The notes below the pieces were generated by a model that ran no database searches, had not been told where the DNA came from, and was given only the letters and a program-made list of their open reading frames with translations. DNA of 64,000 nucleotides from Nitrospira sp. (lineage in GTDB: Bacteria; Nitrospirota; Nitrospiria; Nitrospirales; Nitrospiraceae). A program made the translations under genes and the position numbers. The stretch covers positions 124,001 through 188,000 of the forward strand of contig JARFXO010000004.1 of the NCBI GenBank assembly GCA_029194665.1, read 5' to 3'. Numbering within the stretch: position 1 is the first letter of the stretch; each line of letters begins with the position of its first letter. This document shows, in pieces, positions 1 to 64,000 of this stretch.

Positions 1-22
1 TCTAAGTGAAATAATGAGAAAC

Positions 23-265
23 TTAAGCGGGCATTGCATTTACGTTTCTTTTGGATCCTCGTTGCCCTTTTTGTATGGGCCGAAGCTTGGTTGCACCCAA
101 GGCACGAATTTGTATGGAATGGGAAAAGCGTCGGGCGCACGTAACGCAGCGCATGGGCATAGGTTCATCATCGGTTGGGACAAGAAGGCCGCCGCAATGT
201 TCGCGCGGACAGTACATGGGGGTGCTCCACTGTGAGGGGGTGAACGGGACAATAGTGATGACCAA
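23..265 (-). CDS. possible small zinc-ribbon protein
   Basis: This is a possible 80-residue protein of unknown function. About 18 residues in is a zinc-ribbon-like arrangement, CPREHCGG followed about 20 residues later by CVTC, which is the main reason to list it. No good ribosome binding site precedes the first ATG, and an internal ATG just before CPREHC could be the true start. A second short frame at about 294-375 on the same strand also carries two CxxC pairs (CAQC, CQQC) but lacks a start. Together they may be remnants of one broken gene. Confidence 0.25.
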   Translation of the reverse strand: MVITIVPFTPSQWSTPMYCPREHCGGLLVPTDDEPMPMRCVTCARRFSHSIQIRALGATKLRPIQKGQRGSKRNVNAMPA

Positions 266-399
266 CGAAGTGCCGCGGCCGAATTGGTCTTATTGGAATC
301 GTTCACACTGCTGGCAGTGGGAATCTCTCTCGATAGAGGAGTGAGTCTCTGTCCCGCATTGGGCGCAGAGAGGTCCTCCTCGATGGCGAGGGAAGGAGT

Positions 400-657
400 C
401 TAGCTGTAGGTTGGATAGGGGATGCCAGGTCCGGATCGTACGCGTGCGAAGTTCGAGATGACGTTGCTCATCATGTCAGTTGCAATACCTTCACCATCAT
501 GGAAGAGGCAGCTTTGAGTGAGTGTGCTGTAATCACCGGCTGTGACCACGTCTGCGCATCGTTGGCAGGTTCGCCATCTGACGGGGTCGGGAAACTCTTG
601 GATGGATTCTGGATTCGTATGGGTTGTCGCTTCGGCGAGGGAACAAGGTGGTGCCAA
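400..657 (-). CDS. possible small CxxC protein
   Basis: This open frame of 85 residues contains RTCQRC and a later Cys near SCLFHDGEG. The composition is less biased than in the opposing frames. No family is recognised. It lies just upstream, on the same strand, of the other Cys-pair fragments at 23-375, so it may belong to the same decayed gene. A different frame on the same strand (471-716) overlaps it, and I cannot decide which, if either, is translated. Confidence 0.22.
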   Translation of the reverse strand: MAPPCSLAEATTHTNPESIQEFPDPVRWRTCQRCADVVTAGDYSTLTQSCLFHDGEGIATDMMSNVISNFARVRSGPGIPYPTYS

Positions 658-743
658 TTGGTTTCTTCAGAAGTCGCAAGGTCGGTCTTCGTCATTCCAC
701 CCATTCCGATCTGCATCGATGCTCTTCGCCGGTAGGCTTTTCC

Positions 744-1016
744 TCATTCGGGCAAAAACTCTTCTATAGATTGAGGGTGACGATTTTCTGCTTCTAGCCA
801 CCAGCTGGTTCGTTGTTGACGATCGTGAGAATACTGGAAGAAGGCGTTTGTTGGATCAGCGGCGGCATTGTCGTAAAGCTCTTGTGTTTCTTGTCTTTGG
901 TCAATCATCCCCTGGGGATTGCAGTCGAAGCAGTCGATCCCCAATTGAGATGAACACCAGAATGGAGGGAAGGCACTGAGCAGGGAGAGGAGATACCAAC
1001 TTGGACCGAGGAACAT
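744..1016 (-). CDS. small hypothetical protein with hydrophobic N-terminus
   Basis: The frame encodes 90 residues. A strong purine-rich ribosome binding site (AAGGAAGGGG) lies just before the ATG. The first 20 or so residues are hydrophobic and could be a signal or membrane segment, followed by a hydrophilic acidic tail with two close cysteines (CFDC). No known domain is recognised. The good Shine-Dalgarno and the signal-like start make it a more credible gene than the other frames in the first kilobase. Confidence 0.45.
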   Translation of the reverse strand: MFLGPSWYLLSLLSAFPPFWCSSQLGIDCFDCNPQGMIDQRQETQELYDNAAADPTNAFFQYSHDRQQRTSWWLEAENRHPQSIEEFLPE

Positions 1017-1126
1017 GGGGGTCCCCCTTCCTTCAGGTGGCTCCTACATGAAGAAAGGATACCTCGTTGCTCTGCAACCTGCAACAGGGTGGGGGCACTA
1101 TTCCAACTTGGACTGAATAGGACTAG

Positions 1127-2410
1127 CAGTCTGCTGAAAAACCCCTCGCAAAGCGGTGTGTAATATGATTCTCTGTTTTCAGGAAGAACGGAGGGTCACT
1201 CATGCGCGGAACATTTGAAGATCAGGGACGGTTATTTTCATATATTTCACCGGAGCAACGGGTCGCGGCACGGCACCCGCTCCGGACCATACGCACGCTG
1301 GTGCGCGAGGTGCTCAGCGAACTGGACCGCGACTTCCGCAAGCTGTATTCAACGACGGGGCGCCCGTCCATCCCGCCCGAACAGTTGCTGAGCGCGCTGC
1401 TACTGCAAGTGTTTTACGGCGTACGGAGTGAGCGGCAACTGATGGAGCAGCTGGACTACAATCTTCTGTACCGCTGGTTCGTCGGGCTTTCGCCGGACGA
1501 CGCGGTGTGGGATGCGACGACGTTTACGAAGAATCGCGAGCGATTGCAGCAAGGCGATATGTTCAATCGCTTCATGGAGAAGCTGTTGCATCACCAAGAT
1601 GTCACACCCCTGTTGTCGGACGAGCATTTCTCCGTCGACGGCACACTGATCGAAGCGTGGGCCGGCCACAAAAGCTTCAAGCCGAAGGACGGCAAAGACG
1701 GCGACGGGGAGCACTTCCACGGCACGACACGCAAGAACGAGACGCATGAAAGCACGACCGATCCCGACAGCCGCCTCTACCGCAAGAGCGAGGGCAAGGA
1801 AAGCAAACTCTGCTACATGGGCCACGCCACAATGGAAAACAGGAACGGCCTGGCCGTCGCGGGGCTGGTCACACAGGCAAGCGGCACGGCGGAACGTGCA
1901 GCATCGGAGGAGATGCTAGAGAAGAAAGCATCTCAACATGCACGCATCACGGTCGGCGCGGACAAGGCCTATGATGTTGAAGCACACGTGGAACGCCTGC
2001 GGGCGAAGAACATCACCCCGCACATTGCCGTCAACGCGTATGTCACGAAGACCGGAAAGGCGCGCAAGACAGCCATCGACGGACGAACCACCCGGCACAA
2101 GGGCTACACCCTCTCGCAGGGCAAACGCAAAATGATCGAGTGTATGTTTGGATGGGGTAAGCAGCACGGCACCATGCGCAAGACGAAACACAGGGGGTTG
2201 GCCGGAGTCGCCGCCGACTTTCTGCTCAATCTGATCGGCTACAACCTCATCCGTATCCCGAAACTGCTGGCGCAGAGGGGATAGGTGCGTCCGCACACAC
2301 AAACACGCCCTGATACGGCACGAGAATCCACGCACCCTCGAAAAAAATAACGCGTGGCTATCTCAAAAAACGGAAACCTCCGTCATAAAAGAGGGTTTTT
2401 CAGCAGACTG
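1127..2410 (+). mobile_element. complete IS5-family insertion sequence with CTAG target duplication
   Basis: The element is 1284 bp. Its ends are inverted repeats beginning CAGTCTGCTGAAAAACCC at the left and the reverse complement of that at the right. The tetranucleotide CTAG flanks both ends (1123-1126 and 2411-2414), which matches the YTAR-type target duplication known for IS5-group elements. It carries one transposase gene. Intact ends, intact target duplication and an intact transposase suggest a recent insertion. Removing the element joins a small minus-strand frame at 2419-2628 to a short new C-terminus. Confidence 0.9.
1202..2284 (+). CDS. IS5-family DDE transposase
   Basis: This 360-residue protein catalyses movement of the surrounding insertion sequence. 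The N-terminal part (about 1-110) resembles the DUF772/transposase DNA-binding region, with ARHPLRTIRTLV and GRPSIPPEQLLSALLLQ. The catalytic DDE region follows, with FSVDGTLIEAW giving the first Asp at about 147 and YxxxK-type residues in the conserved C-terminal stretch SQGKRKMIECMFGWGK. It starts 75 bp inside the left inverted repeat and ends 126 bp before the right one. The frame is intact. Confidence 0.92.
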   Translation: MRGTFEDQGRLFSYISPEQRVAARHPLRTIRTLVREVLSELDRDFRKLYSTTGRPSIPPEQLLSALLLQVFYGVRSERQLMEQLDYNLLYRWFVGLSPDDAVWDATTFTKNRERLQQGDMFNRFMEKLLHHQDVTPLLSDEHFSVDGTLIEAWAGHKSFKPKDGKDGDGEHFHGTTRKNETHESTTDPDSRLYRKSEGKESKLCYMGHATMENRNGLAVAGLVTQASGTAERAASEEMLEKKASQHARITVGADKAYDVEAHVERLRAKNITPHIAVNAYVTKTGKARKTAIDGRTTRHKGYTLSQGKRKMIECMFGWGKQHGTMRKTKHRGLAGVAADFLLNLIGYNLIRIPKLLAQRG

Positions 2411-2628
2411 CTAGTGTTTCTTGGCGAGCAGGCGTCGTTTCGCTGCGTGAAAGGCTTGGCAACATCAAATGGATCTACACGAAGTAGGTCAGCAAGCTCA
2501 TGCGACCGGTCTATGGTGCCACAAGTGAAGAGGATGGTGGAAGGGGGATCTATTGGGCGATCCCATCCTTCTTGGTGGAAGTGAGGGACCCATCCATTCA
2601 CTGACGCGCGTGAGTGCGAGGAGGGCAC
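2383..2628 (-). CDS. hypothetical protein with C-terminus replaced by the IS
   Basis: The frame encodes 81 residues with no recognised domain. The middle contains HFHQEGWDRPIDPPST and DLLRVDPFDVAKPF, which look like real protein. The last eight or so codons (SLLKNPLL and stop) are supplied by the inverted repeat of the IS5-type element. If the IS and one CTAG copy are removed, the frame instead continues as SPIQSKLE and stops in the sequence left of the IS (near 1107). The insertion therefore swapped only the extreme C-terminus. Confidence 0.45.
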   Translation of the reverse strand: MPSSHSRASVNGWVPHFHQEGWDRPIDPPSTILFTCGTIDRSHELADLLRVDPFDVAKPFTQRNDACSPRNTSSLLKNPLL

Positions 2629-2664
2629 GCCGTCTGTCGATAGGGTGTGTGGCGTATAGTGAGA

Positions 2665-3042
2665 TCAGAGGAATTGAATCGTCGAGGAATAGGACGGCAG
2701 CATCCTATCCGAGGTATAGAGGCATAATGGTTCACTCAGGGCTTGTGCAATTAAGAGTCGGTCGAACGGATCGCGGTGAAGATCTGGCAAGGTGTGCAAG
2801 GCGAGGGTGTGCTGGGCGGTGACGGGGAGTTCTCGAAATCCACTGCCATGGATGCCGGCGACCAGATCGAGTGGGTTGGCCTCGAGTCGACGGAGACCAA
2901 TTTTGATGATGGCTTCCCAGATCGAGGCGGCACTGATGTAGACCTCGTCAGCCTGGTCAATGCGCGCTCGTCGTTTTCTGGTCATCTCCGGAGTGTTGCC
3001 CAGGTACCAGAGAAAGAGCTGGGTGTCGAGTAGAATTCTCAT
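2665..3042 (-). CDS. vapC: PIN-domain toxin of a type II toxin-antitoxin pair
   Basis: This 125-residue PIN-domain ribonuclease is expected to cleave RNA when freed from its antitoxin. The first acidic residue is in MRILLDTQLFLW (Asp6). Other conserved acids follow in AASIWEA and near the end in DRMLP, with HRDPFDRLLIAQA between them, as in VapC-like proteins. Length is normal. The upstream antitoxin gene overlaps its start by 4 bp (ATGA), so the two are translationally coupled, antitoxin first. Confidence 0.88.
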   Translation of the reverse strand: MRILLDTQLFLWYLGNTPEMTRKRRARIDQADEVYISAASIWEAIIKIGLRRLEANPLDLVAGIHGSGFRELPVTAQHTLALHTLPDLHRDPFDRLLIAQALSEPLCLYTSDRMLPSYSSTIQFL

Positions 3043-3287
3043 GCGGGATTCTCAAACGCTTGTTGAAGTTCGTCAGGGAGTGGCGCATTGAAATTTGAGC
3101 GTAGCGTGATTTTCCCCTTGAGGAACCCAGGCTTGCGAAGAGGAATGCCGTGATCCAGTGGGACTAATTTCGCAATGGGGGTGCCGGCTTTGGCGATAAT
3201 GACTTCTTGCCCACCGGCTACCTTGGTCAGGAGCGAGGACAGATGAGTCTTGGCATGATGGATATTGATGACGGCACGATCTTTCAT
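3039..3287 (-). CDS. Phd/YefM-type antitoxin
   Basis: This 82-residue antitoxin would neutralise the PIN toxin encoded immediately downstream and probably autorepress the operon through its N-terminal DNA-binding part. NIHHAKTHLSSLL and the following VIIAKAGTPIAKLVPL are the signature of the Phd/prevent-host-death family. The C-terminal tail (about 60-82) is the likely toxin-binding segment. It overlaps the toxin gene by 4 bp. Confidence 0.88.
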   Translation of the reverse strand: MKDRAVINIHHAKTHLSSLLTKVAGGQEVIIAKAGTPIAKLVPLDHGIPLRKPGFLKGKITLRSNFNAPLPDELQQAFENPA

Positions 3288-3634
3288 ATGCCCCTCTAAT
3301 AGACTTAGTTGAACTTAGTTTAGAATGAATAAATGGCGCAGTCAAGTCCAGCGCCAGGTGACGCGTCAGTCTTGTGTAACTTGAGGTTCCGAGGTGTGTA
3401 TCGTCGTGGGTGGTGAATGACGTCCAGGAGTTCCTTCACGCAGATGGCTGGGGTTTCGATCTTAGAGTCTTGCTTGAGCTGCGGGTATCATGATGGGTCT
3501 CCTGGCTTGTCCTCTGTGTGACTGTGCATTAACGAAATGTCTTCGAGGTCGTTTCTATCCCGTCTTGCCAAATCTTTTCCCCTCCCCATGTTGGCCTAAC
3601 CCACGGTTTCTCTTTTGGGTCTTCTTCCGATTGA
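3288..3634. other. gene-poor stretch upstream of the vapC-type operon
   Basis: No complete gene is supported here. The part just upstream of 3287 should contain the promoter of the antitoxin-toxin operon, but I see no clear -35/-10 pair. A minus-strand stretch between about 3490 and 3345 reads as plausible protein (PQLKQDSKIETPAICVKE, then LLDVIHHPRRYTPRN) but is closed at its 5' side by a stop and has no start, so it may be the tail of a lost gene. Confidence 0.35.
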
Positions 3635-4186
3635 GTGGATCGAAATCAGGGGGGAATCTCCGCTTGCCCTCTTGCGAGACAATGGTTGTCTGTTTTGCAG
3701 AGGCCGGAGAAACGTGACATGCGTTCCGGATGTAAACACATCGACGACTCTGGGACGCCTACCGCGTCCGGGGCTCCATACTCGGCACGGCCGTATGCGG
3801 TATCTTCGGGGACCCGTGCGCGCGGGAGCTCGCCCTGCATCGACGGGGGAAAACCCGCCTGCGGCGCGTGCGGACGGGGAAACCGTCCCTGCTACGACCG
3901 CAAGATCCGGCGGGTCCGCATCTGTCTTGTGGGGGCTGGCGCATTTACCTGGACGTGCAGATCCACCGCGCCTGCTGCCAACGCTCTGGGATGTACAGCA
4001 GGAGCGCCTGGCGTGGCTGACCGAAAGAGCCCTGGTGAAATTACCCCTCCCGTTTCGCTCCATCCATTAAGCTTTGATGAGGCTATGAAAGCGCTCATGG
4101 GTGTTGAGCCTCAGCGGGTGGGACTTGGAAATAAACAGGCTAAACATAAACCAAAGTCTAAAGGTAAAAAGTCCCATTCCAATTAA
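3635..4186 (+). pseudogene. open frame with plausible C-terminus only; possible gene remnant
   Basis: The frame encodes 183 residues, but only the last 45 or so look like protein selected for function: LSFDEAMKALMGVEPQ followed by a Lys-rich tail. Upstream of that the sequence is much richer in GC than its surroundings (about 3720-4050) and reads equally openly in three frames, which is typical of non-coding or foreign DNA. A 5'-truncated small gene joined to unrelated GC-rich DNA explains this best. No function can be assigned. Confidence 0.25.
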
Positions 4187-4245
4187 ACGCCCGGCATCGG
4201 TGGAAGTGGAGCCGGTGGTTGAGGTTTGATATGGTCAACACTTCG

Positions 4246-4743
4246 TTACTCTTCTCTCCAAGCTCGTTGGGCCGTTGCAAGCAGCTGATACATCGTCATG
4301 GGCTGGATGGGTGACTCAATGAAGCCACGGGAACGATAAAAACGCTTGGCTTGTTCGGTCAGCGCATGCACCAGCAGTGCCGTAATCCCAGCGATCTCAG
4401 CGGCTTGGATCGTGCGCAGAATGGCGTCACGCAGCAGTGCCGTGCCGATGCCTTTCTGCTGGTGGTCTTTGTGGATTGCTAGACGACCGAGAACCATCAC
4501 TGGAATCGGATCGGGCCGGTTCCGGCGCATGGCACTGGGAGCTTCGGCGTGGCCAATCGCTCCGGCTGACAGACAATAATAGCCGATGACCGTCTGTCCT
4601 TCACAGACCACGTACGTTCGCGATGAGTCATTCGCCTGATTTTTGGCGGCACGTCGCTTGAGCCAGTCATCGAGTGACGGCACGCCGCTGTCAAAATCGG
4701 TCAGTTGATGCTGTGCGGTGAGCGGCGTGGGCGCCGAAATCAT
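4246..4743 (-). CDS. GNAT acetyltransferase toxin (TacT/AtaT-like)
   Basis: This GNAT-family protein of 165 residues probably acetylates charged tRNA, as TacT and AtaT toxins do. That function is inferred from the family and context. The acetyl-CoA-binding signature is in RLAIHKDHQQKGIGTALL, and the C-terminal ALTEQAKRFYRSRGF is typical of this toxin group. I place the start at the ATG at 4743, which overlaps the antitoxin stop by 4 bp (ATGA). An earlier start at 4758 is possible. The neighbouring DUF1778 antitoxin supports the toxin call. Confidence 0.85.
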   Translation of the reverse strand: MISAPTPLTAQHQLTDFDSGVPSLDDWLKRRAAKNQANDSSRTYVVCEGQTVIGYYCLSAGAIGHAEAPSAMRRNRPDPIPVMVLGRLAIHKDHQQKGIGTALLRDAILRTIQAAEIAGITALLVHALTEQAKRFYRSRGFIESPIQPMTMYQLLATAQRAWREE

Positions 4744-5021
4744 TGGCCCGGTTCCCAAGGAACGGACGCCTTCATTGTGCGACGGAGCCGGTCAGTGGGA
4801 GCAGGAGGCGCATCGAGCAACGCCTGAAACGCAGCAAAGCCCTTCGCGTCGAGCGCGAAATAGGTTTGATCGAGCAATACATCTTCAGCCTGTCTGCAGG
4901 CAGCTTCCAGCATGAAGTCGGAACGACTACGACCAAGTCGGTCGGCAGCCTGATCAATCAGATCACGTTGCCCAGCCTTGGCGCGAATGCTGATTGTGAC
5001 GGGTTCCTTGTGTTGCAGCAT
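4740..5021 (-). CDS. DUF1778 (TacA-like) antitoxin
   Basis: This ribbon-helix-helix antitoxin has 93 residues. VTISIRAKAGQRDLIDQAA and the following GRSRSDFMLEAACRQAEDVL are the DUF1778 signature. The C-terminus (about 55-93), with LLDAPPAPTDRLRR, would wrap the partner acetyltransferase. A near-perfect ribosome binding site (AAGGAGGT) precedes the ATG. It is the first gene of a two-gene operon and is probably an autorepressor acting on the palindrome upstream. Confidence 0.88.
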   Translation of the reverse strand: MLQHKEPVTISIRAKAGQRDLIDQAADRLGRSRSDFMLEAACRQAEDVLLDQTYFALDAKGFAAFQALLDAPPAPTDRLRRTMKASVPWEPGQ

Positions 5022-5041
5022 GCTACACCTCCTTGTATTTT

Positions 5042-5056
5042 ATATGTGTTACATAT
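5042..5056. promoter_or_regulatory. palindromic operator candidate for the DUF1778/GNAT operon
   Basis: The sequence ATATGT-GTT-ACATAT is a perfect 6+6 inverted repeat about 20-35 bp upstream of the antitoxin start. Ribbon-helix-helix antitoxins of this family bind such palindromes in their own promoter, so autoregulation here is a reasonable inference. Confidence 0.5.
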
Positions 5057-5237
5057 TGGTGCGTCAAAGTCAATACGGACATGTTTAGACACCGTCGGTA
5101 TGAGTGTGGCGTATTCTTGAGACGCCACACGATGCGTATAAACCGTTTATTTCGTTCAGGCTCAGCTACCGCTATGATTGCCACCTGAACGATAAGTGAC
5201 AATTAACACATAATCAGAGTATCGGCTACCCTAGATC

Positions 5238-5645
5238 ATGATTCAGAGTTTCAGGCACAAGGGGTTGAAAACGCTGTTCGAAGAGGGTGAGGTCAAAGGT
5301 ATCCGCGCCGACTAGGAGCCTGTCCCAGTAATCAAAAATGCGCCAATTTAGGGGATAGCTAAAACCTCTCACAGAAGCGCGATCATTGGTCTTGAGCCAA
5401 CTATGAACGTCGAGTTTTTGCGCTACTGATAATTCGGACAGGCTCCTAGCTGGAAAAATCGAAAACATCTTGTTCGTTCTTTCTCGTGCCCGCAAGCCTG
5501 AAGACGTGGATCTTCCTTGTGTTCACCTGCACCCCTCAAATGCGATATGAAGGACCTGTGGGCGGTTACCGTCAGGGCAAACTGGCATGTGACCTTCCGC
5601 TTTGAAGAAGGCGAGGCTTATGACGTGGATTTAGTTGATTATCAT
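5238..5645 (+). pseudogene. higB: HigB-type toxin gene, disrupted
   Basis: The N-terminal part starts MIQSFRHKGLKTLFEEGEVK at 5238, a typical HigB/RelE-family beginning. It is interrupted after about 25 codons by a 138-bp inverted-repeat element. The frame resumes with KIENILFVLSRARKPEDVDL and then needs a one-base correction near 5535 to continue as DMKDLWAVTVRANWHVTFRF to the end at VDYH. Two independent lesions mean no functional mRNA interferase can be made. The antitoxin gene follows. Confidence 0.85.
5312..5449. mobile_element. MITE-like element inside higB
   Basis: This 138-bp sequence is bounded by 14-bp perfect terminal inverted repeats (CTAGGAGCCTGTCC and its complement). It has no coding capacity of its own and splits the higB reading frame. 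The outermost CTAG on both sides may be part of the repeat or a palindromic target duplication. The sequence alone does not say which transposase mobilised it. Its ends differ from those of the nearby IS5-type element. Confidence 0.75.
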
Positions 5646-5661
5646 GAGGAGGAGACAAGCT

Positions 5662-5962
5662 ATGCGCATGAAGAACCCACCCCATCCCGGCCGCATTGTT
5701 CGGCAAGAGTGCATTACACCGCTCGGCCGGTCCGTGACTGCAGCCGCACGCGCGCTCGGCGTGGAGCGGCAGACCCTGAACAATCTGGTCAACGAGAAGT
5801 CCGGTATTTCCCCGGAAATGGCGATCAGGCTGGAAAATGGGTTCGGCAGTTCCGCCGAAATGTGGTATGGCTTGCCAGACGGAATATGACCTTGCGCAGG
5901 CAATAAAGCATGCCGACGAGATCAAAGTCGAATGCATCAAGCAGAATCAGCTCACCTGCTAG
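5662..5962 (+). pseudogene. higA: HigA-type antitoxin gene, frameshifted
   Basis: The gene begins MRMKNPPHPGRIVRQ behind a good GGAGGAG site and contains an XRE helix-turn-helix (SVTAAARALGVERQTLNNLV), as in HigA. After AEMWYGL one extra base near 5875 shifts the frame to an early stop at 5889. Restoring the frame gives TEYDLAQAIKHADEIKVE, the usual HigA ending, with stop at 5962. The DNA-binding part is intact, so a shortened repressor might still be made. Confidence 0.8.
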
Positions 5963-6200
5963 CCAGAGTAAGCGGCTTGGAGGGAGTTAACAAACCGGCT
6001 TGTAGAATCGTTTCGAAAATCTGGTCTTCGTATCCTTTCCGGACGGCGGCGGGTTTGATAAGTCCAAGGGTGGATTCTAATGGATCAGATACGAGAGTTA
6101 TTCCAGGTTCCTTCCTGCGCTACAAATTGGGCTAGCCTGACCGATCGAGTCATTAATAGACGTGTTCGAGAACTCGGGCTTTCCAGATATGAGCGGTACT

Positions 6201-7637
6201 CTATTCTGCACAGCAGCTCATTTTCGACACGTCTTTTGTGTACGACAGCGCGGCTATTTTTAGCGCTTCGGACATTGTGGGATAGACGTGCAGCATGTGT
6301 GTGAAGTCGTCGATACTCGCACCAAAACGAAGCCCCATCGCCGCTTCGTGAATCACCTCCGCAGCGTTCATCCCGTGCATTGAAACCCCCAGCACCTTCT
6401 TCGTTTTCCGGTCGGCAACCATCTTCAGAACCCCTCTGGTCTCCCGGACTGCCCCAGCTCTGGGAACGAGGGACATAGGAATAATGCGACAATCGCACTC
6501 GTACCCGCGAGCATTTGCCTCCGTGTCCGAAAGTCCGACTACGCCCACTTGCGGGTCGGTAAAAATCGCTCGCGGAATCACGGTGTGGTTTACCTTATGG
6601 CCCCCTGTGCCGTTGAGAGCATTCTCGGCGGCAATCCCGCCGTCCTGCGCCCCCACAGGACTCGCCATCTGGCTTCCAGTGTAGGAACCAATCACGTCTC
6701 CGGCGGCATACACATGCCCGGCAGAAGTGCGCAGCTCCTCATTGACCTTCACGAAGCCACGTGCATCCAAATCGACTCCTGGAAATTCAAGCCCAAGGTG
6801 TTCCGTATTCGGTGTGCGCCCCGTGGCGACAAGGAGCTTCGCGGCCTTCAGTTCCTTCTGCCGCCCGTCCACCTGTAGCGTGACGACGACGTGGCGTTCA
6901 TCGCCATGCACCCGGCTCACCGTGGCTTTCGTATGGATGGCAATTCCCTCCTCACGAAATACCTCTGCCACTGATTGCGCAATCTCCGGCTCGTAGGCCG
7001 AAAGAATTCGCTCTCCGCGTGCCAGAATCGTGACGCTGGTGCCGAAGCGCGAAAACATCTGGCCCAGCTCAAGTGCGATGTAGCCGCCACCGAGGATGAT
7101 GAGCGACGCCGGAAGCTCTGTGAGCTCGATGTCTTCGTGACTGGTGAGCAGATCGCTTGTGAGATACGGCGTTTCACGAAGCCCTAGAACGTCTGGCACT
7201 GTGGCCTCGGTTCCAGTCGCGATAAGGAACCGAGGCGCTGAGAGAACCTGCCCGTTCACTGTCACCTCATTGGGGCCGCTGAAGCGGGCAGCTCCTTCAA
7301 AAACGCGGATGTTTTTAGAGCTGGAGGTAATACTCTGATATTTCTTTCCCCGGTAGTCTTCAATCACGGCATCCTTCTGCTCGATAAGCGCGCGGAAGTC
7401 GAAGCTCATCGAGGTTGGAGAGAGCCCTGGGTAGCGCGGATTCTTCGCATCGTAGAGGATTTTTGCGGCTTCGATGAGGTTCTTTGACGGCAAGCAGCCA
7501 CGGTTGACACATGTTCCACCGAGCGTTCGCATCTCGGTCATGGCTGCCGTTTTTCCTCTTTCTGCCGCGCGAAGCGCAGCAGCAAACGCCGTCGATCCGG
7601 AGCCGAGAATCACAAGGTCAAATTCCTCTGCCATCAT
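6201..7637 (-). CDS. merA: mercuric reductase
   Basis: MerA reduces Hg(II) to volatile Hg(0) with NADPH in the cytoplasm. This 478-residue copy has the FAD/NAD(P)-disulfide oxidoreductase fold. The redox pair is [13 protein letters not shown] (Cys43/Cys48), an FAD-binding [13 protein letters not shown] lies at the N-terminus, an NAD(P)-binding [15 protein letters not shown] in the middle, and the C-terminal pair MSCCAE (Cys475/Cys476) delivers Hg(II). The N-terminal HMA domain found in many MerA proteins is absent. It is the last gene of the merT-P-F-A operon. Confidence 0.95.
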
Positions 7638-7676
7638 TTCTCCTTTTCGATTTGCTGTCCGGGCATTTTTTTCAGG

Positions 7677-7922
7677 TCACGCGCACGTCTGGCGCCGCAC
7701 AAAGTAGTAGCTCAGCGCGGCCACTCCGATGAACACCACCAGAAGGCCTATCAATAGGGCATCGTTGAGAATGAACCCAAGGCCAAGAGCGGTGACCAGA
7801 CCGGCAACAATAAACGGCGCCACGCAGCAGAGTGCTGCAAGCGCGGCGCCGCTTAGACCGACCGCCATGAGCGATCGGCCCAACCATGATGGCTCCTCGT
7901 GACTATGTGTTTTCGCGTCCAT
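7677..7922 (-). CDS. merF: MerF mercury transporter
   Basis: This small inner-membrane mercury importer has 81 residues. Two hydrophobic segments (about 18-44 and 51-73) are separated by a short loop. The vicinal pair ALCCVAPF in the first helix is the Hg(II)-binding site of the family, and a further Cys lies at the C-terminus (RRQTCA). It sits between merP and merA, 8 bp after merP. Having both MerT and MerF in one operon gives two uptake proteins. Confidence 0.88.
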   Translation of the reverse strand: MDAKTHSHEEPSWLGRSLMAVGLSGAALAALCCVAPFIVAGLVTALGLGFILNDALLIGLLVVFIGVAALSYYFVRRQTCA

Positions 7923-7930
7923 TGCGTCTC

Positions 7931-8209
7931 CTACGGGTGAACGGTGGACGGATAGCCCGCGTTCTTGGTGGCCTCCAGCAGCGCCGCGACCGTGGTCTTG
8001 GTGTCATCGAAGGTAATCACGGCTTCCTTCTTCTCCAAGTTGACCTCAATGTTCTCGACGCCTTCGACCTTGTTCAGCGCCTTCTTGATCGTGATCGGGC
8101 AGGCCGCGCAGGTCATACCAGTCACCGACAGGGTGACCGTTTGCGTGGCGGCCCAGGCGGGCGCGCTCAAGGCGGACGAGAGGGTGAGTAGAGTGATGAG
8201 CTTTTTCAT
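7931..8209 (-). CDS. merP: periplasmic mercury-binding protein MerP
   Basis: MerP scavenges Hg(II) in the periplasm and passes it to the membrane transporter. The 92-residue precursor has a signal peptide of about 20 residues ending in APAWA, followed by a heavy-metal-associated domain with the metal site GMTCAACP (Cys34 and Cys37). It lies between merT and merF and is surely co-transcribed with them. Confidence 0.95.
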   Translation of the reverse strand: MKKLITLLTLSSALSAPAWAATQTVTLSVTGMTCAACPITIKKALNKVEGVENIEVNLEKKEAVITFDDTKTTVAALLEATKNAGYPSTVHP

Positions 8210-8221
8210 GACGTTGTCCTT

Positions 8222-8608
8222 TCAGTAAAACAGCGGCAGAATGTAGGGGAACGCAATCGCGATCCCCGTCAGTGCGGCCACGATTACAAAGATGATCTTC
8301 TGCGCTGTCTTGATTTGCGGCACGGCACAGACCTCTCCCGGCTTGCAGGCTTGCGCGGATCGGAAGATGCGCCGGTAGGCGAAGAACAGCGCCACGAGTG
8401 CTGCGCCGATAAAGATCGGGCGATACGGTTCGAGCACCGTCAGATTGCCGATCCACGCGCCGCTGAAGCCAATCGCTACCAACACAAGCGGGCCGAGACA
8501 GCAGATCGAGGCGAGAACCGCCGCGAGGCCGCCGACACCCAAGGCGCCGCGAGCATTTTTCGGTTTAGACCAAGGGTTCTCTTTCTCCGACCTGGACAAC
8601 CTCTCCAT
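8222..8608 (-). CDS. merT: mercuric transport protein MerT
   Basis: MerT is the inner-membrane Hg(II) importer that works with MerP. From the ATG at 8608 it has 128 residues and three hydrophobic segments. The first carries the Cys pair ASICCLGP, and the cytoplasmic loop carries the second pair (ACKPGEVCAV). I choose 8608 because an AGGTGG site precedes it and the protein then has normal length. The frame is open back to a GTG at 8692, but that extension is not MerT-like. It is the first gene of the operon. Confidence 0.93.
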   Translation of the reverse strand: MERLSRSEKENPWSKPKNARGALGVGGLAAVLASICCLGPLVLVAIGFSGAWIGNLTVLEPYRPIFIGAALVALFFAYRRIFRSAQACKPGEVCAVPQIKTAQKIIFVIVAALTGIAIAFPYILPLFY

Positions 8609-8748
8609 GCACCACCTATTTTCCGAGCGCCCGCAGTACAAGCGGCCAGACACCGCAGACCACTGGGTCATTGACGGCCAGCACGATCCCACTCAACGAT
8701 TCCACTCCATAAAGCCAGGCCTGTTTCTCCAGGCTGCCCATTGATTCC

Positions 8749-8780
8749 AGTCTAAACTCCGTACTACGGTACGGAATCAA
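8749..8780 (-). promoter_or_regulatory. MerR operator and merT promoter
   Basis: Reading leftward, TTGATT (8780-8775) and TAGACT (8754-8749) form a -35/-10 pair separated by about 19-20 bp. The dyad CCGTAC-TACG-GTACGG (8759-8774) lies between them. An over-long spacer with a central dyad is the hallmark of MerR-activated promoters: bound MerR untwists the DNA when it senses Hg(II). The divergent merR start lies about 12 bp beyond the site, so MerR also controls its own gene here. Confidence 0.85.
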
Positions 8781-8791
8781 GGGGAATCTTC

Positions 8792-9190
8792 ATGGCTTCA
8801 GAATTAACGATAGGCCGAGTGGCGAAGCTGGCTAGGGTGAATGTCGAGACGATCCGTTATTACCAGAGACGGGGACTGCTGGCCGAGCCGGACAAGCCGC
8901 ACATGGGCTATCGGCGGTATCCGGCGGACATCGTGAAACACATCCGCTTCATTAAACGGGCGCAGGTCCTTGGGTTCACGTTGGAGGAAATCGCCGAACT
9001 GCTACGGCTGGAAGAAGCTCGTGCCTGTGCGGAGACCCGGGCCCTGGCCTCCCACAAGATGCGGCTGATTGACCAGAAACTGACGGGCCTCGCGGCGATG
9101 CGGAAAGCGTTGGCCAGTCTGGTTCAGCAGTGCGATAGGAAACAACCTGCGAAAGGCTGTCCGATCATTCAGGTGCTCGAACAGGATTAA
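8792..9190 (+). CDS. merR: Hg(II)-responsive regulator MerR
   Basis: MerR represses the mer promoter without mercury and activates it with Hg(II). The protein has 132 residues. A winged helix-turn-helix occupies about 5-75 (TIGRVAKLARVNVETIRYYQRRGL). The three metal-ligand cysteines of true mercury MerR proteins are present (Cys79, Cys114, Cys123), which separates it from other MerR-family sensors. It is divergent from merT and shares the operator between them. Confidence 0.95.
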   Translation: MASELTIGRVAKLARVNVETIRYYQRRGLLAEPDKPHMGYRRYPADIVKHIRFIKRAQVLGFTLEEIAELLRLEEARACAETRALASHKMRLIDQKLTGLAAMRKALASLVQQCDRKQPAKGCPIIQVLEQD

Positions 9191-9538
9191 GCTTCCCCTT
9201 CATCTGCGAAGCGATCCAGCACGCCAGGCCCTTGGCCCAAAAAATTTGATTCCTGTTATGCCTGATAAGAACGTTGTGCCTATCGGGCTGACCGCGAGCC
9301 ATACAATATCTTGTATGTGGTCAGGTCGTGGATGGGTGGCCTTCGGAGTTAACCCGATAGGCCCAAAGAACGTTATTGCACCGACATCACCAGGTAACGA
9401 TTTCCGGGCTGTCGCTCCATATCGTGAGAGGAGACAAGAGGCCGTTGCCAAGAGGATTCCACTGTGCGGCAACATTTGGATCCTGAATACTAGGGAGAAG
9501 GGACACGGAGCTTAGAGCAGGGGCTCCAGGATTGTTCT
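9191..9538. other. gene-free region with imperfect inverted repeats
   Basis: No gene is supported. The stretch 9270-9287 (AACGTT then GCCTATCGGG) recurs inverted at 9353-9374. Between them lies a second dyad, CATACAA-TATC-TTGTATG (9299-9317). The nested arrangement could be a decayed small inverted-repeat element or a regulatory structure. merR transcription probably ends in this region, though no clear terminator with a T-run is visible. Confidence 0.4.
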
Positions 9539-10153
9539 TTACGATTTCCCGGTTTGGCGTATTCGTCTTGCGACCCATTTGCTGACTTCTTGTTCTATAG
9601 TCTGAATGTCTTCTCTGTTCAGCTGTGTTTTGCTCTTTTCGATCAGTTCATCGACAGAATGGAATTGGTGTCGGGCTGCGAGTCGTCCCCAGAAGAGAGC
9701 TTCTTTCGCATTACGCGTTTGCCCAGCTCGACCTTCGAAGTAGATTGATGCAAGTTCGTATTGCGCGTAGGGGAAGTCTTGATTGGCCGCTTCTCGATAC
9801 CAGAACATCGCCTGATTGAAATCCTGTTGGAAGTTGAGGCCTACTTCATAATTCGCGCCCATCAGAAGTTGTGCGTCTGGGAGTCGTAACTTGGCCGCTT
9901 GTTCAAGCCAGGCGAGTGGGACATTCTCTTTGTCGCTGGGCGTATAGGAGAGGCAAAAACAAGCAAGGGCGTTGTTCTGTGCTGCGCGCTGCAGCCAGAT
10001 CTGATAGAGGCTTGAACGACTATGGGCCGTATCGATTTCTGCTCGACACCGGTTGATTGCAGGCAACTCGGAGAATTGTGCTTGTCCAAGTCCGGGAAGA
10101 CTAACCAGGATGGTGAACGCGATCAAAGACATTGAGGGTTTCAGCGGGCGCAT
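9539..10153 (-). CDS. exported Sel1-like repeat protein
   Basis: From the ATG at 10153 the protein has 204 residues. A signal peptide (about 1-25, ending LGQA) is followed by tandem Sel1/TPR-like helical repeats. The repeats show as AWLEQAAKLRLPDAQLLMG, AMFWYREAANQDFPYAQYEL and ALFWGRLAARHQFHSVDELI. Such proteins act as adaptors, and the partner is unknown. The start is chosen because AAAGGATGG precedes it and the signal peptide then begins at residue 1. An upstream start at 10228 is possible but gives a Cys-rich leader without signal character. Confidence 0.7.
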   Translation of the reverse strand: MRPLKPSMSLIAFTILVSLPGLGQAQFSELPAINRCRAEIDTAHSRSSLYQIWLQRAAQNNALACFCLSYTPSDKENVPLAWLEQAAKLRLPDAQLLMGANYEVGLNFQQDFNQAMFWYREAANQDFPYAQYELASIYFEGRAGQTRNAKEALFWGRLAARHQFHSVDELIEKSKTQLNREDIQTIEQEVSKWVARRIRQTGKS

Positions 10154-10434
10154 GGGTCCATCCTTTCTACACAAGTTACAGGAATGCCTGCTTACATTGA
10201 AGTTATACGAGATAGCACTTTCTCTCATGGAGTCTGATAGTTAGGAGGGGCACCCCTATTGATCTCCTGGTTGACCCATGATTGTGCCGTCGTGTGGTCT
10301 GGTTCATGACTGAATCCTGCTACAAGCGGAACGAGACAAAGGAGTGAGGGCGCTGCTGTTGACCTTCCCCCCGAAAACTACACCATTGGTTAGGAAGTCC
10401 GACTGTGCTGTGATGGGCCGAAAGGAGGAGGCCC

Positions 10435-10701
10435 ATGACTCGAAAACGGCATACGGAGGAGCAGATCATTGCGGTGCTGAAGGACGCCCAGGCCGGGGTC
10501 AGTGTCCAGGACCTGTGCCGGAGGCACGGCATCTCAGATGCCACCTTCTATAAGTGGCGGACGAAATACGCAGGCCTGGAAGTCAGCGACGTGAAGAAGC
10601 TGCGCCAACTGGAAGAAGAAAACCGGCGATTGAAGCAGATGGTGGCGAAGCAAGCGCTGGACATCCAGGCGCTGAAAGCGATCACCGCAAAAAACTGGTA
10701 A
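10435..10701 (+). CDS. IS3-family OrfA
   Basis: This 88-residue protein has a helix-turn-helix (about 5-50; [28 protein letters not shown]) and a leucine-zipper-like helix (about 55-85; [15 protein letters not shown]). It is the DNA-binding half of the transposase. The end overlaps orfB in the -1 frame at a classic slippery heptamer, A AAA AAC (10689-10695), where ribosomes would shift to make the OrfAB fusion transposase. Confidence 0.9.
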
Positions 10702-11474
10702 GGCCCAAGGCGAAGAGGGCGGCGGCACAGGGGATCGTCGCACGCTTTGGGCTCAGCCAGCGGCGAGTGTGCCGGTTAGTGAGCCTGGATCGGAACACGT
10801 TACGGTACCGCAGTCGGCGACGGGACGACAGCGAGCTGCGGACGAAGATCCGAGAGATTGCGGAGCGCAAGCGGCGGTACGGGGGCCCCCGCATCTATGT
10901 GCGGTTGCGGCGGGAAGGATGGCGGGTGAATCACAAGACGGTCGAGCGGATCTATCGAGAGGAGGGCCTCTCGTTGCGCCGTCGGGCGCGGACGAAGGCC
11001 ACGGCGGTTCCCCGCGTCGCGCTGCCGCTGCCCAGCCAGCCTGGACTCTGTTATGCGATGGACTTTGTCCATGACCGGCTGGCCAATGGCCGGCGGTTCA
11101 AGTGCTTGACGATGACCGATCTCTGCTCGAAGGAAGTGCCGGTGATTGAAGTGGATGCCTCCATTGGTGGGGAGCGGGTCTGCCGCATTCTGGACCGGCT
11201 CTTTACGGGACGGCCGTTACCGGAGACCGTGATCCTGGACAACGGACCGGAATTCTCCGGGACGGCGTTGGATGCGTGGGCTGGTCAGCACGGGGTGAGC
11301 CTGCACTTCATCCAACCCGGGAAGCCGGTCCAGAATGCGTTTATTGAAAGCTTCAACGGCAAGTTTCGAGATGAATGCTTGAACGAGCACTGGTTTCTCA
11401 CGTTACAAGAAGCCCAGGTCGTGATTGAGGCTTGGCGGCGAGAGTACAATGAGGAGCGGACACACAGCACCATA
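10684..11474 (+). pseudogene. IS3-family OrfB (integrase catalytic part), 3'-truncated
   Basis: This is the DDE integrase domain produced by -1 frameshifting from orfA. It shows the HTH_21 region ([16 protein letters not shown]) and then the rve catalytic core. Its acidic residues are in [22 protein letters not shown] and [16 protein letters not shown], so the DDE triad is complete. The normal ending after YNEERPHS is lost, and the frame runs on antisense through the adjacent RadC-like gene to 11855 as a nonsense tail. Confidence 0.85.
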
Positions 11475-11957
11475 TTACGAAGTGGAGTGAGGGGTAAGAA
11501 GTCCTTGGTCGGCAAAGCTATAAAACCGGCCGTGTATTCCAAAGATGATGTGATCGAGGACGTGAATGCCCAGCACTTCTCCAGCTTGTTCGAGTCGTTT
11601 TGTGAGTTCACGATCTTCTCGGCTTGGTGTGGGGTCGCCCGATGGGTGATTGTGAAAAAGAGCGCAGGCTGCACTCGAAAGAAGGATAGCGGTCTTGAAC
11701 ACTTCTCGAGGATGGACAAGAGCCATCGTGAGCGTTCCGATGGCGATTGTGTGAAACCCGATAATTTTGTGTTTGGCATCAATGCAGGCGATTGCAAAAT
11801 GCTCTCGGTCATACTGCTCGAACATTGCCCCGAAAACATCTGCAAACTCTTTTGAGCAGTTGATCGTCGGGTAGGCTCTTATCGGGATAGTTCCTTCGCG
11901 AATCAATCCAACCGAGTAACGGGGAATGGCAAACGGGGTACTTGGAGTATCTTTCAT
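11475..11957 (-). CDS. RadC-like JAB-domain protein (copy 1)
   Basis: The protein has 160 residues and consists mainly of a JAB/MPN+ metalloprotease-like domain. The metal motif is seen as [19 protein letters not shown], with an upstream conserved Glu in [10 protein letters not shown]. Despite the RadC name, a DNA-repair role for this family is unproven, and short copies like this are common on mobile and accessory DNA. The end, [10 protein letters not shown] plus six residues, looks complete even though a truncated IS3 element begins within about 5 bp of the stop. Confidence 0.8.
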
Positions 11958-12397
11958 TGTAGAGCGCTTCCTTCTCTCACTGGTTTAATAAATTAAAAGC
12001 CTTTGAATTTCTTGAGGCCCTCCAGCATCATGATAATGCCGATTCTGCTGGTGAAGTGTGGATTGACCGGCCGACGTACCCGTGTAAGCTCCTCCCAATC
12101 GGAGACAGCTCAAACGCACAACGTTCTGAATCTTCGAATGCCATCCTATTACTAGGGGGTTAGGAAGACTGCTCATCAATTCCTGGGACAAGGGGGTGGT
12201 GTATTCTGATTGCTAACTACAATTCGCCCCCAGGGTTATTCACCTGGTAGTCTTCTGTGGGAACTGGTCAAATGACCAGTGGCCCCTGGCCACCCTGCCA
12301 GGTTATTTTTCTTTCTATGGAGTCTGCGGTCGTCACATTTTCCGAAGGTGCTCCCAGTTGTTTGAACCTGATTCCACCTGTTGTATGTGGGGATGAC
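11958..12397. other. intergenic region upstream of the sensor kinase
   Basis: No credible gene is seen. The region contains a perfect 7+7 palindrome, ACTGGTC-AAAT-GACCAGT, at 12263-12280, about 120 bp before the kinase start. It could be an operator for the kinase/regulator operon. It also holds the promoter region of the divergent RadC-like gene. Confidence 0.4.
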
Positions 12398-13993
12398 ATG
12401 AGAACATCGGGTTCGATGAAGCAGACTGAGCCGATGTCGGAAAACACACACAGTGATCCTTCGGCATTGACGCTTCGAGAGGCTACCCAGTGTGCCTCGC
12501 GCATAATCCGTTTCGGAACGGGTGCCGCTTCAGTCGAGACGGTCTCTCAGCTGCTGTCCGAATATTTGTACGATCATTTCCGTGTTCCTGCAACGGGTGC
12601 GCCTGCACTGTTATTGTCACGCGTCTTTGTCACGCGGCCTCTTGATACGCTGGAGCCTCATTTGAAAATCATGGCGGAGGGGATGGCGGGAGCGTATGAA
12701 CTGTCTCGTCAGGCGCGATGTTGTGTATTGATGGGCTCGTGTGGTCAGTTTCATTTTTGGTGTCATCCTCGCCTGTCTACGCGCTTCGGCTGCGTGCCGC
12801 TTGAGAGCCCTGGTTTTAATACCCGGATGCCGATGTTTTCCTACCTTCTCGATCAACTCGAGATTGGGTCACTCTCGGCGCAGCAACACGATGCCGCTTT
12901 CTTGTTGAGTGATTTGGATCGGGCATTCAATGTCTTTCATATTGAAGAGGCGTTAGGGCATCCGTTTATTCCGGCGCAGGCGGAATTTGTTCAACAGTAT
13001 GGGGTGAAATCGGTGATTGGTTTCGGTGGGCGACTCCCATCTGGTGAGGCCTTTGCCGCAGTGCTCTTTTCGGCCGTCCACATTCCTCCTGCGGCCGCCA
13101 ACCATTTTCGGGTGATTGCGCTGAGCGTGTACCTGACGTTTCTCAACTCCGATCTCGCGTTTATCGAAGAGCATCTCCGTGATGGAGAGTCCCTGAAGGG
13201 GAATGGCAGGAACGATTTGTCGTCCCGTCTGGTCTTGGAAGCGCAGAGGCGAGGACATGAGCGTATTCTCGATCTCTACGATCGTTTAGGGCGAGAACAG
13301 GCAGAGCATATCGAGCGAACGACACAAGAGTTGCGCGCCCTCACGAGCCGATTGTTTACGTCGGAAGACAGCTATCGTCGTCAACTCTCACTTGATTTAC
13401 ATGACGAACTGAGCTCGAAGATTGGCAGCATTATGTTTAACATGGGGAGTCTTCTTGCCGCCCCTCCTCAGGATCAGCATCAATTGCTCGACAGTATCGG
13501 CCGGTTCCGAGAAGAACTGGATGTGTTGTCAACCTGGTCTCGCTCAAAAGCGCATGAGTTGCATCCAGCCGTTTTGACGAATTTGGGCCTGGTGGCGGCT
13601 GTCAAGCGGTTGGCTGCGGAATATGCGAATCGCTTGAAGTGTCCCGTTGAGGTGCGCGTGGCAGGAGAGAGCGTGCCCGAGATGTGTCCTCTTGTCAGCA
13701 CGACGATCTATCGTGTGATTCAAGAGGCATTGCGTAATGTTGAGAAACATGCGAAAGCCAGCCGGGTTGCAGTTGCGCTGTTCATGGAAGCGGATGGGCT
13801 TCGAGTGCGTATAGAAGACAATGGGGTTGGGTTTGATAGGGAAAAGGTACGAAAGGAGGTGGCGGGGATCGGTCTCATTGGTATTGAGGAACGCATTCGG
13901 TTAGTCAGTGGGGCGTTGTCAATTGGCGAGTGCTGTGGAACGGGAACACGGATAGACGTCATGGTTCCACACAAAAGGAAAGCATGGGAATAG
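12398..13993 (+). CDS. NarL-type sensor histidine kinase
   Basis: The protein has about 531 residues from the ATG at 12398, which follows GGGGAT. The first 330 residues lack a recognisable membrane segment and may form a cytoplasmic sensory region. A coiled linker (EQAEHIERTTQELRAL) leads to a HisKA_3 dimerisation domain with the phosphoacceptor His in SLDLHDELSSKIG. The HATPase domain shows EALRNVEKHAKAS and IEDNGVGFD. Two in-frame ATGs at 12416 and 12434 are alternative starts. The response-regulator gene follows after 3 bp. The input signal is not known. Confidence 0.85.
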   Translation: MRTSGSMKQTEPMSENTHSDPSALTLREATQCASRIIRFGTGAASVETVSQLLSEYLYDHFRVPATGAPALLLSRVFVTRPLDTLEPHLKIMAEGMAGAYELSRQARCCVLMGSCGQFHFWCHPRLSTRFGCVPLESPGFNTRMPMFSYLLDQLEIGSLSAQQHDAAFLLSDLDRAFNVFHIEEALGHPFIPAQAEFVQQYGVKSVIGFGGRLPSGEAFAAVLFSAVHIPPAAANHFRVIALSVYLTFLNSDLAFIEEHLRDGESLKGNGRNDLSSRLVLEAQRRGHERILDLYDRLGREQAEHIERTTQELRALTSRLFTSEDSYRRQLSLDLHDELSSKIGSIMFNMGSLLAAPPQDQHQLLDSIGRFREELDVLSTWSRSKAHELHPAVLTNLGLVAAVKRLAAEYANRLKCPVEVRVAGESVPEMCPLVSTTIYRVIQEALRNVEKHAKASRVAVALFMEADGLRVRIEDNGVGFDREKVRKEVAGIGLIGIEERIRLVSGALSIGECCGTGTRIDVMVPHKRKAWE

Positions 13994-13996
13994 TTT

Positions 13997-14638
13997 ATGC
14001 GCGTTGTGATTGCTGACGATCACTATTTTATGGCACAAGGCATGCGCCAACACGTTCTGGACCTCCGTTTGTCTGCTGCGCCGGAAGGATTTGAGGTGGC
14101 AGGAGTCGCCACGAATGGTGAAGACTTGGTGGCACAGGTCCGTGAGCTTCAACCCGATCTCGTCTTTATAGATATTTCTATGCCGAAGCTCAATGGCTTT
14201 GAAGCCGCCCGCCAAATTCGAGCGATTCAACCTATGGTGAAGATTCTTTTCGTGACCATGTATCAAGAAGCTGACTATGTCGCTCGTGCGTTTGCCTCGG
14301 GTGGCAATGCCTATCTCACGAAAACCTGTGATCCGACAGAGATCGGTCAGGCCCTCACACAGTTGTTTCAAGGGAATGCGTATGTGAGCCCGACAGTCGG
14401 GGGTGGTGCGTTACTAGGAGAATCGACTACGGAAGGGGTAGGCACGCATTCGCTGACTCCACGCCAAGTCGAAGTGTTACGACTCTTGGCTCGTGGTCAT
14501 TCGATCGAAGAGGTTGCGACAGCACTTCGTTTAAGCCGCAAAACGATTGAGTACCACAAAGCGAGGATGATGAAATCTCAACAACTCTCGACGAACGCCG
14601 ATTTACTGAAGTTCGCATTGGTGCGGGGCATCACGTAA
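13997..14638 (+). CDS. NarL/LuxR-type response regulator
   Basis: This 213-residue regulator is the cognate partner of the upstream kinase. The receiver domain (1-125) has the acidic pocket IADDH and the phosphoacceptor Asp59 in LVFIDISMPK. The C-terminal LuxR helix-turn-helix (about 150-210) has SLTPRQVEVLRLLARGHS and LSRKTIEYHKARMM. Kinase and regulator are almost certainly co-transcribed. The targets are unknown, and the convergent LuxR-type gene downstream is not in the same operon. Confidence 0.92.
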   Translation: MRVVIADDHYFMAQGMRQHVLDLRLSAAPEGFEVAGVATNGEDLVAQVRELQPDLVFIDISMPKLNGFEAARQIRAIQPMVKILFVTMYQEADYVARAFASGGNAYLTKTCDPTEIGQALTQLFQGNAYVSPTVGGGALLGESTTEGVGTHSLTPRQVEVLRLLARGHSIEEVATALRLSRKTIEYHKARMMKSQQLSTNADLLKFALVRGIT

Positions 14639-14693
14639 CAGGTTGTGGTGATAACAGTGGGAGGAGGACTCGCTTCTGAATGGAGTCCGACTC

Positions 14694-15512
14694 TCATCCC
14701 GCTGAGGCCATGCCGTGGGGGGAGGGAAGCAGCCCTCCTTTGTGCGCTTTGGCAATCGCTTGGGCACGAGTTGTCGTGTTGAGCTTTTTGAAGATCTCCT
14801 CTACATGAAATCGAACCGTTCGTTCGGTGATGTCTAAGATCCTGGCGATTTCCCAGGTCGTTTTTCCCTCTTCGATCCACATGAGAACTTCTGTCTCTCG
14901 AGGTTTTAGTGGTGCCGTTGCAATGGACTCGTTGGTAGGCACAGGAATGTTCTTGGTCAGGGCGTCATGCAGACATGAACTGATGTAGTCGGCCATGTCT
15001 TTATACCGGAAATTGTCTTTGTCGGTTCCTCCGGCGAAGGCGACGAAACTGATTCGTCCTGATCGAGGATCGATCGTTCCGCCGATAATTCCGTTCGCAA
15101 CTCCATATCCCCGTGCTTCTTCCATAAACTCTTGCTCGATTACCATACTCTGTTTCGTGATCGTGTGATTCCAGACGGTTGTTTGTTGACTCCTCATCCA
15201 CGTGAGTGCGACTGGATCAATCCCGATGTAGCGATTGTTGAGATACCGTTCCAGCCAGGGGAGAGGATAGGAAATATTGATGACATTGGCGTGATCCTGA
15301 TCGAGGCCTTCAGGGGAGAGTGGACCGGAGGCTGCCACAATTTTGTCACATGGCAAGAGAGTCTGAGCAAGTGTCAGCGCACGATGCGTGTCTTCATTGG
15401 TTTGGGAGGTGTAACAGTAATGGACGATTTCAAGTGTTTGCTGGAGCTCCCGTTTGGAAAACCCGATGAAGAGATGAGACGGAAATGGCCTGGACTGTGA
15501 GTGGATATACAT
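14694..15512 (-). CDS. LuxR-family regulator with autoinducer-binding-like domain
   Basis: From the ATG at 15512 the protein has 272 residues. The N-terminal two thirds match the autoinducer-binding domain layout, with YIGIDPVALTWM, the aromatic pocket residues around it, and ARGYGVANGIIGGTIDP. The C-terminal GerE helix-turn-helix contains LKPRETEVLMWIEEGKTTWE and ERTVRFHVEEIFKKLN. No luxI-type synthase gene is in the window, so it would act as a LuxR solo or respond to a distant synthase. An upstream in-frame start at 15581 gives an unlikely extension. Confidence 0.8.
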   Translation of the reverse strand: MYIHSQSRPFPSHLFIGFSKRELQQTLEIVHYCYTSQTNEDTHRALTLAQTLLPCDKIVAASGPLSPEGLDQDHANVINISYPLPWLERYLNNRYIGIDPVALTWMRSQQTTVWNHTITKQSMVIEQEFMEEARGYGVANGIIGGTIDPRSGRISFVAFAGGTDKDNFRYKDMADYISSCLHDALTKNIPVPTNESIATAPLKPRETEVLMWIEEGKTTWEIARILDITERTVRFHVEEIFKKLNTTTRAQAIAKAHKGGLLPSPHGMASAG

Positions 15513-15670
15513 AGTAATGAATCCTATCGTAGACCAGGATGCTTGACTATAGTCGATTTGCAGGGTAATACCTCCCTCCAAAGGGGGGGATTGCTTGTCC
15601 AGAATTAATTAGAGGGCTAAGAGTCTGAGGTCTAGGGGTGGGGGAGGGGCGTGAAAGAGGGGTTGATACA

Positions 15671-15922
15671 ATGGCAGAACAGTCGAGGCAGGACGGTAAG
15701 CTGAATTCGAACGAAGCAGCCAAGGAACTGAAGGGTTTGGCTTGCCATCTCGCCACATCCGGGAGGCAGGTAAGCTGCTGTTCCGGAAAGAAGGAAATGC
15801 CTTTCGCTAAGCGAAAAGGGGCATACAACAACTCAAGCACACCTCGGGAAAGTAAATGTGTGACAGTCCTAAGGCGTTGGAGAAGGAATGGTGTCACCAT
15901 TCCTGGGCATGTGAGTCACTGA
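15671..15922 (+). CDS. small hypothetical protein
   Basis: The frame encodes 83 residues beginning MAEQSRQDGKLNSNEAAKEL after a purine-rich GAAAGAGGGG. The N-terminal 40 residues look like a normal helix, and the C-terminal half is rich in Lys, Arg and Cys. It is not assigned to any family. A long frame also exists on the opposite strand (15547-15900) but lacks a ribosome site. Confidence 0.35.
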   Translation: MAEQSRQDGKLNSNEAAKELKGLACHLATSGRQVSCCSGKKEMPFAKRKGAYNNSSTPRESKCVTVLRRWRRNGVTIPGHVSH

Positions 15923-15993
15923 CTCGATTATGGTGTCTTCTAGGTTGGGAGGAGGGCGGCATTACGTGCTGTCCAGCTGTCTGGAGGCTCACC

Positions 15994-16308
15994 ATGTGGA
16001 TGCTATGGCTCCTCAGTCGGTTCTTCATAGCCGTTCCAGCCTCCGCCGAGGTCGGCTTTGACGAGAAATACGAGCGCGACTACGACATTTTCAATCCGAT
16101 CAATTGACTGCGCCCCGACAATCCCCTGAACCCGATCAATTCGGTTGATCCAAGGAACCCATTCAACTCCATGAAAAGTGTCGATCCGGAGAATCCTGCA
16201 AATCCGCTCAACGAGTACGACCCGAACAATCCGTTGACCCCGATTATTCGCTACAATCCCAGCACTCCTTTCACACCCCTGAATAACTTTCCTGAACGTC
16301 AACGCTAG
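15994..16308 (+). pseudogene. exported Asn/Pro-rich repeat protein with in-frame TGA
   Basis: The ATG at 15994 follows a good GGAGG. It begins with a signal peptide (MWMLWLLSRFFIAVPASAEV) and continues GFDEKYERDYDIFNPIN up to a TGA at 16105-16107. Directly after it, in the same frame, the sequence goes on for 66 codons as a repetitive protein: DNPLNPINSVDPRNPFN, then VDPENPANPLNEYDPNNP, to a TAG at 16308. The DP-x-NP-x-N repeat runs through the stop position, so one ancestral codon (for example CGA or CAA) has become TGA. Confidence 0.7.
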
Positions 16309-16363
16309 CCAACCAGCCAGGGAAACAACTGTGAGGTTCTCCACGGCGGTCATGCCTTCAAAC

Positions 16364-16807
16364 CTATAGTCCCCCGTGGTCGGCAAAGCTGTAGTACCGG
16401 TCCTCGCCCAGCACAACATGATCAAGCACGGCGATCCCGAGCAGGTCGCCGCCCTCTTTAAGGCGCCGAGTCAGGGCGCGATCTTCTTGACTGGGAGTCG
16501 AATCACCGCTGGGATGGTTATGCGCCAGGAGGACCGCGCTAGCGTTCATGAGGATCATGGGTTTGAACACTTCGCGGGGATGGACGATGCTCAGGGTGAC
16601 TGATCCGATGCTGACGGTGTTGATCCCGATGACCGCATGTTTCGCGTCGAGGCCCACGACCATGAAATGCTCGCGATCGAGTCCATCGAAGAGCGGAGCG
16701 AGAAACCGGTGCGCTTTATTTGAATCGCTGATCCGGACGTCACCGGCGGTTGCTCCTGATTCTTTGACCAGCATGACACGATAACGAGGAGGTGAGTAGG
16801 AGCGCAT
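16364..16807 (-). CDS. RadC-like JAB-domain protein (copy 2)
   Basis: From the ATG at 16807, preceded by GGAGAG, the protein has 147 residues. The JAB metal motif is LAHNHPSGDSTPSQEDRALT, and the domain ends YYSFADHGGL. It is clearly related to the copy at 11475-11957 in length and motif spacing, but the two sequences have diverged well apart. That suggests independent acquisition or an old duplication. Its exact role is unknown. Confidence 0.8.
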   Translation of the reverse strand: MRSYSPPRYRVMLVKESGATAGDVRISDSNKAHRFLAPLFDGLDREHFMVVGLDAKHAVIGINTVSIGSVTLSIVHPREVFKPMILMNASAVLLAHNHPSGDSTPSQEDRALTRRLKEGGDLLGIAVLDHVVLGEDRYYSFADHGGL

Positions 16808-17183
16808 CTCTTTTCTCTCCGAACAGTGAAACAGATGGCACTGGTGAGTCTTAGAAACGGTCGGTCTCAGAGCCATGAAAAGGGAAATTGTTGGGCAGGC
16901 TCGACGGGCCTGAAACAATCATTGATACGAAGGTCGGAACGGTATGGCGATCATTCTCCAGATATTCAGGAGGGCCAGATCAAAACAGAGAGTAAATCTG
17001 TTGAGGGAGCTTCGCGATTGCACACTACTGCCCGATGTTAAAGTCGGCGCGGCGGCCTGAGTGATGAGTAAAGCGCTGGACTTAATCTGTCAGACAGTTT
17101 CAGGGCGAATTACAATCCCGTCCACGATACCTGTGTTAGCTCGTTGCGGCTCCATCTAGACCTGTCCCGTCTTGCCTGAGAAC
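16808..17183. other. gene-poor stretch
   Basis: I see no supported gene, RNA or repeat here. Frames on both strands are short and lack ribosome sites. The left edge holds the upstream region of the RadC-like gene. Confidence 0.4.
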
Positions 17184-17648
17184 ATGTTTCAAAAGGTCAC
17201 GCAGCACATGGCTGAGCAAAATCCTTCCATCGTGTCTTTCTCCTGGTCCATCACTAACGCGACGACCGCGAGTCCTGAGTTTGTCAGGCCTGCGATCACG
17301 ATGGACGTGATTCTGGTATAAAAGACGCGATGGGTCGTCCTATGCGACGAAAGGGGAACCTTCACGGCGAGCATCTTTCGGGAGAGTTCTGATGCTCCAG
17401 GAAGCTGGAGTCGAGACATTTATGTTTGGACAGGGAGGGCTTGGAAATTCAGGAGGAAGGACTCAAAGAAATACACGAGTCCTCCGGACCCTCCTTCGGA
17501 TGCCAATGCAACCGAGATCGACGGCGTGGAATGCTGGACGATGCATCGGCCAACGGATGAACAGGTCGAGCTGCTGCGCGAGCTAATATCGGGAACTCCG
17601 CCTCCGGGGCGAGTGCTAACGTATGTAGCCCATTCGGTCATTCGATGA
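17184..17648 (+). pseudogene. hypothetical gene broken by one in-frame TAA
   Basis: Reading from the ATG at 17184 (or 17208) gives MFQKVTQHMAEQNPSIVSFS, then ATTASPEFVRPAITMDVILV, then TAA at 17319-17321. The frame continues without another stop for 108 codons: KTRWVVLCDERGTFTASIF, SRDIYVWTGRAWKFRRKDSK, and LLRELISGTPPPGRVLTYVA, stopping at 17648. The two halves look like one protein of about 154 residues with a single nonsense change. No family is recognised. The WTGRAWKF segment looks like a beta-hairpin of a small domain. Confidence 0.55.
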
Positions 17649-17784
17649 AGGAAGTCATTGACCGGCAGAAGAATCCTAGCGCAGTGCGTGGTTGCCGCGT
17701 CGTCTGCAGCACAAGAGAGGGACAGAAGCCGTTTGTGGAATAGGGGCGGCTCGGCTGGCAGCACGGCCTTAGGGAAGACGCCGG

Positions 17785-18696
17785 CTAGTCACCGCTCGGT
17801 GAATCGCCTTCGCGGAACCGATCTGCCAGCGCCTGGATCGTCATGGGTGCATTGCCCTCGGCGCGGTTGTTCACGAGCACATAGGCTCTGCGCTCTTCTC
17901 TCACGGCCTGGCGCACCAGTTCCACCGTATCCCGACGCATCTCCGGTAGCTTCTCGATGATCTTCGTGTACGGTTCGGCTCGTTTCTTAGCTTGCTCGTA
18001 GGACATCTTCAGCGGCGTGAGGAGGCGAAGCACCGTGAACGGTGCAGTGAAGCTTCCCATGCGCTTGCTTTGCTCAGCTAATGGCGGCATGTAGCTCCAA
18101 TGGCTATATACATGCGAGACACCGTGCGCCTCGAGGACCTTGTGGTACTCAGAACCAAGCAGACCGGCATTACGGATTTCGACGGCATAGCGAAAGTCCT
18201 TGGGAAGCTGCCCGAAGAACCCATCCAGCCGTGAGCAGAACTCGTCCGAAGACATCCCGTGTCGCTGAAATTCGAACAGGAACGGCCCAGCATGCGGCTC
18301 GAACTTCGCCTCCCGGTACGGCGTGAGCACCAGTTCGTTGAAGAGCGTCGCATCGAGAAACCGAGCATTGGACTGGCCTGCCTTGGCTCCGTACCGCGCC
18401 TGTTTCGCATAGCTCGGAATCGTGATCTCTTCCCACACCTTGAAGCACATCTCAAAGTCTTGAGGAATCTGATTGAGATAGCGACGAAGTTGATTCGCCG
18501 TGGGCGGTCGATAGAACGTCGCGTCGTTGCCCACGGTCCTGAAGAGTGGCTCATCCCTGTACTTGTACTGGGCGTACTCACCCAAACACTCCTGAGCGAA
18601 TCTGCTCTTCGCGTACTCTCGCTTATACACCTGGCCCTGCCAACCTTCGTAGGTCCACGTGCTAGTGCCAAAACGGATCAGCGGGGAGAGCAGCAT
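17785..18696 (-). CDS. DUF72 protein
   Basis: From the ATG at 18696 the protein has 303 residues. DUF72 proteins have a TIM-barrel-like fold and unknown activity. The N-terminus (IRFGTSTWTYEGWQGQVY) and the C-terminal YVLVNNRAEGNAPMTIQAL are family signatures. It lies 16 bp after dnaE2 on the same strand and is probably the last gene of the lexA-like/imuB/dnaE2 operon, which points to a role linked to DNA damage. That link is inferred only from position. Confidence 0.85.
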   Translation of the reverse strand: MLLSPLIRFGTSTWTYEGWQGQVYKREYAKSRFAQECLGEYAQYKYRDEPLFRTVGNDATFYRPPTANQLRRYLNQIPQDFEMCFKVWEEITIPSYAKQARYGAKAGQSNARFLDATLFNELVLTPYREAKFEPHAGPFLFEFQRHGMSSDEFCSRLDGFFGQLPKDFRYAVEIRNAGLLGSEYHKVLEAHGVSHVYSHWSYMPPLAEQSKRMGSFTAPFTVLRLLTPLKMSYEQAKKRAEPYTKIIEKLPEMRRDTVELVRQAVREERRAYVLVNNRAEGNAPMTIQALADRFREGDSPSGD

Positions 18697-18712
18697 GGCC
18701 ACGAGTGTACGG

Positions 18713-21700
18713 CTATCCGACGACTTCCTCAATGGGCTCGATATCAGGGGCTGTGTCACGGCTCGCCAACAGCCTGAGTTCTTTGGCGGTCAAGGTGACG
18801 GTGGAGAACTGCTCTTCCACTAGTCCGGTCACCACATAGGCCTGGTTCCTTGCCAACAGATGACAGTACCGGCGGTAGGCGTCGGGGAACAGGGTCGCGT
18901 CGTAGAGTCCGGTCTCGTCCTCGAAGGTGACAAACTCCATCGGATCGCCTTTATTTGTGGAAATGATCTTCTCGGTGACAAGCCAACCAATCACTGTGAC
19001 CTCTTTGCGAACGTGCTGAGCCAGGTTCTTCGCAGGAATATGTGGGATGCGAGCGAGCACGTCCTTGAAGAGATCCAAGGGATGACAGCTCAACGGAAAA
19101 CCGAATAGTTCCAGCTCGTGAGCGAGCTTCTGTTTGAAGGAATACTCAGGGGGAATCGGCAGGTAGCGCGGCGGCTTGGCAGCCTGCGAGGCGAAGAATC
19201 TCCAGAGCAGTGCCGGTCGGGTGAGTTCCCCTGCAATCGAGTCGAAACAACCCGCCTTGATCAGGAGCTTCGCTTGGGCGACATCGGGCTGAACACGGTC
19301 CAGAAAGTCACGCAGCGACCGGTACGGACCGTTCGCCTCTCGCTCCGTAATGATCCGCTTCGCGAGGCCTTCGTGGAGGGACTTGATCTGCATCAGCCCT
19401 ACGCGAAGCGTCTTGCCCGATCCAGTGTACGCCCACTCGCTCGCGTTGATGTCAATCGGGAGGATCGTGAGACCCATGCGTCTCCCCTCGGACAGATAGG
19501 CGAAGGTCGAGTAGTACCCGCCTTGATTGCTCACCACGGCGGCGATGAACTCGGCGGGATAGTGAGCCCTCAGGTATGCGGACTTAAAACTCACCTGAGC
19601 GTAGCTGGCACTGTGAGGTTTGCAGAAGCTGTAGCCCGCGAAGCTCATAATCATGGCCCAGATTTGGTCAATGACAGATCGCTGCAGGCCGCGTGCCGAT
19701 GCGCCTGCATAGAATTGCCGCTGGTAGTCACGGAGCTGTCGCTGCTTATGCTTCTTGCTCAAGACCTTCCTGAGTTGATCTCCGTCTTCAACAGTGAACC
19801 CACCTAACGCGACAGCGACCTTCATCACGTCTTCCTGGTAGACCATGATGCCATGTGTCTCGGCGAGCACATCATCCAACACCGCATGGAGAGACTTGTA
19901 ACGACGTCCGTGGGCGCGACGCACGAACTCATCCGCAAACACATTGGCGGCTGGACGGATGATCGAGGAGATGACAACGAGGTACTCGAACACATCAGCC
20001 TCCGCTCGTCTGGCAGGAGGCATGCCTGTCCACAGCTTCCTGAGCAGAAGCCGTGTCGCCGGTGATTCGATGTAGAAACAGCCCATCGTGTCTCCTCGTC
20101 GAATCAGCTCGTTCGTGCCCGGATCGCTGATGGGGTCCCAGGTCGCATAGTCAATCACTCGACCGGTGTTCTGCTGGATCGCAGCCAGAGCATCACGAAT
20201 CACAGCGAGCGAACGATTGCCGAGCAGGTCGATCTTGACCAACCCGGCTTCTTCCGTCTGATCCTTCTCCCACTGGATCACCGGTAGGCCGGAGGCAGAG
20301 ATTTCCACCGGCACATAGCGACGAATCTCGTCAGGCACCAGCACCACTCCTCCTGGATGGAGACCGAGATTACGGAAGTGCCCTTGGAGCTGAACGGACC
20401 AGAACAGAATCTCCGGCCACGGGGCTCTCAGACGAAGTGCCTCGCAGACCTGCGTCGCCCAGGTCTTCACGGTCATCCCAGGTATCACGTCCACAAAGTC
20501 GGCTCGTCGCTGAACTATGGTCAGGGCCTTGCCGATCTCTTCCGCAGGGATCCCGTATACCTTGGCGATCTCTCGTATGGCGGCCCGAGTCGCCAGAGTG
20601 TTCTGGTTGGCGACCATCGCCGCGTGATGTTGCCCGTAGTGGGCGAACACCCACTCGAGAATCTTCGGTCGCTCATCCCACGGGAAGTCGATATCGATGT
20701 CCGGTGGATCGTGCCGGCCTGGGTTGAGGAATCGCTCGAAGAGCAGGTGGTGTCGAATGGGATCGACGTGCGTGATCCCAAGGCAGTACGACACGATGGA
20801 CGCGGCCGCTGAGCCTCGGCCACAAGTTCGTGGCGCTTGTCGCACGATCTCATCGACGATGAGGAAGTAGTCGGCATAGCCTTTCTCCCGGATGACTCTC
20901 AACTCCTTCTCAATCCGCTGCTTCACCTCGTCAGACAGGTCGCCATAGCGCCAGCGCGCTCCCTCGCAGGTCTTCGTTCGTAACCTCTCGAAGGCCGCAC
21001 CCGCGGAGAGCCGACGGAAGGAGGGGAAGATCATTTCCCTGAAGTCCCAGTTGGTGTAGCAGGCTTCCGCAATGCGACAAGTGTTCGTGAGGGCTTCGGG
21101 GACATGAGGGAAGTACCGGGCAAGGACTTTCTCGGGCATCAGCCACTGCGACGGCGCACAGCATTGATCCGCACGGAGCCGAGAGAGGGTCGTATTCTCC
21201 GCAATGGCACGAAGCAGCTGGTGCGCGTGGTAGTCAGCTGGGCGAAGGAAAGAGGCCCGAGCGGTCGCCACAGGCGGAAGCCCGCGCTGCCGGCTGAACG
21301 CGACGGCCTCGTGCATCGTTGGGTCAGGCGTCAGCTCAACATAGAGGTCCTCTTCCGAGTCCTGACTCCAGGCTGTCAGGGCGGCGCGGTCATCCGAGAG
21401 GATCACCAACCCGCCTCGATGCCGAGTGACCGCGCCGGTGAAGTCGAATGACTCGTCACAGTGGCGAGCAGAGAGGACACGGCAGAGATTCGCATAGCCA
21501 GCCGGTGTCTTCGCCAGCAGCACTGCACGGTGCGATTCCTGAACCAGTTCAGCGCCCAAGATGGGCTTGAGTCCTGTCTCTCTCGCCACATCGAGAAACC
21601 TAATGGCTCCGTAGAGCCCATTCGTGTCGGTGAGGGCCAGTGTGTCTTGGCCTTGCATGCGCGTGGCCTCGCAGAGTGCCTCCAAGGTGGGCACCCCTTG

Positions 21701-21751
21701 CATGGGGGAATAGGACGAATGGGCGTGCAAGTGAATGAAGGCGGATGGCAT
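18713..21751 (-). CDS. dnaE2: error-prone DNA polymerase III alpha subunit
   Basis: DnaE2 performs translesion synthesis during SOS mutagenesis together with ImuB. The 1012-residue protein starts with a PHP domain (FIHLHAHSSYSPMQGVPTLE) and has the C-family polymerase core with PDIDIDFPWDERPKIL and DGDQLRKVLSKKHKQRQL. A C-terminal OB-fold (VTVIGWLVTEKIISTNKGDP) follows. Length is close to other DnaE2 proteins and shorter than DnaE1. The start codon abuts the imuB stop (TGAATG), so the two genes are translationally coupled. Confidence 0.93.
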   Translation of the reverse strand: MPSAFIHLHAHSSYSPMQGVPTLEALCEATRMQGQDTLALTDTNGLYGAIRFLDVARETGLKPILGAELVQESHRAVLLAKTPAGYANLCRVLSARHCDESFDFTGAVTRHRGGLVILSDDRAALTAWSQDSEEDLYVELTPDPTMHEAVAFSRQRGLPPVATARASFLRPADYHAHQLLRAIAENTTLSRLRADQCCAPSQWLMPEKVLARYFPHVPEALTNTCRIAEACYTNWDFREMIFPSFRRLSAGAAFERLRTKTCEGARWRYGDLSDEVKQRIEKELRVIREKGYADYFLIVDEIVRQAPRTCGRGSAAASIVSYCLGITHVDPIRHHLLFERFLNPGRHDPPDIDIDFPWDERPKILEWVFAHYGQHHAAMVANQNTLATRAAIREIAKVYGIPAEEIGKALTIVQRRADFVDVIPGMTVKTWATQVCEALRLRAPWPEILFWSVQLQGHFRNLGLHPGGVVLVPDEIRRYVPVEISASGLPVIQWEKDQTEEAGLVKIDLLGNRSLAVIRDALAAIQQNTGRVIDYATWDPISDPGTNELIRRGDTMGCFYIESPATRLLLRKLWTGMPPARRAEADVFEYLVVISSIIRPAANVFADEFVRRAHGRRYKSLHAVLDDVLAETHGIMVYQEDVMKVAVALGGFTVEDGDQLRKVLSKKHKQRQLRDYQRQFYAGASARGLQRSVIDQIWAMIMSFAGYSFCKPHSASYAQVSFKSAYLRAHYPAEFIAAVVSNQGGYYSTFAYLSEGRRMGLTILPIDINASEWAYTGSGKTLRVGLMQIKSLHEGLAKRIITEREANGPYRSLRDFLDRVQPDVAQAKLLIKAGCFDSIAGELTRPALLWRFFASQAAKPPRYLPIPPEYSFKQKLAHELELFGFPLSCHPLDLFKDVLARIPHIPAKNLAQHVRKEVTVIGWLVTEKIISTNKGDPMEFVTFEDETGLYDATLFPDAYRRYCHLLARNQAYVVTGLVEEQFSTVTLTAKELRLLASRDTAPDIEPIEEVVG

Positions 21752-22936
21752 TCAATGACTCCTCCCATAGTGAATGGCCTGCTCTCCAAACCGGGCATGG
21801 AGCATGTCGAGGGCCACGGCAAGGGCTTGTGTTTGCTGACGCCGTTGGTGTTCGTCAACTGGCAGCTCATCGAAGAGGGAGACTTGCTCAGCATAGGCCG
21901 TCAGGCCGGTCATACTTACCGCCATCTGGCGGAGACGGACCCGACGACGGAAGCATCGCCGGAAGAGTGAAGAGAGCACGGGCGAGAGATCGCATTCCCA
22001 GCAGGTCTCCGGCCTGACGCGCTCCTGCTTCGTGACCTCGACCTGATCGCTGTAGCGGATCGTGAGGGAAAGATTGCTGCAGGCACGCCGTTGACTCCGC
22101 AGCATGCGACAGAGGCATTGCAGGATATCCAAGAGGCGTCCCCAGAGCAGAGGGTCATCGACCTCATCCGGGTCGAGGGTGGCGGTCTCTTCGAGACTTG
22201 GCTGGATAGCCGGAGGTAGCACAGGGACATGATCGATCCCTTGTGCCCATCGGGAGAGCTGCCCCGCGTAGTCGCCCAGGACGAGTTCCAATGCATCGAG
22301 CGGACTGTCGGCCACATCTCCCAAGGTGAGGAGATTGAGGTCGTCCAGCCGCTCCAGGACCTTGCGCAGACAAGGTCGATGAAGTCCTGGCAGCAGTCGC
22401 ACGGAAAGCGGGGACATGAAGACGCGCTCGGACCCATGCCGGACTTCGCATAGCTCGGAGGGCTCAATCAATGTCGCTGCCGTCTGAGCCACAAGTTTGT
22501 TGCTCCCCACTCCGGCCATACCGTCGAGTTGATGGCGTTCCAGGACTTCTTGCTGCAACTTCGCGGCGACGTCACAAGCAGGCCCGAAGAGCCTTGCCGT
22601 TCCTGTCACATCCATCACGAAGGACCCCGGCTGAGAGGGTTCCCACACGGGCGCATAGTGCGTAACTACGCTGAGGAGCAGTTGGGTTGCACTGCGGACT
22701 CGATATAGGTTGGGCGAAAGCACATGCAGTGAGGGACACAAGCGACGAGCGTGCTCGAGGGGCATCCCGGCATGGAGGCCGTCCTGCTCTCCCTCTATCG
22801 AGACTTCACGAAGCAGTGCGCGAGGCGTGTTAAGTGGGGCAATGGCGACTGGTCGGGTGCGGAGAGCAGGATCGTTCAGGCGAGCCAGCGCGACTTCAAA
22901 CGACGGAATGGCAAAGCAGACAATCTGACGGTCCAT
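21752..22936 (-). CDS. imuB: ImuB-like Y-family polymerase homologue
   Basis: ImuB is a non-catalytic Y-family protein that links DnaE2 to the sliding clamp. The 394-residue protein has the Y-family fold (LHAGMPLEHARRLCPSLHVL; GVGSNKLVAQTAATL), but its N-terminus reads IVCFAIPSFEVALARL where active polymerases have an Asp-rich DxDxFFA. The first catalytic acid is therefore missing. A clamp-binding motif QVSLF lies at 351-355. It is the middle gene of the mutasome operon, 30 bp after the LexA-like gene. Confidence 0.88.
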   Translation of the reverse strand: MDRQIVCFAIPSFEVALARLNDPALRTRPVAIAPLNTPRALLREVSIEGEQDGLHAGMPLEHARRLCPSLHVLSPNLYRVRSATQLLLSVVTHYAPVWEPSQPGSFVMDVTGTARLFGPACDVAAKLQQEVLERHQLDGMAGVGSNKLVAQTAATLIEPSELCEVRHGSERVFMSPLSVRLLPGLHRPCLRKVLERLDDLNLLTLGDVADSPLDALELVLGDYAGQLSRWAQGIDHVPVLPPAIQPSLEETATLDPDEVDDPLLWGRLLDILQCLCRMLRSQRRACSNLSLTIRYSDQVEVTKQERVRPETCWECDLSPVLSSLFRRCFRRRVRLRQMAVSMTGLTAYAEQVSLFDELPVDEHQRRQQTQALAVALDMLHARFGEQAIHYGRSH

Positions 22937-22966
22937 GGTGCGGACTCAGCGTGTTCGATGGAGCAC

Positions 22967-23512
22967 CTATTTCCTTAAGTGACGGATGACACCCACCACG
23001 ATGCCCTCGATGTGGAAGGTATCGGTCTCCGTCACCACGATCGGCTTCATGCTTTCGTTGGCGGGATGCAGCTCAACAGCCCCGTTCTTGCGGTGGTACG
23101 TTTTGATCGTGGCTTCCCCATTCACCAGGGCAATCACCGTCTGGCCATTCCGCGCCGTGGCCTGTTTCTGTACCACCACCACATCACCGGGCAGGATCCC
23201 TTCATCCCGCATGGAGTCCCCCTTCACACGAAGGGCGAAGGTGTCTCGCCGACCGACCATGCTCGGCGGCACCTCGACCACTTCGGTCTGCGGAATGGCT
23301 TCAAGGGGGGTTCCGGCAGCGACGGTTCCGACGAGGGGAATCCTGGTCGGCGCGGTGAGATGCTTGATGACGACCTCGACCAGACCGGGAATGCGACGGG
23401 TTCCTACCTCATAGCGGGTGATGGCCAAGCGCTTTAACTGCAGCTCGTCAGCTAGCTGCTGCTGGGTCAGCCCGAGAGCTGTTCTGGCTTTTCTCAGTTC
23501 ACGTGGCGTCAT
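22967..23512 (-). CDS. LexA-like self-cleaving repressor with XRE-type DNA-binding domain
   Basis: This 181-residue repressor probably controls the mutasome operon. Residues 1-50 form an XRE helix-turn-helix (ALGLTQQQLADELQLKRLAI) instead of the winged helix of classical LexA. Residues 58-181 are an S24 peptidase with cleavage site Ala66-Gly67, catalytic Ser100 in KGDSMRDEG and Lys137 in EATIKTYHRK. RecA-stimulated autocleavage is therefore expected. There is no Shine-Dalgarno, and the start codon lies inside a palindrome. Confidence 0.88.
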   Translation of the reverse strand: MTPRELRKARTALGLTQQQLADELQLKRLAITRYEVGTRRIPGLVEVVIKHLTAPTRIPLVGTVAAGTPLEAIPQTEVVEVPPSMVGRRDTFALRVKGDSMRDEGILPGDVVVVQKQATARNGQTVIALVNGEATIKTYHRKNGAVELHPANESMKPIVVTETDTFHIEGIVVGVIRHLRK

Positions 23513-23550
23513 GTATCCAATGGATACATTAAGAAAGGGCCGGTTGTCAA
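23511..23550 (-). promoter_or_regulatory. operator and promoter of the LexA-like/imuB/dnaE2 operon
   Basis: The palindrome ATGTATCC-AAT-GGATACAT (23511-23529) covers the first bases of the LexA-like gene. A consensus -35 TTGACA lies at 23550-23545 reading leftward. A usual 17-18 bp spacer puts the -10 inside the palindrome and the transcription start close to the ATG. A repressor bound here would block RNA polymerase, and the message may be leaderless because no ribosome site is present. Confidence 0.7.
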
Positions 23551-23629
23551 GGGCTTCATTCGGTCAAACCCGGCCAAAAGACTTTCAGCGGAAATCAGAC
23601 GTCGTTCATTCTGACTTGTGCGGTCTTGA

Positions 23630-23767
23630 ATACTACGCTATCCTCCGTTGCCGTTTGTGGTCAAGGGGCGTCCCTACAAGCGGAAAGACGAGCTAGTCCA
23701 GTAGAAGATCATCCCGCAGGCGACGTATGACTAGATCAAAGATCAAATCATCGCCAAACAGAAGTAG
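23630..23767 (+). pseudogene. small gene remnant with two in-frame TAG codons
   Basis: One frame reads PPLPFVVKGRPYKRKDELVQ, TAG (23702), KIIPQATYD, TAG (23732), IKDQIIAKQK, TAG (23765). The three pieces read as one short basic protein whose last TAG is its natural end. No start codon is visible because the frame is closed by a TGA at 23627. It is listed as a decayed small gene of unknown function. Confidence 0.4.
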
Positions 23768-23831
23768 CCGGCAACCGGCTGTGCCAGTGTGTACAGCGCC
23801 GTATCGTCGTTCTTCGCACAAGAGCTAAGCA

Positions 23832-24340
<509 letters not shown>

Positions 24341-24354
24341 GTCCAAACAGAGCG

Positions 24355-24876
24355 ATGGCAATCAAATCAGATGCTCGTTCCTCGAATCAGATACCGGTGG
24401 TTTACCGTGCGCTTACCGGTCTGATCGCTGCGGTGTGCCTCCTGACGCTGTGGGCATCCCTCTCGTCCGCCGACTTCAGCGGCCGGGTGATCGGCGTTTC
24501 CGATGGGGATACGGTCGATGTGCTCCATGACAGGACTACTAAGCGCATCCGGCTCAATGCGATCGACTGTCCTGAGAAAGGGCAGCCGTTCGGGACAGTG
24601 GCCAAGCGATTTACAGCCGAGCATGCGTTTGGCAAGACGGTCACGATACGAGAGGTGGGTATCGATAAGTATGGGCGGACGATCGGTGACGTGATGCTGC
24701 CGGACGGCCGAGTGCTTAATCACGAGCTACTCAAGGCCGGACTCGCGTGGTGGTACCGGAAATACTCGAAGGATTTCAGTCTGGGTGACCTGGAGGATGA
24801 AGCGCGCCTAGCCAGGCGAGGCCTTTGGATCGATCCTGACCCGATTCCGCCGGGGGAGTGGCGGAAGCGGCGTTAG
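24355..24876 (+). CDS. exported thermonuclease-family (SNase-like) protein
   Basis: This 173-residue nuclease has a hydrophobic leader (about 18-38; LTGLIAAVCLLTLWASLSSA) and a staphylococcal-nuclease OB-fold domain. Characteristic parts are VSDGDTVDVL, RIRLNAIDCPEKGQPFG, DKYGRTIGDVML and HELLKAGLAWWYRKYS, giving the expected Asp, Arg and Glu of the active site. It should act outside the cytoplasm on DNA or RNA. It starts 14 bp after the preceding gene and ends against the next start codon. Confidence 0.88.
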   Translation: MAIKSDARSSNQIPVVYRALTGLIAAVCLLTLWASLSSADFSGRVIGVSDGDTVDVLHDRTTKRIRLNAIDCPEKGQPFGTVAKRFTAEHAFGKTVTIREVGIDKYGRTIGDVMLPDGRVLNHELLKAGLAWWYRKYSKDFSLGDLEDEARLARRGLWIDPDPIPPGEWRKRR

Positions 24877-25563
24877 ATGGTGACTCCAAAGATGAGCCAG
24901 GACTATCCGCACATCCCGCAACAATTGCTGGAATATCGATCACAGAAGCTGATGGAGGCGTTCAATAACCAGGGTGAAGTGAAAACGTGGAGGGCAATCG
25001 ACGATCTGTTTCGGATTGTCTCTGAGATTACTCTGGTGAAGCCAGTGGATCTTCTGCCCAGGCTCGGATTTGAAGTAAACAATCTAGACCGCTATAGTCT
25101 CCAGTCTCTTTTCGGCGTGATGAGGACGGTCGTGACACTCCGGAACCTCGGATTTGTGGAGACCACTCCGCTGCCTTCGAGACAGGATCGGAAAGAAGCG
25201 GACTTATTAGCCAAGCGACAGGGTGACCTTTTTGCAATTGAGGTATTCCGAGCCAATGAGGATCGGTGGCGGTATCCCGGCTACAACCTGGAAGAGTACA
25301 TCGGGAAGCGGTTTGTAGAGGACAAGAAGGCTCAACTTGAAGCGACGATATCGAGCCATGGATGCTCCAAAGCGATCCTCGTCGTCGTCTTCGATTCCGA
25401 ATCCAAGGGGCTACTTTCAAAGAGTGAATTACAAGAAGCAGCAGAACACTCGTTCATAGCCATGGGCTTCCCTGACAATACTCATTTAATCATGTTCACC
25501 GGGATGTCGGACGCCGTTGCTGGCGAGGATGATCTAGCAATCTTCCCGGAACTTCTGCCTTGA
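24877..25563 (+). CDS. hypothetical protein with PD-(D/E)xK-like region
   Basis: The 228-residue protein starts immediately after the stop of the thermonuclease-like gene (TAGATG), so the two are probably one operon. Residues about 107-120 read KEADLLAKRQGDLFAIEVFR, which fits the D-x(n)-E-x-(K/R) spacing of restriction-endonuclease-like folds. The third residue is Phe-Arg rather than Lys. No family name can be given. The next-door genes make a nuclease or defence role attractive but unproven. Confidence 0.6.
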   Translation: MVTPKMSQDYPHIPQQLLEYRSQKLMEAFNNQGEVKTWRAIDDLFRIVSEITLVKPVDLLPRLGFEVNNLDRYSLQSLFGVMRTVVTLRNLGFVETTPLPSRQDRKEADLLAKRQGDLFAIEVFRANEDRWRYPGYNLEEYIGKRFVEDKKAQLEATISSHGCSKAILVVVFDSESKGLLSKSELQEAAEHSFIAMGFPDNTHLIMFTGMSDAVAGEDDLAIFPELLP

Positions 25564-25991
25564 CGGGGAAGCTTATGCTGTGAACTGCCTGTGCACGTCG
25601 CCCGCCTGGGTATGCCCTCGCGGGTGAGTTCGGTTTCTCCACAGGTCGGACTCCCGCTGACCTGCGCGCTCCTGCCCTCCACGGCAGTGTCCACCAAATG
25701 CCCACGGCAGGGTCAAAATGGGTCGAGACCGACCGGAATCGATCGGATAAAGGCGCATGGCATTTGAGCTTGAATGTGGCGGCTGGAGCCAATTTACGGT
25801 GATTTATCGCGAAAAATTAGCGGGGTGTCTGGAGGGCTTGGAACGGTTTATGAGTCCGCTGCTCTGCCAACTGAGCTACACCGCCACAACATCAATGAGA
25901 AGGAATTGGATGATAGCTGAAGACCGAGGCTGGTGTCCACCGAGTGCGCGACAGAAAACGGATGTGAACGGTGATGTGCGCCGTGACGTAT
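25564..25991. other. intergenic region with truncated tRNA
   Basis: Apart from the tRNA-Met-like fragment at 25841-25885, no gene is supported. The stretch is rich in short inverted repeats but has no clear terminator. Confidence 0.4.
25841..25885 (-). pseudogene. 5' half of a tRNA-Met (CAU) gene
   Basis: Reading leftward from 25885, the sequence starts GGCGGTGTAGCTCAGTTGG and has a complete D-arm (GCTC...GAGC). It continues through the anticodon loop CTCATAA, giving anticodon CAU. After the anticodon stem it diverges: there is no GGTTCGA T-loop and no 3' acceptor strand that could pair with GGCGGTG. It is therefore a truncated tRNA, possibly left by integration or excision at a tRNA gene. 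Confidence 0.75.
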
Positions 25992-26207
25992 TCACAACAA
26001 CGCGCTAAATTCTTCAACCGTAAGACCGGCTTGCCGTATGATGCTACGTAACGTGCCTTTTGCCAGCTCGGTGTGATGAGGGACGGTGAGCCTCCGATAA
26101 GGAGGATTGGATTGTCGCAAGATGATATGGCTTCCGGTTTGGTGATCCACCAAATATCCGACCTTCTTCACCGCTTCTTGGCCTGATACGACAGGCAATG
26201 TGCTCAC
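25992..26207 (-). CDS. hicA: HicA mRNA-interferase toxin
   Basis: HicA is a small double-stranded-RNA-binding-fold ribonuclease. From the GTG at 26207, overlapping the hicB stop by 4 bp (GTGA), it has 71 residues. HQTGSHIILRQ carries the catalytic His, and LTVPHHTELAKGTLRSIIRQAG is the usual continuation. An earlier start at 26234 is open but not needed. The order hicB-hicA is the reverse of the more common one. Confidence 0.9.
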   Translation of the reverse strand: MSTLPVVSGQEAVKKVGYLVDHQTGSHIILRQSNPPYRRLTVPHHTELAKGTLRSIIRQAGLTVEEFSALL

Positions 26208-26416
26208 AGTGCGATGTCCACGGTTTCTTCCCAAATTGATGGAGGGATCGGTTCATTGTGGATTCTTAAGCTTTCGAGGTAGCCTGCCATGGCATCCTTG
26301 ATATTGGCCAAGGCCTCTTCCCGTGTGTTCCCTTGGCTCACACAACCAGGAAGAGAGGGACATTCGGCTACATAGATTCCATCTTCATCTTGTTCAAGAA
26401 CGACGCGGTACCGCAT
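26204..26416 (-). CDS. hicB: HicB antitoxin
   Basis: From the ATG at 26416, which follows a perfect AGGAGG, this 70-residue antitoxin has the HicB partial RNase-H fold. Signatures are VVLEQDEDGIYVAECPSLPG and TREEALANIKDAMAGYLESL. There is no separate helix-turn-helix, so this is a short HicB. It binds and inhibits the coupled HicA. Confidence 0.9.
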   Translation of the reverse strand: MRYRVVLEQDEDGIYVAECPSLPGCVSQGNTREEALANIKDAMAGYLESLRIHNEPIPPSIWEETVDIAL

Positions 26417-26554
26417 TGTGTAGTCCTCCTGGCGATGCGTGTCATTGTAGTACAAAGCAGAGGCAACTGACAGCGTTTGTAAGCTCACCGTAAGTTGACA
26501 CAGTCACAGAGGAGAACTTTCTGACAGAATAGCCACCCTAGCCAGGAGGTTCCC

Positions 26555-26698
26555 ATGCGCGGTCGAAGTTCACCGAGACCCAAATTGTCGCGATTCCCTG
26601 TGATAGGTGATGCAATGACTTGCGAACGGCTCATGCCATTGGCAGATGAATACACCGAAGATTGGTTTATACAAGCGTCGAGCGGTTTCACTGTATAG
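26555..26698 (+). CDS. very small hypothetical protein
   Basis: The frame encodes 47 residues (starting MRGRSSPRPKLSRFPVIGDA) with an excellent ribosome site (AGGAGG, 5 bp before the ATG). The C-terminus is acidic and then hydrophobic (EYTEDWFIQASSGFTV). No family is recognised. Its start region may also be the 5' remnant of a larger gene. Confidence 0.4.
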   Translation: MRGRSSPRPKLSRFPVIGDAMTCERLMPLADEYTEDWFIQASSGFTV

Positions 26699-26753
26699 AT
26701 GAAGTCGCTCGAAACCTGTTATGGTCCTCCGACTGGGAGTCAAAAGGAGCGAG

Positions 26754-27617
26754 ATGTCGATCGGAGACAATCGTGCGGTGGTCATCACGGGCGCTTCGAC
26801 CGGAATTGGAGCGGCCTGTGCGTTGCATCTTGATCGATTGGGGTTCACCGTTTTTGCAGGAGTACGGAAACCGGAAGACGGCGAGTCCCTTCAAAAGGCA
26901 AGTTCCGATCGGCTGGTGCTGTTGGAACTCGATGTAACGGATCTCACCACCATTCAGAAATCCCACGCGGTAGTTCTAGAAGCGACGAGGGCGCGCGGAT
27001 TATATGGACTCATTAACAATGCCGGAATTGCGGTGGTGGGGCCGCTTGAAGCCGTACCGATCTCCGATCTCCGACGGCAGCTTGAGGTGAATGTCATCGG
27101 GCAGGTGGCAGTCATCCAGGCATTTCTGCCCTTAGTCCGGCAGGCACGGGGACGGATCGTCAACATGGGTTCGATCGCAGGACTCTCAACGATGCCGCTT
27201 ATGGGTCCCTATTCAGCATCGAAGTTCGCACTGGAAGCGATGACCGACGCGCTACGCCTCGAAGTCCAACAATGGGGGATCCATGTGTCAATAATCGAGC
27301 CGGGTGCGATCGCCACGCCCATTTGGAACAAATCGGCCATAGAGGCTGTTGAGAGAGAGACGGCCATAGAGGCCGAACTTCGAACGCTCTATAAGCCTCT
27401 TGTAGCCGCTGTGAGGAAGGTGGTTGGAGAAGCGTCGAAGCGAGCGATCTCGCCTGATGCGGTCGCGAAAGTAGTCGAAGAGGCGTTGATCGCGCCGACT
27501 CCCAGAACGAGATATCTCGTTGGAACCGATGCAAAGTTTCGCGCGCTGATGGTGAGACTTCTTTCCGATCGGATATCAGATCGGATACTCACCTGGATTT
27601 TAAAGCTTCCACACTGA
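26754..27617 (+). CDS. short-chain dehydrogenase/reductase
   Basis: From the ATG at 26754 (site AAAAGGAGCG) the protein has 287 residues. It is a classical SDR with NAD(P)-binding TGASTGIGAA, NNAG, the catalytic Ser in MGSIAGLS and YSASK. The long C-terminal part (about 200-287) resembles retinol-dehydrogenase-like or fatty-acyl SDRs that act on lipophilic substrates. The true substrate cannot be read from sequence. It stands alone without operon partners. Confidence 0.85.
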   Translation: MSIGDNRAVVITGASTGIGAACALHLDRLGFTVFAGVRKPEDGESLQKASSDRLVLLELDVTDLTTIQKSHAVVLEATRARGLYGLINNAGIAVVGPLEAVPISDLRRQLEVNVIGQVAVIQAFLPLVRQARGRIVNMGSIAGLSTMPLMGPYSASKFALEAMTDALRLEVQQWGIHVSIIEPGAIATPIWNKSAIEAVERETAIEAELRTLYKPLVAAVRKVVGEASKRAISPDAVAKVVEEALIAPTPRTRYLVGTDAKFRALMVRLLSDRISDRILTWILKLPH

Positions 27618-27805
27618 ATGACCAAGCAAACCTGCCTCATGGGACCGAGCATCCGGTCGCTTCCGATCGTTTGACGTGATCACTTTCCCCCTCGATCTGC
27701 GATTCCTCGACGAGATGTTCAACGGTGCCCTGTCCGCTTTTGAGAGAACGGCTGCTGCATTTCAGACCGGTCGGAAGGTGCCATGCAGACGAGGAATGTG
27801 ACGAA

Positions 27806-28225
27806 TCAGCCGACGAAATCCGGATTGAGGCGAGTCAGAGGTTTTACAGAAAGAGCCTTGATTTCATTGTAAACGATGGTGCGGCCGACTTGTCTGAGGC
27901 GACTGAAGACACCCTCCACAATCACTTGGTCACCCTCGTGGACTTCCAGTTGCCCAAGGCTCACGACTTTGAGAGTGCCGGCCTGGTCCTGCAGCAAGAA
28001 GCCATAAGCTGGCTGTCCCTGGCGATTCGTCGCCAACTGTACGTTCATGACCTTTCCTGTGACGACGACATCTTGGTGATCGTATAGTTCGGGATGTGCC
28101 AAAAGCTCTGCAATCTCGATCAGGCCAGCAGCTGAGGCCGGCAACGGACTCATGGGCAGCAGGAGAAGAAAGCAGACAACCGCCGACGCAAAAGCGGTTC
28201 GTTGGATGGCAGGCTGTGTAGTCAT
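27806..28225 (-). CDS. exported OB-fold protein
   Basis: From the ATG at 28225 the protein has 139 residues. A signal peptide (about 8-32, ending LPASA) precedes a small beta-barrel. LYDHQDVVVTGKVMNVQL and VHEGDQVIVEGVFSRL are typical of the OB-fold/tRNA_anti-like group often annotated as DNA-binding. Because it is exported, it more likely acts in the envelope than on nucleic acid. It lies downstream of the 28276-29457 gene on the same strand and may share its transcript. Confidence 0.6.
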   Translation of the reverse strand: MTTQPAIQRTAFASAVVCFLLLLPMSPLPASAAGLIEIAELLAHPELYDHQDVVVTGKVMNVQLATNRQGQPAYGFLLQDQAGTLKVVSLGQLEVHEGDQVIVEGVFSRLRQVGRTIVYNEIKALSVKPLTRLNPDFVG

Positions 28226-28275
28226 TGTGACTGAGCAATTATACCGAACTGCCGGTGATTGGCAACCAGGAAAGT

Positions 28276-29457
28276 TTACCATTTGTCGGAAGCTCTGCCG
28301 CTGCTGTCTTCTCCGGTAAAACTTCGAAGAATGTGTTGCTGCAGCTCCGTCAGCTCGGAGGGGCCGGCCTGGTGGTCTGTTGTGAGCGACTCCGACTCCT
28401 TCGAAATGCGCGTCGTGCGTTTGAGGAGTTCTTCATCCAACGCCTCGTCGCTGTGGTCCAAATCTTTTTGTACAGAGACCAGCCGCTGGAGACCAAACAA
28501 TGTCCGGGTCGTTTCGCTGTGCATGGCGTTGGAACTGGCTCCAAACACGAGCGAATTCCAAAGTTTCGTTTCAGTGGTCTCCGGTATTCGAATCTGAGCA
28601 TAGGCCGTGAGTTTTTCGAGCAAGGCCGACTCAGTCCCCTCAAGACCATCATAGGTGGCTATCGATCGTTCGATGGGGGTACGAGACAGAACCTGCATGG
28701 TTTCATTCCAGAGATCAAGGGAGACTCTCCTTCCAGGTTCTGCCGCAACGCCTGAGCATTTGGATTGGAGAAGGGTGAGATACTGCGCCAAGAACTTCAC
28801 CTTGCGGGCCGCCAAGGTGCCGGCCGGGATTCCCCAAATATGACCGATCTCATGATCAGCCAAGGTTGTACGATCCGACGTGCGCTGCTCACGCTGTGCC
28901 AGCTCCAGACGTTTCTTGAACCGCTCGACGAAGCGAAGTTGCGTCTGCATCTCAACGACCAATCGATGTTTCTGATATTCCTCCGCAGAGATCTCATTTC
29001 GGTCCCAACTGTCCTCCAAGAGTCGCAATGTCGTCGCCGGGACGGCCGAACGAGCTTGCCCTCTGAGTCGTTCGATGGTCTCTGAGGATACTCCACGCGC
29101 GCTCAGCAGCGCGGCAGCCCGGCTGGCCAGCGCTCTTGCCATATGAGCCTGATTGGTGAGAGCAACACACTGAAGCCATGTTCGTTCTCGGCGAAGTCGC
29201 GCGCGCCGCCGGTATTCATTTCGGCGCTCGATCATCGCCGTGATCGATTCCTGCGTCATCGTCGTGACAGGTTTCTTGCCGGACACGCATCGAGGGTCCG
29301 GTCTGTCCGCCACCATATAGAGGATTTCCTCGTGAGTGATGTCCAGGTACTGAATTAACAGGAGCCGGAGGATAATGCGGCCTTGGATCGGCAGGCCGGC
29401 GATCACCTCCTCGATCATCTCGGTTGTCAACGGGGAGCTTACCAGTGCTTGTGCCAT
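28276..29457 (-). CDS. hypothetical protein, helical, about 393 residues
   Basis: The protein is soluble and mostly alpha-helical. It is rich in Arg, Gln and Glu, with stretches such as MIERRNEYRRRARLRRERTW and LRFVERFKKRLELAQREQRT that could form coiled coils. The start at 29457 follows AAAGG. An earlier in-frame start at 29493 exists. A middle segment, ADHEIGHIWGIPAGTLAARK, might be a small helix-turn-helix. I recognise no named family. It is followed by the exported OB-fold gene and preceded by a small conserved-looking protein gene. Confidence 0.65.
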   Translation of the reverse strand: MAQALVSSPLTTEMIEEVIAGLPIQGRIILRLLLIQYLDITHEEILYMVADRPDPRCVSGKKPVTTMTQESITAMIERRNEYRRRARLRRERTWLQCVALTNQAHMARALASRAAALLSARGVSSETIERLRGQARSAVPATTLRLLEDSWDRNEISAEEYQKHRLVVEMQTQLRFVERFKKRLELAQREQRTSDRTTLADHEIGHIWGIPAGTLAARKVKFLAQYLTLLQSKCSGVAAEPGRRVSLDLWNETMQVLSRTPIERSIATYDGLEGTESALLEKLTAYAQIRIPETTETKLWNSLVFGASSNAMHSETTRTLFGLQRLVSVQKDLDHSDEALDEELLKRTTRISKESESLTTDHQAGPSELTELQQHILRSFTGEDSSGRASDKW

Positions 29458-29510
29458 AGTGCCTTTGTCAGCCGCAACCTCGACCCTTCTCAAAATTTCG
29501 CAAACAGCAG

Positions 29511-29729
29511 CTATGCTGTTCCGGTGCGTTGTTGCTGCTGCTCCAATTGGAGCGCCACATATTCACGGATGTCCTGTACGCTGCCGCTGACGAACATTTC
29601 TCGTGGGATTTCGACCCTCACAAGCCGGGAAGGATCGATCCCTCGCTCTTGGGCATATTGTTCATCGATGTAGAGGCTTACTGAGCCATCGGGAAAGCGC
29701 ACGGCATAGAGAGAGGTGGTATCAGCCAT
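29511..29729 (-). CDS. small hypothetical protein
   Basis: From the ATG at 29729 (site GGAG) the protein has 72 residues, starting MADTTSLYAVRFPDGSVSLY. It looks like a compact beta-rich domain with a Gln-rich tail (QLEQQQQRTGTA). It lies upstream of the 393-residue hypothetical gene on the same strand with a 53-bp gap and may be co-transcribed. No function is known. Confidence 0.6.
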   Translation of the reverse strand: MADTTSLYAVRFPDGSVSLYIDEQYAQERGIDPSRLVRVEIPREMFVSGSVQDIREYVALQLEQQQQRTGTA

Positions 29730-29842
29730 TGATACTCCAGCAAGTGACATTGTAGAGGTAACATAGGCCTCGTCGGGCTGTCAAAGCGCCAGAGGCACCC
29801 GGCAGGCTGCCGTGCGATGAGTTCGTTGCCGCCAAAAACAAA

Positions 29843-29871
29843 GGGTCTTCGATCGTCATGATCGAAGACCC
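29843..29871 (-). terminator. intrinsic terminator of the HemQ/Cld-family gene
   Basis: There is a perfect 12-bp stem, GGGTCTTCGATC paired with GATCGAAGACCC, with a 5-base loop. Reading leftward it is followed by TTTGTTTTT. It lies about 25 bp after the stop of the gene at 29896-30618. The same hairpin could also attenuate transcription from the other side. Confidence 0.85.
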
Positions 29872-29895
29872 TAGCACTCGCGCTGATCCGGATAT

Positions 29896-30618
29896 CTAGC
29901 CGCCGAGGGTGTCGAGGGTTTCCTTGAGACTGCGTCGGATGCAGGTGAAGATCGGGGTGTCCCGCAGGGTATATCGCGATCCCTCGGTCTCCCGGAGCGC
30001 CATCACCAAGTCCAGAAAATCCTCCGGCTTATCGCTCTCAAACGCCACGACCCATTCCTGATCGTCCAAACCGAACGAATAGGTCGTGTTCAGCTTCACG
30101 GACGGAAACCGATGCCCCACTTCGATGTGCTCGTCCATCATGCCCTGCCGTGCCGCCTTCGTCAGTAGAAACCACTCTCTGGTCTTGAGAAACGGATACA
30201 CAAAGATATACTTGCTCTTTCCCGGCACCACCGTCAGACGTTTCCCTTCCTGTCCCGCGTGCGAGTGGTGGTCGACATAGACGGACCGTTTGGTCAGCGC
30301 CAAGTAGGAATAGGGGGTGGAGAGGTACTGTCCGAGGCCGGAGGCGAGGATCTTGGTGCCCATGTCCTGGAACAGGTCGAGATCGTAGCTGATACGCCAC
30401 AGCATGAAGTCGCAGTCCCCCCGGATGCCGATGGTGGAATAGGGGACCACCAGCACTTTGCCGTTGAAATCTTCCGCGGCTCGGAGAAACTCTTGTTTGC
30501 CCTGAGTGCGCACATCCTCCGGTAGGCGCCGCCAGGCCGGGTCCACTTTATAAAAAACAAAGTTTACATACTGGCGCCGAGGCGTCGAGGTACCAGCAGG
30601 AGCATCCTGGGTCGACAT
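29896..30618 (-). CDS. chlorite dismutase/HemQ-family haem protein
   Basis: The 240-residue protein belongs to the Cld superfamily, which includes chlorite dismutases and coproheme decarboxylase HemQ. Diagnostic parts are FVYPFLKTREWFLLTK, MMDEHIEVGHRFP with the likely proximal haem His, TYSFGLDDQEWVVAFESD, and YTLRDTPIFTC near the C-terminus. The last two segments are more HemQ-like than Cld-like, so a role in haem b synthesis by coproheme decarboxylation is my preferred reading. A terminator follows the gene, so it is probably monocistronic. Confidence 0.85.
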   Translation of the reverse strand: MSTQDAPAGTSTPRRQYVNFVFYKVDPAWRRLPEDVRTQGKQEFLRAAEDFNGKVLVVPYSTIGIRGDCDFMLWRISYDLDLFQDMGTKILASGLGQYLSTPYSYLALTKRSVYVDHHSHAGQEGKRLTVVPGKSKYIFVYPFLKTREWFLLTKAARQGMMDEHIEVGHRFPSVKLNTTYSFGLDDQEWVVAFESDKPEDFLDLVMALRETEGSRYTLRDTPIFTCIRRSLKETLDTLGG

Positions 30619-30789
30619 TCAAAACTCCTTTCAAAGTTCCTTTATTAGATAGACTAAAAGGAAACACTTCTTCAGTTTTTCTTCGTTTAGCATTTCCCCT
30701 TTGGTCTTGTCAACGGGAGAGCAAGGCGGAAAGAATATGTGAAAGACTATTCATTGACAGGCCACTAGGGTTCTGTTACTCGCAGTCCT

Positions 30790-31386
30790 ATGAAATCTCC
30801 TCTGTACTGGTCCCTGTGGATCGTGGCGGTCTGGACCTTCGGCTTCGCCTGTCCGTCTGCCGCGATTGAAGTGCAGCCGGCACAGGCACAAGTGCAGCTG
30901 GCACTCGACCGAGGGAAGGAGGCAGCGGCGCATCGTCAAGCTCCCGAGACGTTTTATGTTCGATTCGGAAGCGCCGATGATCTGCATCCCGCGGGGTTTC
31001 TTGTCACGAAACTCGGAGGATTGTCGGTCATGGCAACACACATGGCCTTACGGGGGCTTGAACCGAGCGCAGCCGATATTGCACAAGTGACTGAGGCCTC
31101 GACGATGCTTGTGAGCGCGGTGATCCTTGGGGATAGTCCTTCATTTGCTGTAAACAGTTATGTTGTTCTCGACCAAGGGGGAAGGATAGTCAAGCCCGTC
31201 ACTGTACGGGCCGATGGCCAAGCCGGTCGGAGTTCGGTATGGCCAAAATCTCCAAAATTTCAGGCAAAAGTCGTAGCCTCCTTCAGCTATGTCGATTTTG
31301 ATCCGCATGCGCAGACAACGATCATTGTATTTCCCGCCAGCGGTGGCGAGGTCCGCTTCTCGCTCAATTTCACCGACATTGATTAG
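30790..31386 (+). CDS. exported hypothetical protein
   Basis: The protein has 198 residues with a signal peptide (about 1-25, cleavage near PSAAIE) and a predicted beta-rich mature part. FGSADDLHPAGFLVTKLGGL and HAQTTIIVFPASGGEVRFSL are distinctive but unassigned. It ends 3 bp before the cinA start, so it is probably the first gene of a transcript with cinA and thpR. No functional link to them is evident. Confidence 0.7.
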   Translation: MKSPLYWSLWIVAVWTFGFACPSAAIEVQPAQAQVQLALDRGKEAAAHRQAPETFYVRFGSADDLHPAGFLVTKLGGLSVMATHMALRGLEPSAADIAQVTEASTMLVSAVILGDSPSFAVNSYVVLDQGGRIVKPVTVRADGQAGRSSVWPKSPKFQAKVVASFSYVDFDPHAQTTIIVFPASGGEVRFSLNFTDID

Positions 31387-31389
31387 CCT

Positions 31390-32682
31390 ATGCGAATGAC
31401 ACCATCGGCGCGCATCTCTACCGCCGAAACCATTGCAATCGGTTCCGAGCTGATCGTCGGTGGCCGGTCCGACAGCAATTCGTTGTTTATCGCAGATGCC
31501 TTGGCCACGATCGGCATCGAGGTCAAGTTCAAGACAATTGTTGGAGACGATCAGTCGGACATTGCCGAAGTCCTGACGACCGCCTGCCGTCGTGCTGGGA
31601 TTGTGATTCTGACCGGGGGCTTAGGTCCTACGATCGACGACTGCACCAGGGAAGCCGTCGCGTCCGTAACGGGATTCCGACTGGCTCGCCGCAAAGAAGC
31701 GTTCGAGAGCATGAGGGCCAGGTTGGCTCAGTGGGGGCGAATACCGAACCGCGGACAGTTGCGGCAAGCCTTGATTCCGTCAGGGGCTACGGTCTTGCCG
31801 AACCCGGTCGGGTCCGCGCCTGGTTTTGCGCTGACATGGCGGAACGCGCGCGTGATCGCACTGCCTGGTGTCCCCGGTGAGATGCAAGCCATGATGCAGC
31901 AATCGGTGATTCCGTGCTTGTCGGATCAACTCGATCGATCGAAGCAGGCACGCCCCCATCCCATCACACGAATGATCTTTCATACCTGGGGATTACCTGA
32001 GTCCGATGTGAATACAAAGCTGCAGGGCCTCATAGAAAAACGGACGCCGGTTGCGCTGGGGCTTCTGGCCTCGCCGACAGAAGTGCTGGTATCGCTGACG
32101 ACGAGGGCTCATCGATCGCTCAAGGACGCCGTGCTTCTGTCATTAGCAGAAGAAGTTCGTACCAGATTGTGCGAGTGGATCTATGCCGAAGGGCAGGGCA
32201 CGTTGGAAGAAGCAGTCGGTCGATTGCTACGGCAGCAGAAACTCTCTGTCGGGGTAGCTGAATCTTGCACGGGAGGTCTCATCGGCTACCGGCTCACACA
32301 AGTAGCGGGATCCTCAGCCTATGTCGATCGCGGGGCGCTTTGCTACAGCAACCAAGCGAAGACGGACATGCTTGGGGTGCCGGCGCATCTTATCGAGCAG
32401 CATGGAGCAGTCAGTCGAGAAGTGGCTGAAGCCATGGCCAAAGGAATGCGAGACCTCGCCGGCGTGTCGGTGGCAGTGAGCGTCACGGGCATTGCCGGAC
32501 CGGGCGGTGCGACAGAGACCAAACCCGTCGGGCTCGTCTACATCGGGCTCGACGGTGGTGGTGATGACGTCGTGACAAAAGAGTTTCGCTTCCACGGCGA
32601 TCGGTCCGTCATTCGACAGCGTGCTGCTCAGGCGGCCCTTGATATGCTTCGTCGATGGCTCATCGCCAGAGGAGAGGCATGA
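31390..32682 (+). CDS. cinA: CinA-family protein (NMN deamidase)
   Basis: This 430-residue protein has the two usual CinA domains. The N-terminal MoCF-biosynthesis-like domain (about 12-180) shows IAIGSELIVGGRSDSNS and LTGGLGPTIDD, and acts as an ADP-ribose pyrophosphatase in characterised homologues. The C-terminal CinA domain (about 270-430) shows VAESCTGGLIGYRLTQVAGS and VTGIAGPGG, and deamidates NMN for pyridine-nucleotide recycling. The stop overlaps the thpR start by 4 bp. An in-frame ATG at 31396 is an alternative start. Confidence 0.93.
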   Translation: MRMTPSARISTAETIAIGSELIVGGRSDSNSLFIADALATIGIEVKFKTIVGDDQSDIAEVLTTACRRAGIVILTGGLGPTIDDCTREAVASVTGFRLARRKEAFESMRARLAQWGRIPNRGQLRQALIPSGATVLPNPVGSAPGFALTWRNARVIALPGVPGEMQAMMQQSVIPCLSDQLDRSKQARPHPITRMIFHTWGLPESDVNTKLQGLIEKRTPVALGLLASPTEVLVSLTTRAHRSLKDAVLLSLAEEVRTRLCEWIYAEGQGTLEEAVGRLLRQQKLSVGVAESCTGGLIGYRLTQVAGSSAYVDRGALCYSNQAKTDMLGVPAHLIEQHGAVSREVAEAMAKGMRDLAGVSVAVSVTGIAGPGGATETKPVGLVYIGLDGGGDDVVTKEFRFHGDRSVIRQRAAQAALDMLRRWLIARGEA

Positions 32683-33305
32683 TACGGACTTTTCTTGCCG
32701 TGGAACTGGGAGATGATCTCCGCAACCGGATCACGCTGGTTCAACAAGATTTGAAACAACGACTCGGCCGGGAATCCTCACCAGACATCCGGATTACCTG
32801 GGTGCAGCCGTCGTCCATCCACCTCACGATGAAGTTTCTCGGTGACACGGACGAGCTCCTGGTCGAGCCTATGCGTGAGGCCGTCGAACGGGCCATGACA
32901 GGCCATGAGACCGTTCACACGCCGATCGAGCGGCTCGGCGTATTCCCTCGTCTTCAACAGCCACGTGTGCTCTGGGTCGGTCCGTCGGAGCAGTGGGAAC
33001 AGGGTGATGAGGCGAAACGATTAGTGGCCCTGCATCGTGCCCTGGAGGATGGTTGCCGATCGCTCGGCTTTGCACCGGAAGGTAGGTCCTTGAGCCCACA
33101 TCTGACGGTTGCGCGGATCAAGGAAGGAGAGCGCCAGGTCGGCCAGGCTCTGGCCAAGAGCGGTGTCATGGACCGGCCTCTTTCATTGGGTGTGTTGGTG
33201 GTGAAGTCGGTCGTCCTGATGAAAAGTGAACTACGACCGACGGGATCTGTGTATACAAAGCTGTGGGAAGTGAGCACGGGGTATCATGGGTACCAGCAGC
33301 GATGA
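32679..33305 (+). CDS. thpR: RNA 2',3'-cyclic phosphodiesterase (2'-5' RNA ligase family)
   Basis: ThpR opens 2',3'-cyclic phosphates on RNA ends. From the ATG at 32679 it has 208 residues and both HxTx motifs of the 2H phosphoesterase superfamily, HLTMKFLG and HLTVARI. The start overlaps the cinA stop (ATGA), a pairing also seen in other bacteria. The biological substrate is usually unknown. Confidence 0.9.
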   Translation: MIRTFLAVELGDDLRNRITLVQQDLKQRLGRESSPDIRITWVQPSSIHLTMKFLGDTDELLVEPMREAVERAMTGHETVHTPIERLGVFPRLQQPRVLWVGPSEQWEQGDEAKRLVALHRALEDGCRSLGFAPEGRSLSPHLTVARIKEGERQVGQALAKSGVMDRPLSLGVLVVKSVVLMKSELRPTGSVYTKLWEVSTGYHGYQQR

Positions 33306-33365
33306 TGCTTCCAACCTCGGCTGCTTGCCTGTTCTGAGGTCCACTGAACGGAAATCCGCAGCCTG

Positions 33366-34532
33366 TTAGATCATCGCCAATGCGCGCTCCAGATCGGCGA
33401 TCACATCCTCGATGTCCTCGCAGCCGACCGAGATTCTCACGAGCCCGCTCGTGATTCCTTGCCGCTTCATGACGTCTGCCGACGCCGCGACGTGAGTCAT
33501 CGAGGCCGGATGCTCGATCAACGTATCGACCGTGCCCAGGGACACCGCCAACGTGCAGAGCGTCAGTCCTTTCAACAGCCGCGTGGCCGCTTCGTACCCA
33601 CGAGCCAACTCGAAGCTGAAGCAGCCGCCAAAGCCGGTCATCTGCCTGGCTGCCACCTGGTGTCCGGGAAACTTGGGATCGCCGGGATAGTACAGCTTAC
33701 TGACTGCGGGAAGACCGGCAAGAAATTCGAAGAGCTTCATCGCGTTGTCGTGATGCCGTTGCATGCGCAAGGAAAGGGTTCTGACGCCCCGCAAGAGCAG
33801 ATAAGCGTCGAACGGGCTGAGAATGCCGCCGGTGTCGCGACGATAGGCGCGAACCTTGGCGGCCAGCTCAGAGCCGGCCACGACGATCCCTCCGATCATG
33901 TCGCCGTGTCCGTTCAGATATTTGGTCGCGCTATGGAGAGAGATATCCGCGCCGAGATCCAACGGTCGCTGAAAATAGGGGCTGGAGAAGGTGTTGTCGA
34001 CGATCGTCAAGATGTTTTTGGGTCGGGCCAGGTCGGCGATGGCCCGGATATCGGTGATCTTGCACGTGGGGTTGGTGGGAGTTTCGTAGAAAATCACCTT
34101 GGTCTTGTCCTGGATGACGTTTTCAACGGCCTGCACATCCGAAGTATCGACGACCGTCGAGGTAATTCCCCAGTCGGCCAAACGTTCCGTGATCAAATGG
34201 AAGCTCGGACTATAGAGTGCTTCGCCACAGATCACATGATCGTCCGCCCTCAGAACAGTCAACAAGCTGGCTTGGATGGCCGCCATCCCCGACCCAAAGG
34301 CGACGGCGGCGTCGCCGTATTCCAGATCCGCGACCACCCGCTCGACGGCTTCGACCGTGGGATTTCCCATCCGGCTGTAGACATGTCCGGCGCGACGTCC
34401 CAGAAACAGATCCGCGCCGGCTTCGGGGGAATCGAACGCAAACGTAGAAGTGAGAAAAATCGGCATCGTATGGGCGTTCATGGGCTTCGCTCGCCCGTCG
34501 GCATGCAGTTGTCTGGTCGTAAAGCCTTGCAT
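33366..34532 (-). CDS. Cys/Met-metabolism PLP-dependent enzyme
   Basis: The protein has 388 residues from the ATG at 34532, which follows GGAGGAG. It belongs to the trans-sulfuration/gamma-lyase family: PLP Lys in SATKYLNGHGD, substrate loop YSRMGNPTVEAVE, and VIFYETPTNPTCKI with IVDNTFSSPYFQRPL. It could be a methionine or cystathionine gamma-lyase or an O-acetylhomoserine sulfhydrylase, which cannot be separated by eye. It acts in sulfur amino-acid metabolism in the cytoplasm and appears to be monocistronic. Confidence 0.9.
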   Translation of the reverse strand: MQGFTTRQLHADGRAKPMNAHTMPIFLTSTFAFDSPEAGADLFLGRRAGHVYSRMGNPTVEAVERVVADLEYGDAAVAFGSGMAAIQASLLTVLRADDHVICGEALYSPSFHLITERLADWGITSTVVDTSDVQAVENVIQDKTKVIFYETPTNPTCKITDIRAIADLARPKNILTIVDNTFSSPYFQRPLDLGADISLHSATKYLNGHGDMIGGIVVAGSELAAKVRAYRRDTGGILSPFDAYLLLRGVRTLSLRMQRHHDNAMKLFEFLAGLPAVSKLYYPGDPKFPGHQVAARQMTGFGGCFSFELARGYEAATRLLKGLTLCTLAVSLGTVDTLIEHPASMTHVAASADVMKRQGITSGLVRISVGCEDIEDVIADLERALAMI

Positions 34533-34607
34533 GGGTCGACTCCTCCGCTCGTGCCCGTCCATCCTTAACGGTAGCCTCCCATCATCATATTATGCAATAC
34601 GCCTTGG

Positions 34608-35438
34608 TCATCGTCGAGACTCAGGAGGGATCGCCACATCGGTGACCTTGTTTTCGCCATCCAAGAGCAGGATCACCGCCTTCCCCTTGGGCAGGTTGCC
34701 GAGCTTTTCCTCGACGAAAGGCCGGACTTCCACATAATGTTCTTTCCCGTCGTTGGTGCGAACCGTCGCCATCAAGACCGGCGGGGCAACCAGCGTCGCA
34801 TCGAGTTGTCGATCTGAAGATTTGGGAACCGATCGCTTCCATTCCTGGACTTGCCGGTGGGCTAACTCTTCATTCACAAAAGTCGCGTCCAGAATTTTGC
34901 CGGTTTCACCGACCAGAAACAAAGCTGGAACTCCGATCGGCAGCGCGGCCACCTTTAAACGAGCCAACGGTCGAACGGCGAACGCCTCTTCTTTGCCGTT
35001 GTCCGTTCTGATTACGGCCCATTCATATCCGACGATGAGCGGCTGGGCCAATTGTCCTTTGATGATGCGATGCCAGCCCGGTGCATTCACCGGATGATAG
35101 TCGACCACGAGATTCTCGACGCTCACCGCAAGCTCAATCCGGTCGCCTTTTTTGATCGACCACTCACCTTTTTCCACTGCGCCCTTGGTTGAGATGAATC
35201 GAGGCTGCAGTTCGCCGACATTGACTCTGATCATTTCGCCTTCGATCGCTTCCACGGTGCCGAGCACGATCCGTTCACCAGGCAGGAGAACCAGATGGCC
35301 GGGATACACATCCGCCTTGGCCGGTCCTCCCGCCCAGGTGTGCGACGACGCGATGAGAGACAGAACCAGTATGGTGGGCACCATGACCGATGACGAAAGG
35401 ACGCGCTTTCGCTTCGGCCGAATTCCTACGACATTCAT
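34608..35438 (-). CDS. exported hypothetical protein
   Basis: The protein has 276 residues, with a basic leader and a hydrophobic segment (about 17-35; VMVPTILVLSLIASSHTWA) acting as signal peptide. The mature part is beta-rich with repeated small domains. VYPGHLVLLPGERIVLGTVE and LVGETGKILDATFVNEEL recall secreted beta-barrels. GNLPKGKAVILLLDGENKVT near the end echoes the earlier VAALPIGVPALFLVGETGKI, suggesting an internal duplication of about 100 residues. No family name is recognised. Confidence 0.7.
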   Translation of the reverse strand: MNVVGIRPKRKRVLSSSVMVPTILVLSLIASSHTWAGGPAKADVYPGHLVLLPGERIVLGTVEAIEGEMIRVNVGELQPRFISTKGAVEKGEWSIKKGDRIELAVSVENLVVDYHPVNAPGWHRIIKGQLAQPLIVGYEWAVIRTDNGKEEAFAVRPLARLKVAALPIGVPALFLVGETGKILDATFVNEELAHRQVQEWKRSVPKSSDRQLDATLVAPPVLMATVRTNDGKEHYVEVRPFVEEKLGNLPKGKAVILLLDGENKVTDVAIPPESRR

Positions 35439-35535
35439 GGATTGCTCCTTCCGTACTCCGTTTGTATGCAGACTTTCAAGGATTCAAAATCCATCAAGTC
35501 GGTGGTCGACGGGTGCCGGTCTTCTCAGTCGGACT

Positions 35536-35751
35536 CTACTGATGCATGAGGCTTCCTTGCGACGATACGCATGTTGTGTCCATCTGCATCCCTCGGACCT
35601 CGACGAGTTCTTCACGGGCAACATCTTTGCCCAACCGGTCACGCACTTCGTTGACCCCCACATCGACCTCGTATTGAGCTTCGTGGCAGTGCAGATCCAG
35701 ATAGCGAGGCGTCATCCCAAGCTGAAGGATCACCCTGTGCTCTTTTCCCAC
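35536..35751 (-). CDS. small hypothetical protein
   Basis: I start this at the GTG at 35751, preceded by AAAGGAG, giving 71 residues (GKEHRVILQLGMTPRYLDLH, then an acidic helix with RDRLGKDVAREELVEVRG). It lies between nuoN and the exported protein on the same strand. No domain is recognised. An ATG at 35781 is an alternative start without a ribosome site. Confidence 0.5.
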   Translation of the reverse strand: MGKEHRVILQLGMTPRYLDLHCHEAQYEVDVGVNEVRDRLGKDVAREELVEVRGMQMDTTCVSSQGSLMHQ

Positions 35752-35812
35752 GATCGAATCTCCTTTTTCATGCCTCGACACCGATGTCGCAGGGCTGTAT
35801 TCTTCACGCGAG

Positions 35813-37267
35813 TCATGTTCCGATCAAACCTTTTTGCATCGTCTGGATAAGGCGGATCAACGGCGCCGGATAGAGACCGAGCCAGAACAAGCATCCGCTG
35901 AGCGCGGCGAGTACCAGACCGTCGGCGTATGAAACTTGTAGGGCTTGAGTTGTCTCTCCTGGGCGAACGTCGCGCCGCCCATCGGCGGCCATGATGACGA
36001 TCACCCGTAAATAATAGAACAGGCCGATCACACTATTGACGACGAGCAGCACGATCAGCACCCACAGGGAGGAATCGACTCCCGCGGCGATCACGTAAAA
36101 CTTCCCGACGAAGCCGGCCGTCAGCGGGATCCCCGCGAGCGACAACAACATGACGGTGAAGACGCCGGCGACCCACGGCCTGGTCCAGAACAGGGACCGG
36201 TAGTCATCTATCGCCTCGGCTTCGTCTCCCGGCTTGGACAGGACACTGACGACGCCGAACGCGCCGAGGGTTGTGATGAAATAGGCGGTCAGATAGAACG
36301 TCACCGCTTCCACCGCCAAAGGACCGGCGGCCAGAAACGCGACCAACAGATACCCGAGATGAGCGATCGACGAATAGGCGAGCAGTCGCTTGATGTTGCT
36401 CTGCAGCAATGCCAGCAGATTGCCCGCGAACATGGACAGGGTTGCGATTCCCGCCATTGCCCACCAGAGCATCTCGGAGCGAAAGGCCGCGATCTCGACG
36501 AAGTACCGAAGCAACAGGGCAACCATGGCGCCTTTCGAGACGGTCGCGACAAAGGCCGTTACAGGAGCCGGTGCGCCCTGGTACACATCCGGCGCCCACA
36601 TATGGAACGGCACTACGGCCAGCTTGAAGCCCACCCCGGTCATGATCATCACCAGACCGACAAGGAACGTTGAAGGAAACTCGACCGAGCCGGCCAACAA
36701 GGCTGCGGTGCGGGCAAATTCCATCGTACCGGACTGGAAGTAGATCAGGGCCATCCCGAACAATAGGAATGCCGAGGAGGTGCCAGATAGGATCAAGTAC
36801 TTGATTCCGGCTTCGAGCGGACGGCCGTCGGTGCGTATATACGCAATGAGGACGTACAGAGACACGCTGAGCAACTCCAGTCCGAGAAAGAAGGAGGCGA
36901 AATGTGACGCGGCCGCCAACGTCATGGCTCCCAGGGTCGCGAACAGCAGGAGCGCGTAGAATTCCTCTCGCTGCCCCTCTTGCTTCTCAAGATAACCGTA
37001 GGACAGGATCGTCACGGCGAGGCTCGCGACCAGAATGAGCCCGGCGTAAAAGAGCGCGTAGGAGTCCATGATGAGCAGCGGTGTGACCGGACGAGGCGCG
37101 ACTCCGGCCGCAACGAGGAGCGTGAGGAACGCCACGGTCAATCCCAGCGAGGTCACGACCGCGACAAGCGCGTGATCGCGATGAAACGCCGCGAGCAGCA
37201 GCACGACCAGCGACGACAGTGCCGTCACCAGGAGCGGAAGCAGGGCGATGAAATCTTCCAGGGTCAT
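35813..37267 (-). CDS. nuoN: NADH-quinone oxidoreductase subunit N
   Basis: NuoN is an antiporter-like proton-pumping subunit of the complex I membrane arm. The 484-residue protein is almost entirely hydrophobic, with about 14 predicted helices. The conserved centre shows FKLAVVPFHMWAPDVYQGAP, and the discontinuous-helix regions and key Lys/Glu positions appear preserved. It is the last gene of the nuo operon, 3 bp after nuoM. Confidence 0.95.
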   Translation of the reverse strand: MTLEDFIALLPLLVTALSSLVVLLLAAFHRDHALVAVVTSLGLTVAFLTLLVAAGVAPRPVTPLLIMDSYALFYAGLILVASLAVTILSYGYLEKQEGQREEFYALLLFATLGAMTLAAASHFASFFLGLELLSVSLYVLIAYIRTDGRPLEAGIKYLILSGTSSAFLLFGMALIYFQSGTMEFARTAALLAGSVEFPSTFLVGLVMIMTGVGFKLAVVPFHMWAPDVYQGAPAPVTAFVATVSKGAMVALLLRYFVEIAAFRSEMLWWAMAGIATLSMFAGNLLALLQSNIKRLLAYSSIAHLGYLLVAFLAAGPLAVEAVTFYLTAYFITTLGAFGVVSVLSKPGDEAEAIDDYRSLFWTRPWVAGVFTVMLLSLAGIPLTAGFVGKFYVIAAGVDSSLWVLIVLLVVNSVIGLFYYLRVIVIMAADGRRDVRPGETTQALQVSYADGLVLAALSGCLFWLGLYPAPLIRLIQTMQKGLIGT

Positions 37268-37270
37268 GCG

Positions 37271-38773
37271 TTATCCCTTCGAGACGACGGCGATCACCTC
37301 GCCGAACCCACGCAGGTTCTGGAGAGTCTGACCTGCAGCGTCGAGGACCGGCTGTGGATAGAGCCCCAACCAGACTTGCACGGCGATCATGGCGCTCAAT
37401 GTGACCAGGTAACGGGTCGAGAGATCCGGTGCCGTCCAGCTTTCGTTGGCCGAACCGTGAAACGTCCGCTGAATGAGCGCCAAGGAGTAGATGACGGCGG
37501 CCACCAGCCCCAAGGCGGCGAACAGGGTCATGAGTACATTGACTCGATAGCTCCCCAGTAGCACCAGAAACTCGCCGATGAAGTTTCCCGATCCGGGCAG
37601 CCCCAGGGAGGCGATCGCAAACACGAGCGTGATGGCGCCGAATCTAGGAAGGATCGCCCATAGGCCACCCATGCGTCGCATGTCGCGGGTACCCAGACGC
37701 TCCTGCAGCGCGCCCACCAGGATGAACAGGGCGCCGGTCGTGATCCCATGGGCGAGCATCTGCATGACCGCTCCTTCCAGCGCGATGGCGTTCCAGGAAA
37801 AGATGCCGAGGAGCACGAATCCCAAGTGGCTGACGCTGCTGTAGGCGACGAGTCGCTTGAGATCGGTTTGCGCGAAAGCCAACAGCGCTCCATAAAGAAT
37901 TCCGACCACGCCCAACGCCATTGCGACCGGCGCGAACGCCTGAGCAGCTGCGGGAAAAAGCGGCACAGCGAATCGGATCAAGCCGTAGGCGCCGGTCTTC
38001 AACAGAAGTCCCGCAAGAATCACGCTTCCGCCGGTCGGCGCTTCGGTATGTGCGTCGGGAAGCCATGCGTGGAACGGCACGGCCGGGAGTTTCACTGCGA
38101 AGGCGGCGAAGAATCCCAACATCAACCACAGGGCCACGGTTTGGTCCATCGTGGTACCGAGCAATTGCTGATAGTCGAACGTCACCACGCCGGTCTGCTG
38201 AGCATGGATGAACGTCAGACCTAACATGGCGATGAGCATCAGCAGGCTGCCGGCCTGCGTGAAGAGGAAAAATTTGACGGCCGCATACACACGATGCTCG
38301 TGGCCCCAAACACTGATCAAAAAATACATGGGCACCAGCATCACTTCCCAGAAGACGAAAAACAGAAACAGGTCCATGGCTAGGAAGACACCGAGCACGC
38401 CGGCCAAGACCCACAGTAAATTGAAGTAAAAAAAACCGGTGCGTTCCCGAATCTCGGTCCAGGAGGCCACCACCGCCGTGATGCCGAGAAAAATGGTCAA
38501 GAGCACCAGGAGCAGGCTGAGACCGTCCAACGCGAGATGAAAGGTGATACCGAACCGAGGGATCCAGGGTGCGCTCAGGTCGGCAAGCCAGACTCCTTGG
38601 TTCGAGATCGACAGGTGGGCTTCTCGCTCAGCCCAGAGGATGAGCGCCAGGATAAGATCGATCGCCAACGCACCCAGCGCGATCCAACGTGGCCACTGCG
38701 ATCCATGCCGGTCGAGCAGCCAGGCAACCAGGCCCGCCACAAGCAAAAGGACAATGAGCCAGACAAGGATCAT
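37271..38773 (-). CDS. nuoM: NADH-quinone oxidoreductase subunit M
   Basis: NuoM is the middle antiporter-like subunit of the membrane arm. From the ATG at 38773, overlapping the nuoL stop (ATGA), it has 500 residues and about 14 helices. Typical parts are FFVFWEVMLVPMYFLISVWG, VKLPAVPFHAWLPDAHTEAP and AYSSVSHLGFVLLGIFSW. The frame is open further upstream inside nuoL, but that extension is not NuoM-like. Confidence 0.95.
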   Translation of the reverse strand: MILVWLIVLLLVAGLVAWLLDRHGSQWPRWIALGALAIDLILALILWAEREAHLSISNQGVWLADLSAPWIPRFGITFHLALDGLSLLLVLLTIFLGITAVVASWTEIRERTGFFYFNLLWVLAGVLGVFLAMDLFLFFVFWEVMLVPMYFLISVWGHEHRVYAAVKFFLFTQAGSLLMLIAMLGLTFIHAQQTGVVTFDYQQLLGTTMDQTVALWLMLGFFAAFAVKLPAVPFHAWLPDAHTEAPTGGSVILAGLLLKTGAYGLIRFAVPLFPAAAQAFAPVAMALGVVGILYGALLAFAQTDLKRLVAYSSVSHLGFVLLGIFSWNAIALEGAVMQMLAHGITTGALFILVGALQERLGTRDMRRMGGLWAILPRFGAITLVFAIASLGLPGSGNFIGEFLVLLGSYRVNVLMTLFAALGLVAAVIYSLALIQRTFHGSANESWTAPDLSTRYLVTLSAMIAVQVWLGLYPQPVLDAAGQTLQNLRGFGEVIAVVSKG

Positions 38774-40710
38774 GAGAGTACCATCAAGGCGACGATCACG
38801 ACCGAGCCGGCGGCGAGGACCGCCGCATACCAACGAACCTGTCCCGTTTGTGTCCGGTGGAGCGCGGCAAAAAATTGCCGGATCAACCAGGCCAGACCTC
38901 CGTAGACTCGATCGATCAGATCGTCCTTGTTCGCCTGCGCCACCCAGAGGAAGGGACGGACGAACCATGTGTCGTACAGACGATCGAAACCCCAGCCCTC
39001 GATCCAAAATCGGGACAGGGTGCTTCCCCAGGCTGTCCCAGTCACCGTCGTGACTAGGTCTGGACGACGCAAGAACAGAACGTATGCGACGACGGTCCCG
39101 AGCAAGGCGGCGAGCATCGTCACGACCTGTAACGCCGATTCAGTCGTGATCGAAGCCGTCGTCTCAAAGGAGGGGAGAGCCGGGCTCACGAACTCGCTGA
39201 ACAGGGACACATCACCGAGAACCCTCGGTACTTCCAGGAATCCGGCGATCAGCGAACCTGCCGCAAGCACGATCAGCGGACCCTCCACCATCGAGCCGGG
39301 TCTTGAGCCGACTTCCGTCTTGGCCTCTCCGAAGAAGACGTTGAACACCAGACGAAAACTGTAAAGAGCCGTGAGGAACGCTCCGATCACGCCGATGCTC
39401 CAGAGCCAGGGACTTCCGAGCGGCGAAGCCCAGGCCTCCCACAGAATCCAGTCTTTGCTGTAGAAACCGGCGGTCACCAACGGAAACCCGGCCAGTGAGG
39501 CAGCGCCGATGAGGAACGTCCAGAAGGTCACAGGTAGCCGGTGCCGCAAGCCGCCCATTCTGTAGATGTCATGTTCTTCGTGGAGACTCTGGATCACGGC
39601 GCCGGCCGCCAAAAACAACAGGGCCTTGAAGAACGCATGGGTGGTGAAATGAAAGAGTGCCGCCCCCCAGGCTCCGACCCCGAGCGCGAGAAACATGTAG
39701 CCGATCTGGCTGATCGTCGAGTAGGCCAGCACGCGCTTGATGTCTCGCTGCACCAGAGCGCTGCAGGCGGCCAGCAAGAGCGTCAGGGCGCCGATCACGG
39801 CCACGGCGGTCTGTGCAGTCGGTGCCAGACTGTACAGGACGTGGGTACGTGCGATGAGATACATGCCCGCGGTCACCATGGTGGCAGCATGGATGAGCGC
39901 GCTCACCGGTGTCGGGCCTGCCATGGCATCCGGAAGCCAGGTTTGCAGCGGGAGCTGCGCCGATTTGCCGACCGCCCCACCGAGCAGCAAGAAGGCCGCG
40001 ATCGCAGCGAGGCTTGAGCCGACCGGCCATTGTTCGGCCGCGCGCGCCATGAGATCCTGAATGTTGAACGTGCCGAGATGCGTGAACAGCAGGAACAGCC
40101 CGATCGCCAACGCGACGTCGCCGAGTCTGGTCACGATAAAGGCTTTCTGCGCCGCCGCGCCGTTGGCCGGGTCGCGATACCAGAACCCGATCAACAAGTA
40201 ACTGCAGAGCCCCACTCCTTCCCAGCCGAGGTATAAGAGCAACAGATTGTCGGCCAGCACTAATGTCAGCATCGAGACGACGAATAGGTTCATGTAAGCG
40301 AAGAAGCGGCGGTATCCGCTGTCGGCTTCACCCGCCCGCCCCAAGCCGTCCGAGACCGGCTCCTTCCCATGGTCGATCATGAACTCGGCCGAATACAGAT
40401 GAATGAGGAAGCCGACCAGGGTGATGACCAGCATCATCACCAACGACAGTGGGTCCAAGTAGAAGCCGATGGCCGGGCCGAAGCCGGAGACATGGAGCCA
40501 GGTCCACAATATTTGATTGTAGGATCGACCAGGCGTTCCCGATAACCCGATGAAGGCTGATCCGACGAATCCGGCCACGGCAAACGACAGGCCCACCGAG
40601 CCGACTCCGATCAGTGCGATCGTCTTTCTCGAGAACCATCCGCCGGCCACGGTCAAGGCCAGGAATCCGAGGAGAGGAAGCGTCGGGACCAACCAGAGCA
40701 GATCGAGCAT
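38770..40710 (-). CDS. nuoL: NADH-quinone oxidoreductase subunit L
   Basis: NuoL is the distal antiporter-like subunit with the long lateral helix. From the ATG at 40710 it has 646 residues. The proton-channel region shows GKSAQLPLQTWLPDAMAGPT and AYSTISQIGYMFLALGVGAW. The C-terminal part contains the long amphipathic helix and a last membrane anchor (VIVALMVLS). It starts 1 bp after the nuoK stop. Confidence 0.95.
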   Translation of the reverse strand: MLDLLWLVPTLPLLGFLALTVAGGWFSRKTIALIGVGSVGLSFAVAGFVGSAFIGLSGTPGRSYNQILWTWLHVSGFGPAIGFYLDPLSLVMMLVITLVGFLIHLYSAEFMIDHGKEPVSDGLGRAGEADSGYRRFFAYMNLFVVSMLTLVLADNLLLLYLGWEGVGLCSYLLIGFWYRDPANGAAAQKAFIVTRLGDVALAIGLFLLFTHLGTFNIQDLMARAAEQWPVGSSLAAIAAFLLLGGAVGKSAQLPLQTWLPDAMAGPTPVSALIHAATMVTAGMYLIARTHVLYSLAPTAQTAVAVIGALTLLLAACSALVQRDIKRVLAYSTISQIGYMFLALGVGAWGAALFHFTTHAFFKALLFLAAGAVIQSLHEEHDIYRMGGLRHRLPVTFWTFLIGAASLAGFPLVTAGFYSKDWILWEAWASPLGSPWLWSIGVIGAFLTALYSFRLVFNVFFGEAKTEVGSRPGSMVEGPLIVLAAGSLIAGFLEVPRVLGDVSLFSEFVSPALPSFETTASITTESALQVVTMLAALLGTVVAYVLFLRRPDLVTTVTGTAWGSTLSRFWIEGWGFDRLYDTWFVRPFLWVAQANKDDLIDRVYGGLAWLIRQFFAALHRTQTGQVRWYAAVLAAGSVVIVALMVLS

Positions 40711-40711
40711 A

Positions 40712-41041
40712 TCAGCCCCACAGGCGGGACATCGCGTCGGCATCGAGCGTCTGGAACTGCCGGTAGAGCTGAAGCACCAGTGCCAGACCGACAGACACCT
40801 CCGCCGCCGCCAATGTCAAGATAAAGAGAAACATGACCTGCCCATCCGCTTGCCCCCAGTGAGCGCCCGCCACGATGAACGCCAGCCCGGCGGCGTTCAA
40901 CATGATTTCAACCGACATCAACATGAAGATGAGGTTTCGTCTGACCAGGAGCCCGATCAGTCCGAAGGCAAACAACACCCCCGCCAGCAACATGCCCTGG
41001 GCCAGTGGAATCGACAGAGACTCAGCGTTCATCTCAGGCAT
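40712..41041 (-). CDS. nuoK: NADH-quinone oxidoreductase subunit K
   Basis: NuoK is a small three-helix membrane-arm subunit. The 109-residue protein shows [20 protein letters not shown], with the conserved Glu of the second helix, and [20 protein letters not shown], with the second Glu in helix three. Both are needed for proton translocation in homologues. It overlaps nuoJ by 8 bp from this start; a second ATG at 41032 would avoid the overlap. Confidence 0.93.
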
Positions 41042-41540
41042 TTTCGCTCTTCAGCTGTCGTCCCACATGATAGGCGCCGACTAGCCCAGGCAGCAGGAGC
41101 ATGGAGGCCAGCTCGACTCCGACCAGGTAGGGACCAAGCAGCACGACGCTCACCTGTTTGGGAGCCTGAACCGTGATACCGCCGGCCTGACTCAGGATTC
41201 CGGAACCGAACAGATAGAGCAATTCTACGAGGAGGGTCGCCGACAGGATCGATGGCCCGATCCATATCCTCGGCGTGAGCCAGCCCGCTTCCTGCTCGAT
41301 CGCCCGACGTCCGAGATTCAGCATCATGACCACGAAGACGAACAGGACCATGATTGCCCCGGCGTAAATAATGATCTCCAACATGGCGATGAACGGCGCG
41401 CCGAGGATGAAGAAAACCACGGCCACGGCTAGAAAGGACACGATCAAGTACAACAGCGCGTGCACCGCGTTCAAACTGGTGATGACAAGGCCGGTCGAAA
41501 CCGCCGCCACCAGCGATGCCAGATAGAATGCGCCCGTCAT
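41034..41540 (-). CDS. nuoJ: NADH-quinone oxidoreductase subunit J
   Basis: NuoJ is a five-helix membrane-arm subunit. The 168-residue protein contains [20 protein letters not shown], the helix with the pi-bulge that couples quinone reduction to pumping. The N-terminal [20 protein letters not shown] is also typical. It overlaps nuoI by 4 bp and nuoK by 8 bp. Confidence 0.94.
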
Positions 41541-42052
41541 GGCATCAGGCTCCGTAGATCAGTGGGCGAAGCCTCGTGCTCGGCCTCGCCCTTATCCTTC
41601 CCGCCGATCCGGAGGCCGGAGACGCGGTAAAAGTTGTAGTCCGGATATTTGCCTGTTCCGCTGATCAAGAGATGCTCCTTCTCGTACACGAGGTTCCGTC
41701 GGTCGTGCTCGCTCATTTCGAAGTCGGTGGTGAGCTGGATGGCATAGGTCGGACAGGCTTCCTCGCAGTACCCGCAGAAAATGCAGCGGGAAAAGTTGAT
41801 GCGGAACCAGGCCGGATAGCGACGGCCATGCTCGTCTTCCGTTGCCTGGAGCGCGATGCAGTCCACCGGACAAGCGACCGAGCAGAGATAACAGCCGACG
41901 CAGCGCTCCTCTCCGTCCGGATCGCGTGACAAAATAATCCGCCCTCTCCATCGCGGCGGCAGGTACGGCTTCACGTCCGGATACTGAATGGTCACAGGAC
42001 GCCTGAACGCATGAAGAAAGACCAGCCAGATCCCTTTCAACAGTTTCAGCAT
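41537..42052 (-). CDS. nuoI: NADH-quinone oxidoreductase subunit I
   Basis: NuoI holds the two [4Fe-4S] clusters N6a and N6b that pass electrons to NuoB. From the ATG at 42052 the protein has 171 residues. Both ferredoxin motifs are complete, [15 protein letters not shown] and [15 protein letters not shown]. The N-terminal amphipathic helix ([16 protein letters not shown]) docks on the membrane arm. It follows nuoH by 8 bp. Confidence 0.95.
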
Positions 42053-42060
42053 GTCGAGAC

Positions 42061-43023
42061 TCACTCCGGCGGATGACCGATCAACACCAGTGCACCTGTG
42101 ACCGCAAGATTCACCAAAGCCAGCGGCAGCATGACCTTCCAGCCGAACCCCATGAGCTGATCGAACCGCAGACGCGGGAGCGCGGCCCGCAGCAAGATAA
42201 ACAGACAAATGAAGAGGAAGGTCTTGATCGAGAACCAGACCACCGGCGGCAGCCAGGGTCCTTGCCAGCCCCCGAAGAACAGCACCGTGATCATGGCTGA
42301 AATCAGGATGATGCCGAGATACTCTCCCACGAAGAACATGCCGAACTTCATGCCGGAATATTCCGTATGAAATCCGGCCACCAGTTCGGCCTCGGCCTCA
42401 GGGATATCGAACGGGATCCGTTTGGTTTCGGCCAAGCCGGCGATCAAAAAAATGACGAAGCCCAAAATCTGAGGGATGCAGAACCAGACGCCTTGCTGAG
42501 CTTTTACGATGTCCTGAAGACTAAACGATCCGGCCAGCATCACGACCCCCATGAGCGACAGGCCCATGAAGACCTCGTAACTCAGCATTTGGGCCGAGGC
42601 ACGGAGCCCACCCAGCAGCGAGTACTTGTTGTTCGAAGCCCAGCCGGCGAGCACGACACTGTAGGCAGACAGGGAGGACATGGCCAGAAAGAACAGGAGC
42701 CCAACGTTCAGATCGGCCACGATGATCGACGGCGTAAACGGTACGACGGCGAAGGACATGAGGATCGTGACGATGATCACGGCGGGTGCGATTACGAATA
42801 CGGCTTTGTCGGCGAATGGCGGCACCCAATCTTCTTTCATGAAGATCTTGATCATGTCGGCCACCACCTGGAGCAAGCCGAACGGGCCGACGCGGTTCGG
42901 GCCGTAACGTTCTTGCCAGAAGCCCAAGAGTCGTCGCTCCAGCCAGATCAACAGAGCGCTGAGAGTCAAGAGCGTGACCAGCACACCGATGACAATCAGT
43001 AGCTTCGAGGCGGTCTCGTTCAT
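42061..43023 (-). CDS. nuoH: NADH-quinone oxidoreductase subunit H
   Basis: NuoH anchors the membrane arm to the peripheral arm and forms part of the quinone chamber. From the ATG at 43023, overlapping the nuoG stop, it has 320 residues and eight helices. The quinone-site loops show [20 protein letters not shown] and [20 protein letters not shown], and the end shows [20 protein letters not shown]. The upstream extension inside nuoG is not part of the protein. Confidence 0.95.
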
Positions 43024-45749
43024 GACTCCACCGCTCGAACGATCGAGCTCCATGTCGGGAGAACGGTATCGGTGAAGCCGGGAACGATGGCCAACGCCGC
43101 GGTTCCGCGAGGAACCGCGGTCCCTAGCTTCAACGGTAAACGGTGCAATCGGTCGTCGATCGTGAATTCCGCCCACTCCCCGGACTTCACTCGAAGTCTT
43201 GCCGCATCGTCGGGGTGCAGCATCAAGACCGGTTGTGAAATTCGTTCGGTCATGACGGAGGCGCGCGCGCTCAGCTCCTCGCTGCCGAAAATCTGATACC
43301 AGGGCAGAATCAGCCAGCCGTCGTCTCGACTCTGAAACGGCATCGGCACGTCGGTGAAATACGTCACCGTTGTCTTGCCGGACGAATCGATCAACTGAAC
43401 GCCCGGCATCTCCTGTCGCAAGGGTCCGCCGACTTCACTCTGAAATTTGTTCAACGCCTGGACCGAATTCCAGCCGGGGGTCCAGTAGTGAGTGATGAGC
43501 GAGGAAGGCGGTTGGCCCAAGTACCCTTCCATCGAGAAGGCCAGCGGAGAATCGGAGTCCTTGACCGGTTTGGGTTCGTGCATCATTAACGGAGCATGCA
43601 TAGTTGTTCGTCCCGTGAAACGAGGCGTCTGTCGCGGGAGTTTTTGACCGACCATTCTGAATTTTTCCGGCGGAGTCACTTCTGTGAGGCGTTGAAACGA
43701 CGGGATCGCGTCAGCGAGAGCCAGCACGACGTCATCCAGCTTGTGCCAGCCCGCCATGTTCGATTGTCTCGGATGCTCGGACACGACTGCCAGCGCTCGT
43801 ATCCAACGCCAGCTTTCTTGAATGTCCCCCTCGGCAGGAAAGACTTGGTAGAAACGTTGGGCTCGTCCTTCGTTGTTGACGAGCGTGCCGTCCGATTCGG
43901 CGAAGGTGCCGACGGGGAGCAACGCATCGGCTTTGGACGTGGTGTCATGTTCCAGGTGATCGAGGAGAATCACTCTCGAAGCGGTCGTGAGAAATGCATC
44001 CACTGATTCGGGATCGGCCCTGCGGTATAGATCATTTTCCAGGATGAGAATCGTGTCCGCCGCGCCGTCTTTCACGACACTGAACGCATCCTCGAGGCTC
44101 TTGCCCCCCAGCATGGCAAGCCCCAGGCTGTTCGACTCCGGGAGGCAATAGCAGAGTTTCGCAGGCGTTCCTGTCTTACATAGCGCCCAGACCACGTTCG
44201 CGGCGGATTGAATCACCGGTTCGCTCTGGCAGGCGGTTCCGGAGATCACTATGGGGCGCTTCGCCTGGCGCAGGGCAGCGGCAATACGCTTCGCCAGAGA
44301 GACTATGGCGGGATTCAGAGTCGACGCCGTCGGTGACGCCTGGTCCAATTCATGCGCGATTGCAAACCCGAGACGGGCCAGATCGTCCGGCGCGCCATGA
44401 TAGGTTTCGGTCGCGACGTCCGAAAACCAGGTACTGTGTGGAGCGCCGATGAATAACGGACCAGGTCTCGCGTGAGCCGCTTCGCGCACGGCTGCGTCAT
44501 GCCAGCGTGGGATACCCAGCTTGTCGGCGAGCTGCATCGGTTGCTGACAAACCGACTGCCGCACAGCCAAAGCTAATCTCGGGGCCGTGTTGATTAGGTC
44601 TTCGCCTAAGACCAGCACCGCGTCCGCCTGCTCTACATCATGGGTAGAGGCTGAAGGCACGGGGCCGCGCCTGTGAATATCCAGGATGAGGGAAGCCAAT
44701 CCGGCATCGCGAGCAGAGACCCCGAGAGAGAACCGTTCCGGTCCGACCAGCTCGCGAAGCGCGAAATTGGATTCCAGCGAGGCACGAGGTGAGCCGATGC
44801 CGATGATGCGGGAAGGCTTGTCTGCCAGCAACAGGCCAAGCTCGCGAAGGATTAGCTCCTTGTCCATCGGGATAGTCTGGCCGTCCCGGCTTTGACGGAA
44901 CATCGGACGGCGGATTCGTCTTTCGCTATTGATGAAGCCGTAACCAAAACGCCCCCGATCACAAAGAAAATACCCGTTGACCTCGCTGTGGTACCGGTTG
45001 AGGATGCGTCGTAGCGTGCCGTAGCGTTCTCCGGCAATCGTGTTGCACCCCAGGCTGCAGTGGGCGCAAACAGACGGGGCGGTCTGCAAGTCCCATTTAC
45101 GGGTATAGTGCGGCATCAAGGTTTTGTCGTCGAACACCCCGGTCGGACAGACTTCGACCAGGTTGCCGCTGAATTCATTTTCCAGCGTGCCGTCTTCATG
45201 CCGGCCGAAGTAGACATGGTTGCGCGAGCCGAACGCATCGAAATCCCGCCCCCCCGCATAATTCCGATAAAAACGCACACAGCGATAACACTGAATACAC
45301 CGATTCATCTCATGGGTGATGAACGGTCCGAGGTTCTGATTGCGGAAGGTACGTTTGGTGAACCGATAGCGGCGGTAGGCATGGCCGGTCATCACCGTCA
45401 TGTCTTGGAGATGGCATTCGCCGCCTTCATCGCAGACCGGACAATCGTGAGGATGGTTCGCCATCATCCATTCGATGACGCTCGCGCGGAACGTTTTCGC
45501 CTCGAGATCCTCGATGGAGATGCGCGTACCATCGGTGGCCGGCGTCATGCAGGCCATGACCAGGTGCCCTTGATGGTCTCGCTCATCCCTGAATTGCTTG
45601 ACCGCGCATTGCCGGCAGGCCCCGACCGATCCCAACGCAGGATGCCAGCAGAAGTACGGCAGATTGAAGCCGAGCGAGAGGCAGGCCTGCAGGAGATTTT
45701 CGCGCTCGTCTACCTGGTAGGCACGATCATCGACGATGATACCGGCCAT
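43020..45749 (-). CDS. nuoG: NADH-quinone oxidoreductase subunit G
   Basis: NuoG is the large iron-sulfur subunit. From the ATG at 45749 it has 909 residues. The N-terminal [2Fe-2S] site shows [15 protein letters not shown]. The N5 motif [14 protein letters not shown] and the N4 motif [11 protein letters not shown] follow. CAHCSLGC with a later Cys gives the extra N7-type cluster of molybdopterin-like NuoG proteins. The rest is the degenerate molybdopterin-oxidoreductase domain. The start lies 40 bp inside nuoF and follows a GGAG. Confidence 0.93.
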
Positions 45750-47053
45750 GTTCTTGCTCCGTCCGCGCCATTGCGCCAATCCCGCCAGGGGCAACGTTTC
45801 TCATGGATGTGTCGCTCGAAATCGGCCCGACAATATTTTAAAAGGCTTTGCAAGGGGTCCATCGCCCCAGGCGCCAAGGCGCAGAAGGTTCGCCCCGGGG
45901 CAAGCAGCTTTGTGTGCATGGTCAGGATATCGATCTCATCCATCCTTCCCTGTCCTGCTTCCAGACTCTGGAGAATTCGTTCCGTCCAGGACAGTCCTTC
46001 CCAGCAAGGCGTGCACCAGCCACATGATTCCTGCGCAAAGAAGTGCTCCAAGTTTTGGGCGAACCCGACGGGACAGGTCTGATCGTCCAACACGATCATC
46101 GTGCCGGTTCCCATGCGGCTGCCTCCTTGCGGAATCGATTCGAAGTCCATCGGCAGATCAAGATGCTCTTCCACGAGCATCGCGGTTGAGGCGCCCCCCG
46201 GCAACAGGCCGCGGAAGGCGAACCCGTCGCGCATGCCTCCCGCATGCTCCTCCAGAATTTCACGAATCGAGGTGCCCATCGGAAGCTCCCAGGCTCCGGG
46301 CCGTTTCACGTTGCCGCTCACGCCATAAATTTTGGTCCCCCCGTCCTTTCCCCGGCTCAACTGCCTATACCACTCGATGCCGTGAGTAATAATATGAGGG
46401 ACGTTACAGAGGGTCTCCACGTTCTGGACGATCGTGGGTTTGCCCCAGAGTCCGACGATTTGCGGAAAGGGCGGTTTGGCTCGAGGGATTGCGCGCTTCC
46501 CTTCCAACGCATTGAGCAAGGCAGTCTCTTCTCCGCAGATGTACCGGCCGGCGCTGCTGTGTAAGTAGATTTCAAAGCTGAAGTCCGAGCCGAGCAGGTT
46601 ACGGCCCAAATACCCCTTGGCGCGCGCTTCCTGGATGGCCTTCCGCAGGCGGGCGGCGGCAATCCCATATTCCATGCGCAGGAAAATGTAGCCCACGTCT
46701 GCCTGGATCGCATAGGCGCTGACGATCATGCTCTCGATCATCTGGTGAGGATCGCCTTCCAGGAGTAGACGATCCTTGAATGTGCCTGGTTCCATTTCAT
46801 CGGCATTGACAACCAGATATTTGGGACGAGGTGTGTCCGGTCCCATCGGGACGAAACTCCACTTCTTGCCGGTCGGAAACCCAGCACCGCCGCGACCACG
46901 CAGGGTCGACTCGGTGACGAGCTTCTGCACTTCTTGGGGAGCCATTGTCCGCAGCGCCTTGCGCACTGCTTCGTAGCCGCCGGCCTTCTCGTATTCGGCG
47001 AGCCACAGCGGTTCAGCCTTCGGCTTGATATTGCGTGTCAGCGGCCGGTCCAT
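45710..47053 (-). CDS. nuoF: NADH-quinone oxidoreductase subunit F
   Basis: NuoF binds NADH and FMN and holds cluster N3. The 447-residue protein shows the glycine-rich loop LRGRGGAGFPTGKKW, the FMN-site stretch YICGEETALLNALEG, and the [4Fe-4S] motif ESCGWCTPCWEG with a distal Cys in TFCALAPG. The C-terminal 25 residues past FERHIHEKRC overlap the nuoG start and are longer than usual. It begins 11 bp after nuoE. Confidence 0.95.
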   Translation of the reverse strand: MDRPLTRNIKPKAEPLWLAEYEKAGGYEAVRKALRTMAPQEVQKLVTESTLRGRGGAGFPTGKKWSFVPMGPDTPRPKYLVVNADEMEPGTFKDRLLLEGDPHQMIESMIVSAYAIQADVGYIFLRMEYGIAAARLRKAIQEARAKGYLGRNLLGSDFSFEIYLHSSAGRYICGEETALLNALEGKRAIPRAKPPFPQIVGLWGKPTIVQNVETLCNVPHIITHGIEWYRQLSRGKDGGTKIYGVSGNVKRPGAWELPMGTSIREILEEHAGGMRDGFAFRGLLPGGASTAMLVEEHLDLPMDFESIPQGGSRMGTGTMIVLDDQTCPVGFAQNLEHFFAQESCGWCTPCWEGLSWTERILQSLEAGQGRMDEIDILTMHTKLLAPGRTFCALAPGAMDPLQSLLKYCRADFERHIHEKRCPWRDWRNGADGARTWPVSSSMIVPTR

Positions 47054-47064
47054 TGTTTCCTACC

Positions 47065-47529
47065 TCATGGATACTGTTCTAGGACCTGATCAACCTTTTC
47101 AGTCGTCAGATCTTCGTGCAAGTCATCATTAACCATCATGGTCGGCGCATGGTCACATGCGCCGAGACAGACAATCGGGAGCAGCGTGAATCGCCCGTCT
47201 GGTGTCGTCTCGCCCATCGAGATCCCTAGTCGACTCTGAAGACTGTTACGCATGGCGTCGCACCCGCATACCCAACAGCTGATGCTGTCGCACAGGAAGA
47301 TCACGTGCCGTCCGACCGGCTTCCGAAAGATGAGGTTATAGAAGGTCGCCACGCTGTCCAGCTCTTCCCTCGTCATGCCGAGCAAGGCTGCGACGCTCTT
47401 GAGACTCTCGTCGGAGACCCAACCTCGATGCCGCTGGACGACCTTCAATGCCTCCACACACCCCGCCTGTTTATCAGGATAATGTGAGAGCTCCTCCTCG
47501 ATCTCGGCTCGCTCGGCGTCGGACAACAT
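47065..47529 (-). CDS. nuoE: NADH-quinone oxidoreductase subunit E
   Basis: NuoE carries the off-path [2Fe-2S] cluster N1a. The 154-residue thioredoxin-like protein shows the ligand pairs FLCDSISCWVC and VCLGACDHAP. The N-terminal helical part (KQAGCVEALKVVQRHRGWVS) matches the family. It is separated from nuoCD by about 120 bp, the largest gap in the operon. Confidence 0.94.
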   Translation of the reverse strand: MLSDAERAEIEEELSHYPDKQAGCVEALKVVQRHRGWVSDESLKSVAALLGMTREELDSVATFYNLIFRKPVGRHVIFLCDSISCWVCGCDAMRNSLQSRLGISMGETTPDGRFTLLPIVCLGACDHAPTMMVNDDLHEDLTTEKVDQVLEQYP

Positions 47530-47648
47530 GGGCGAAATTAATTATGAGTCATGAGGGCTGAATTATGAGTTCTCGATCATGATTTCGGAGTGACGACGTG
47601 CTTTGGATTCAGGAAACTCAGAACTTCCAACTCAGCACTCAGCACTTT
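47530..47648 (-). other. nuoCD-nuoE intergenic gap
   Basis: This 119-bp gap is the only sizeable one inside the otherwise tightly packed nuo operon. It contains short direct repeats of the type AACTCAGAACTTCCAACTC/AACTCAGCACTCAGCACTT and copies of ATTATGAGT. No terminator hairpin is evident. An internal promoter or RNA-processing site is possible. Confidence 0.4.
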
Positions 47649-49394
47649 CTATCGGTCCACGTCGGCCAGCACGAAATCCACGCTGCCGAGGATGGCCAGG
47701 AGATCCGCCAGCAACAGCCCGCGCGAGATCAATGGAACCATCTGCATGTGCGGAAAGGACGGCGTCCTGATACGCACGCGGTACGGCCATGGGGTGCCGT
47801 CGCTGACCAAGTAATAGCCGTTATTCCCCTTGGTGGCCTCAATCCCGACGAAGGCTTCGCCTGCCGGAATGACCGGGCCCCAGCTCACGCTCAGAAAGTG
47901 CGTGATCAGCGTTTCGATGTCGTGCATCGTCCGTTCCTTGATCGGCGGCGTGGTCAACGGATGGTCCGCCTTGTACGGACCATCCGGCATATGGTTGAGG
48001 CACTGTTCGATGATCCGGAGACTCTGGCGCATCTCTTCGACGCGAACGACGGCGCGATCGTAACAGTCACCGTGCATGGCGATGGGAATGTCGAACTCGA
48101 ACTGATCGTAGCCGGAATAGGGCCGTTGCTTCCGAAAGTCCCACTCGAATCCGGTCGCTCGGAGTCCCGGGCCGGTCACGCCCCATTCGATGGCCTCTTC
48201 GGTTGAGTACCGGCCCACGCCTTGCGTGCGGGCCTTGAAAATAGCGTTCCGCATCACCATGTCGTCGTATTCGGCCAGCCTCGGCGGAAGATAATCCAGG
48301 AACTCCCTGACCAGTTTGTCCCATCCTTCCGGGAGATCCTGCGCCACGCCGCCGATGCGGAACCATTCCGGGTGCATCCGTCCACCGCAGATCGCCTCCA
48401 CGATGTGAAAAATACGCTCCCGATCGGTGAACATGTAAAAGACCGGGGAGAGCTGGCCCACGTCTTGGGCGAAGGTGCCGTACCAGACGAGATGGCTTGC
48501 GAGCCGGAAGAATTCCGCCATCATGACGCGGATGACTTTGGCGCGATCCGGGACGTCGATGCCGGCGAGTTTCTCTACGGCAAGCACATAGGGCAACTCG
48601 TTCATGACGCCCCCGAGGTAGTCGATCCGGTCGGTATACGGGATGAATGTGTGCCAGGTCTGGCGCTCGCCCATCTTCTCCGCCCCGCGATGGTGGTAGC
48701 CGATGTCGGGCACCACATCGACGATTCTCTCTTCATCCAGTTGGAGGACCAGACGCAAGATTCCGTGGGTGCCGGTGTGCGCCGGTCCCATATTGAGGAA
48801 CATGAAATCGGATGTCTCACGTGAACGTTTCATCCCCCACTCTTCAGGACGAAACTTGAGGGCCGCTTCTTCCGCTTCCTGCTTGTCCTCCGGCAAGTAA
48901 AACCGGCCCATCTCGGTGGCCCGAGCCGGATGATCTTTCCGCAGGGGATGGCCTTGCCAGGTCGGCGGCGTCAGAATCCGTCGGAGATGCGGATGGCCGA
49001 CGAAGGTGATGCCGAACAGGTCCCAGACTTCCCGCTCATACCAGTTGGCGGCGGGCCAGAGATCGGTGATCGTGGGAAGAGAAGCGGCGCCCTCCGTAAG
49101 CGGGATCTTCAGACGCACGTCTTCATTCCGCTCGAACGAGAGCAGGTGATAGACCAGCGTGAAATCGCTGGGAGATTGATCCTTCCTCACCCGCCGGACC
49201 CGCTCGTCGATCGCCGTGAGGTCATAGAGCATTTTGTAAGGCCGTCCCGCTTCAGTCTTGAGGTAGCCGAGCACCTCGCGCGCCCGTTCTTTCGTCGTCC
49301 AGACGGTGGGAATTCCGTCACCCGTCTCTTGTCGACCAAACGTGCCGGACCCGAAGCGATTGCGGAGTTCATCGACGATTGCCGTCTGTGTCAT
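47649..49394 (-). CDS. nuoCD: NADH-quinone oxidoreductase subunit CD (fused)
   Basis: This is a fusion of the 30-kDa (NuoC) and 49-kDa (NuoD) subunits that shape the quinone site. From the ATG at 49394, overlapping the nuoB stop by 4 bp, it has 581 residues. The NuoC part (about 1-175) shows [20 protein letters not shown] and the NuoD part (about 195-581) [20 protein letters not shown] and [14 protein letters not shown]. The quinone-site His and Tyr appear to be kept. Fused nuoCD is common in several phyla, including Nitrospirota. Confidence 0.95.
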
Positions 49395-50074
49395 TTCCAC
49401 TTTTCCTGTTTCAACTCGGTCACCGGCAACCTATCTATCGTCAGCAAGTCCGTCGCTCGTTCTCTCTCCGCTCGTTTGTGATCGCGTTGTGATGGCATCG
49501 ACGGCCTCGACACTTGCCGGTCGCCCATCACCCAGCTCAGCGGCCGCCGCTCTCGGCCGACCTGTTCCTGCAACCGCAACAGGCCCTCCATAAACGTATG
49601 CGGAGGAGGGGGACAGCCGGGAAGATAGACGTCCACCGGCAGGAACGAATCGACCCCCTGGACAACGGAATAGATGTCGTACATGCCGCCGGAATTGGCG
49701 CAGGATCCCATGGAGATCACCCAGCGGGGTTCCATCATCTGCTCGTACAGCCGCTTGATGATCGGCGCCATTTTCATGAAGACGGTTCCGGCGATGACGA
49801 TCACATCCGCTTCACGCGGACTGCCCCGGACCACTTCGGCGCCGAACCGCGCGATGTCATACTGGCTCGTAAGGCTTGTCGCCATCTCGATGTAGCAGCA
49901 GGACAGACCGAAGTTGAACGGCCACAGCGAGTTCTTGCGGCCCCAGGCGATCAGGTCCTGGAGGCGTGCCGTGACGACGCTGCGCCGCACCGCTTCATCG
50001 AGCGTCCCGTCGCCGATCTCCGATCTATCTCCCGACTGATGATCGGAGATCGGCTTGCTGAGCCACCAACCCAT
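49391..50074 (-). CDS. nuoB: NADH-quinone oxidoreductase subunit B
   Basis: NuoB holds the terminal cluster N2 next to the quinone. From the ATG at 50074 it has 227 residues. The N2 ligands are the tandem Cys in [12 protein letters not shown], the Cys of [11 protein letters not shown], and the Cys of [15 protein letters not shown]. The C-terminal tail after residue 190 is long and basic ([16 protein letters not shown]). It overlaps nuoA by about 50 bp and nuoCD by 4 bp. Confidence 0.95.
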
Positions 50075-50471
50075 CCTGTTGCTCCTGTCTCGGCGCCTCA
50101 ATCCGCCGCTGAGAGGTTCCCCACTCCAACGCGCCGACCCGCCACACATAGGCCAGCGCGATAAACAGCACCGCGATGAAGACGAGCATCTCACCGAACC
50201 CAAGCCAGCCGGCCTCCGGCACCGCCACGGCCCAGGCGAACAGATACACCGCTTCTAGATCGAAGATCACGAACAGCATCGCGACCAGGTAAAACTGTAT
50301 GGGTAACCGGATATGCGCCGAACCCGTGACGGTAATTCCGGATTCGTAGGGTTCGTCGGTTGCCTTCTCGCGATGCCGCTCGCCCAAGAGAGCGGAAGCG
50401 CCGATCATGATCGCCGCAACGATCAGAACCGCGATAAAGTAGCCGACGAGAGCCCAGAAGTATTCTGCCAC
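50025..50471 (-). CDS. nuoA: NADH-quinone oxidoreductase subunit A
   Basis: NuoA is a three-helix subunit near the quinone entry. I start it at the GTG at 50471, preceded by GGAG, giving 148 residues beginning [15 protein letters not shown]. The loop [11 protein letters not shown] (with Tyr instead of the usual Cys region) and [21 protein letters not shown] with its conserved acidic residues are characteristic. It is the first gene of the nuo operon. An upstream start at 50531 is open but lacks a ribosome site. Confidence 0.93.
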
Positions 50472-50886
50472 TGAGTAGCTCCACGATGAGACGCGCCGTT
50501 CACCGTCCAGTAGTCCACCGCCACCGATCAATGCGGCGATGACGAAGCGGGCCGTCTCGTCGAACGGCCACAGACCAATGTGTCAACTGTATTTCCCTTG
50601 AGTAAAACAAATCTCTTCCCTCGAACACACTCGCAAAACCCCTAGCTGACTACGGAAAAGCCCTCTGACCGAACGCAACGCGCGACGTCTGAAAAGCCAA
50701 GAGTGAGGAAATCCTCCGCAAGGTTCACCGGGCTAAGCAGGTGCTGGCGATATAGCGATGTATGACCAAAGAGGACGCGACACGAGTTCCAGCCGGTGCA
50801 GACTGTCTCTATCGCAAGCAGCCACAGTGAACGCGGAACCCCATGGCTTAATCCAGGTGTGTTATAAGAACACAAGAGGGAAAACA
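50472..50886. other. nuo upstream region with IS remnant
   Basis: The left part should hold the nuo promoter, but no convincing -35/-10 was identified. The only other content is the IS630 remnant at 50650-50755. Confidence 0.4.
50650..50755 (+). mobile_element. 3' remnant of an IS630-family transposase gene
   Basis: The end reads EEILRKVHRAKQVLAI and stop. This matches the C-terminus of the intact IS630 transposase at 61310-62422 (DILRKIHRAKQVLTV), with DNA identity visible over about 40 bp. Upstream of this the frame holds stops (a Trp codon has become TGA), and the rest of the element is missing. It lies on the left flank of the CRISPR-Cas locus in the same orientation as the full copy on the right flank. 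Confidence 0.75.
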
Positions 50887-51138
50887 GTGGACGAACAGCT
50901 TCGAAATCAGCTGTCCAGGCATAGGACCGAGTTGGCCAATGAGCGGACGTTGCTGGCCTATATCAGAACTGCGTTAGGTTTTGTGATTGTCGGGATACCG
51001 GCTATGTGGGTATTGGAACACCCGTACCTGCAGGCATTGGGCGGGTTGTCGTTGACGGCCGGAGCGGTGTGTCTCGCGCTGGGTTTACGTCGGTTCATGG
51101 CGGTCAACGCCATGATCGCGCGGGCATTCGAGTCGTAG
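50887..51138 (+). CDS. DUF202 membrane protein
   Basis: From the GTG at 50887 (site GAGGG) the protein has 83 residues. DUF202/YidH proteins are small inner-membrane proteins of unknown role. LSRHRTELANERTLLAYIRT precedes two helices, AL-GFVIVGIPAMWVL and LGGLSLTAGAVCLALGL. It stands alone. Confidence 0.85.
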   Translation: MDEQLRNQLSRHRTELANERTLLAYIRTALGFVIVGIPAMWVLEHPYLQALGGLSLTAGAVCLALGLRRFMAVNAMIARAFES

Positions 51139-51180
51139 TGAGTCGTCAGCCACTCGACACCTGGTATTTCGCCTGCCGTC

Positions 51181-51354
51181 GCGCGACAGCTGCTACAGAT
51201 CCATGATCGAGGAAGCCATCACATTTTTACGAAGAAGGGCGTCGAGGAGATCTTGAATTTACAAACCAAAGGCGCTTATGGGAAACCCTACCAAGTCAAG
51301 CAGGTCCGTCATGTGATCCTTCGTTATAAATTGGGAGGCGAGGCGGATGATTAA
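51181..51354 (+). pseudogene. hicA: HicA-type toxin, 5'-truncated
   Basis: The frame reads RQLLQIHDRGSHHIFTKKG, then VEEILNLQTKGAYGKPYQVK and QVRHVILRYKL to a TAA at 51354. This is the C-terminal half of HicA, including the conserved GSHH with the catalytic His. The N-terminal helix is missing and no start codon lies in frame downstream of the TGA near 51140. The intact antitoxin gene overlaps its end. Confidence 0.75.
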
Positions 51355-51556
51355 GTATGAAGTCATCATCTATTGGAGCAGTGAGGACCAGGTATTCATT
51401 GCTGAGGTACCGGAACTTCCAGGCTGTGCGGCTGATGGAGCCACGTACCAAGAGGCACTGGCGAATGTGGAGGTCGTGATTCAGGAATGGATCGAGACTG
51501 CGAAAGAGCTTGGTCGCCCCATCCCTGAGCCCAAAGGCCGATTGACCTTTGCGTAG
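51347..51556 (+). CDS. hicB: HicB antitoxin
   Basis: This 69-residue HicB shows VIIYWSSEDQVFIAEVPELP with GCAADGATYQEALANVEVVI and a C-terminal PKGRLTFA. It overlaps the hicA remnant by 8 bp in the usual toxin-then-antitoxin order. Because the toxin is truncated, the antitoxin is probably an orphan now. Confidence 0.88.
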   Translation: MIKYEVIIYWSSEDQVFIAEVPELPGCAADGATYQEALANVEVVIQEWIETAKELGRPIPEPKGRLTFA

Positions 51557-52216
51557 GCCATTTGACGCGTTCCCCCATTGAGGACAGGGCAATCCCTCTT
51601 GTTCGAGGAAGGCCTCCGACCGACCTGTTCTTCTCACTCAAAAGAATCGTTTTGGATTTCCGCGCGAATGATCGTGGAAGCCTCCTTGCGGGCGAACGAT
51701 CCCCAGGCGCCGGTGGGAGCGATTCGCAAAGGCCTCTTTCTCCGCTTTTACGGGCATGAGTTTGATGCCGACAGCCGCGCCAAAATCCTCGCCGCCATTG
51801 ATCGAGCAGCCCATCCCACCAGTAGGTAAGTTCAAACTGGCAGACCCCGCGCCAGTGCTCAGGGCAGGCATTTTGACAGGCCAGACTCATTGTGCGCAGT
51901 CAAACAGGAAGTCTCGAAAGTGTGGACTCCGAGTGACCTCGGATGTCACAGCATCGTGCCAGACTATGTCCACTATCACGACGTCCTGACGATGGACAAG
52001 GAGACTGGAACCATCATGACACTGTTGTTCTGAGCTACAGGTATGTTTCCGGGTCACCGGAAATAGTCGAGGTGAAAATCTTTTCTGCCTTCTTCGTTCA
52101 TCCGACAAGCAAAGAGCGCCATTCTTCTTTCAGGTACGAAAGAGCGGTTGTATTATCTGTCCTTTACGACCATGTGATTCTTTACCGCATTCCCAATCTT
52201 GCTTCGTGATCTGAGC
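51557..52216 (+). other. region of gene fragments before cas3
   Basis: Two stretches read as protein but lack starts or are broken. One, in 51578-51829, contains VGAIRKGLFLRFYGHEFDAD. The other, 51830-52033, is open for 67 codons without an initial start and contains KVWTPSDLGCHSIVPDYVHY. Neither matches a family I recognise. The cas operon promoter should lie in the right part of this region. Confidence 0.4.
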
Positions 52217-54424
52217 GTGACGGCCTATCTCGCCCATGTGCGCCGGAACGACGACGGGTCGTTTGCGATCCACCATCTTGAAGACCATTTGCGCGCAGTG
52301 GGGGATCTCGCGGGGGAGTTCGCGTCGAGCTTTGGCCATGCTGATTGGGGCCGACTCGCAGGGATCTGGCATGATCTTGGAAAGTATTCCGCTGCCTTCC
52401 AAAACTATATTGCTCACGCAAGCGGCTTTGATCCTGAGGCACACATTGAGGGTGCCAAAGGCCGAGTGAATCACTCCTCAGCAGGAGCGCTTCATGCGGT
52501 CGTAAAACTTGGCGGGAAGGGAAGGCTTCTTGCCTATCTCATTGCTGGTCATCACGCGGGATTGCCCGACTGGCACTCTGATGAACATGCCCTTGCCTCA
52601 CTATCCAAGCGATTAGAAGATGAGCAGCACTTGCGAGCCATCTCTAATGTGACCATTCCTGCTGATGTGCTTGATCCTGGTATTACTCCAGTCACAAAAC
52701 CTCTGGGCGACAGAGATGGCCTTGCGCTCTGGTTGCGGATGTTGTTTTCCTGTCTGGTTGATGGGGACTTTCTCGACACAGAGAAGTTCATGGATGGCGA
52801 GAAAGCGCAACCTCGTGGAGCGTACTCCTCGCTCGTGGAGCTTCTCGGAAAATTAGATACGCACATGGCGCAGCTCATGGCCGAGGCTCAGCCGACACCT
52901 GTGAACCACGTGCGTGCTGAAGTGCTTCGTCAGTGCCGTGACCAGGCGTCAAGTGCGCCAGGCATCTTCTCGCTGACTGTTCCTACTGGTGGCGGCAAGA
53001 CGCTCTCCAGTTTGGCTTTCGCATTAAGTCATGCGATCCACCACAACAAGCGCCGCATCATCTATGTCATCCCCTATACCAGCATCATCGAGCAAACGGC
53101 AGGAATTTTCCGAGGTATTTTGGGTGAAAACGTCGTTGAACATCACAGTAATCTCGATCCAGAAAAGGAAACCGCCAAGAGCCGCTTGGCAACTGAGAAC
53201 TGGGATGCGCCGGTCATCATCACGACCAACGTGCAGTTTTTGGAGTCCCTATTCGCCTCTCGAACTTCCAGCTGTCGCAAACTCCATAACATCGTGAACA
53301 GTGTCGTGGTTCTGGACGAAGCGCAACTGCTCAATCCTGAGTTCCTGCAACCGGTCTTGGACACCATCAATCTGCTAGCACGGCATTATGGCGTCACGTT
53401 TGTGCTTTCTACAGCGACTCAGCCGGCGCTGAATTCACGGGAGGGATTTGGTTGGACATTCAGGGGACTGGATGGCGTGCGCGAAATCACGACCGACCCG
53501 GATGCGTTGTATCGCAATCTTAATCGGGTGACAGTTGAGATGCCGCCAGATTTCCATGCTTGCCGAGGATGGGAACAAATTGTTACCGAGCTAATAACTC
53601 ATGAGTCGGTGCTGGCCATCGTCAATACTCGGCGTGACTGCCGCGAACTATATCGACTGATGCCGGAAGGAACGATCCACTTGTCAGCTGCCATGTGTGG
53701 CGAGCACCGATCTCAAGTCATTGCAAATATTCGAGAGAGGTTGGAAAAGAAAGTCTCTACGCGGGTCGTCAGCACACAATTGGTTGAGGCTGGGGTAGAT
53801 ATCGACTTTCCGGTTGTATATCGCGCACTGTCCGGCCTGGATTCCATTGCTCAGGCATCCGGTCGCTGCAATCGGGAAGGAAAGTTAGATCGCGGCAAGG
53901 TAGTTGTGTTTGTGCCCCCCAAGTCATCGCCTCCGGGTACGCTCCGGCGTGCCGAACAAACCACCGTCAGTCTCTTGAGCGGCAGCACGAGTGACCCCAT
54001 GGCGAGGGAGTTGTTCACGCGGTATTTTGAGCATTTCTACATGAAAGCGGACTCGCTCGACAAGCATGACATCAACGACTTGTTGACGAAGGATGCAGGA
54101 GAGCTGAAGATTCAATTCCGCAGCGCCGCCGATAGGTTCAAGCTGATTGACGACGTGGAAAGCCAAACCATCCTTGTCTGGTATGGTGAGAGCCAAGCGT
54201 TGATTGGAAAGCTCAAGAAGGATGGGCCGGAACGGTGGCTCATGCGAAAGTTGCAACGATACAGCGTGAACCTGCCCCGCCGGGACGTGGAAAAGCTACT
54301 CCAGTCTGGCGAAATCGAAGAAGCCTGGACGGGAATCTTCGCACAGAAGGTCAGCACGTTATACGACGATAAAATCGGTGTGACCATTGGCGGTGCATTA
54401 GCTGCTGAACAACTAATCGGGTGA
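52217..54424 (+). CDS. cas3: type I-C CRISPR helicase-nuclease Cas3
   Basis: Cas3 is recruited by Cascade to unwind and degrade the target strand. From the GTG at 52217 it has 735 residues. The N-terminal HD nuclease shows GIWHDLGKYSAAFQ and LIAGHHAGL. The SF2 helicase follows with Walker A PTGGGKTLSS, the DEAQ box VLDEAQLL, motif III STATQPA, and QLVEAGVDIDFP with QASGRCNREG. The length is normal. Frame and motifs are intact. A TTG start at 52199 is an alternative. It is the first gene of the cas operon. Confidence 0.93.
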   Translation: MTAYLAHVRRNDDGSFAIHHLEDHLRAVGDLAGEFASSFGHADWGRLAGIWHDLGKYSAAFQNYIAHASGFDPEAHIEGAKGRVNHSSAGALHAVVKLGGKGRLLAYLIAGHHAGLPDWHSDEHALASLSKRLEDEQHLRAISNVTIPADVLDPGITPVTKPLGDRDGLALWLRMLFSCLVDGDFLDTEKFMDGEKAQPRGAYSSLVELLGKLDTHMAQLMAEAQPTPVNHVRAEVLRQCRDQASSAPGIFSLTVPTGGGKTLSSLAFALSHAIHHNKRRIIYVIPYTSIIEQTAGIFRGILGENVVEHHSNLDPEKETAKSRLATENWDAPVIITTNVQFLESLFASRTSSCRKLHNIVNSVVVLDEAQLLNPEFLQPVLDTINLLARHYGVTFVLSTATQPALNSREGFGWTFRGLDGVREITTDPDALYRNLNRVTVEMPPDFHACRGWEQIVTELITHESVLAIVNTRRDCRELYRLMPEGTIHLSAAMCGEHRSQVIANIRERLEKKVSTRVVSTQLVEAGVDIDFPVVYRALSGLDSIAQASGRCNREGKLDRGKVVVFVPPKSSPPGTLRRAEQTTVSLLSGSTSDPMARELFTRYFEHFYMKADSLDKHDINDLLTKDAGELKIQFRSAADRFKLIDDVESQTILVWYGESQALIGKLKKDGPERWLMRKLQRYSVNLPRRDVEKLLQSGEIEEAWTGIFAQKVSTLYDDKIGVTIGGALAAEQLIG

Positions 54425-54432
54425 GGGATTCT

Positions 54433-55170
54433 ATGGCCAAATCGTATTGTCTTGAGGTGTCGGGCGACTTTGCCTGTTTCACGCGGCCAGAGATGAAGGT
54501 GGAGCGTGTCTCTTATGATGTGATGACTCCATCGGCAGCAAGAGCAGTATTTGAATCTATTGTCTGGAAACCAGCTATGCGATGGCGAGTGACTAGGATC
54601 GAAGTGCTGAAGCCGATCAGGTGGATCAGTGTTCGTCGGAATGAAGTGGGAGCCGTGGCCTCTACCCGGAATGTTCAGACTGCTATGGGGGCTGGCACTG
54701 GCAGCTTAGGGCTCTACGTCGAAGACGAACGTCAACAACGTGCAGGCTTGTTCTTGCGCGACGTGGCCTACCGCATTCACGCCCACATTGAACTTCGCGA
54801 CCCCAGCTTTCATAAGTCTCATTTCCCACACCTGTCCAAAGTTCCGATCAATCGCGGGGAAGACGATCTGCTGACGATGCCTGATAACAATGCTGCGAAG
54901 TTCATGAGCATGTTCGAGCGACGAGCTTCACGCGGCCAATGTGTCAATCAACCGTATCTTGGCTGCCGTGAATTCGCCTGCTCGTTCAGATTGGTAGAGG
55001 ACGTGAAGGATGAACCGAAACCGATCGCAGAGACAAGGGATTTAGGCTGGATGCTGTATGACTTGGACTACAGCAACCCTGCCGATCCCAAACCGCGTTT
55101 CTTCCAAGCTCGAATGGATACCGGCGTCGTCAATGTCCCGGCATGGGAGAGCGAGGAGGTGAGGGGATGA
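54433..55170 (+). CDS. cas5c: Cas5 of type I-C (crRNA-processing)
   Basis: In type I-C, Cas5 replaces Cas6 and cuts the pre-crRNA at the repeat, staying bound to the 5' handle. From the ATG at 54433 it has 245 residues. EVSGDFACFTRPEMKVERVS and YDVMTPSAARAVFESIVWKP are family hallmarks. The RAMP fold continues with GCREFACSFRLVED. A GTG start at 54421 overlapping the cas3 stop is possible. It overlaps cas8c by 4 bp. Confidence 0.93.
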   Translation: MAKSYCLEVSGDFACFTRPEMKVERVSYDVMTPSAARAVFESIVWKPAMRWRVTRIEVLKPIRWISVRRNEVGAVASTRNVQTAMGAGTGSLGLYVEDERQQRAGLFLRDVAYRIHAHIELRDPSFHKSHFPHLSKVPINRGEDDLLTMPDNNAAKFMSMFERRASRGQCVNQPYLGCREFACSFRLVEDVKDEPKPIAETRDLGWMLYDLDYSNPADPKPRFFQARMDTGVVNVPAWESEEVRG

Positions 55171-56918
55171 TCCTCCAATCGCTCTACAATTATTACCAAC
55201 GAAAGCCGGATCTGCCACGCGAGGGATTCGAGTGGAAAGAAATTCCATTTGTCATCGAATTGAACAAGAGCGGCTCAGTGGTTCAGATCGAAGATACGAG
55301 AACTACTGAAGGCAAAAGGAAGCGGGCGAAATCCTTTCTCGTCCCCCAAGCCGTTAAGAAAGCGAGCAACATTGCCTCGAATTTGTTGTGGGGAAACGTC
55401 GAATATGTCGTCGGTTTGCCAGATCCGAAGAAGCTGGCTGAAAGGAAAAACAACGGTAAGGAAGGAGATTACAGAGAGCGACTGAAGGAAATGCATGAGA
55501 CCTTCATTGGGGCCATCAAATCTCTCCCTCCACCATGCCAAATTGATGCGGGCGTTCGCGCCGTTTGTAAATTTTGTGAAGATATCGATCTCACCGGTCT
55601 TCAGCGGTCCGGTGATACCTGGAAAGAGGTGCAAGCAAGCAATTCAAACATAACCTTTCGTCTTCAGGGTGATACCGAACTCGTTTGCCAACGTCAGGCG
55701 GTCATCGATGCCGTGTCCAAAGCAACCGCGAAGGATACACCTGACGGCGTGTGTCTTATCACGGGAAATCCTGATGAGGTCGAGCGCCTACATCCAGCCA
55801 TTAAAGGCGTGTGGGGCGCTCAAACGTCAGGAGCCAACATCGTTTCGTTCAATCTTCCCGCTTTTAATTCGGGGGGTAAGGAGCAAGGCGCTAATGCGCC
55901 CATAGGCAAACAATCCGTCTTTGCTTACACCACCGCACTCAATCACCTGTTAGCGAAGGACAGTAGGCAGCGCCTCCAGATTGGCGATGCCTCCACGGTA
56001 TTTTGGGCTGATAAGCCGACTCCGCTAGAGGACCAATTTGCTGACATTTTTGCCGAGCCACCCAAGGATGACCCCGACCGCAACGCGCGTGCGATAAAAG
56101 CCTTGTACGAATCGCCACGCCAAGGAGTGGCGCCGGTCAAGGACGATCAGACCCGTTTCTTTGTGTTGGGACTTGGTCCCAATGCTGCACGAATTGCTAT
56201 CCGCTTCTGGCATGTAGGAACGGTTGCAGAATTAGCGAAGACTATTCAGCAACACTTTGATGATCTTGAAATCGCTCGGGCACCGTTCGAGAAGCCTTAT
56301 CTCTCGGTATTCCGTCTGTTGCTAGCCACCGCTGTGCAGAGCAAGAGCGATAATATTCCGCCGAATCTTGGGGGGGACGTGATGCGATCGATTATGGAAT
56401 GCCTCCCATACCCCAACACACTATTGCAAGGCGCGATACGACGCGTACGTGCTGAGCAAGATGTGTCTTATCCACAAGCAGCTATTCTCAAAGCCTGTCT
56501 CAATCGTCGGATGCGTTCTGAAGAAACCTCAGAAAAGGAGATGACCGTGTCACTCGATTATTCCAACACAAACTCGGGTTACCGCTTAGGACGACTTTTT
56601 GCCGTTCTGGAAAAAATCCAGGAGGAGGCGAACCCTGGAATCAATGCCACGATACGAGAACGTTTCTATGGGGCGGCTTCGAGCACTCCTGTAACAGTAT
56701 TTTCCAATCTTATGAAGCTCAAGAACCATCATCTCGCCAAGTTGGAAAATCCTAGCCGGAAGGTGAACCTGGAGCGTCTCATCAGCGAAATTATCGACGG
56801 AGTCAGCGATTTTCCGTCTCACTTGAATCTTGCGGACCAAGGTCGCTTCGCCATCGGCTACTACCACCAGCGGCAAGCCTTATTTTCAAAATCCACAGAA
56901 GCTAAACAAGGAGACTAA
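55167..56918 (+). CDS. cas8c: Cascade large subunit Cas8c (Csd1)
   Basis: Cas8c recognises the PAM and non-target strand in the I-C Cascade. Starting at the ATG at 55167 (ATGA overlap with cas5), it has 583 residues. The beginning [20 protein letters not shown] is typical. [20 protein letters not shown] and [14 protein letters not shown] belong to the conserved first half. An internal small-subunit product (Cas11c), known from I-C systems, may be translated from within its 3' part; I did not locate a sure start. Confidence 0.93.
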
Positions 56919-56920
56919 AG

Positions 56921-57844
56921 ATGGCCATTCAGAATCGCTACGATTTCGTGCTGTTGTTTGACGTAAAAGACGGCAACCCGAACGGTGATCCCGACGCCGG
57001 CAACCTGCCACGCCTAGACGCTGAAACTGGACAAGGGCTCGTGACAGACGTATGTCTTAAGAGAAAGATTCGGAACTTTGTTGCGCTTACCAAAGACCAA
57101 ACCGAATCCTCAGAAAAGCTTCAAGGGAAAGAGAAGCGTTATGAAATCTATGTGAAAGAGAAGGCAATCCTAAATAAGCAGCATGAACGTGCTTACGTGG
57201 CTATTGGCCGTAAGGATCTGCTTGATGGGGATGATAAGAAACGCAAGGGTGGTGACGCTGTTAATCAGGCGCGCGATTGGATGTGTGCGAACTTCTTTGA
57301 TATACGGACATTCGGTGCTGTCATGTCTACGGGGGTGAATTGCGGTCAGGTTCGGGGGCCAATCCAGATGACATTCGCACGGTCGATCGACCCTATAGTT
57401 GCATCGGAACATTCAATCACTCGGATGGCGGTTGCGACTGAAGCGGAAGCGGAAAAGCAGCAAGGGGATAATCGAACGATGGGACGCAAGTTCACGGTGC
57501 CGTACGGCCTATATAAAGCACATGGATTTGTGTCGTCTTTTCTTGCGAGACAGACAGGATTCACGGACGACGATCTAACCACTCTTTGGGAGGCTCTCGC
57601 ATCAATGTTTGAGCACGACCGATCTGCGGCTCGGAGCCAAATGGCTACTAGAGGACTCTACGTCTTCAAACACGATTCCGAGCTTGGCAACGCTCCCGCC
57701 CACAAACTGTTCGATCTCATACAAGTCAAACGATCAAACGGTAATGGGGGACCACCAAGGAGCTTTAGCGATTATTCTGTGACGACGCCCGATGACGGAC
57801 CGATCAATGGTTTTACGGGCGTGGCCTTCATCAAAAAGGTCTGA
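56921..57844 (+). CDS. cas7c: Cascade backbone subunit Cas7 (Csd2)
   Basis: Cas7 forms the helical backbone along the crRNA. The 307-residue protein starts behind AAGGAG with [20 protein letters not shown], the Csd2 signature. [20 protein letters not shown] and the C-terminal [12 protein letters not shown] are also conserved. It lies 2 bp after cas8c and 5 bp before cas4. Confidence 0.94.
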
Positions 57845-57849
57845 TAGCT

Positions 57850-58470
57850 GTGCCAGAAGACGACGACCCCATCATGATCTCCGCGTTGGAACACTGGAGC
57901 TATTGCCCGCGCCAGTGCGCGTTGATTCATGTCGAGCAGACGTTCGATGAGAATCTCTACACGCTGCGTGGGCGGGCCGTGCATAAGCGGGTGGATGAGC
58001 CGGAGACAGAGGAACAAGCCGGGGTGCGGATTGAACGGGCGCTGCCTTTGTGGTCCAAGGCTCTCGGGTTGATCGGAAAGGCCGATGTGGTGGAGTTTCA
58101 CGGGGAGACACCGTATCCCGTGGAGTACAAGCATGGGCCGCATCGGGCACACGAGCATGATGACTTGCAGCTCTGCGCACAGGCCATGTGCCTGGAAGAA
58201 ATGCTGGGAAAGCCTGTGCCGCGCGGAGCGATTTATCATCACAGCTCGCGGCGGCGTCGCGAGGTGGCGTGTACGCCTGAACTGCGGGCACGGGTGGTGC
58301 AGTCTATTCAGGCGATTCGTGCCATGTTGGCGGCCAAGCACCTTCCTCCACCGGTGAACGATAAGCGATGTACCCATTGCTCCCTTCAAGAATCCTGCAT
58401 GCCTGCTGCGATCGGTGAGGGTCGGCGGGCCTCTGCTGTGGTGCGCAACCTCTTTACTATCCACCCGTGA
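57850..58470 (+). CDS. cas4: Cas4 RecB-like nuclease
   Basis: Cas4 helps choose PAM-proximal spacers and trims prespacers. The GTG start at 57850 gives 206 residues. The iron-sulfur Cys are in WSYCPRQCALIH and the C-terminal KRCTHCSLQESCMP. The RecB nuclease core shows GKADVVEFH and YPVEYKHG with the catalytic Asp, Glu and Lys. It sits between cas7 and cas1 as is usual in I-C loci. Confidence 0.93.
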   Translation: MPEDDDPIMISALEHWSYCPRQCALIHVEQTFDENLYTLRGRAVHKRVDEPETEEQAGVRIERALPLWSKALGLIGKADVVEFHGETPYPVEYKHGPHRAHEHDDLQLCAQAMCLEEMLGKPVPRGAIYHHSSRRRREVACTPELRARVVQSIQAIRAMLAAKHLPPPVNDKRCTHCSLQESCMPAAIGEGRRASAVVRNLFTIHP

Positions 58471-58477
58471 GACTGCC

Positions 58478-59509
58478 ATGCATCAACTATTGAACACGCT
58501 CTACGTCACGACGGAAGGTGCGTACGTGCGGGTGGATCATGACACGCTGAAGATCGAGGTCGAGAAGGAGACCAAACTGCAAGTGCCGTTGCACCATATC
58601 GGCGGGGTGGTCTGTTTCGGCGATGTCATGATGAGTCCGGCAGCGATGGCTCGTTGCGCGGAGGATGGGCGCTTCGTGGTGTTGCTGGATCGGAATGGAC
58701 GGTTCAAGGCACGTATTGAAGGCCCAGTGAGCGGGAACGTGTTGCTGCGTTGCGCACAGCATGAAGCGATGCGCGACTCTGAACGAACGCTGTCGATCGC
58801 GCGAAACAAGGTCGGAGGGAAGATTCAAAACTCCAGGCAAATTGTCTTGAGAGGCGCGCGCGAAGCGGACGATCCAACCGATGCCGAGGCATTGCGGAAC
58901 ACCGCCGATGCGCTCGCGAATGCCGTGGGAAGAATTCCTCAGTGCGATAATCTTGAAACGCTGCGTGGCATTGAAGGCGAGTCGGCACGTAGCTATTTCT
59001 CCACCTTCGATCGGATGATCAAGGAAGATCGCGAGGCCTTCAAGATGGAGGGCCGAAACAGGCGTCCGCCGACCGACCCCATCAATGCGTTGATGTCGTT
59101 TCTGTATGCGCTCGTCCTCAATGATTGTGTCGCGGCAGCGGAAGGCGTCGGCCTCGATCCGCAAATGGGCTTTCTGCATGCGCTCCGTCCAGGGCGGGCT
59201 GCGTTGGCCTTGGATCTCATGGAGGAGTTGCGCAGCCTGTTGGCTGATCGGCTGGTGCTGACGGTGATCAACCGTCGTCAGGTCACTGCCAAGGATTTCA
59301 CCCAGCGCTCAGGTGGCGCGGTACACATGGAAGATGCCGCTCGCAAAGAAGTCATCGTCGCCTATCAGAAGCGTAAGCAAGAGGAGATCACGCATCCGGT
59401 ACTTGATCAGAAGATGCCCTTGGGCTTGGTGCCGCACGTGCAGGCTCGCTTGCTGGCGCGTGTGTTGCGTGGTGATCTGGAGGCCTATCCACCCTATCTG
59501 TATCGGTAG
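58478..59509 (+). CDS. cas1: Cas1 integrase
   Basis: Cas1 inserts new spacers at the leader end of the array with Cas2. From the ATG at 58478 it has 343 residues. The metal residues are in [20 protein letters not shown] (Glu and His) and [16 protein letters not shown] (Asp). The N-terminal beta domain begins [17 protein letters not shown]. Upstream in-frame starts lie inside cas4 and are not needed. Confidence 0.95.
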
Positions 59510-59517
59510 GAAGCAAC

Positions 59518-59808
59518 ATGAATATTCTGATCACCTACGATGTCTCAACGGAGACGGCGGCAGGTCGCAGACGGCTTCGGAAGGTGGCGTTGGCTTGTCT
59601 GGACTTTGGTCAACGGGTGCAGAAATCCGTCTTTGAATGTTCGGTCAGTGAGATGCAGTATGAGGAGGTGATGCGGCGATTGCTGGAGATTATTGAGGAA
59701 AAAGAAGACAGTCTGCGGGTGTATCGCTTGATCGAGCCGAAGGAGAAATATGTGCAGGTCTATGGGGTGAATACGGCTGTCGATTTTGAGGAGCCGTTGG
59801 TGTTGTGA
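59518..59808 (+). CDS. cas2: Cas2
   Basis: Cas2 is the structural partner of Cas1 in spacer integration. The 96-residue protein has a ferredoxin-like fold: [20 protein letters not shown] with the conserved Asp8, and [15 protein letters not shown] in the second half. The C-terminus ([16 protein letters not shown]) mediates Cas1 contact in homologues. It is the last cas gene, about 180 bp before the array. Confidence 0.95.
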
Positions 59809-59986
59809 GCGCGAACCAGGAGCTCTGATGAAAAGCTGGTAGGATCGCGATGAATCTAACTCCTTGGAAGAGCAAGAGATTTGGTAGGCGTGAAGGGCGA
59901 GGAACTTTCGGACCTATCGAACTATTTCAGAGTTCGCGCGAACAGCCTCGCAAATCAGCAGAAGAACACGTGGTTGCAGTAGTACA
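59809..59986 (+). promoter_or_regulatory. CRISPR leader
   Basis: This 178-bp non-coding stretch lies between cas2 and the first repeat. The repeat orientation (ATTGAAAC at the 3' end of each unit) makes this the leader side, where the array promoter and the integration-anchoring sequence should lie. No unambiguous -35/-10 pair was picked out. Confidence 0.65.
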
Positions 59987-61094
59987 GTAGCGTCCGCTCG
60001 AAAGGGCGGGCGAGGATTGAAACCAGCCGTGGGACTGGATAGCTACATTACGCTCGATGTAGCGTCCGCTCGAAAGGGCGGGCGAGGATTGAAACCAATG
60101 ATCTGCTTCGCAAAATCGGCAAAACTTTTGTAGCGTCCGCTCGAAAGGGCGGGCGAGGATTGAAACATGTTGGCCACCGTGATCGCGCAGACGACGATGA
60201 GTAGCGTCCGCTCGAAAGGGCGGGCGAGGATTGAAACGTCCCTCTTGAGACCAATACCCGCTACCGTCATAGTAGCGTCCGCTCGAAAGGGCGGGCGAGG
60301 ATTGAAACGCCGCTACGAGGGGCCTTAGAACTGCCCTTACTCCGTAGCGTCCGCTCGAAAGGGCGGGCGAGGATTGAAACGATCACGGCCGGCGAGAGAA
60401 GCCGGCGGCTACCAAGTAGCGTCCGCTCGAAAGGGCGGGCGAGGATTGAAACCCTGGTGCCAGCGTCACGTCCCGATCCAACACGATGTAGCGTCCGCTC
60501 GAAAGGGCGGGCGAGGATTGAAACATGTAGAAAGACAGCCATATTCTTCCCCCCTCGTAGTAGCGTCCGCTCGAAAGGGCGGGCGAGGATTGAAACAACG
60601 ACAACATGGCATTTCGAGCATGGCATGATTGTAGCGTCCGCTCGAAAGGGCGGGCGAGGATTGAAACCGAATAGTTAAACCATAGTCCTTTATGTCATAA
60701 CGTAGCGTCCGCTCGAAAGGGCGGGCGAGGATTGAAACTGACCCCCCAACACAGAGAGGGGATCATAGAGAAGTAGCGTCCGCTCGAAAGGGCGGGCGAG
60801 GATTGAAACACAAGCTCAACGTAGATGGTGTATCTAAACATGGGTAGCGTCCGCTCGAAAGGGCGGGCGAGGATTGAAACGGCGGCTTCAACTCTTTCAG
60901 CACCACCGGCGACCGGTAGCGTCCGCTCGAAAGGGCGGGCGAGGATTGAAACACAACAATCACTTTGCTGACAGTGGGCATTTGTGGTAGCGTCCGCTCG
61001 AAAGGGCGGGCGAGGATTGAAACACAAACTTGGGATTGATAACAACCTGACTCCTCGGTAGCGTCCGCTCGAAAGGGCGGGCGAGGATTGAAAC
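59987..61094 (+). CRISPR. type I-C CRISPR array, 16 repeats and 15 spacers
   Basis: Sixteen copies of a 37-base repeat start at 59987, 60059, 60130, 60201, 60272, 60344, 60416, 60488, 60560, 60631, 60702, 60773, 60844, 60916, 60987 and 61058. Each begins GTAGCGTCCGCTCGAAAG and ends GCGGGCGAGGATTGAAAC. All look identical. Spacers are 34-35 bases and none repeats. The repeat can fold with CGTCCGCT pairing to GGCGGGCG around the loop CGAAAG, and ATTGAAAC-type ends form the crRNA handle. The last repeat shows no decay. Confidence 0.98.
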
Positions 61095-61309
61095 CTCCCA
61101 AGCGTTGCGTGAAGAAGGAAGGGGGTCGGATACGTTTGGTTGGCAACCAACGTTCGATGTAGTAAGGCCATACCCGTCCAAATCCAATTGTGTCCTCGTC
61201 GGGCCTGCGTCTGTTCTGTTAATCCCTCCGCGCATCCGCTACAATGCCGGCATTGTGAAACCGGCGGCCTTCGATACGACACCGTGACTAGGACTGGCGG
61301 GACGATGCG
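61095..61309. other. distal flank of the CRISPR array
   Basis: The first 35 bases after the last repeat are spacer-like in length but are not followed by a repeat. The rest leads into the IS630-type element, whose left end may lie near 61190 (GTGTCCTCGTCGGG), roughly matched in inverse by GGTGTCCTTCGAGCC near 62475. This terminal-repeat assignment is weak. Confidence 0.3.
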
Positions 61310-62422
61310 ATGCATCGACGTATCGACCAGTCAGCTAGGAGTTTCATGAGGACGATCGACACAGTCTCGGCACATGAGCTGGCAGCGCTGGCTGATCTGC
61401 AGCAACGAGTGTGTGGGGAATTGCCCGGCGTAACCATGCGGTGGACGCTCTTCGGCTCGCGGGCGCGGATCATCCTCCTCACGGCGGCGGGCGGGTCGGA
61501 TCGGGCGGTCGCTGCGCAGTTGCGAATCAACCGCCACACAGTGCGGTTGTGGCGGCAGCGGTTTGCCGAGAAGGGGCTGGCCGGACTCACCGAGACCCCA
61601 GGCCGGGGCCGCAAACCGGTGCTCACCGACCGCGTGACGGCATCGATTCTGACCGGGGCTGTTCAACCGCCGCCCCATCGCGCACGATGGAGTTGCCGAT
61701 CGATGGCTGCCGCCCACCACGTCTCCAAGAGCACGGTCCAACGACTCTGGTCGAAGAACGACATCAAGCCGCACCTGACACGGACCTTCAAGATCTCCAC
61801 CGATCCGCGGTTCGACGAAAAGTTCTGGGATGTGATCGGCTTGTACCTCAATCCGCCGGACAAAGCGTTGTGCGACGAAAAGAGTCAGTGCCAGGCGATC
61901 GAGCGCACCCAGCCCGGCTTGCCCCTGAGCGTGGGGCACATCAGAACCGCCACCCATGACTATATTCGGCATGGCACGGTGACGCTGTTTGCCGCGCTCA
62001 ATTATCTGGAAGGCAAGATCGTGTCGATGCTCGCGCCCCAACACCGGCATCAGGAGTGGCTGAAGTTTCTCAAGCAGATCGATCGGGAGACGCCCGCCGG
62101 GGTCGAGTTGCATCTGATTGCCGACAACTACGCTACGCACAAGCAGGCAGACGTCCACAAGTGGTTGACGAAGCACCCGCGGTTTCACATGCACCTCACC
62201 CCCACATCGGCGTCGTGGATGAACCTGGTTGAACGCTTCTTTCGGGATCTCACCGTCGACGTCGTGCGGGAGGGCAGTTTCACACACGTCAAGGAACTCT
62301 CCCGCCAGATTCTGGCCTACCTGGCCGAACGCAACGCCCATCCCATGCGCTACGTCTGGAAAGCCAAGGGGAAGGACATCCTCCGTAAGATTCACCGGGC
62401 CAAGCAGGTGCTGACTGTATAG
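61310..62422 (+). CDS. IS630-family transposase
   Basis: The protein is a 370-residue DDE transposase. Residues about 45-115 form a helix-turn-helix (GGSDRAVAAQLRINRHTVRL). The catalytic core has ALCDEKSQCQAIERTQPGLP, ELHLIADNYATHKQADVHKW and SWMNLVERFFRDLTVD, so Asp, Asp and Glu are all present. Around KALCDEKSQ the sequence is about three residues shorter than I would expect for the family (usually KALVLCVDEKSQ), which might weaken activity. A second ATG at 61346 could be the true start. It directly follows the CRISPR array. Confidence 0.88.
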   Translation: MHRRIDQSARSFMRTIDTVSAHELAALADLQQRVCGELPGVTMRWTLFGSRARIILLTAAGGSDRAVAAQLRINRHTVRLWRQRFAEKGLAGLTETPGRGRKPVLTDRVTASILTGAVQPPPHRARWSCRSMAAAHHVSKSTVQRLWSKNDIKPHLTRTFKISTDPRFDEKFWDVIGLYLNPPDKALCDEKSQCQAIERTQPGLPLSVGHIRTATHDYIRHGTVTLFAALNYLEGKIVSMLAPQHRHQEWLKFLKQIDRETPAGVELHLIADNYATHKQADVHKWLTKHPRFHMHLTPTSASWMNLVERFFRDLTVDVVREGSFTHVKELSRQILAYLAERNAHPMRYVWKAKGKDILRKIHRAKQVLTV

Positions 62423-62600
62423 CTATTTGAGAGACGCTGCACTAGCTTGTACTGAGAAGGGGCTCGAAGGACACCATAGGTTGCTTAATTATGAAGATGA
62501 CGCACTGTGACGGGCGCCAAGGCCTTAGCGCGAGCTGGTATTGGGGTTTTGATGATCGTCTGCTGGCGGCAGGCAGGTCAAACAAGAAGTGGAGGACATC

Positions 62601-62858
62601 ATGACAACATTGACAATCGAATTACCGGAGGGCGCGTTCTCGGCGTTGCGTCGCTCCCCTCAGGAGTTCGCGAAAGAGATGCGCATCGCGGCGGCCGTCC
62701 AATGGTATGCGCAGCAGCAGATTTCCCAAGAGAAGGCGGCGGAAATCGCTGGATTGAGCCGAGTCGAATTCCTCGACGAACTGTTTCGGCGGCGTGTGCC
62801 GGCCTCTCAGGTGACGCTGCAGGAATTAGTCAAGGAAATCGAGCGTGCCGGTGAGTGA
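62601..62858 (+). CDS. UPF0175-type antitoxin
   Basis: This 85-residue protein starts at the ATG at 62601 behind GTGGAGG. It shows the UPF0175 pattern LTIELPEGAFSALRRSPQEF, AAVQWYAQQQISQEKAAEIA and GLSRVEFLDELFRRRVP, with a helix-turn-helix-like middle. Such proteins pair with DUF3368 PIN-like toxins, exactly as here. It overlaps the toxin gene by 14 bp. Confidence 0.85.
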   Translation: MTTLTIELPEGAFSALRRSPQEFAKEMRIAAAVQWYAQQQISQEKAAEIAGLSRVEFLDELFRRRVPASQVTLQELVKEIERAGE

Positions 62859-63333
62859 CGTCTGGGTGCTCAACGCGTCGCCGGTAATTCTATTAGGGAA
62901 AATCGGTCGGCTGGATCTGCTGGAGAGTCTGGCGGCCAAGGCCGCCGTACCGGACGCGGTGTTTCTTGAAATCCAGGCTGGGATCGGCGAGCACCAGGCG
63001 GTACAGAACACGGTGGATTGGGCTGCACCTCGCCGGGTGGCTGATGTGCCGATTCCCTTGTCGATTGAACGATGGGATTTGGGGCCGGGTGAGTCACAGG
63101 TGATTGCGCATTGCCTGAGGGAAACACAACGTGCAGTCCTTGACGATGCCCAAGGCCGCCAATGCGCAGGCGCACATGGCATCGCAGTCATCGGCACAAT
63201 GGGGATCGTGCTGAGCGCGAAGCGTCAGGGGATGCTCTCGGCTGCCCGCCCTGTTTTGGAAACGCTCCGCCGCTCGGGCATGTACCTGTCTGACCAGATC
63301 CTCACCGAGGCTCTCAGACTGACAGGAGAATAG
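62845..63333 (+). CDS. DUF3368 PIN-like toxin
   Basis: This 162-residue PIN-fold protein begins with a GTG at 62845 and has AAGGA eight bases upstream. DVWVLNASPVILLGKIGRLD carries Asn where VapC has Asp, as is usual in DUF3368. PGESQVIAHCL and AVLDDAQGRQCAGAHGI supply the acidic residues. A ribonuclease toxin role with the preceding UPF0175 antitoxin is inferred from the family. Confidence 0.85.
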   Translation: MPVSDVWVLNASPVILLGKIGRLDLLESLAAKAAVPDAVFLEIQAGIGEHQAVQNTVDWAAPRRVADVPIPLSIERWDLGPGESQVIAHCLRETQRAVLDDAQGRQCAGAHGIAVIGTMGIVLSAKRQGMLSAARPVLETLRRSGMYLSDQILTEALRLTGE

Positions 63334-63352
63334 GGGACATGGCCATGCTGAA

Positions 63353-63477
63353 ACCGTGAGTGGGATGGACGGTATTATCGCATGCGGCAAGTTGCCCCTG
63401 TGGTGGCTGAAGAGCCGGATCGCATTGTGGTAGTAACCGTGTACACCGTCTATTTCCAAGAAGGAGGCAAACCGTGA
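63353..63477 (+). pseudogene. DUF4258-like gene, 3' fragment
   Basis: The frame opens after a TGA near 63351 and reads REWDGRYYRMRQVAPVVAEE then PDRIVVVTVYTVYFQEGGKP to a TGA overlapping the next GTG (GTGA). This matches the C-terminal part of DUF4258-type proteins that often pair with DUF2283. The N-terminal part is missing, so the gene is truncated. Confidence 0.55.
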
Positions 63478-63698
63478 AGATCGAATACGACAAGGCAGCA
63501 GACGCGATGTATATTCGCCTCCATGAAGGTGAGTTTCAGTGCCGCAACGTCCGCCTCACGGACGATATTGCCTTGGACTTTGCTGTCGGGGAACAGCTCA
63601 TTGGCATTGAACTGCTGGGTGCGAGTCGCCTATTCGAAAAACCTGAATCGCCTCTGATCGAACTGAAAGACCTCATTCCGAAAGTGATCGCCGCTTGA
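63474..63698 (+). CDS. DUF2283 protein
   Basis: The GTG at 63474 follows AAGGAGG. The 74-residue protein shows KIEYDKAADAMYIRLHEGEF, LTDDIALDFAVGEQLIGIEL and a C-terminal ELKDLIPKVIAA, a typical DUF2283. These small proteins often accompany DUF4258 proteins and are suspected antitoxins. The overlap with the truncated upstream gene supports such a pairing. Confidence 0.88.
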   Translation: MKIEYDKAADAMYIRLHEGEFQCRNVRLTDDIALDFAVGEQLIGIELLGASRLFEKPESPLIELKDLIPKVIAA

Positions 63699-64000
63699 TG
63701 ACGGGAATGGACAGCCGAACCATGGCGATATCGTAGGTCTTAGGATCTTATGGAACCTTGATCCAAAATCGCGATGCCGCGTCCAGACGTCCGGGAAGGG
63801 CGGTCGTTCAATGCTGATGAATGTGCCATTGCGCTCGAGCAACCGGAGAAAAGGGACTGACAGGTTTCCACGAGGGACGAATTTTCAAGCGAAACGACGT
63901 TCAAGGCTTCGTAGAACAGGAAGTACCGGGGCCGAACGTAGCGGAGCTGCTTAACGTCCGGTAGAAGATTTCATGAGGCTATCTGCCTGAGGCGGAAGGA
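63699..64000 (-). other. possible broken gene at the right edge
   Basis: On the minus strand two overlapping frames read as protein. One is LRYVRPRYFLFYEALNVVSL (about 63960-63890). The other, in a different frame, is NLSVPFLRLLERNGTFISIE and RPPFPDVWTRHRDFGSRFHK (about 63870-63750). They could be one gene split by a frameshift that enters from beyond the window. No family is recognised. Confidence 0.3.

Follow-up and report, generated by a model that had tools for sequence, protein, structure and literature searches.

An in-frame TGA in a Nitrospira gene for a small exported Asn/Pro-repeat protein very probably marks a nonsense-mutated copy

When the repeats of a gene continue in frame beyond a stop codon, is the gene broken, or is the stop read through? 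This question is raised by a plus-strand frame at 15994-16308 of the window, by which we mean the whole 64,000-nucleotide stretch of Nitrospira sp. DNA analysed here (on contig C4 of a 4.8-Mb host genome in 17 contigs). The frame comprises 37 codons, a TGA at 16105-16107, 66 more codons and a TAG at 16306-16308. An earlier note had described a ribosome site, a signal-peptide-like start, repeats and this single TGA, and all four were confirmed. The ribosome-binding site, recognised by its sequence, is GGAGG at 15983-15987 (+), 6 bases 5' of the ATG at 15994. Comparable purine-rich stretches precede the start codons of two homologues (L092 and L095), which also back this ATG with signal-peptide regions that align gap-free. 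The N-terminal piece (15994-16104, +) consists of a signal-peptide-like start at 15994-16047, reading MWMLWLLSRFFIAVPASA and assigned by eye, and the conserved mature start GFDEKYERDYDIFNPIN. The 66 codons after the stop (16108-16305, +) are a repeat region of 12-residue Asn/Pro units, with no second stop and no frameshift, and the TAG is the end point in the related loci L091, L092 and L094 as well.

Judged from its homologues, this is no chance frame, because the translation matches them both before and after the TGA; L092, for instance, aligns at 68% over 116 residues (15994-16305). The earlier observation that the repeat character is the same on either side of the TGA is upheld. The minus strand is also open, from 16003 to 16425, but the start, the signal peptide and the codon-level conservation are all on the plus strand, and an antisense gene was rejected. 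Antisense frames are open in many relatives of the repeat gene too, and we read this as an effect of Asn/Pro codons. The two nearest neighbours are both on the minus strand: a divergent upstream gene for a LuxR-type regulator with an autoinducer-binding domain (14694-15581; Pfam GerE and Autoind_bind) and a convergent radC (16364-16918; Pfam RadC, 9.6e-42), which also lies beside the orthologues in L091, L092 and L094. Histidine kinase-like and response regulator genes (12257-14638) adjoin the LuxR-type regulator, and on the other side radC, DUF72, DNA polymerase III alpha-like and ImuB-like genes stand in a row (16364-22936). L091 has radC, DUF72 and polymerase genes in the same order as the window.

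How widespread are relatives of this gene? A protein query with the stop written as X matched 22 of 59 genomes and, within the genus, 41 of 79, the host's own included in each count. With a profile, matches across the phylum came to 69 of 395 genomes, and only four of these lie outside the host's taxonomic family. The scan of named genomes gave 66 loci, labelled as Nitrospira or Nitrospirota groups except for two bins labelled Nitrosospira (L074 and L086); some contigs occur both among the named loci and among the numbered genomes (L133, L131 and L146, for instance, are the contigs of L089, L087 and L056), and the two sets are not independent samples. Open-frame homologues, one per locus, were found in 57 of the 66 loci, leaving nine loci that have none. 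They are 82-157 residues long (median 118), with 48 of the 57 between 110 and 125. The architecture of the family is a signal peptide, the sequence GFDxxYERDYNIFNP, usually six 12-residue Asn/Pro-rich units, and a PFxPL end. Thus the Asn/Pro repeats of the earlier note stand, and its DP-x-NP-x-N unit is refined to one of 12 residues, present six times in most relatives and once fewer in the window copy. Not all 57 frames are whole: L086 is cut by a contig end, L089 stops early and L085 has an insertion, and L079 and L096 have no clear signal peptide. In a quick tree of the family, which omits L085 and L086 and has stars on 8 of its 54 inner branches, the window copy groups with L091, L092 and L094, the last from N. 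moscoviensis, with an SH-aLRT of 91, and all four lie beside radC. Beyond the host's taxonomic family, though within its phylum, the repeat proteins have a second branch (L134-L137), whose start is RYYxYDKNPFxPANKYDP.

The earlier note had proposed to look for homologues that lack the TGA, and had named homologues that end at it as a refutation. The former are plentiful: in the column of the window TGA, a sense codon stands in 55 of the 56 open-frame homologues aligned and a gap in one (Q 26, R 14, K 11, T 2, L 1, E 1, gap 1). In particular, the orthologue in N. moscoviensis (L094/L149), a same-genus relative with a complete genome (G060, NZ_CP011801.1, 4,589,485 bases), adjoins radC and is intact, and the DNA similarity extends from the repeat gene into radC. 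The 56 homologues had been picked as open frames, so relatives with the same stop could be missed among them. As a check on this bias, 16 of the 19 places other than our own that a profile search had marked with stops were fetched, and 13 of the 16 were readable. A stop at the window's codon is absent from all 13, and thus from every homologue, aligned or interrupted, in which the codon was sought. Among the three places not fetched, one (G027) is L009/L038, whose frame stays open as far as the natural end, and the matches of the other two are confined to later repeats. The interruptions that do exist lie elsewhere: L132 is interrupted once, in a later repeat; L133 once, near the fifth unit; and L138 twice, with a stop on each side of the position of the window TGA. 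In L144 the stop is 5' of the conserved start, with a run of N upstream, and in L139 and L140 the 5' parts are unrecognisable. At seven places (L131, L134-L137, L145 and L146) the marked stop is simply where the gene normally ends, and at three (L141, L142 and L143) the scan gave no readable repeat stretch. Breakage of the repeat genes, as these sequences read, is a recurring event at scattered places (L132, L133 and L138).

The stop is not the only oddity of the window copy. Compared with its closest relatives in a codon alignment, it has one 12-residue (36-base) repeat fewer, missing in frame at the junction between 16212 and 16213 (+), and 5 of 37 strongly conserved columns are changed (median 1 in 43), and only two of the 58 rows fare worse. 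With the stop codon masked, the tree fixed by hand, and the signal peptide and last codons left out, the window branch has an omega of 0.112, versus 0.031 for its own clade (2dlnL 5.8), and the part after the stop has 0.132, again above its own clade (2dlnL 6.05); synonymous change on this branch is near saturation. Both values are below 1, with a 2dlnL of 20.6 for the whole and 17.1 after the stop, and the 17 codons before the stop (2dlnL 0.47 and 2.95) do not decide either way. Three five-gene sets from other clades have omegas of 0.108-0.182 (star trees, whole genes), and the window copy's 0.132 after the stop is no higher than these, so the sign of relaxation comes solely from the comparison with its own clade. 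From these codon comparisons, the repeat family is clearly under purifying selection at the protein level. The window copy probably had a long functional history followed by a loss, which was probably recent because omega on its branch is far below neutral.

Altogether, we consider it highly likely that in the window copy a Nitrospirota gene encoding a small exported Asn/Pro-repeat protein has suffered a nonsense mutation. We favour this over programmed readthrough because intact homologues exist, a syntenic orthologue among them, the stop is private to the window copy among the copies examined, a repeat has been lost, conserved residues are altered, and other copies are broken elsewhere. Translation would then end at the TGA and give a 37-residue product, from which a mature stub of at most about 19 residues could be exported after the signal peptide; the repeat domain would not be made, or would be made only at a background level of readthrough. 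The loss would be recent relative to the split from the nearest relative. Of the two options in the earlier note, a fresh nonsense mutation or readthrough, the nonsense part of the first holds for the reasons just given. Its "fresh" fits the low dN/dS on the window branch, yet the copy has also lost one repeat and several conserved residues.

Does the host have a working copy elsewhere? The only other match in its genome, on contig C3 (L002, L148), has lost its 5' part and has no signal peptide. Its repeats begin directly after a 57-residue fragment of a WYL regulator with a stop, and it lies beyond a Mg-chelatase/ComM-type gene and before a nucleotidyltransferase-domain (DUF6036) gene on the other strand. 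In the tree it groups with WYL-linked family members, a label that includes loci with a WYL gene more than 2 kb away. Both copies in the host genome are, from their sequences, damaged. Since the window copy is broken by a stop and the C3 copy is truncated at its 5' end, the host species probably produces no functional protein of this family.

Alternatively, the TGA may be read through, by a near-cognate tRNA or in a programmed way, giving a short secreted stub together with a longer repeat form. The continuing repeat character, a frame open to the usual end of the family, and an omega well below 1 after the stop would all agree with this. However, no homologue examined has the stop, relatives have mainly Gln, Arg or Lys in its place, the copy has lost one repeat and conserved residues, and a search of the host genome for tRNA-Sec gave 13 matches, none over the Rfam cut-off, which 5 of 14 control genomes pass. 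We therefore regard readthrough as improbable; the earlier note had suggested it as a source of a longer secreted form, and its programmed kind found no support. Selenocysteine was rejected, as no tRNA-Sec is over the cut-off and Cys is not among the residues at the stop column, and so was an alternative genetic code, as TGA terminates 13 of the 26 window ORFs of at least 250 aa. It is very improbable that the gene is intact and that the TGA arose from faulty sequencing or assembly: one wrong base call does not explain the stop, because it differs at two positions from the Gln codon of five clade members, and the copy is abnormal in other ways as well, in its repeat number and its conserved columns. 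Finally, despite an in-frame ATG at 16171, after the TGA, it is barely credible that the halves are separate working genes, one for a 37-residue exported peptide and one for a repeat protein restarted after the stop, as the piece after the stop would lack a signal peptide and start inside a repeat, and no relative split into two genes at this place was seen among the loci examined.

If the window copy is a nonsense-mutated gene, what is the family from which it comes? The earlier note had not recognised it, and neither did Pfam and NCBIfam scans of 17 members, which gave no match better than E 0.007. The best weak Pfam resemblances among the 17 were to Bflower (PF21784; E 0.022) and Amelogenin (PF02948; E 0.0073). 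Membership of either was rejected, as the first member scores 13.2 of 25 and 11.4 of 27 bits, under the curated cut-offs, and we read the resemblance as one of composition, not kinship. Foldseek with the predicted structure of L092 (pLDDT 76.6, pTM 0.55) gave no match up to E 10. Sequence matches in the PDB (best E 1.2e-6) were to designed SAKe and Kelch repeat proteins, in which no stretch passes on its own, with a further weak match to A-kinase anchor protein 14. None of the papers listed in our literature searches dealt with this family. No relative of the repeat gene was confirmed in the viral contigs searched. Matches to 22 plasmid and 69 phage records are all below 60% identity, with none over more than 80% of the query, and the five matches listed for each kind of record are either unannotated or proteins of another sort. 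On these grounds we rejected a spread by phage or plasmid.

The intact relatives are of more interest, as many of them have virus-defence genes for neighbours. Counting the nearest ORF on either strand, we found a WYL domain in the nearest upstream ORF of at least 150 aa within 2 kb in 21 of 51 loci. Our 40 control stretches were hand-chosen at roughly evenly spread positions in eight complete genomes and were not matched to the loci; in them WYL is not among the 25 commonest of 58 families, which means at most 1 of 40. The nearest downstream ORF within 4 kb, searched with PADLOC, gave up to 9 of 55 for Cas3 and 5 of 55 for type I methyltransferase (25 of 68 families shown). Downstream ORFs of the controls matched four models, each in a single one of the 40 (three RtcR-type CARF models and MzaA), and no Cas3 or restriction model was found in the 40 stretches. 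By clusters, which were defined on these same loci and named from representatives, a WYL gene lies within 2 kb upstream in 23 of 57 loci, 31 of 57 have a same-strand gene for Cas or type I restriction no more than 6 kb downstream, and 21 of 57 combine the two. These 21, among them L044, L051 and L054, show an order that recurs on one strand in Nitrospira genomes: first the WYL regulator, then the gene for the exported repeat protein, and then the Cas or type I restriction gene. Close WYL homologues in the genus have a repeat gene on the same contig in 25 of 33 cases, at most 993 bases away, and 8 have none so placed.

The clades differ in this respect. In the first clade, a CRISPR-Cas or type I restriction gene lies at most 6 kb downstream in 22 of 25 members and a WYL regulator lies upstream in 22 of 25; in the second, the corresponding counts are 8 of 10 and 1 of 10. 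Among 20 relatives in the clade of the window copy, none has WYL within 2 kb and none has a defence cluster within 6 kb. The window copy itself, with LuxR upstream and radC downstream, is not a WYL-led defence-island gene. Elsewhere in the window, at 52199-61094, there are type I-C cas genes (Cas3c, Cas5c, Cas8c, Cas7c, Cas1c) and then a CRISPR array (59987-61094) with 16 Rfam CRISPR-DR9 repeats; tblastn searches, two with WYL queries and three with repeat-protein queries, gave no gene of either kind beside this locus.

The TGA itself would thus be ordinary gene decay, and the family is of more interest than the stop: it has no convincing Pfam or NCBIfam model, it is under purifying selection at the protein level, and most members of two of the three clades stand at the head of defence genes, a place where one would not expect an exported protein. 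The link to defence is positional only. Tentatively, the intact family could be an undescribed exported component, periplasmic or on the surface, of WYL-regulated Nitrospira defence islands, made along with CRISPR-Cas or restriction operons and perhaps hindering phage at the envelope, with the window and C3 copies as remains after its loss; we hold this to be possible, though doubtful. If the family does act in defence, it would point to a step at the envelope beside systems that are thought to be intracellular.

The nearest comparison for the window copy is the unnamed Nitrospirota family of exported Asn/Pro-repeat proteins (L037-L096). Its signal peptide (by eye), its GFDxxYERDYNIF start, its 12-residue units and its PFxPL end are those of the family, and it differs in its internal TGA, its one repeat fewer and its changed conserved residues. 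For the setting, the comparison is with the WYL-domain regulators of defence islands, BrxR and CapW. In the part of the BrxR report available to us, about half (48%) of BrxR homologues are co-localised with defence systems (PMC9122601); the strings "secreted", "signal peptide" and "Nitrospir" are absent from that paper, and an exported repeat gene between a WYL regulator and defence genes was not found in the available portions of the literature searched. Many intact relatives of the window copy have a WYL regulator before them and CRISPR-Cas or restriction genes after them, which, as far as the accessible text of PMC9122601 goes, is the setting reported for BrxR. In contrast to BrxR and CapW, the repeat protein is not itself a WYL protein, and the window copy stands outside such a setting.
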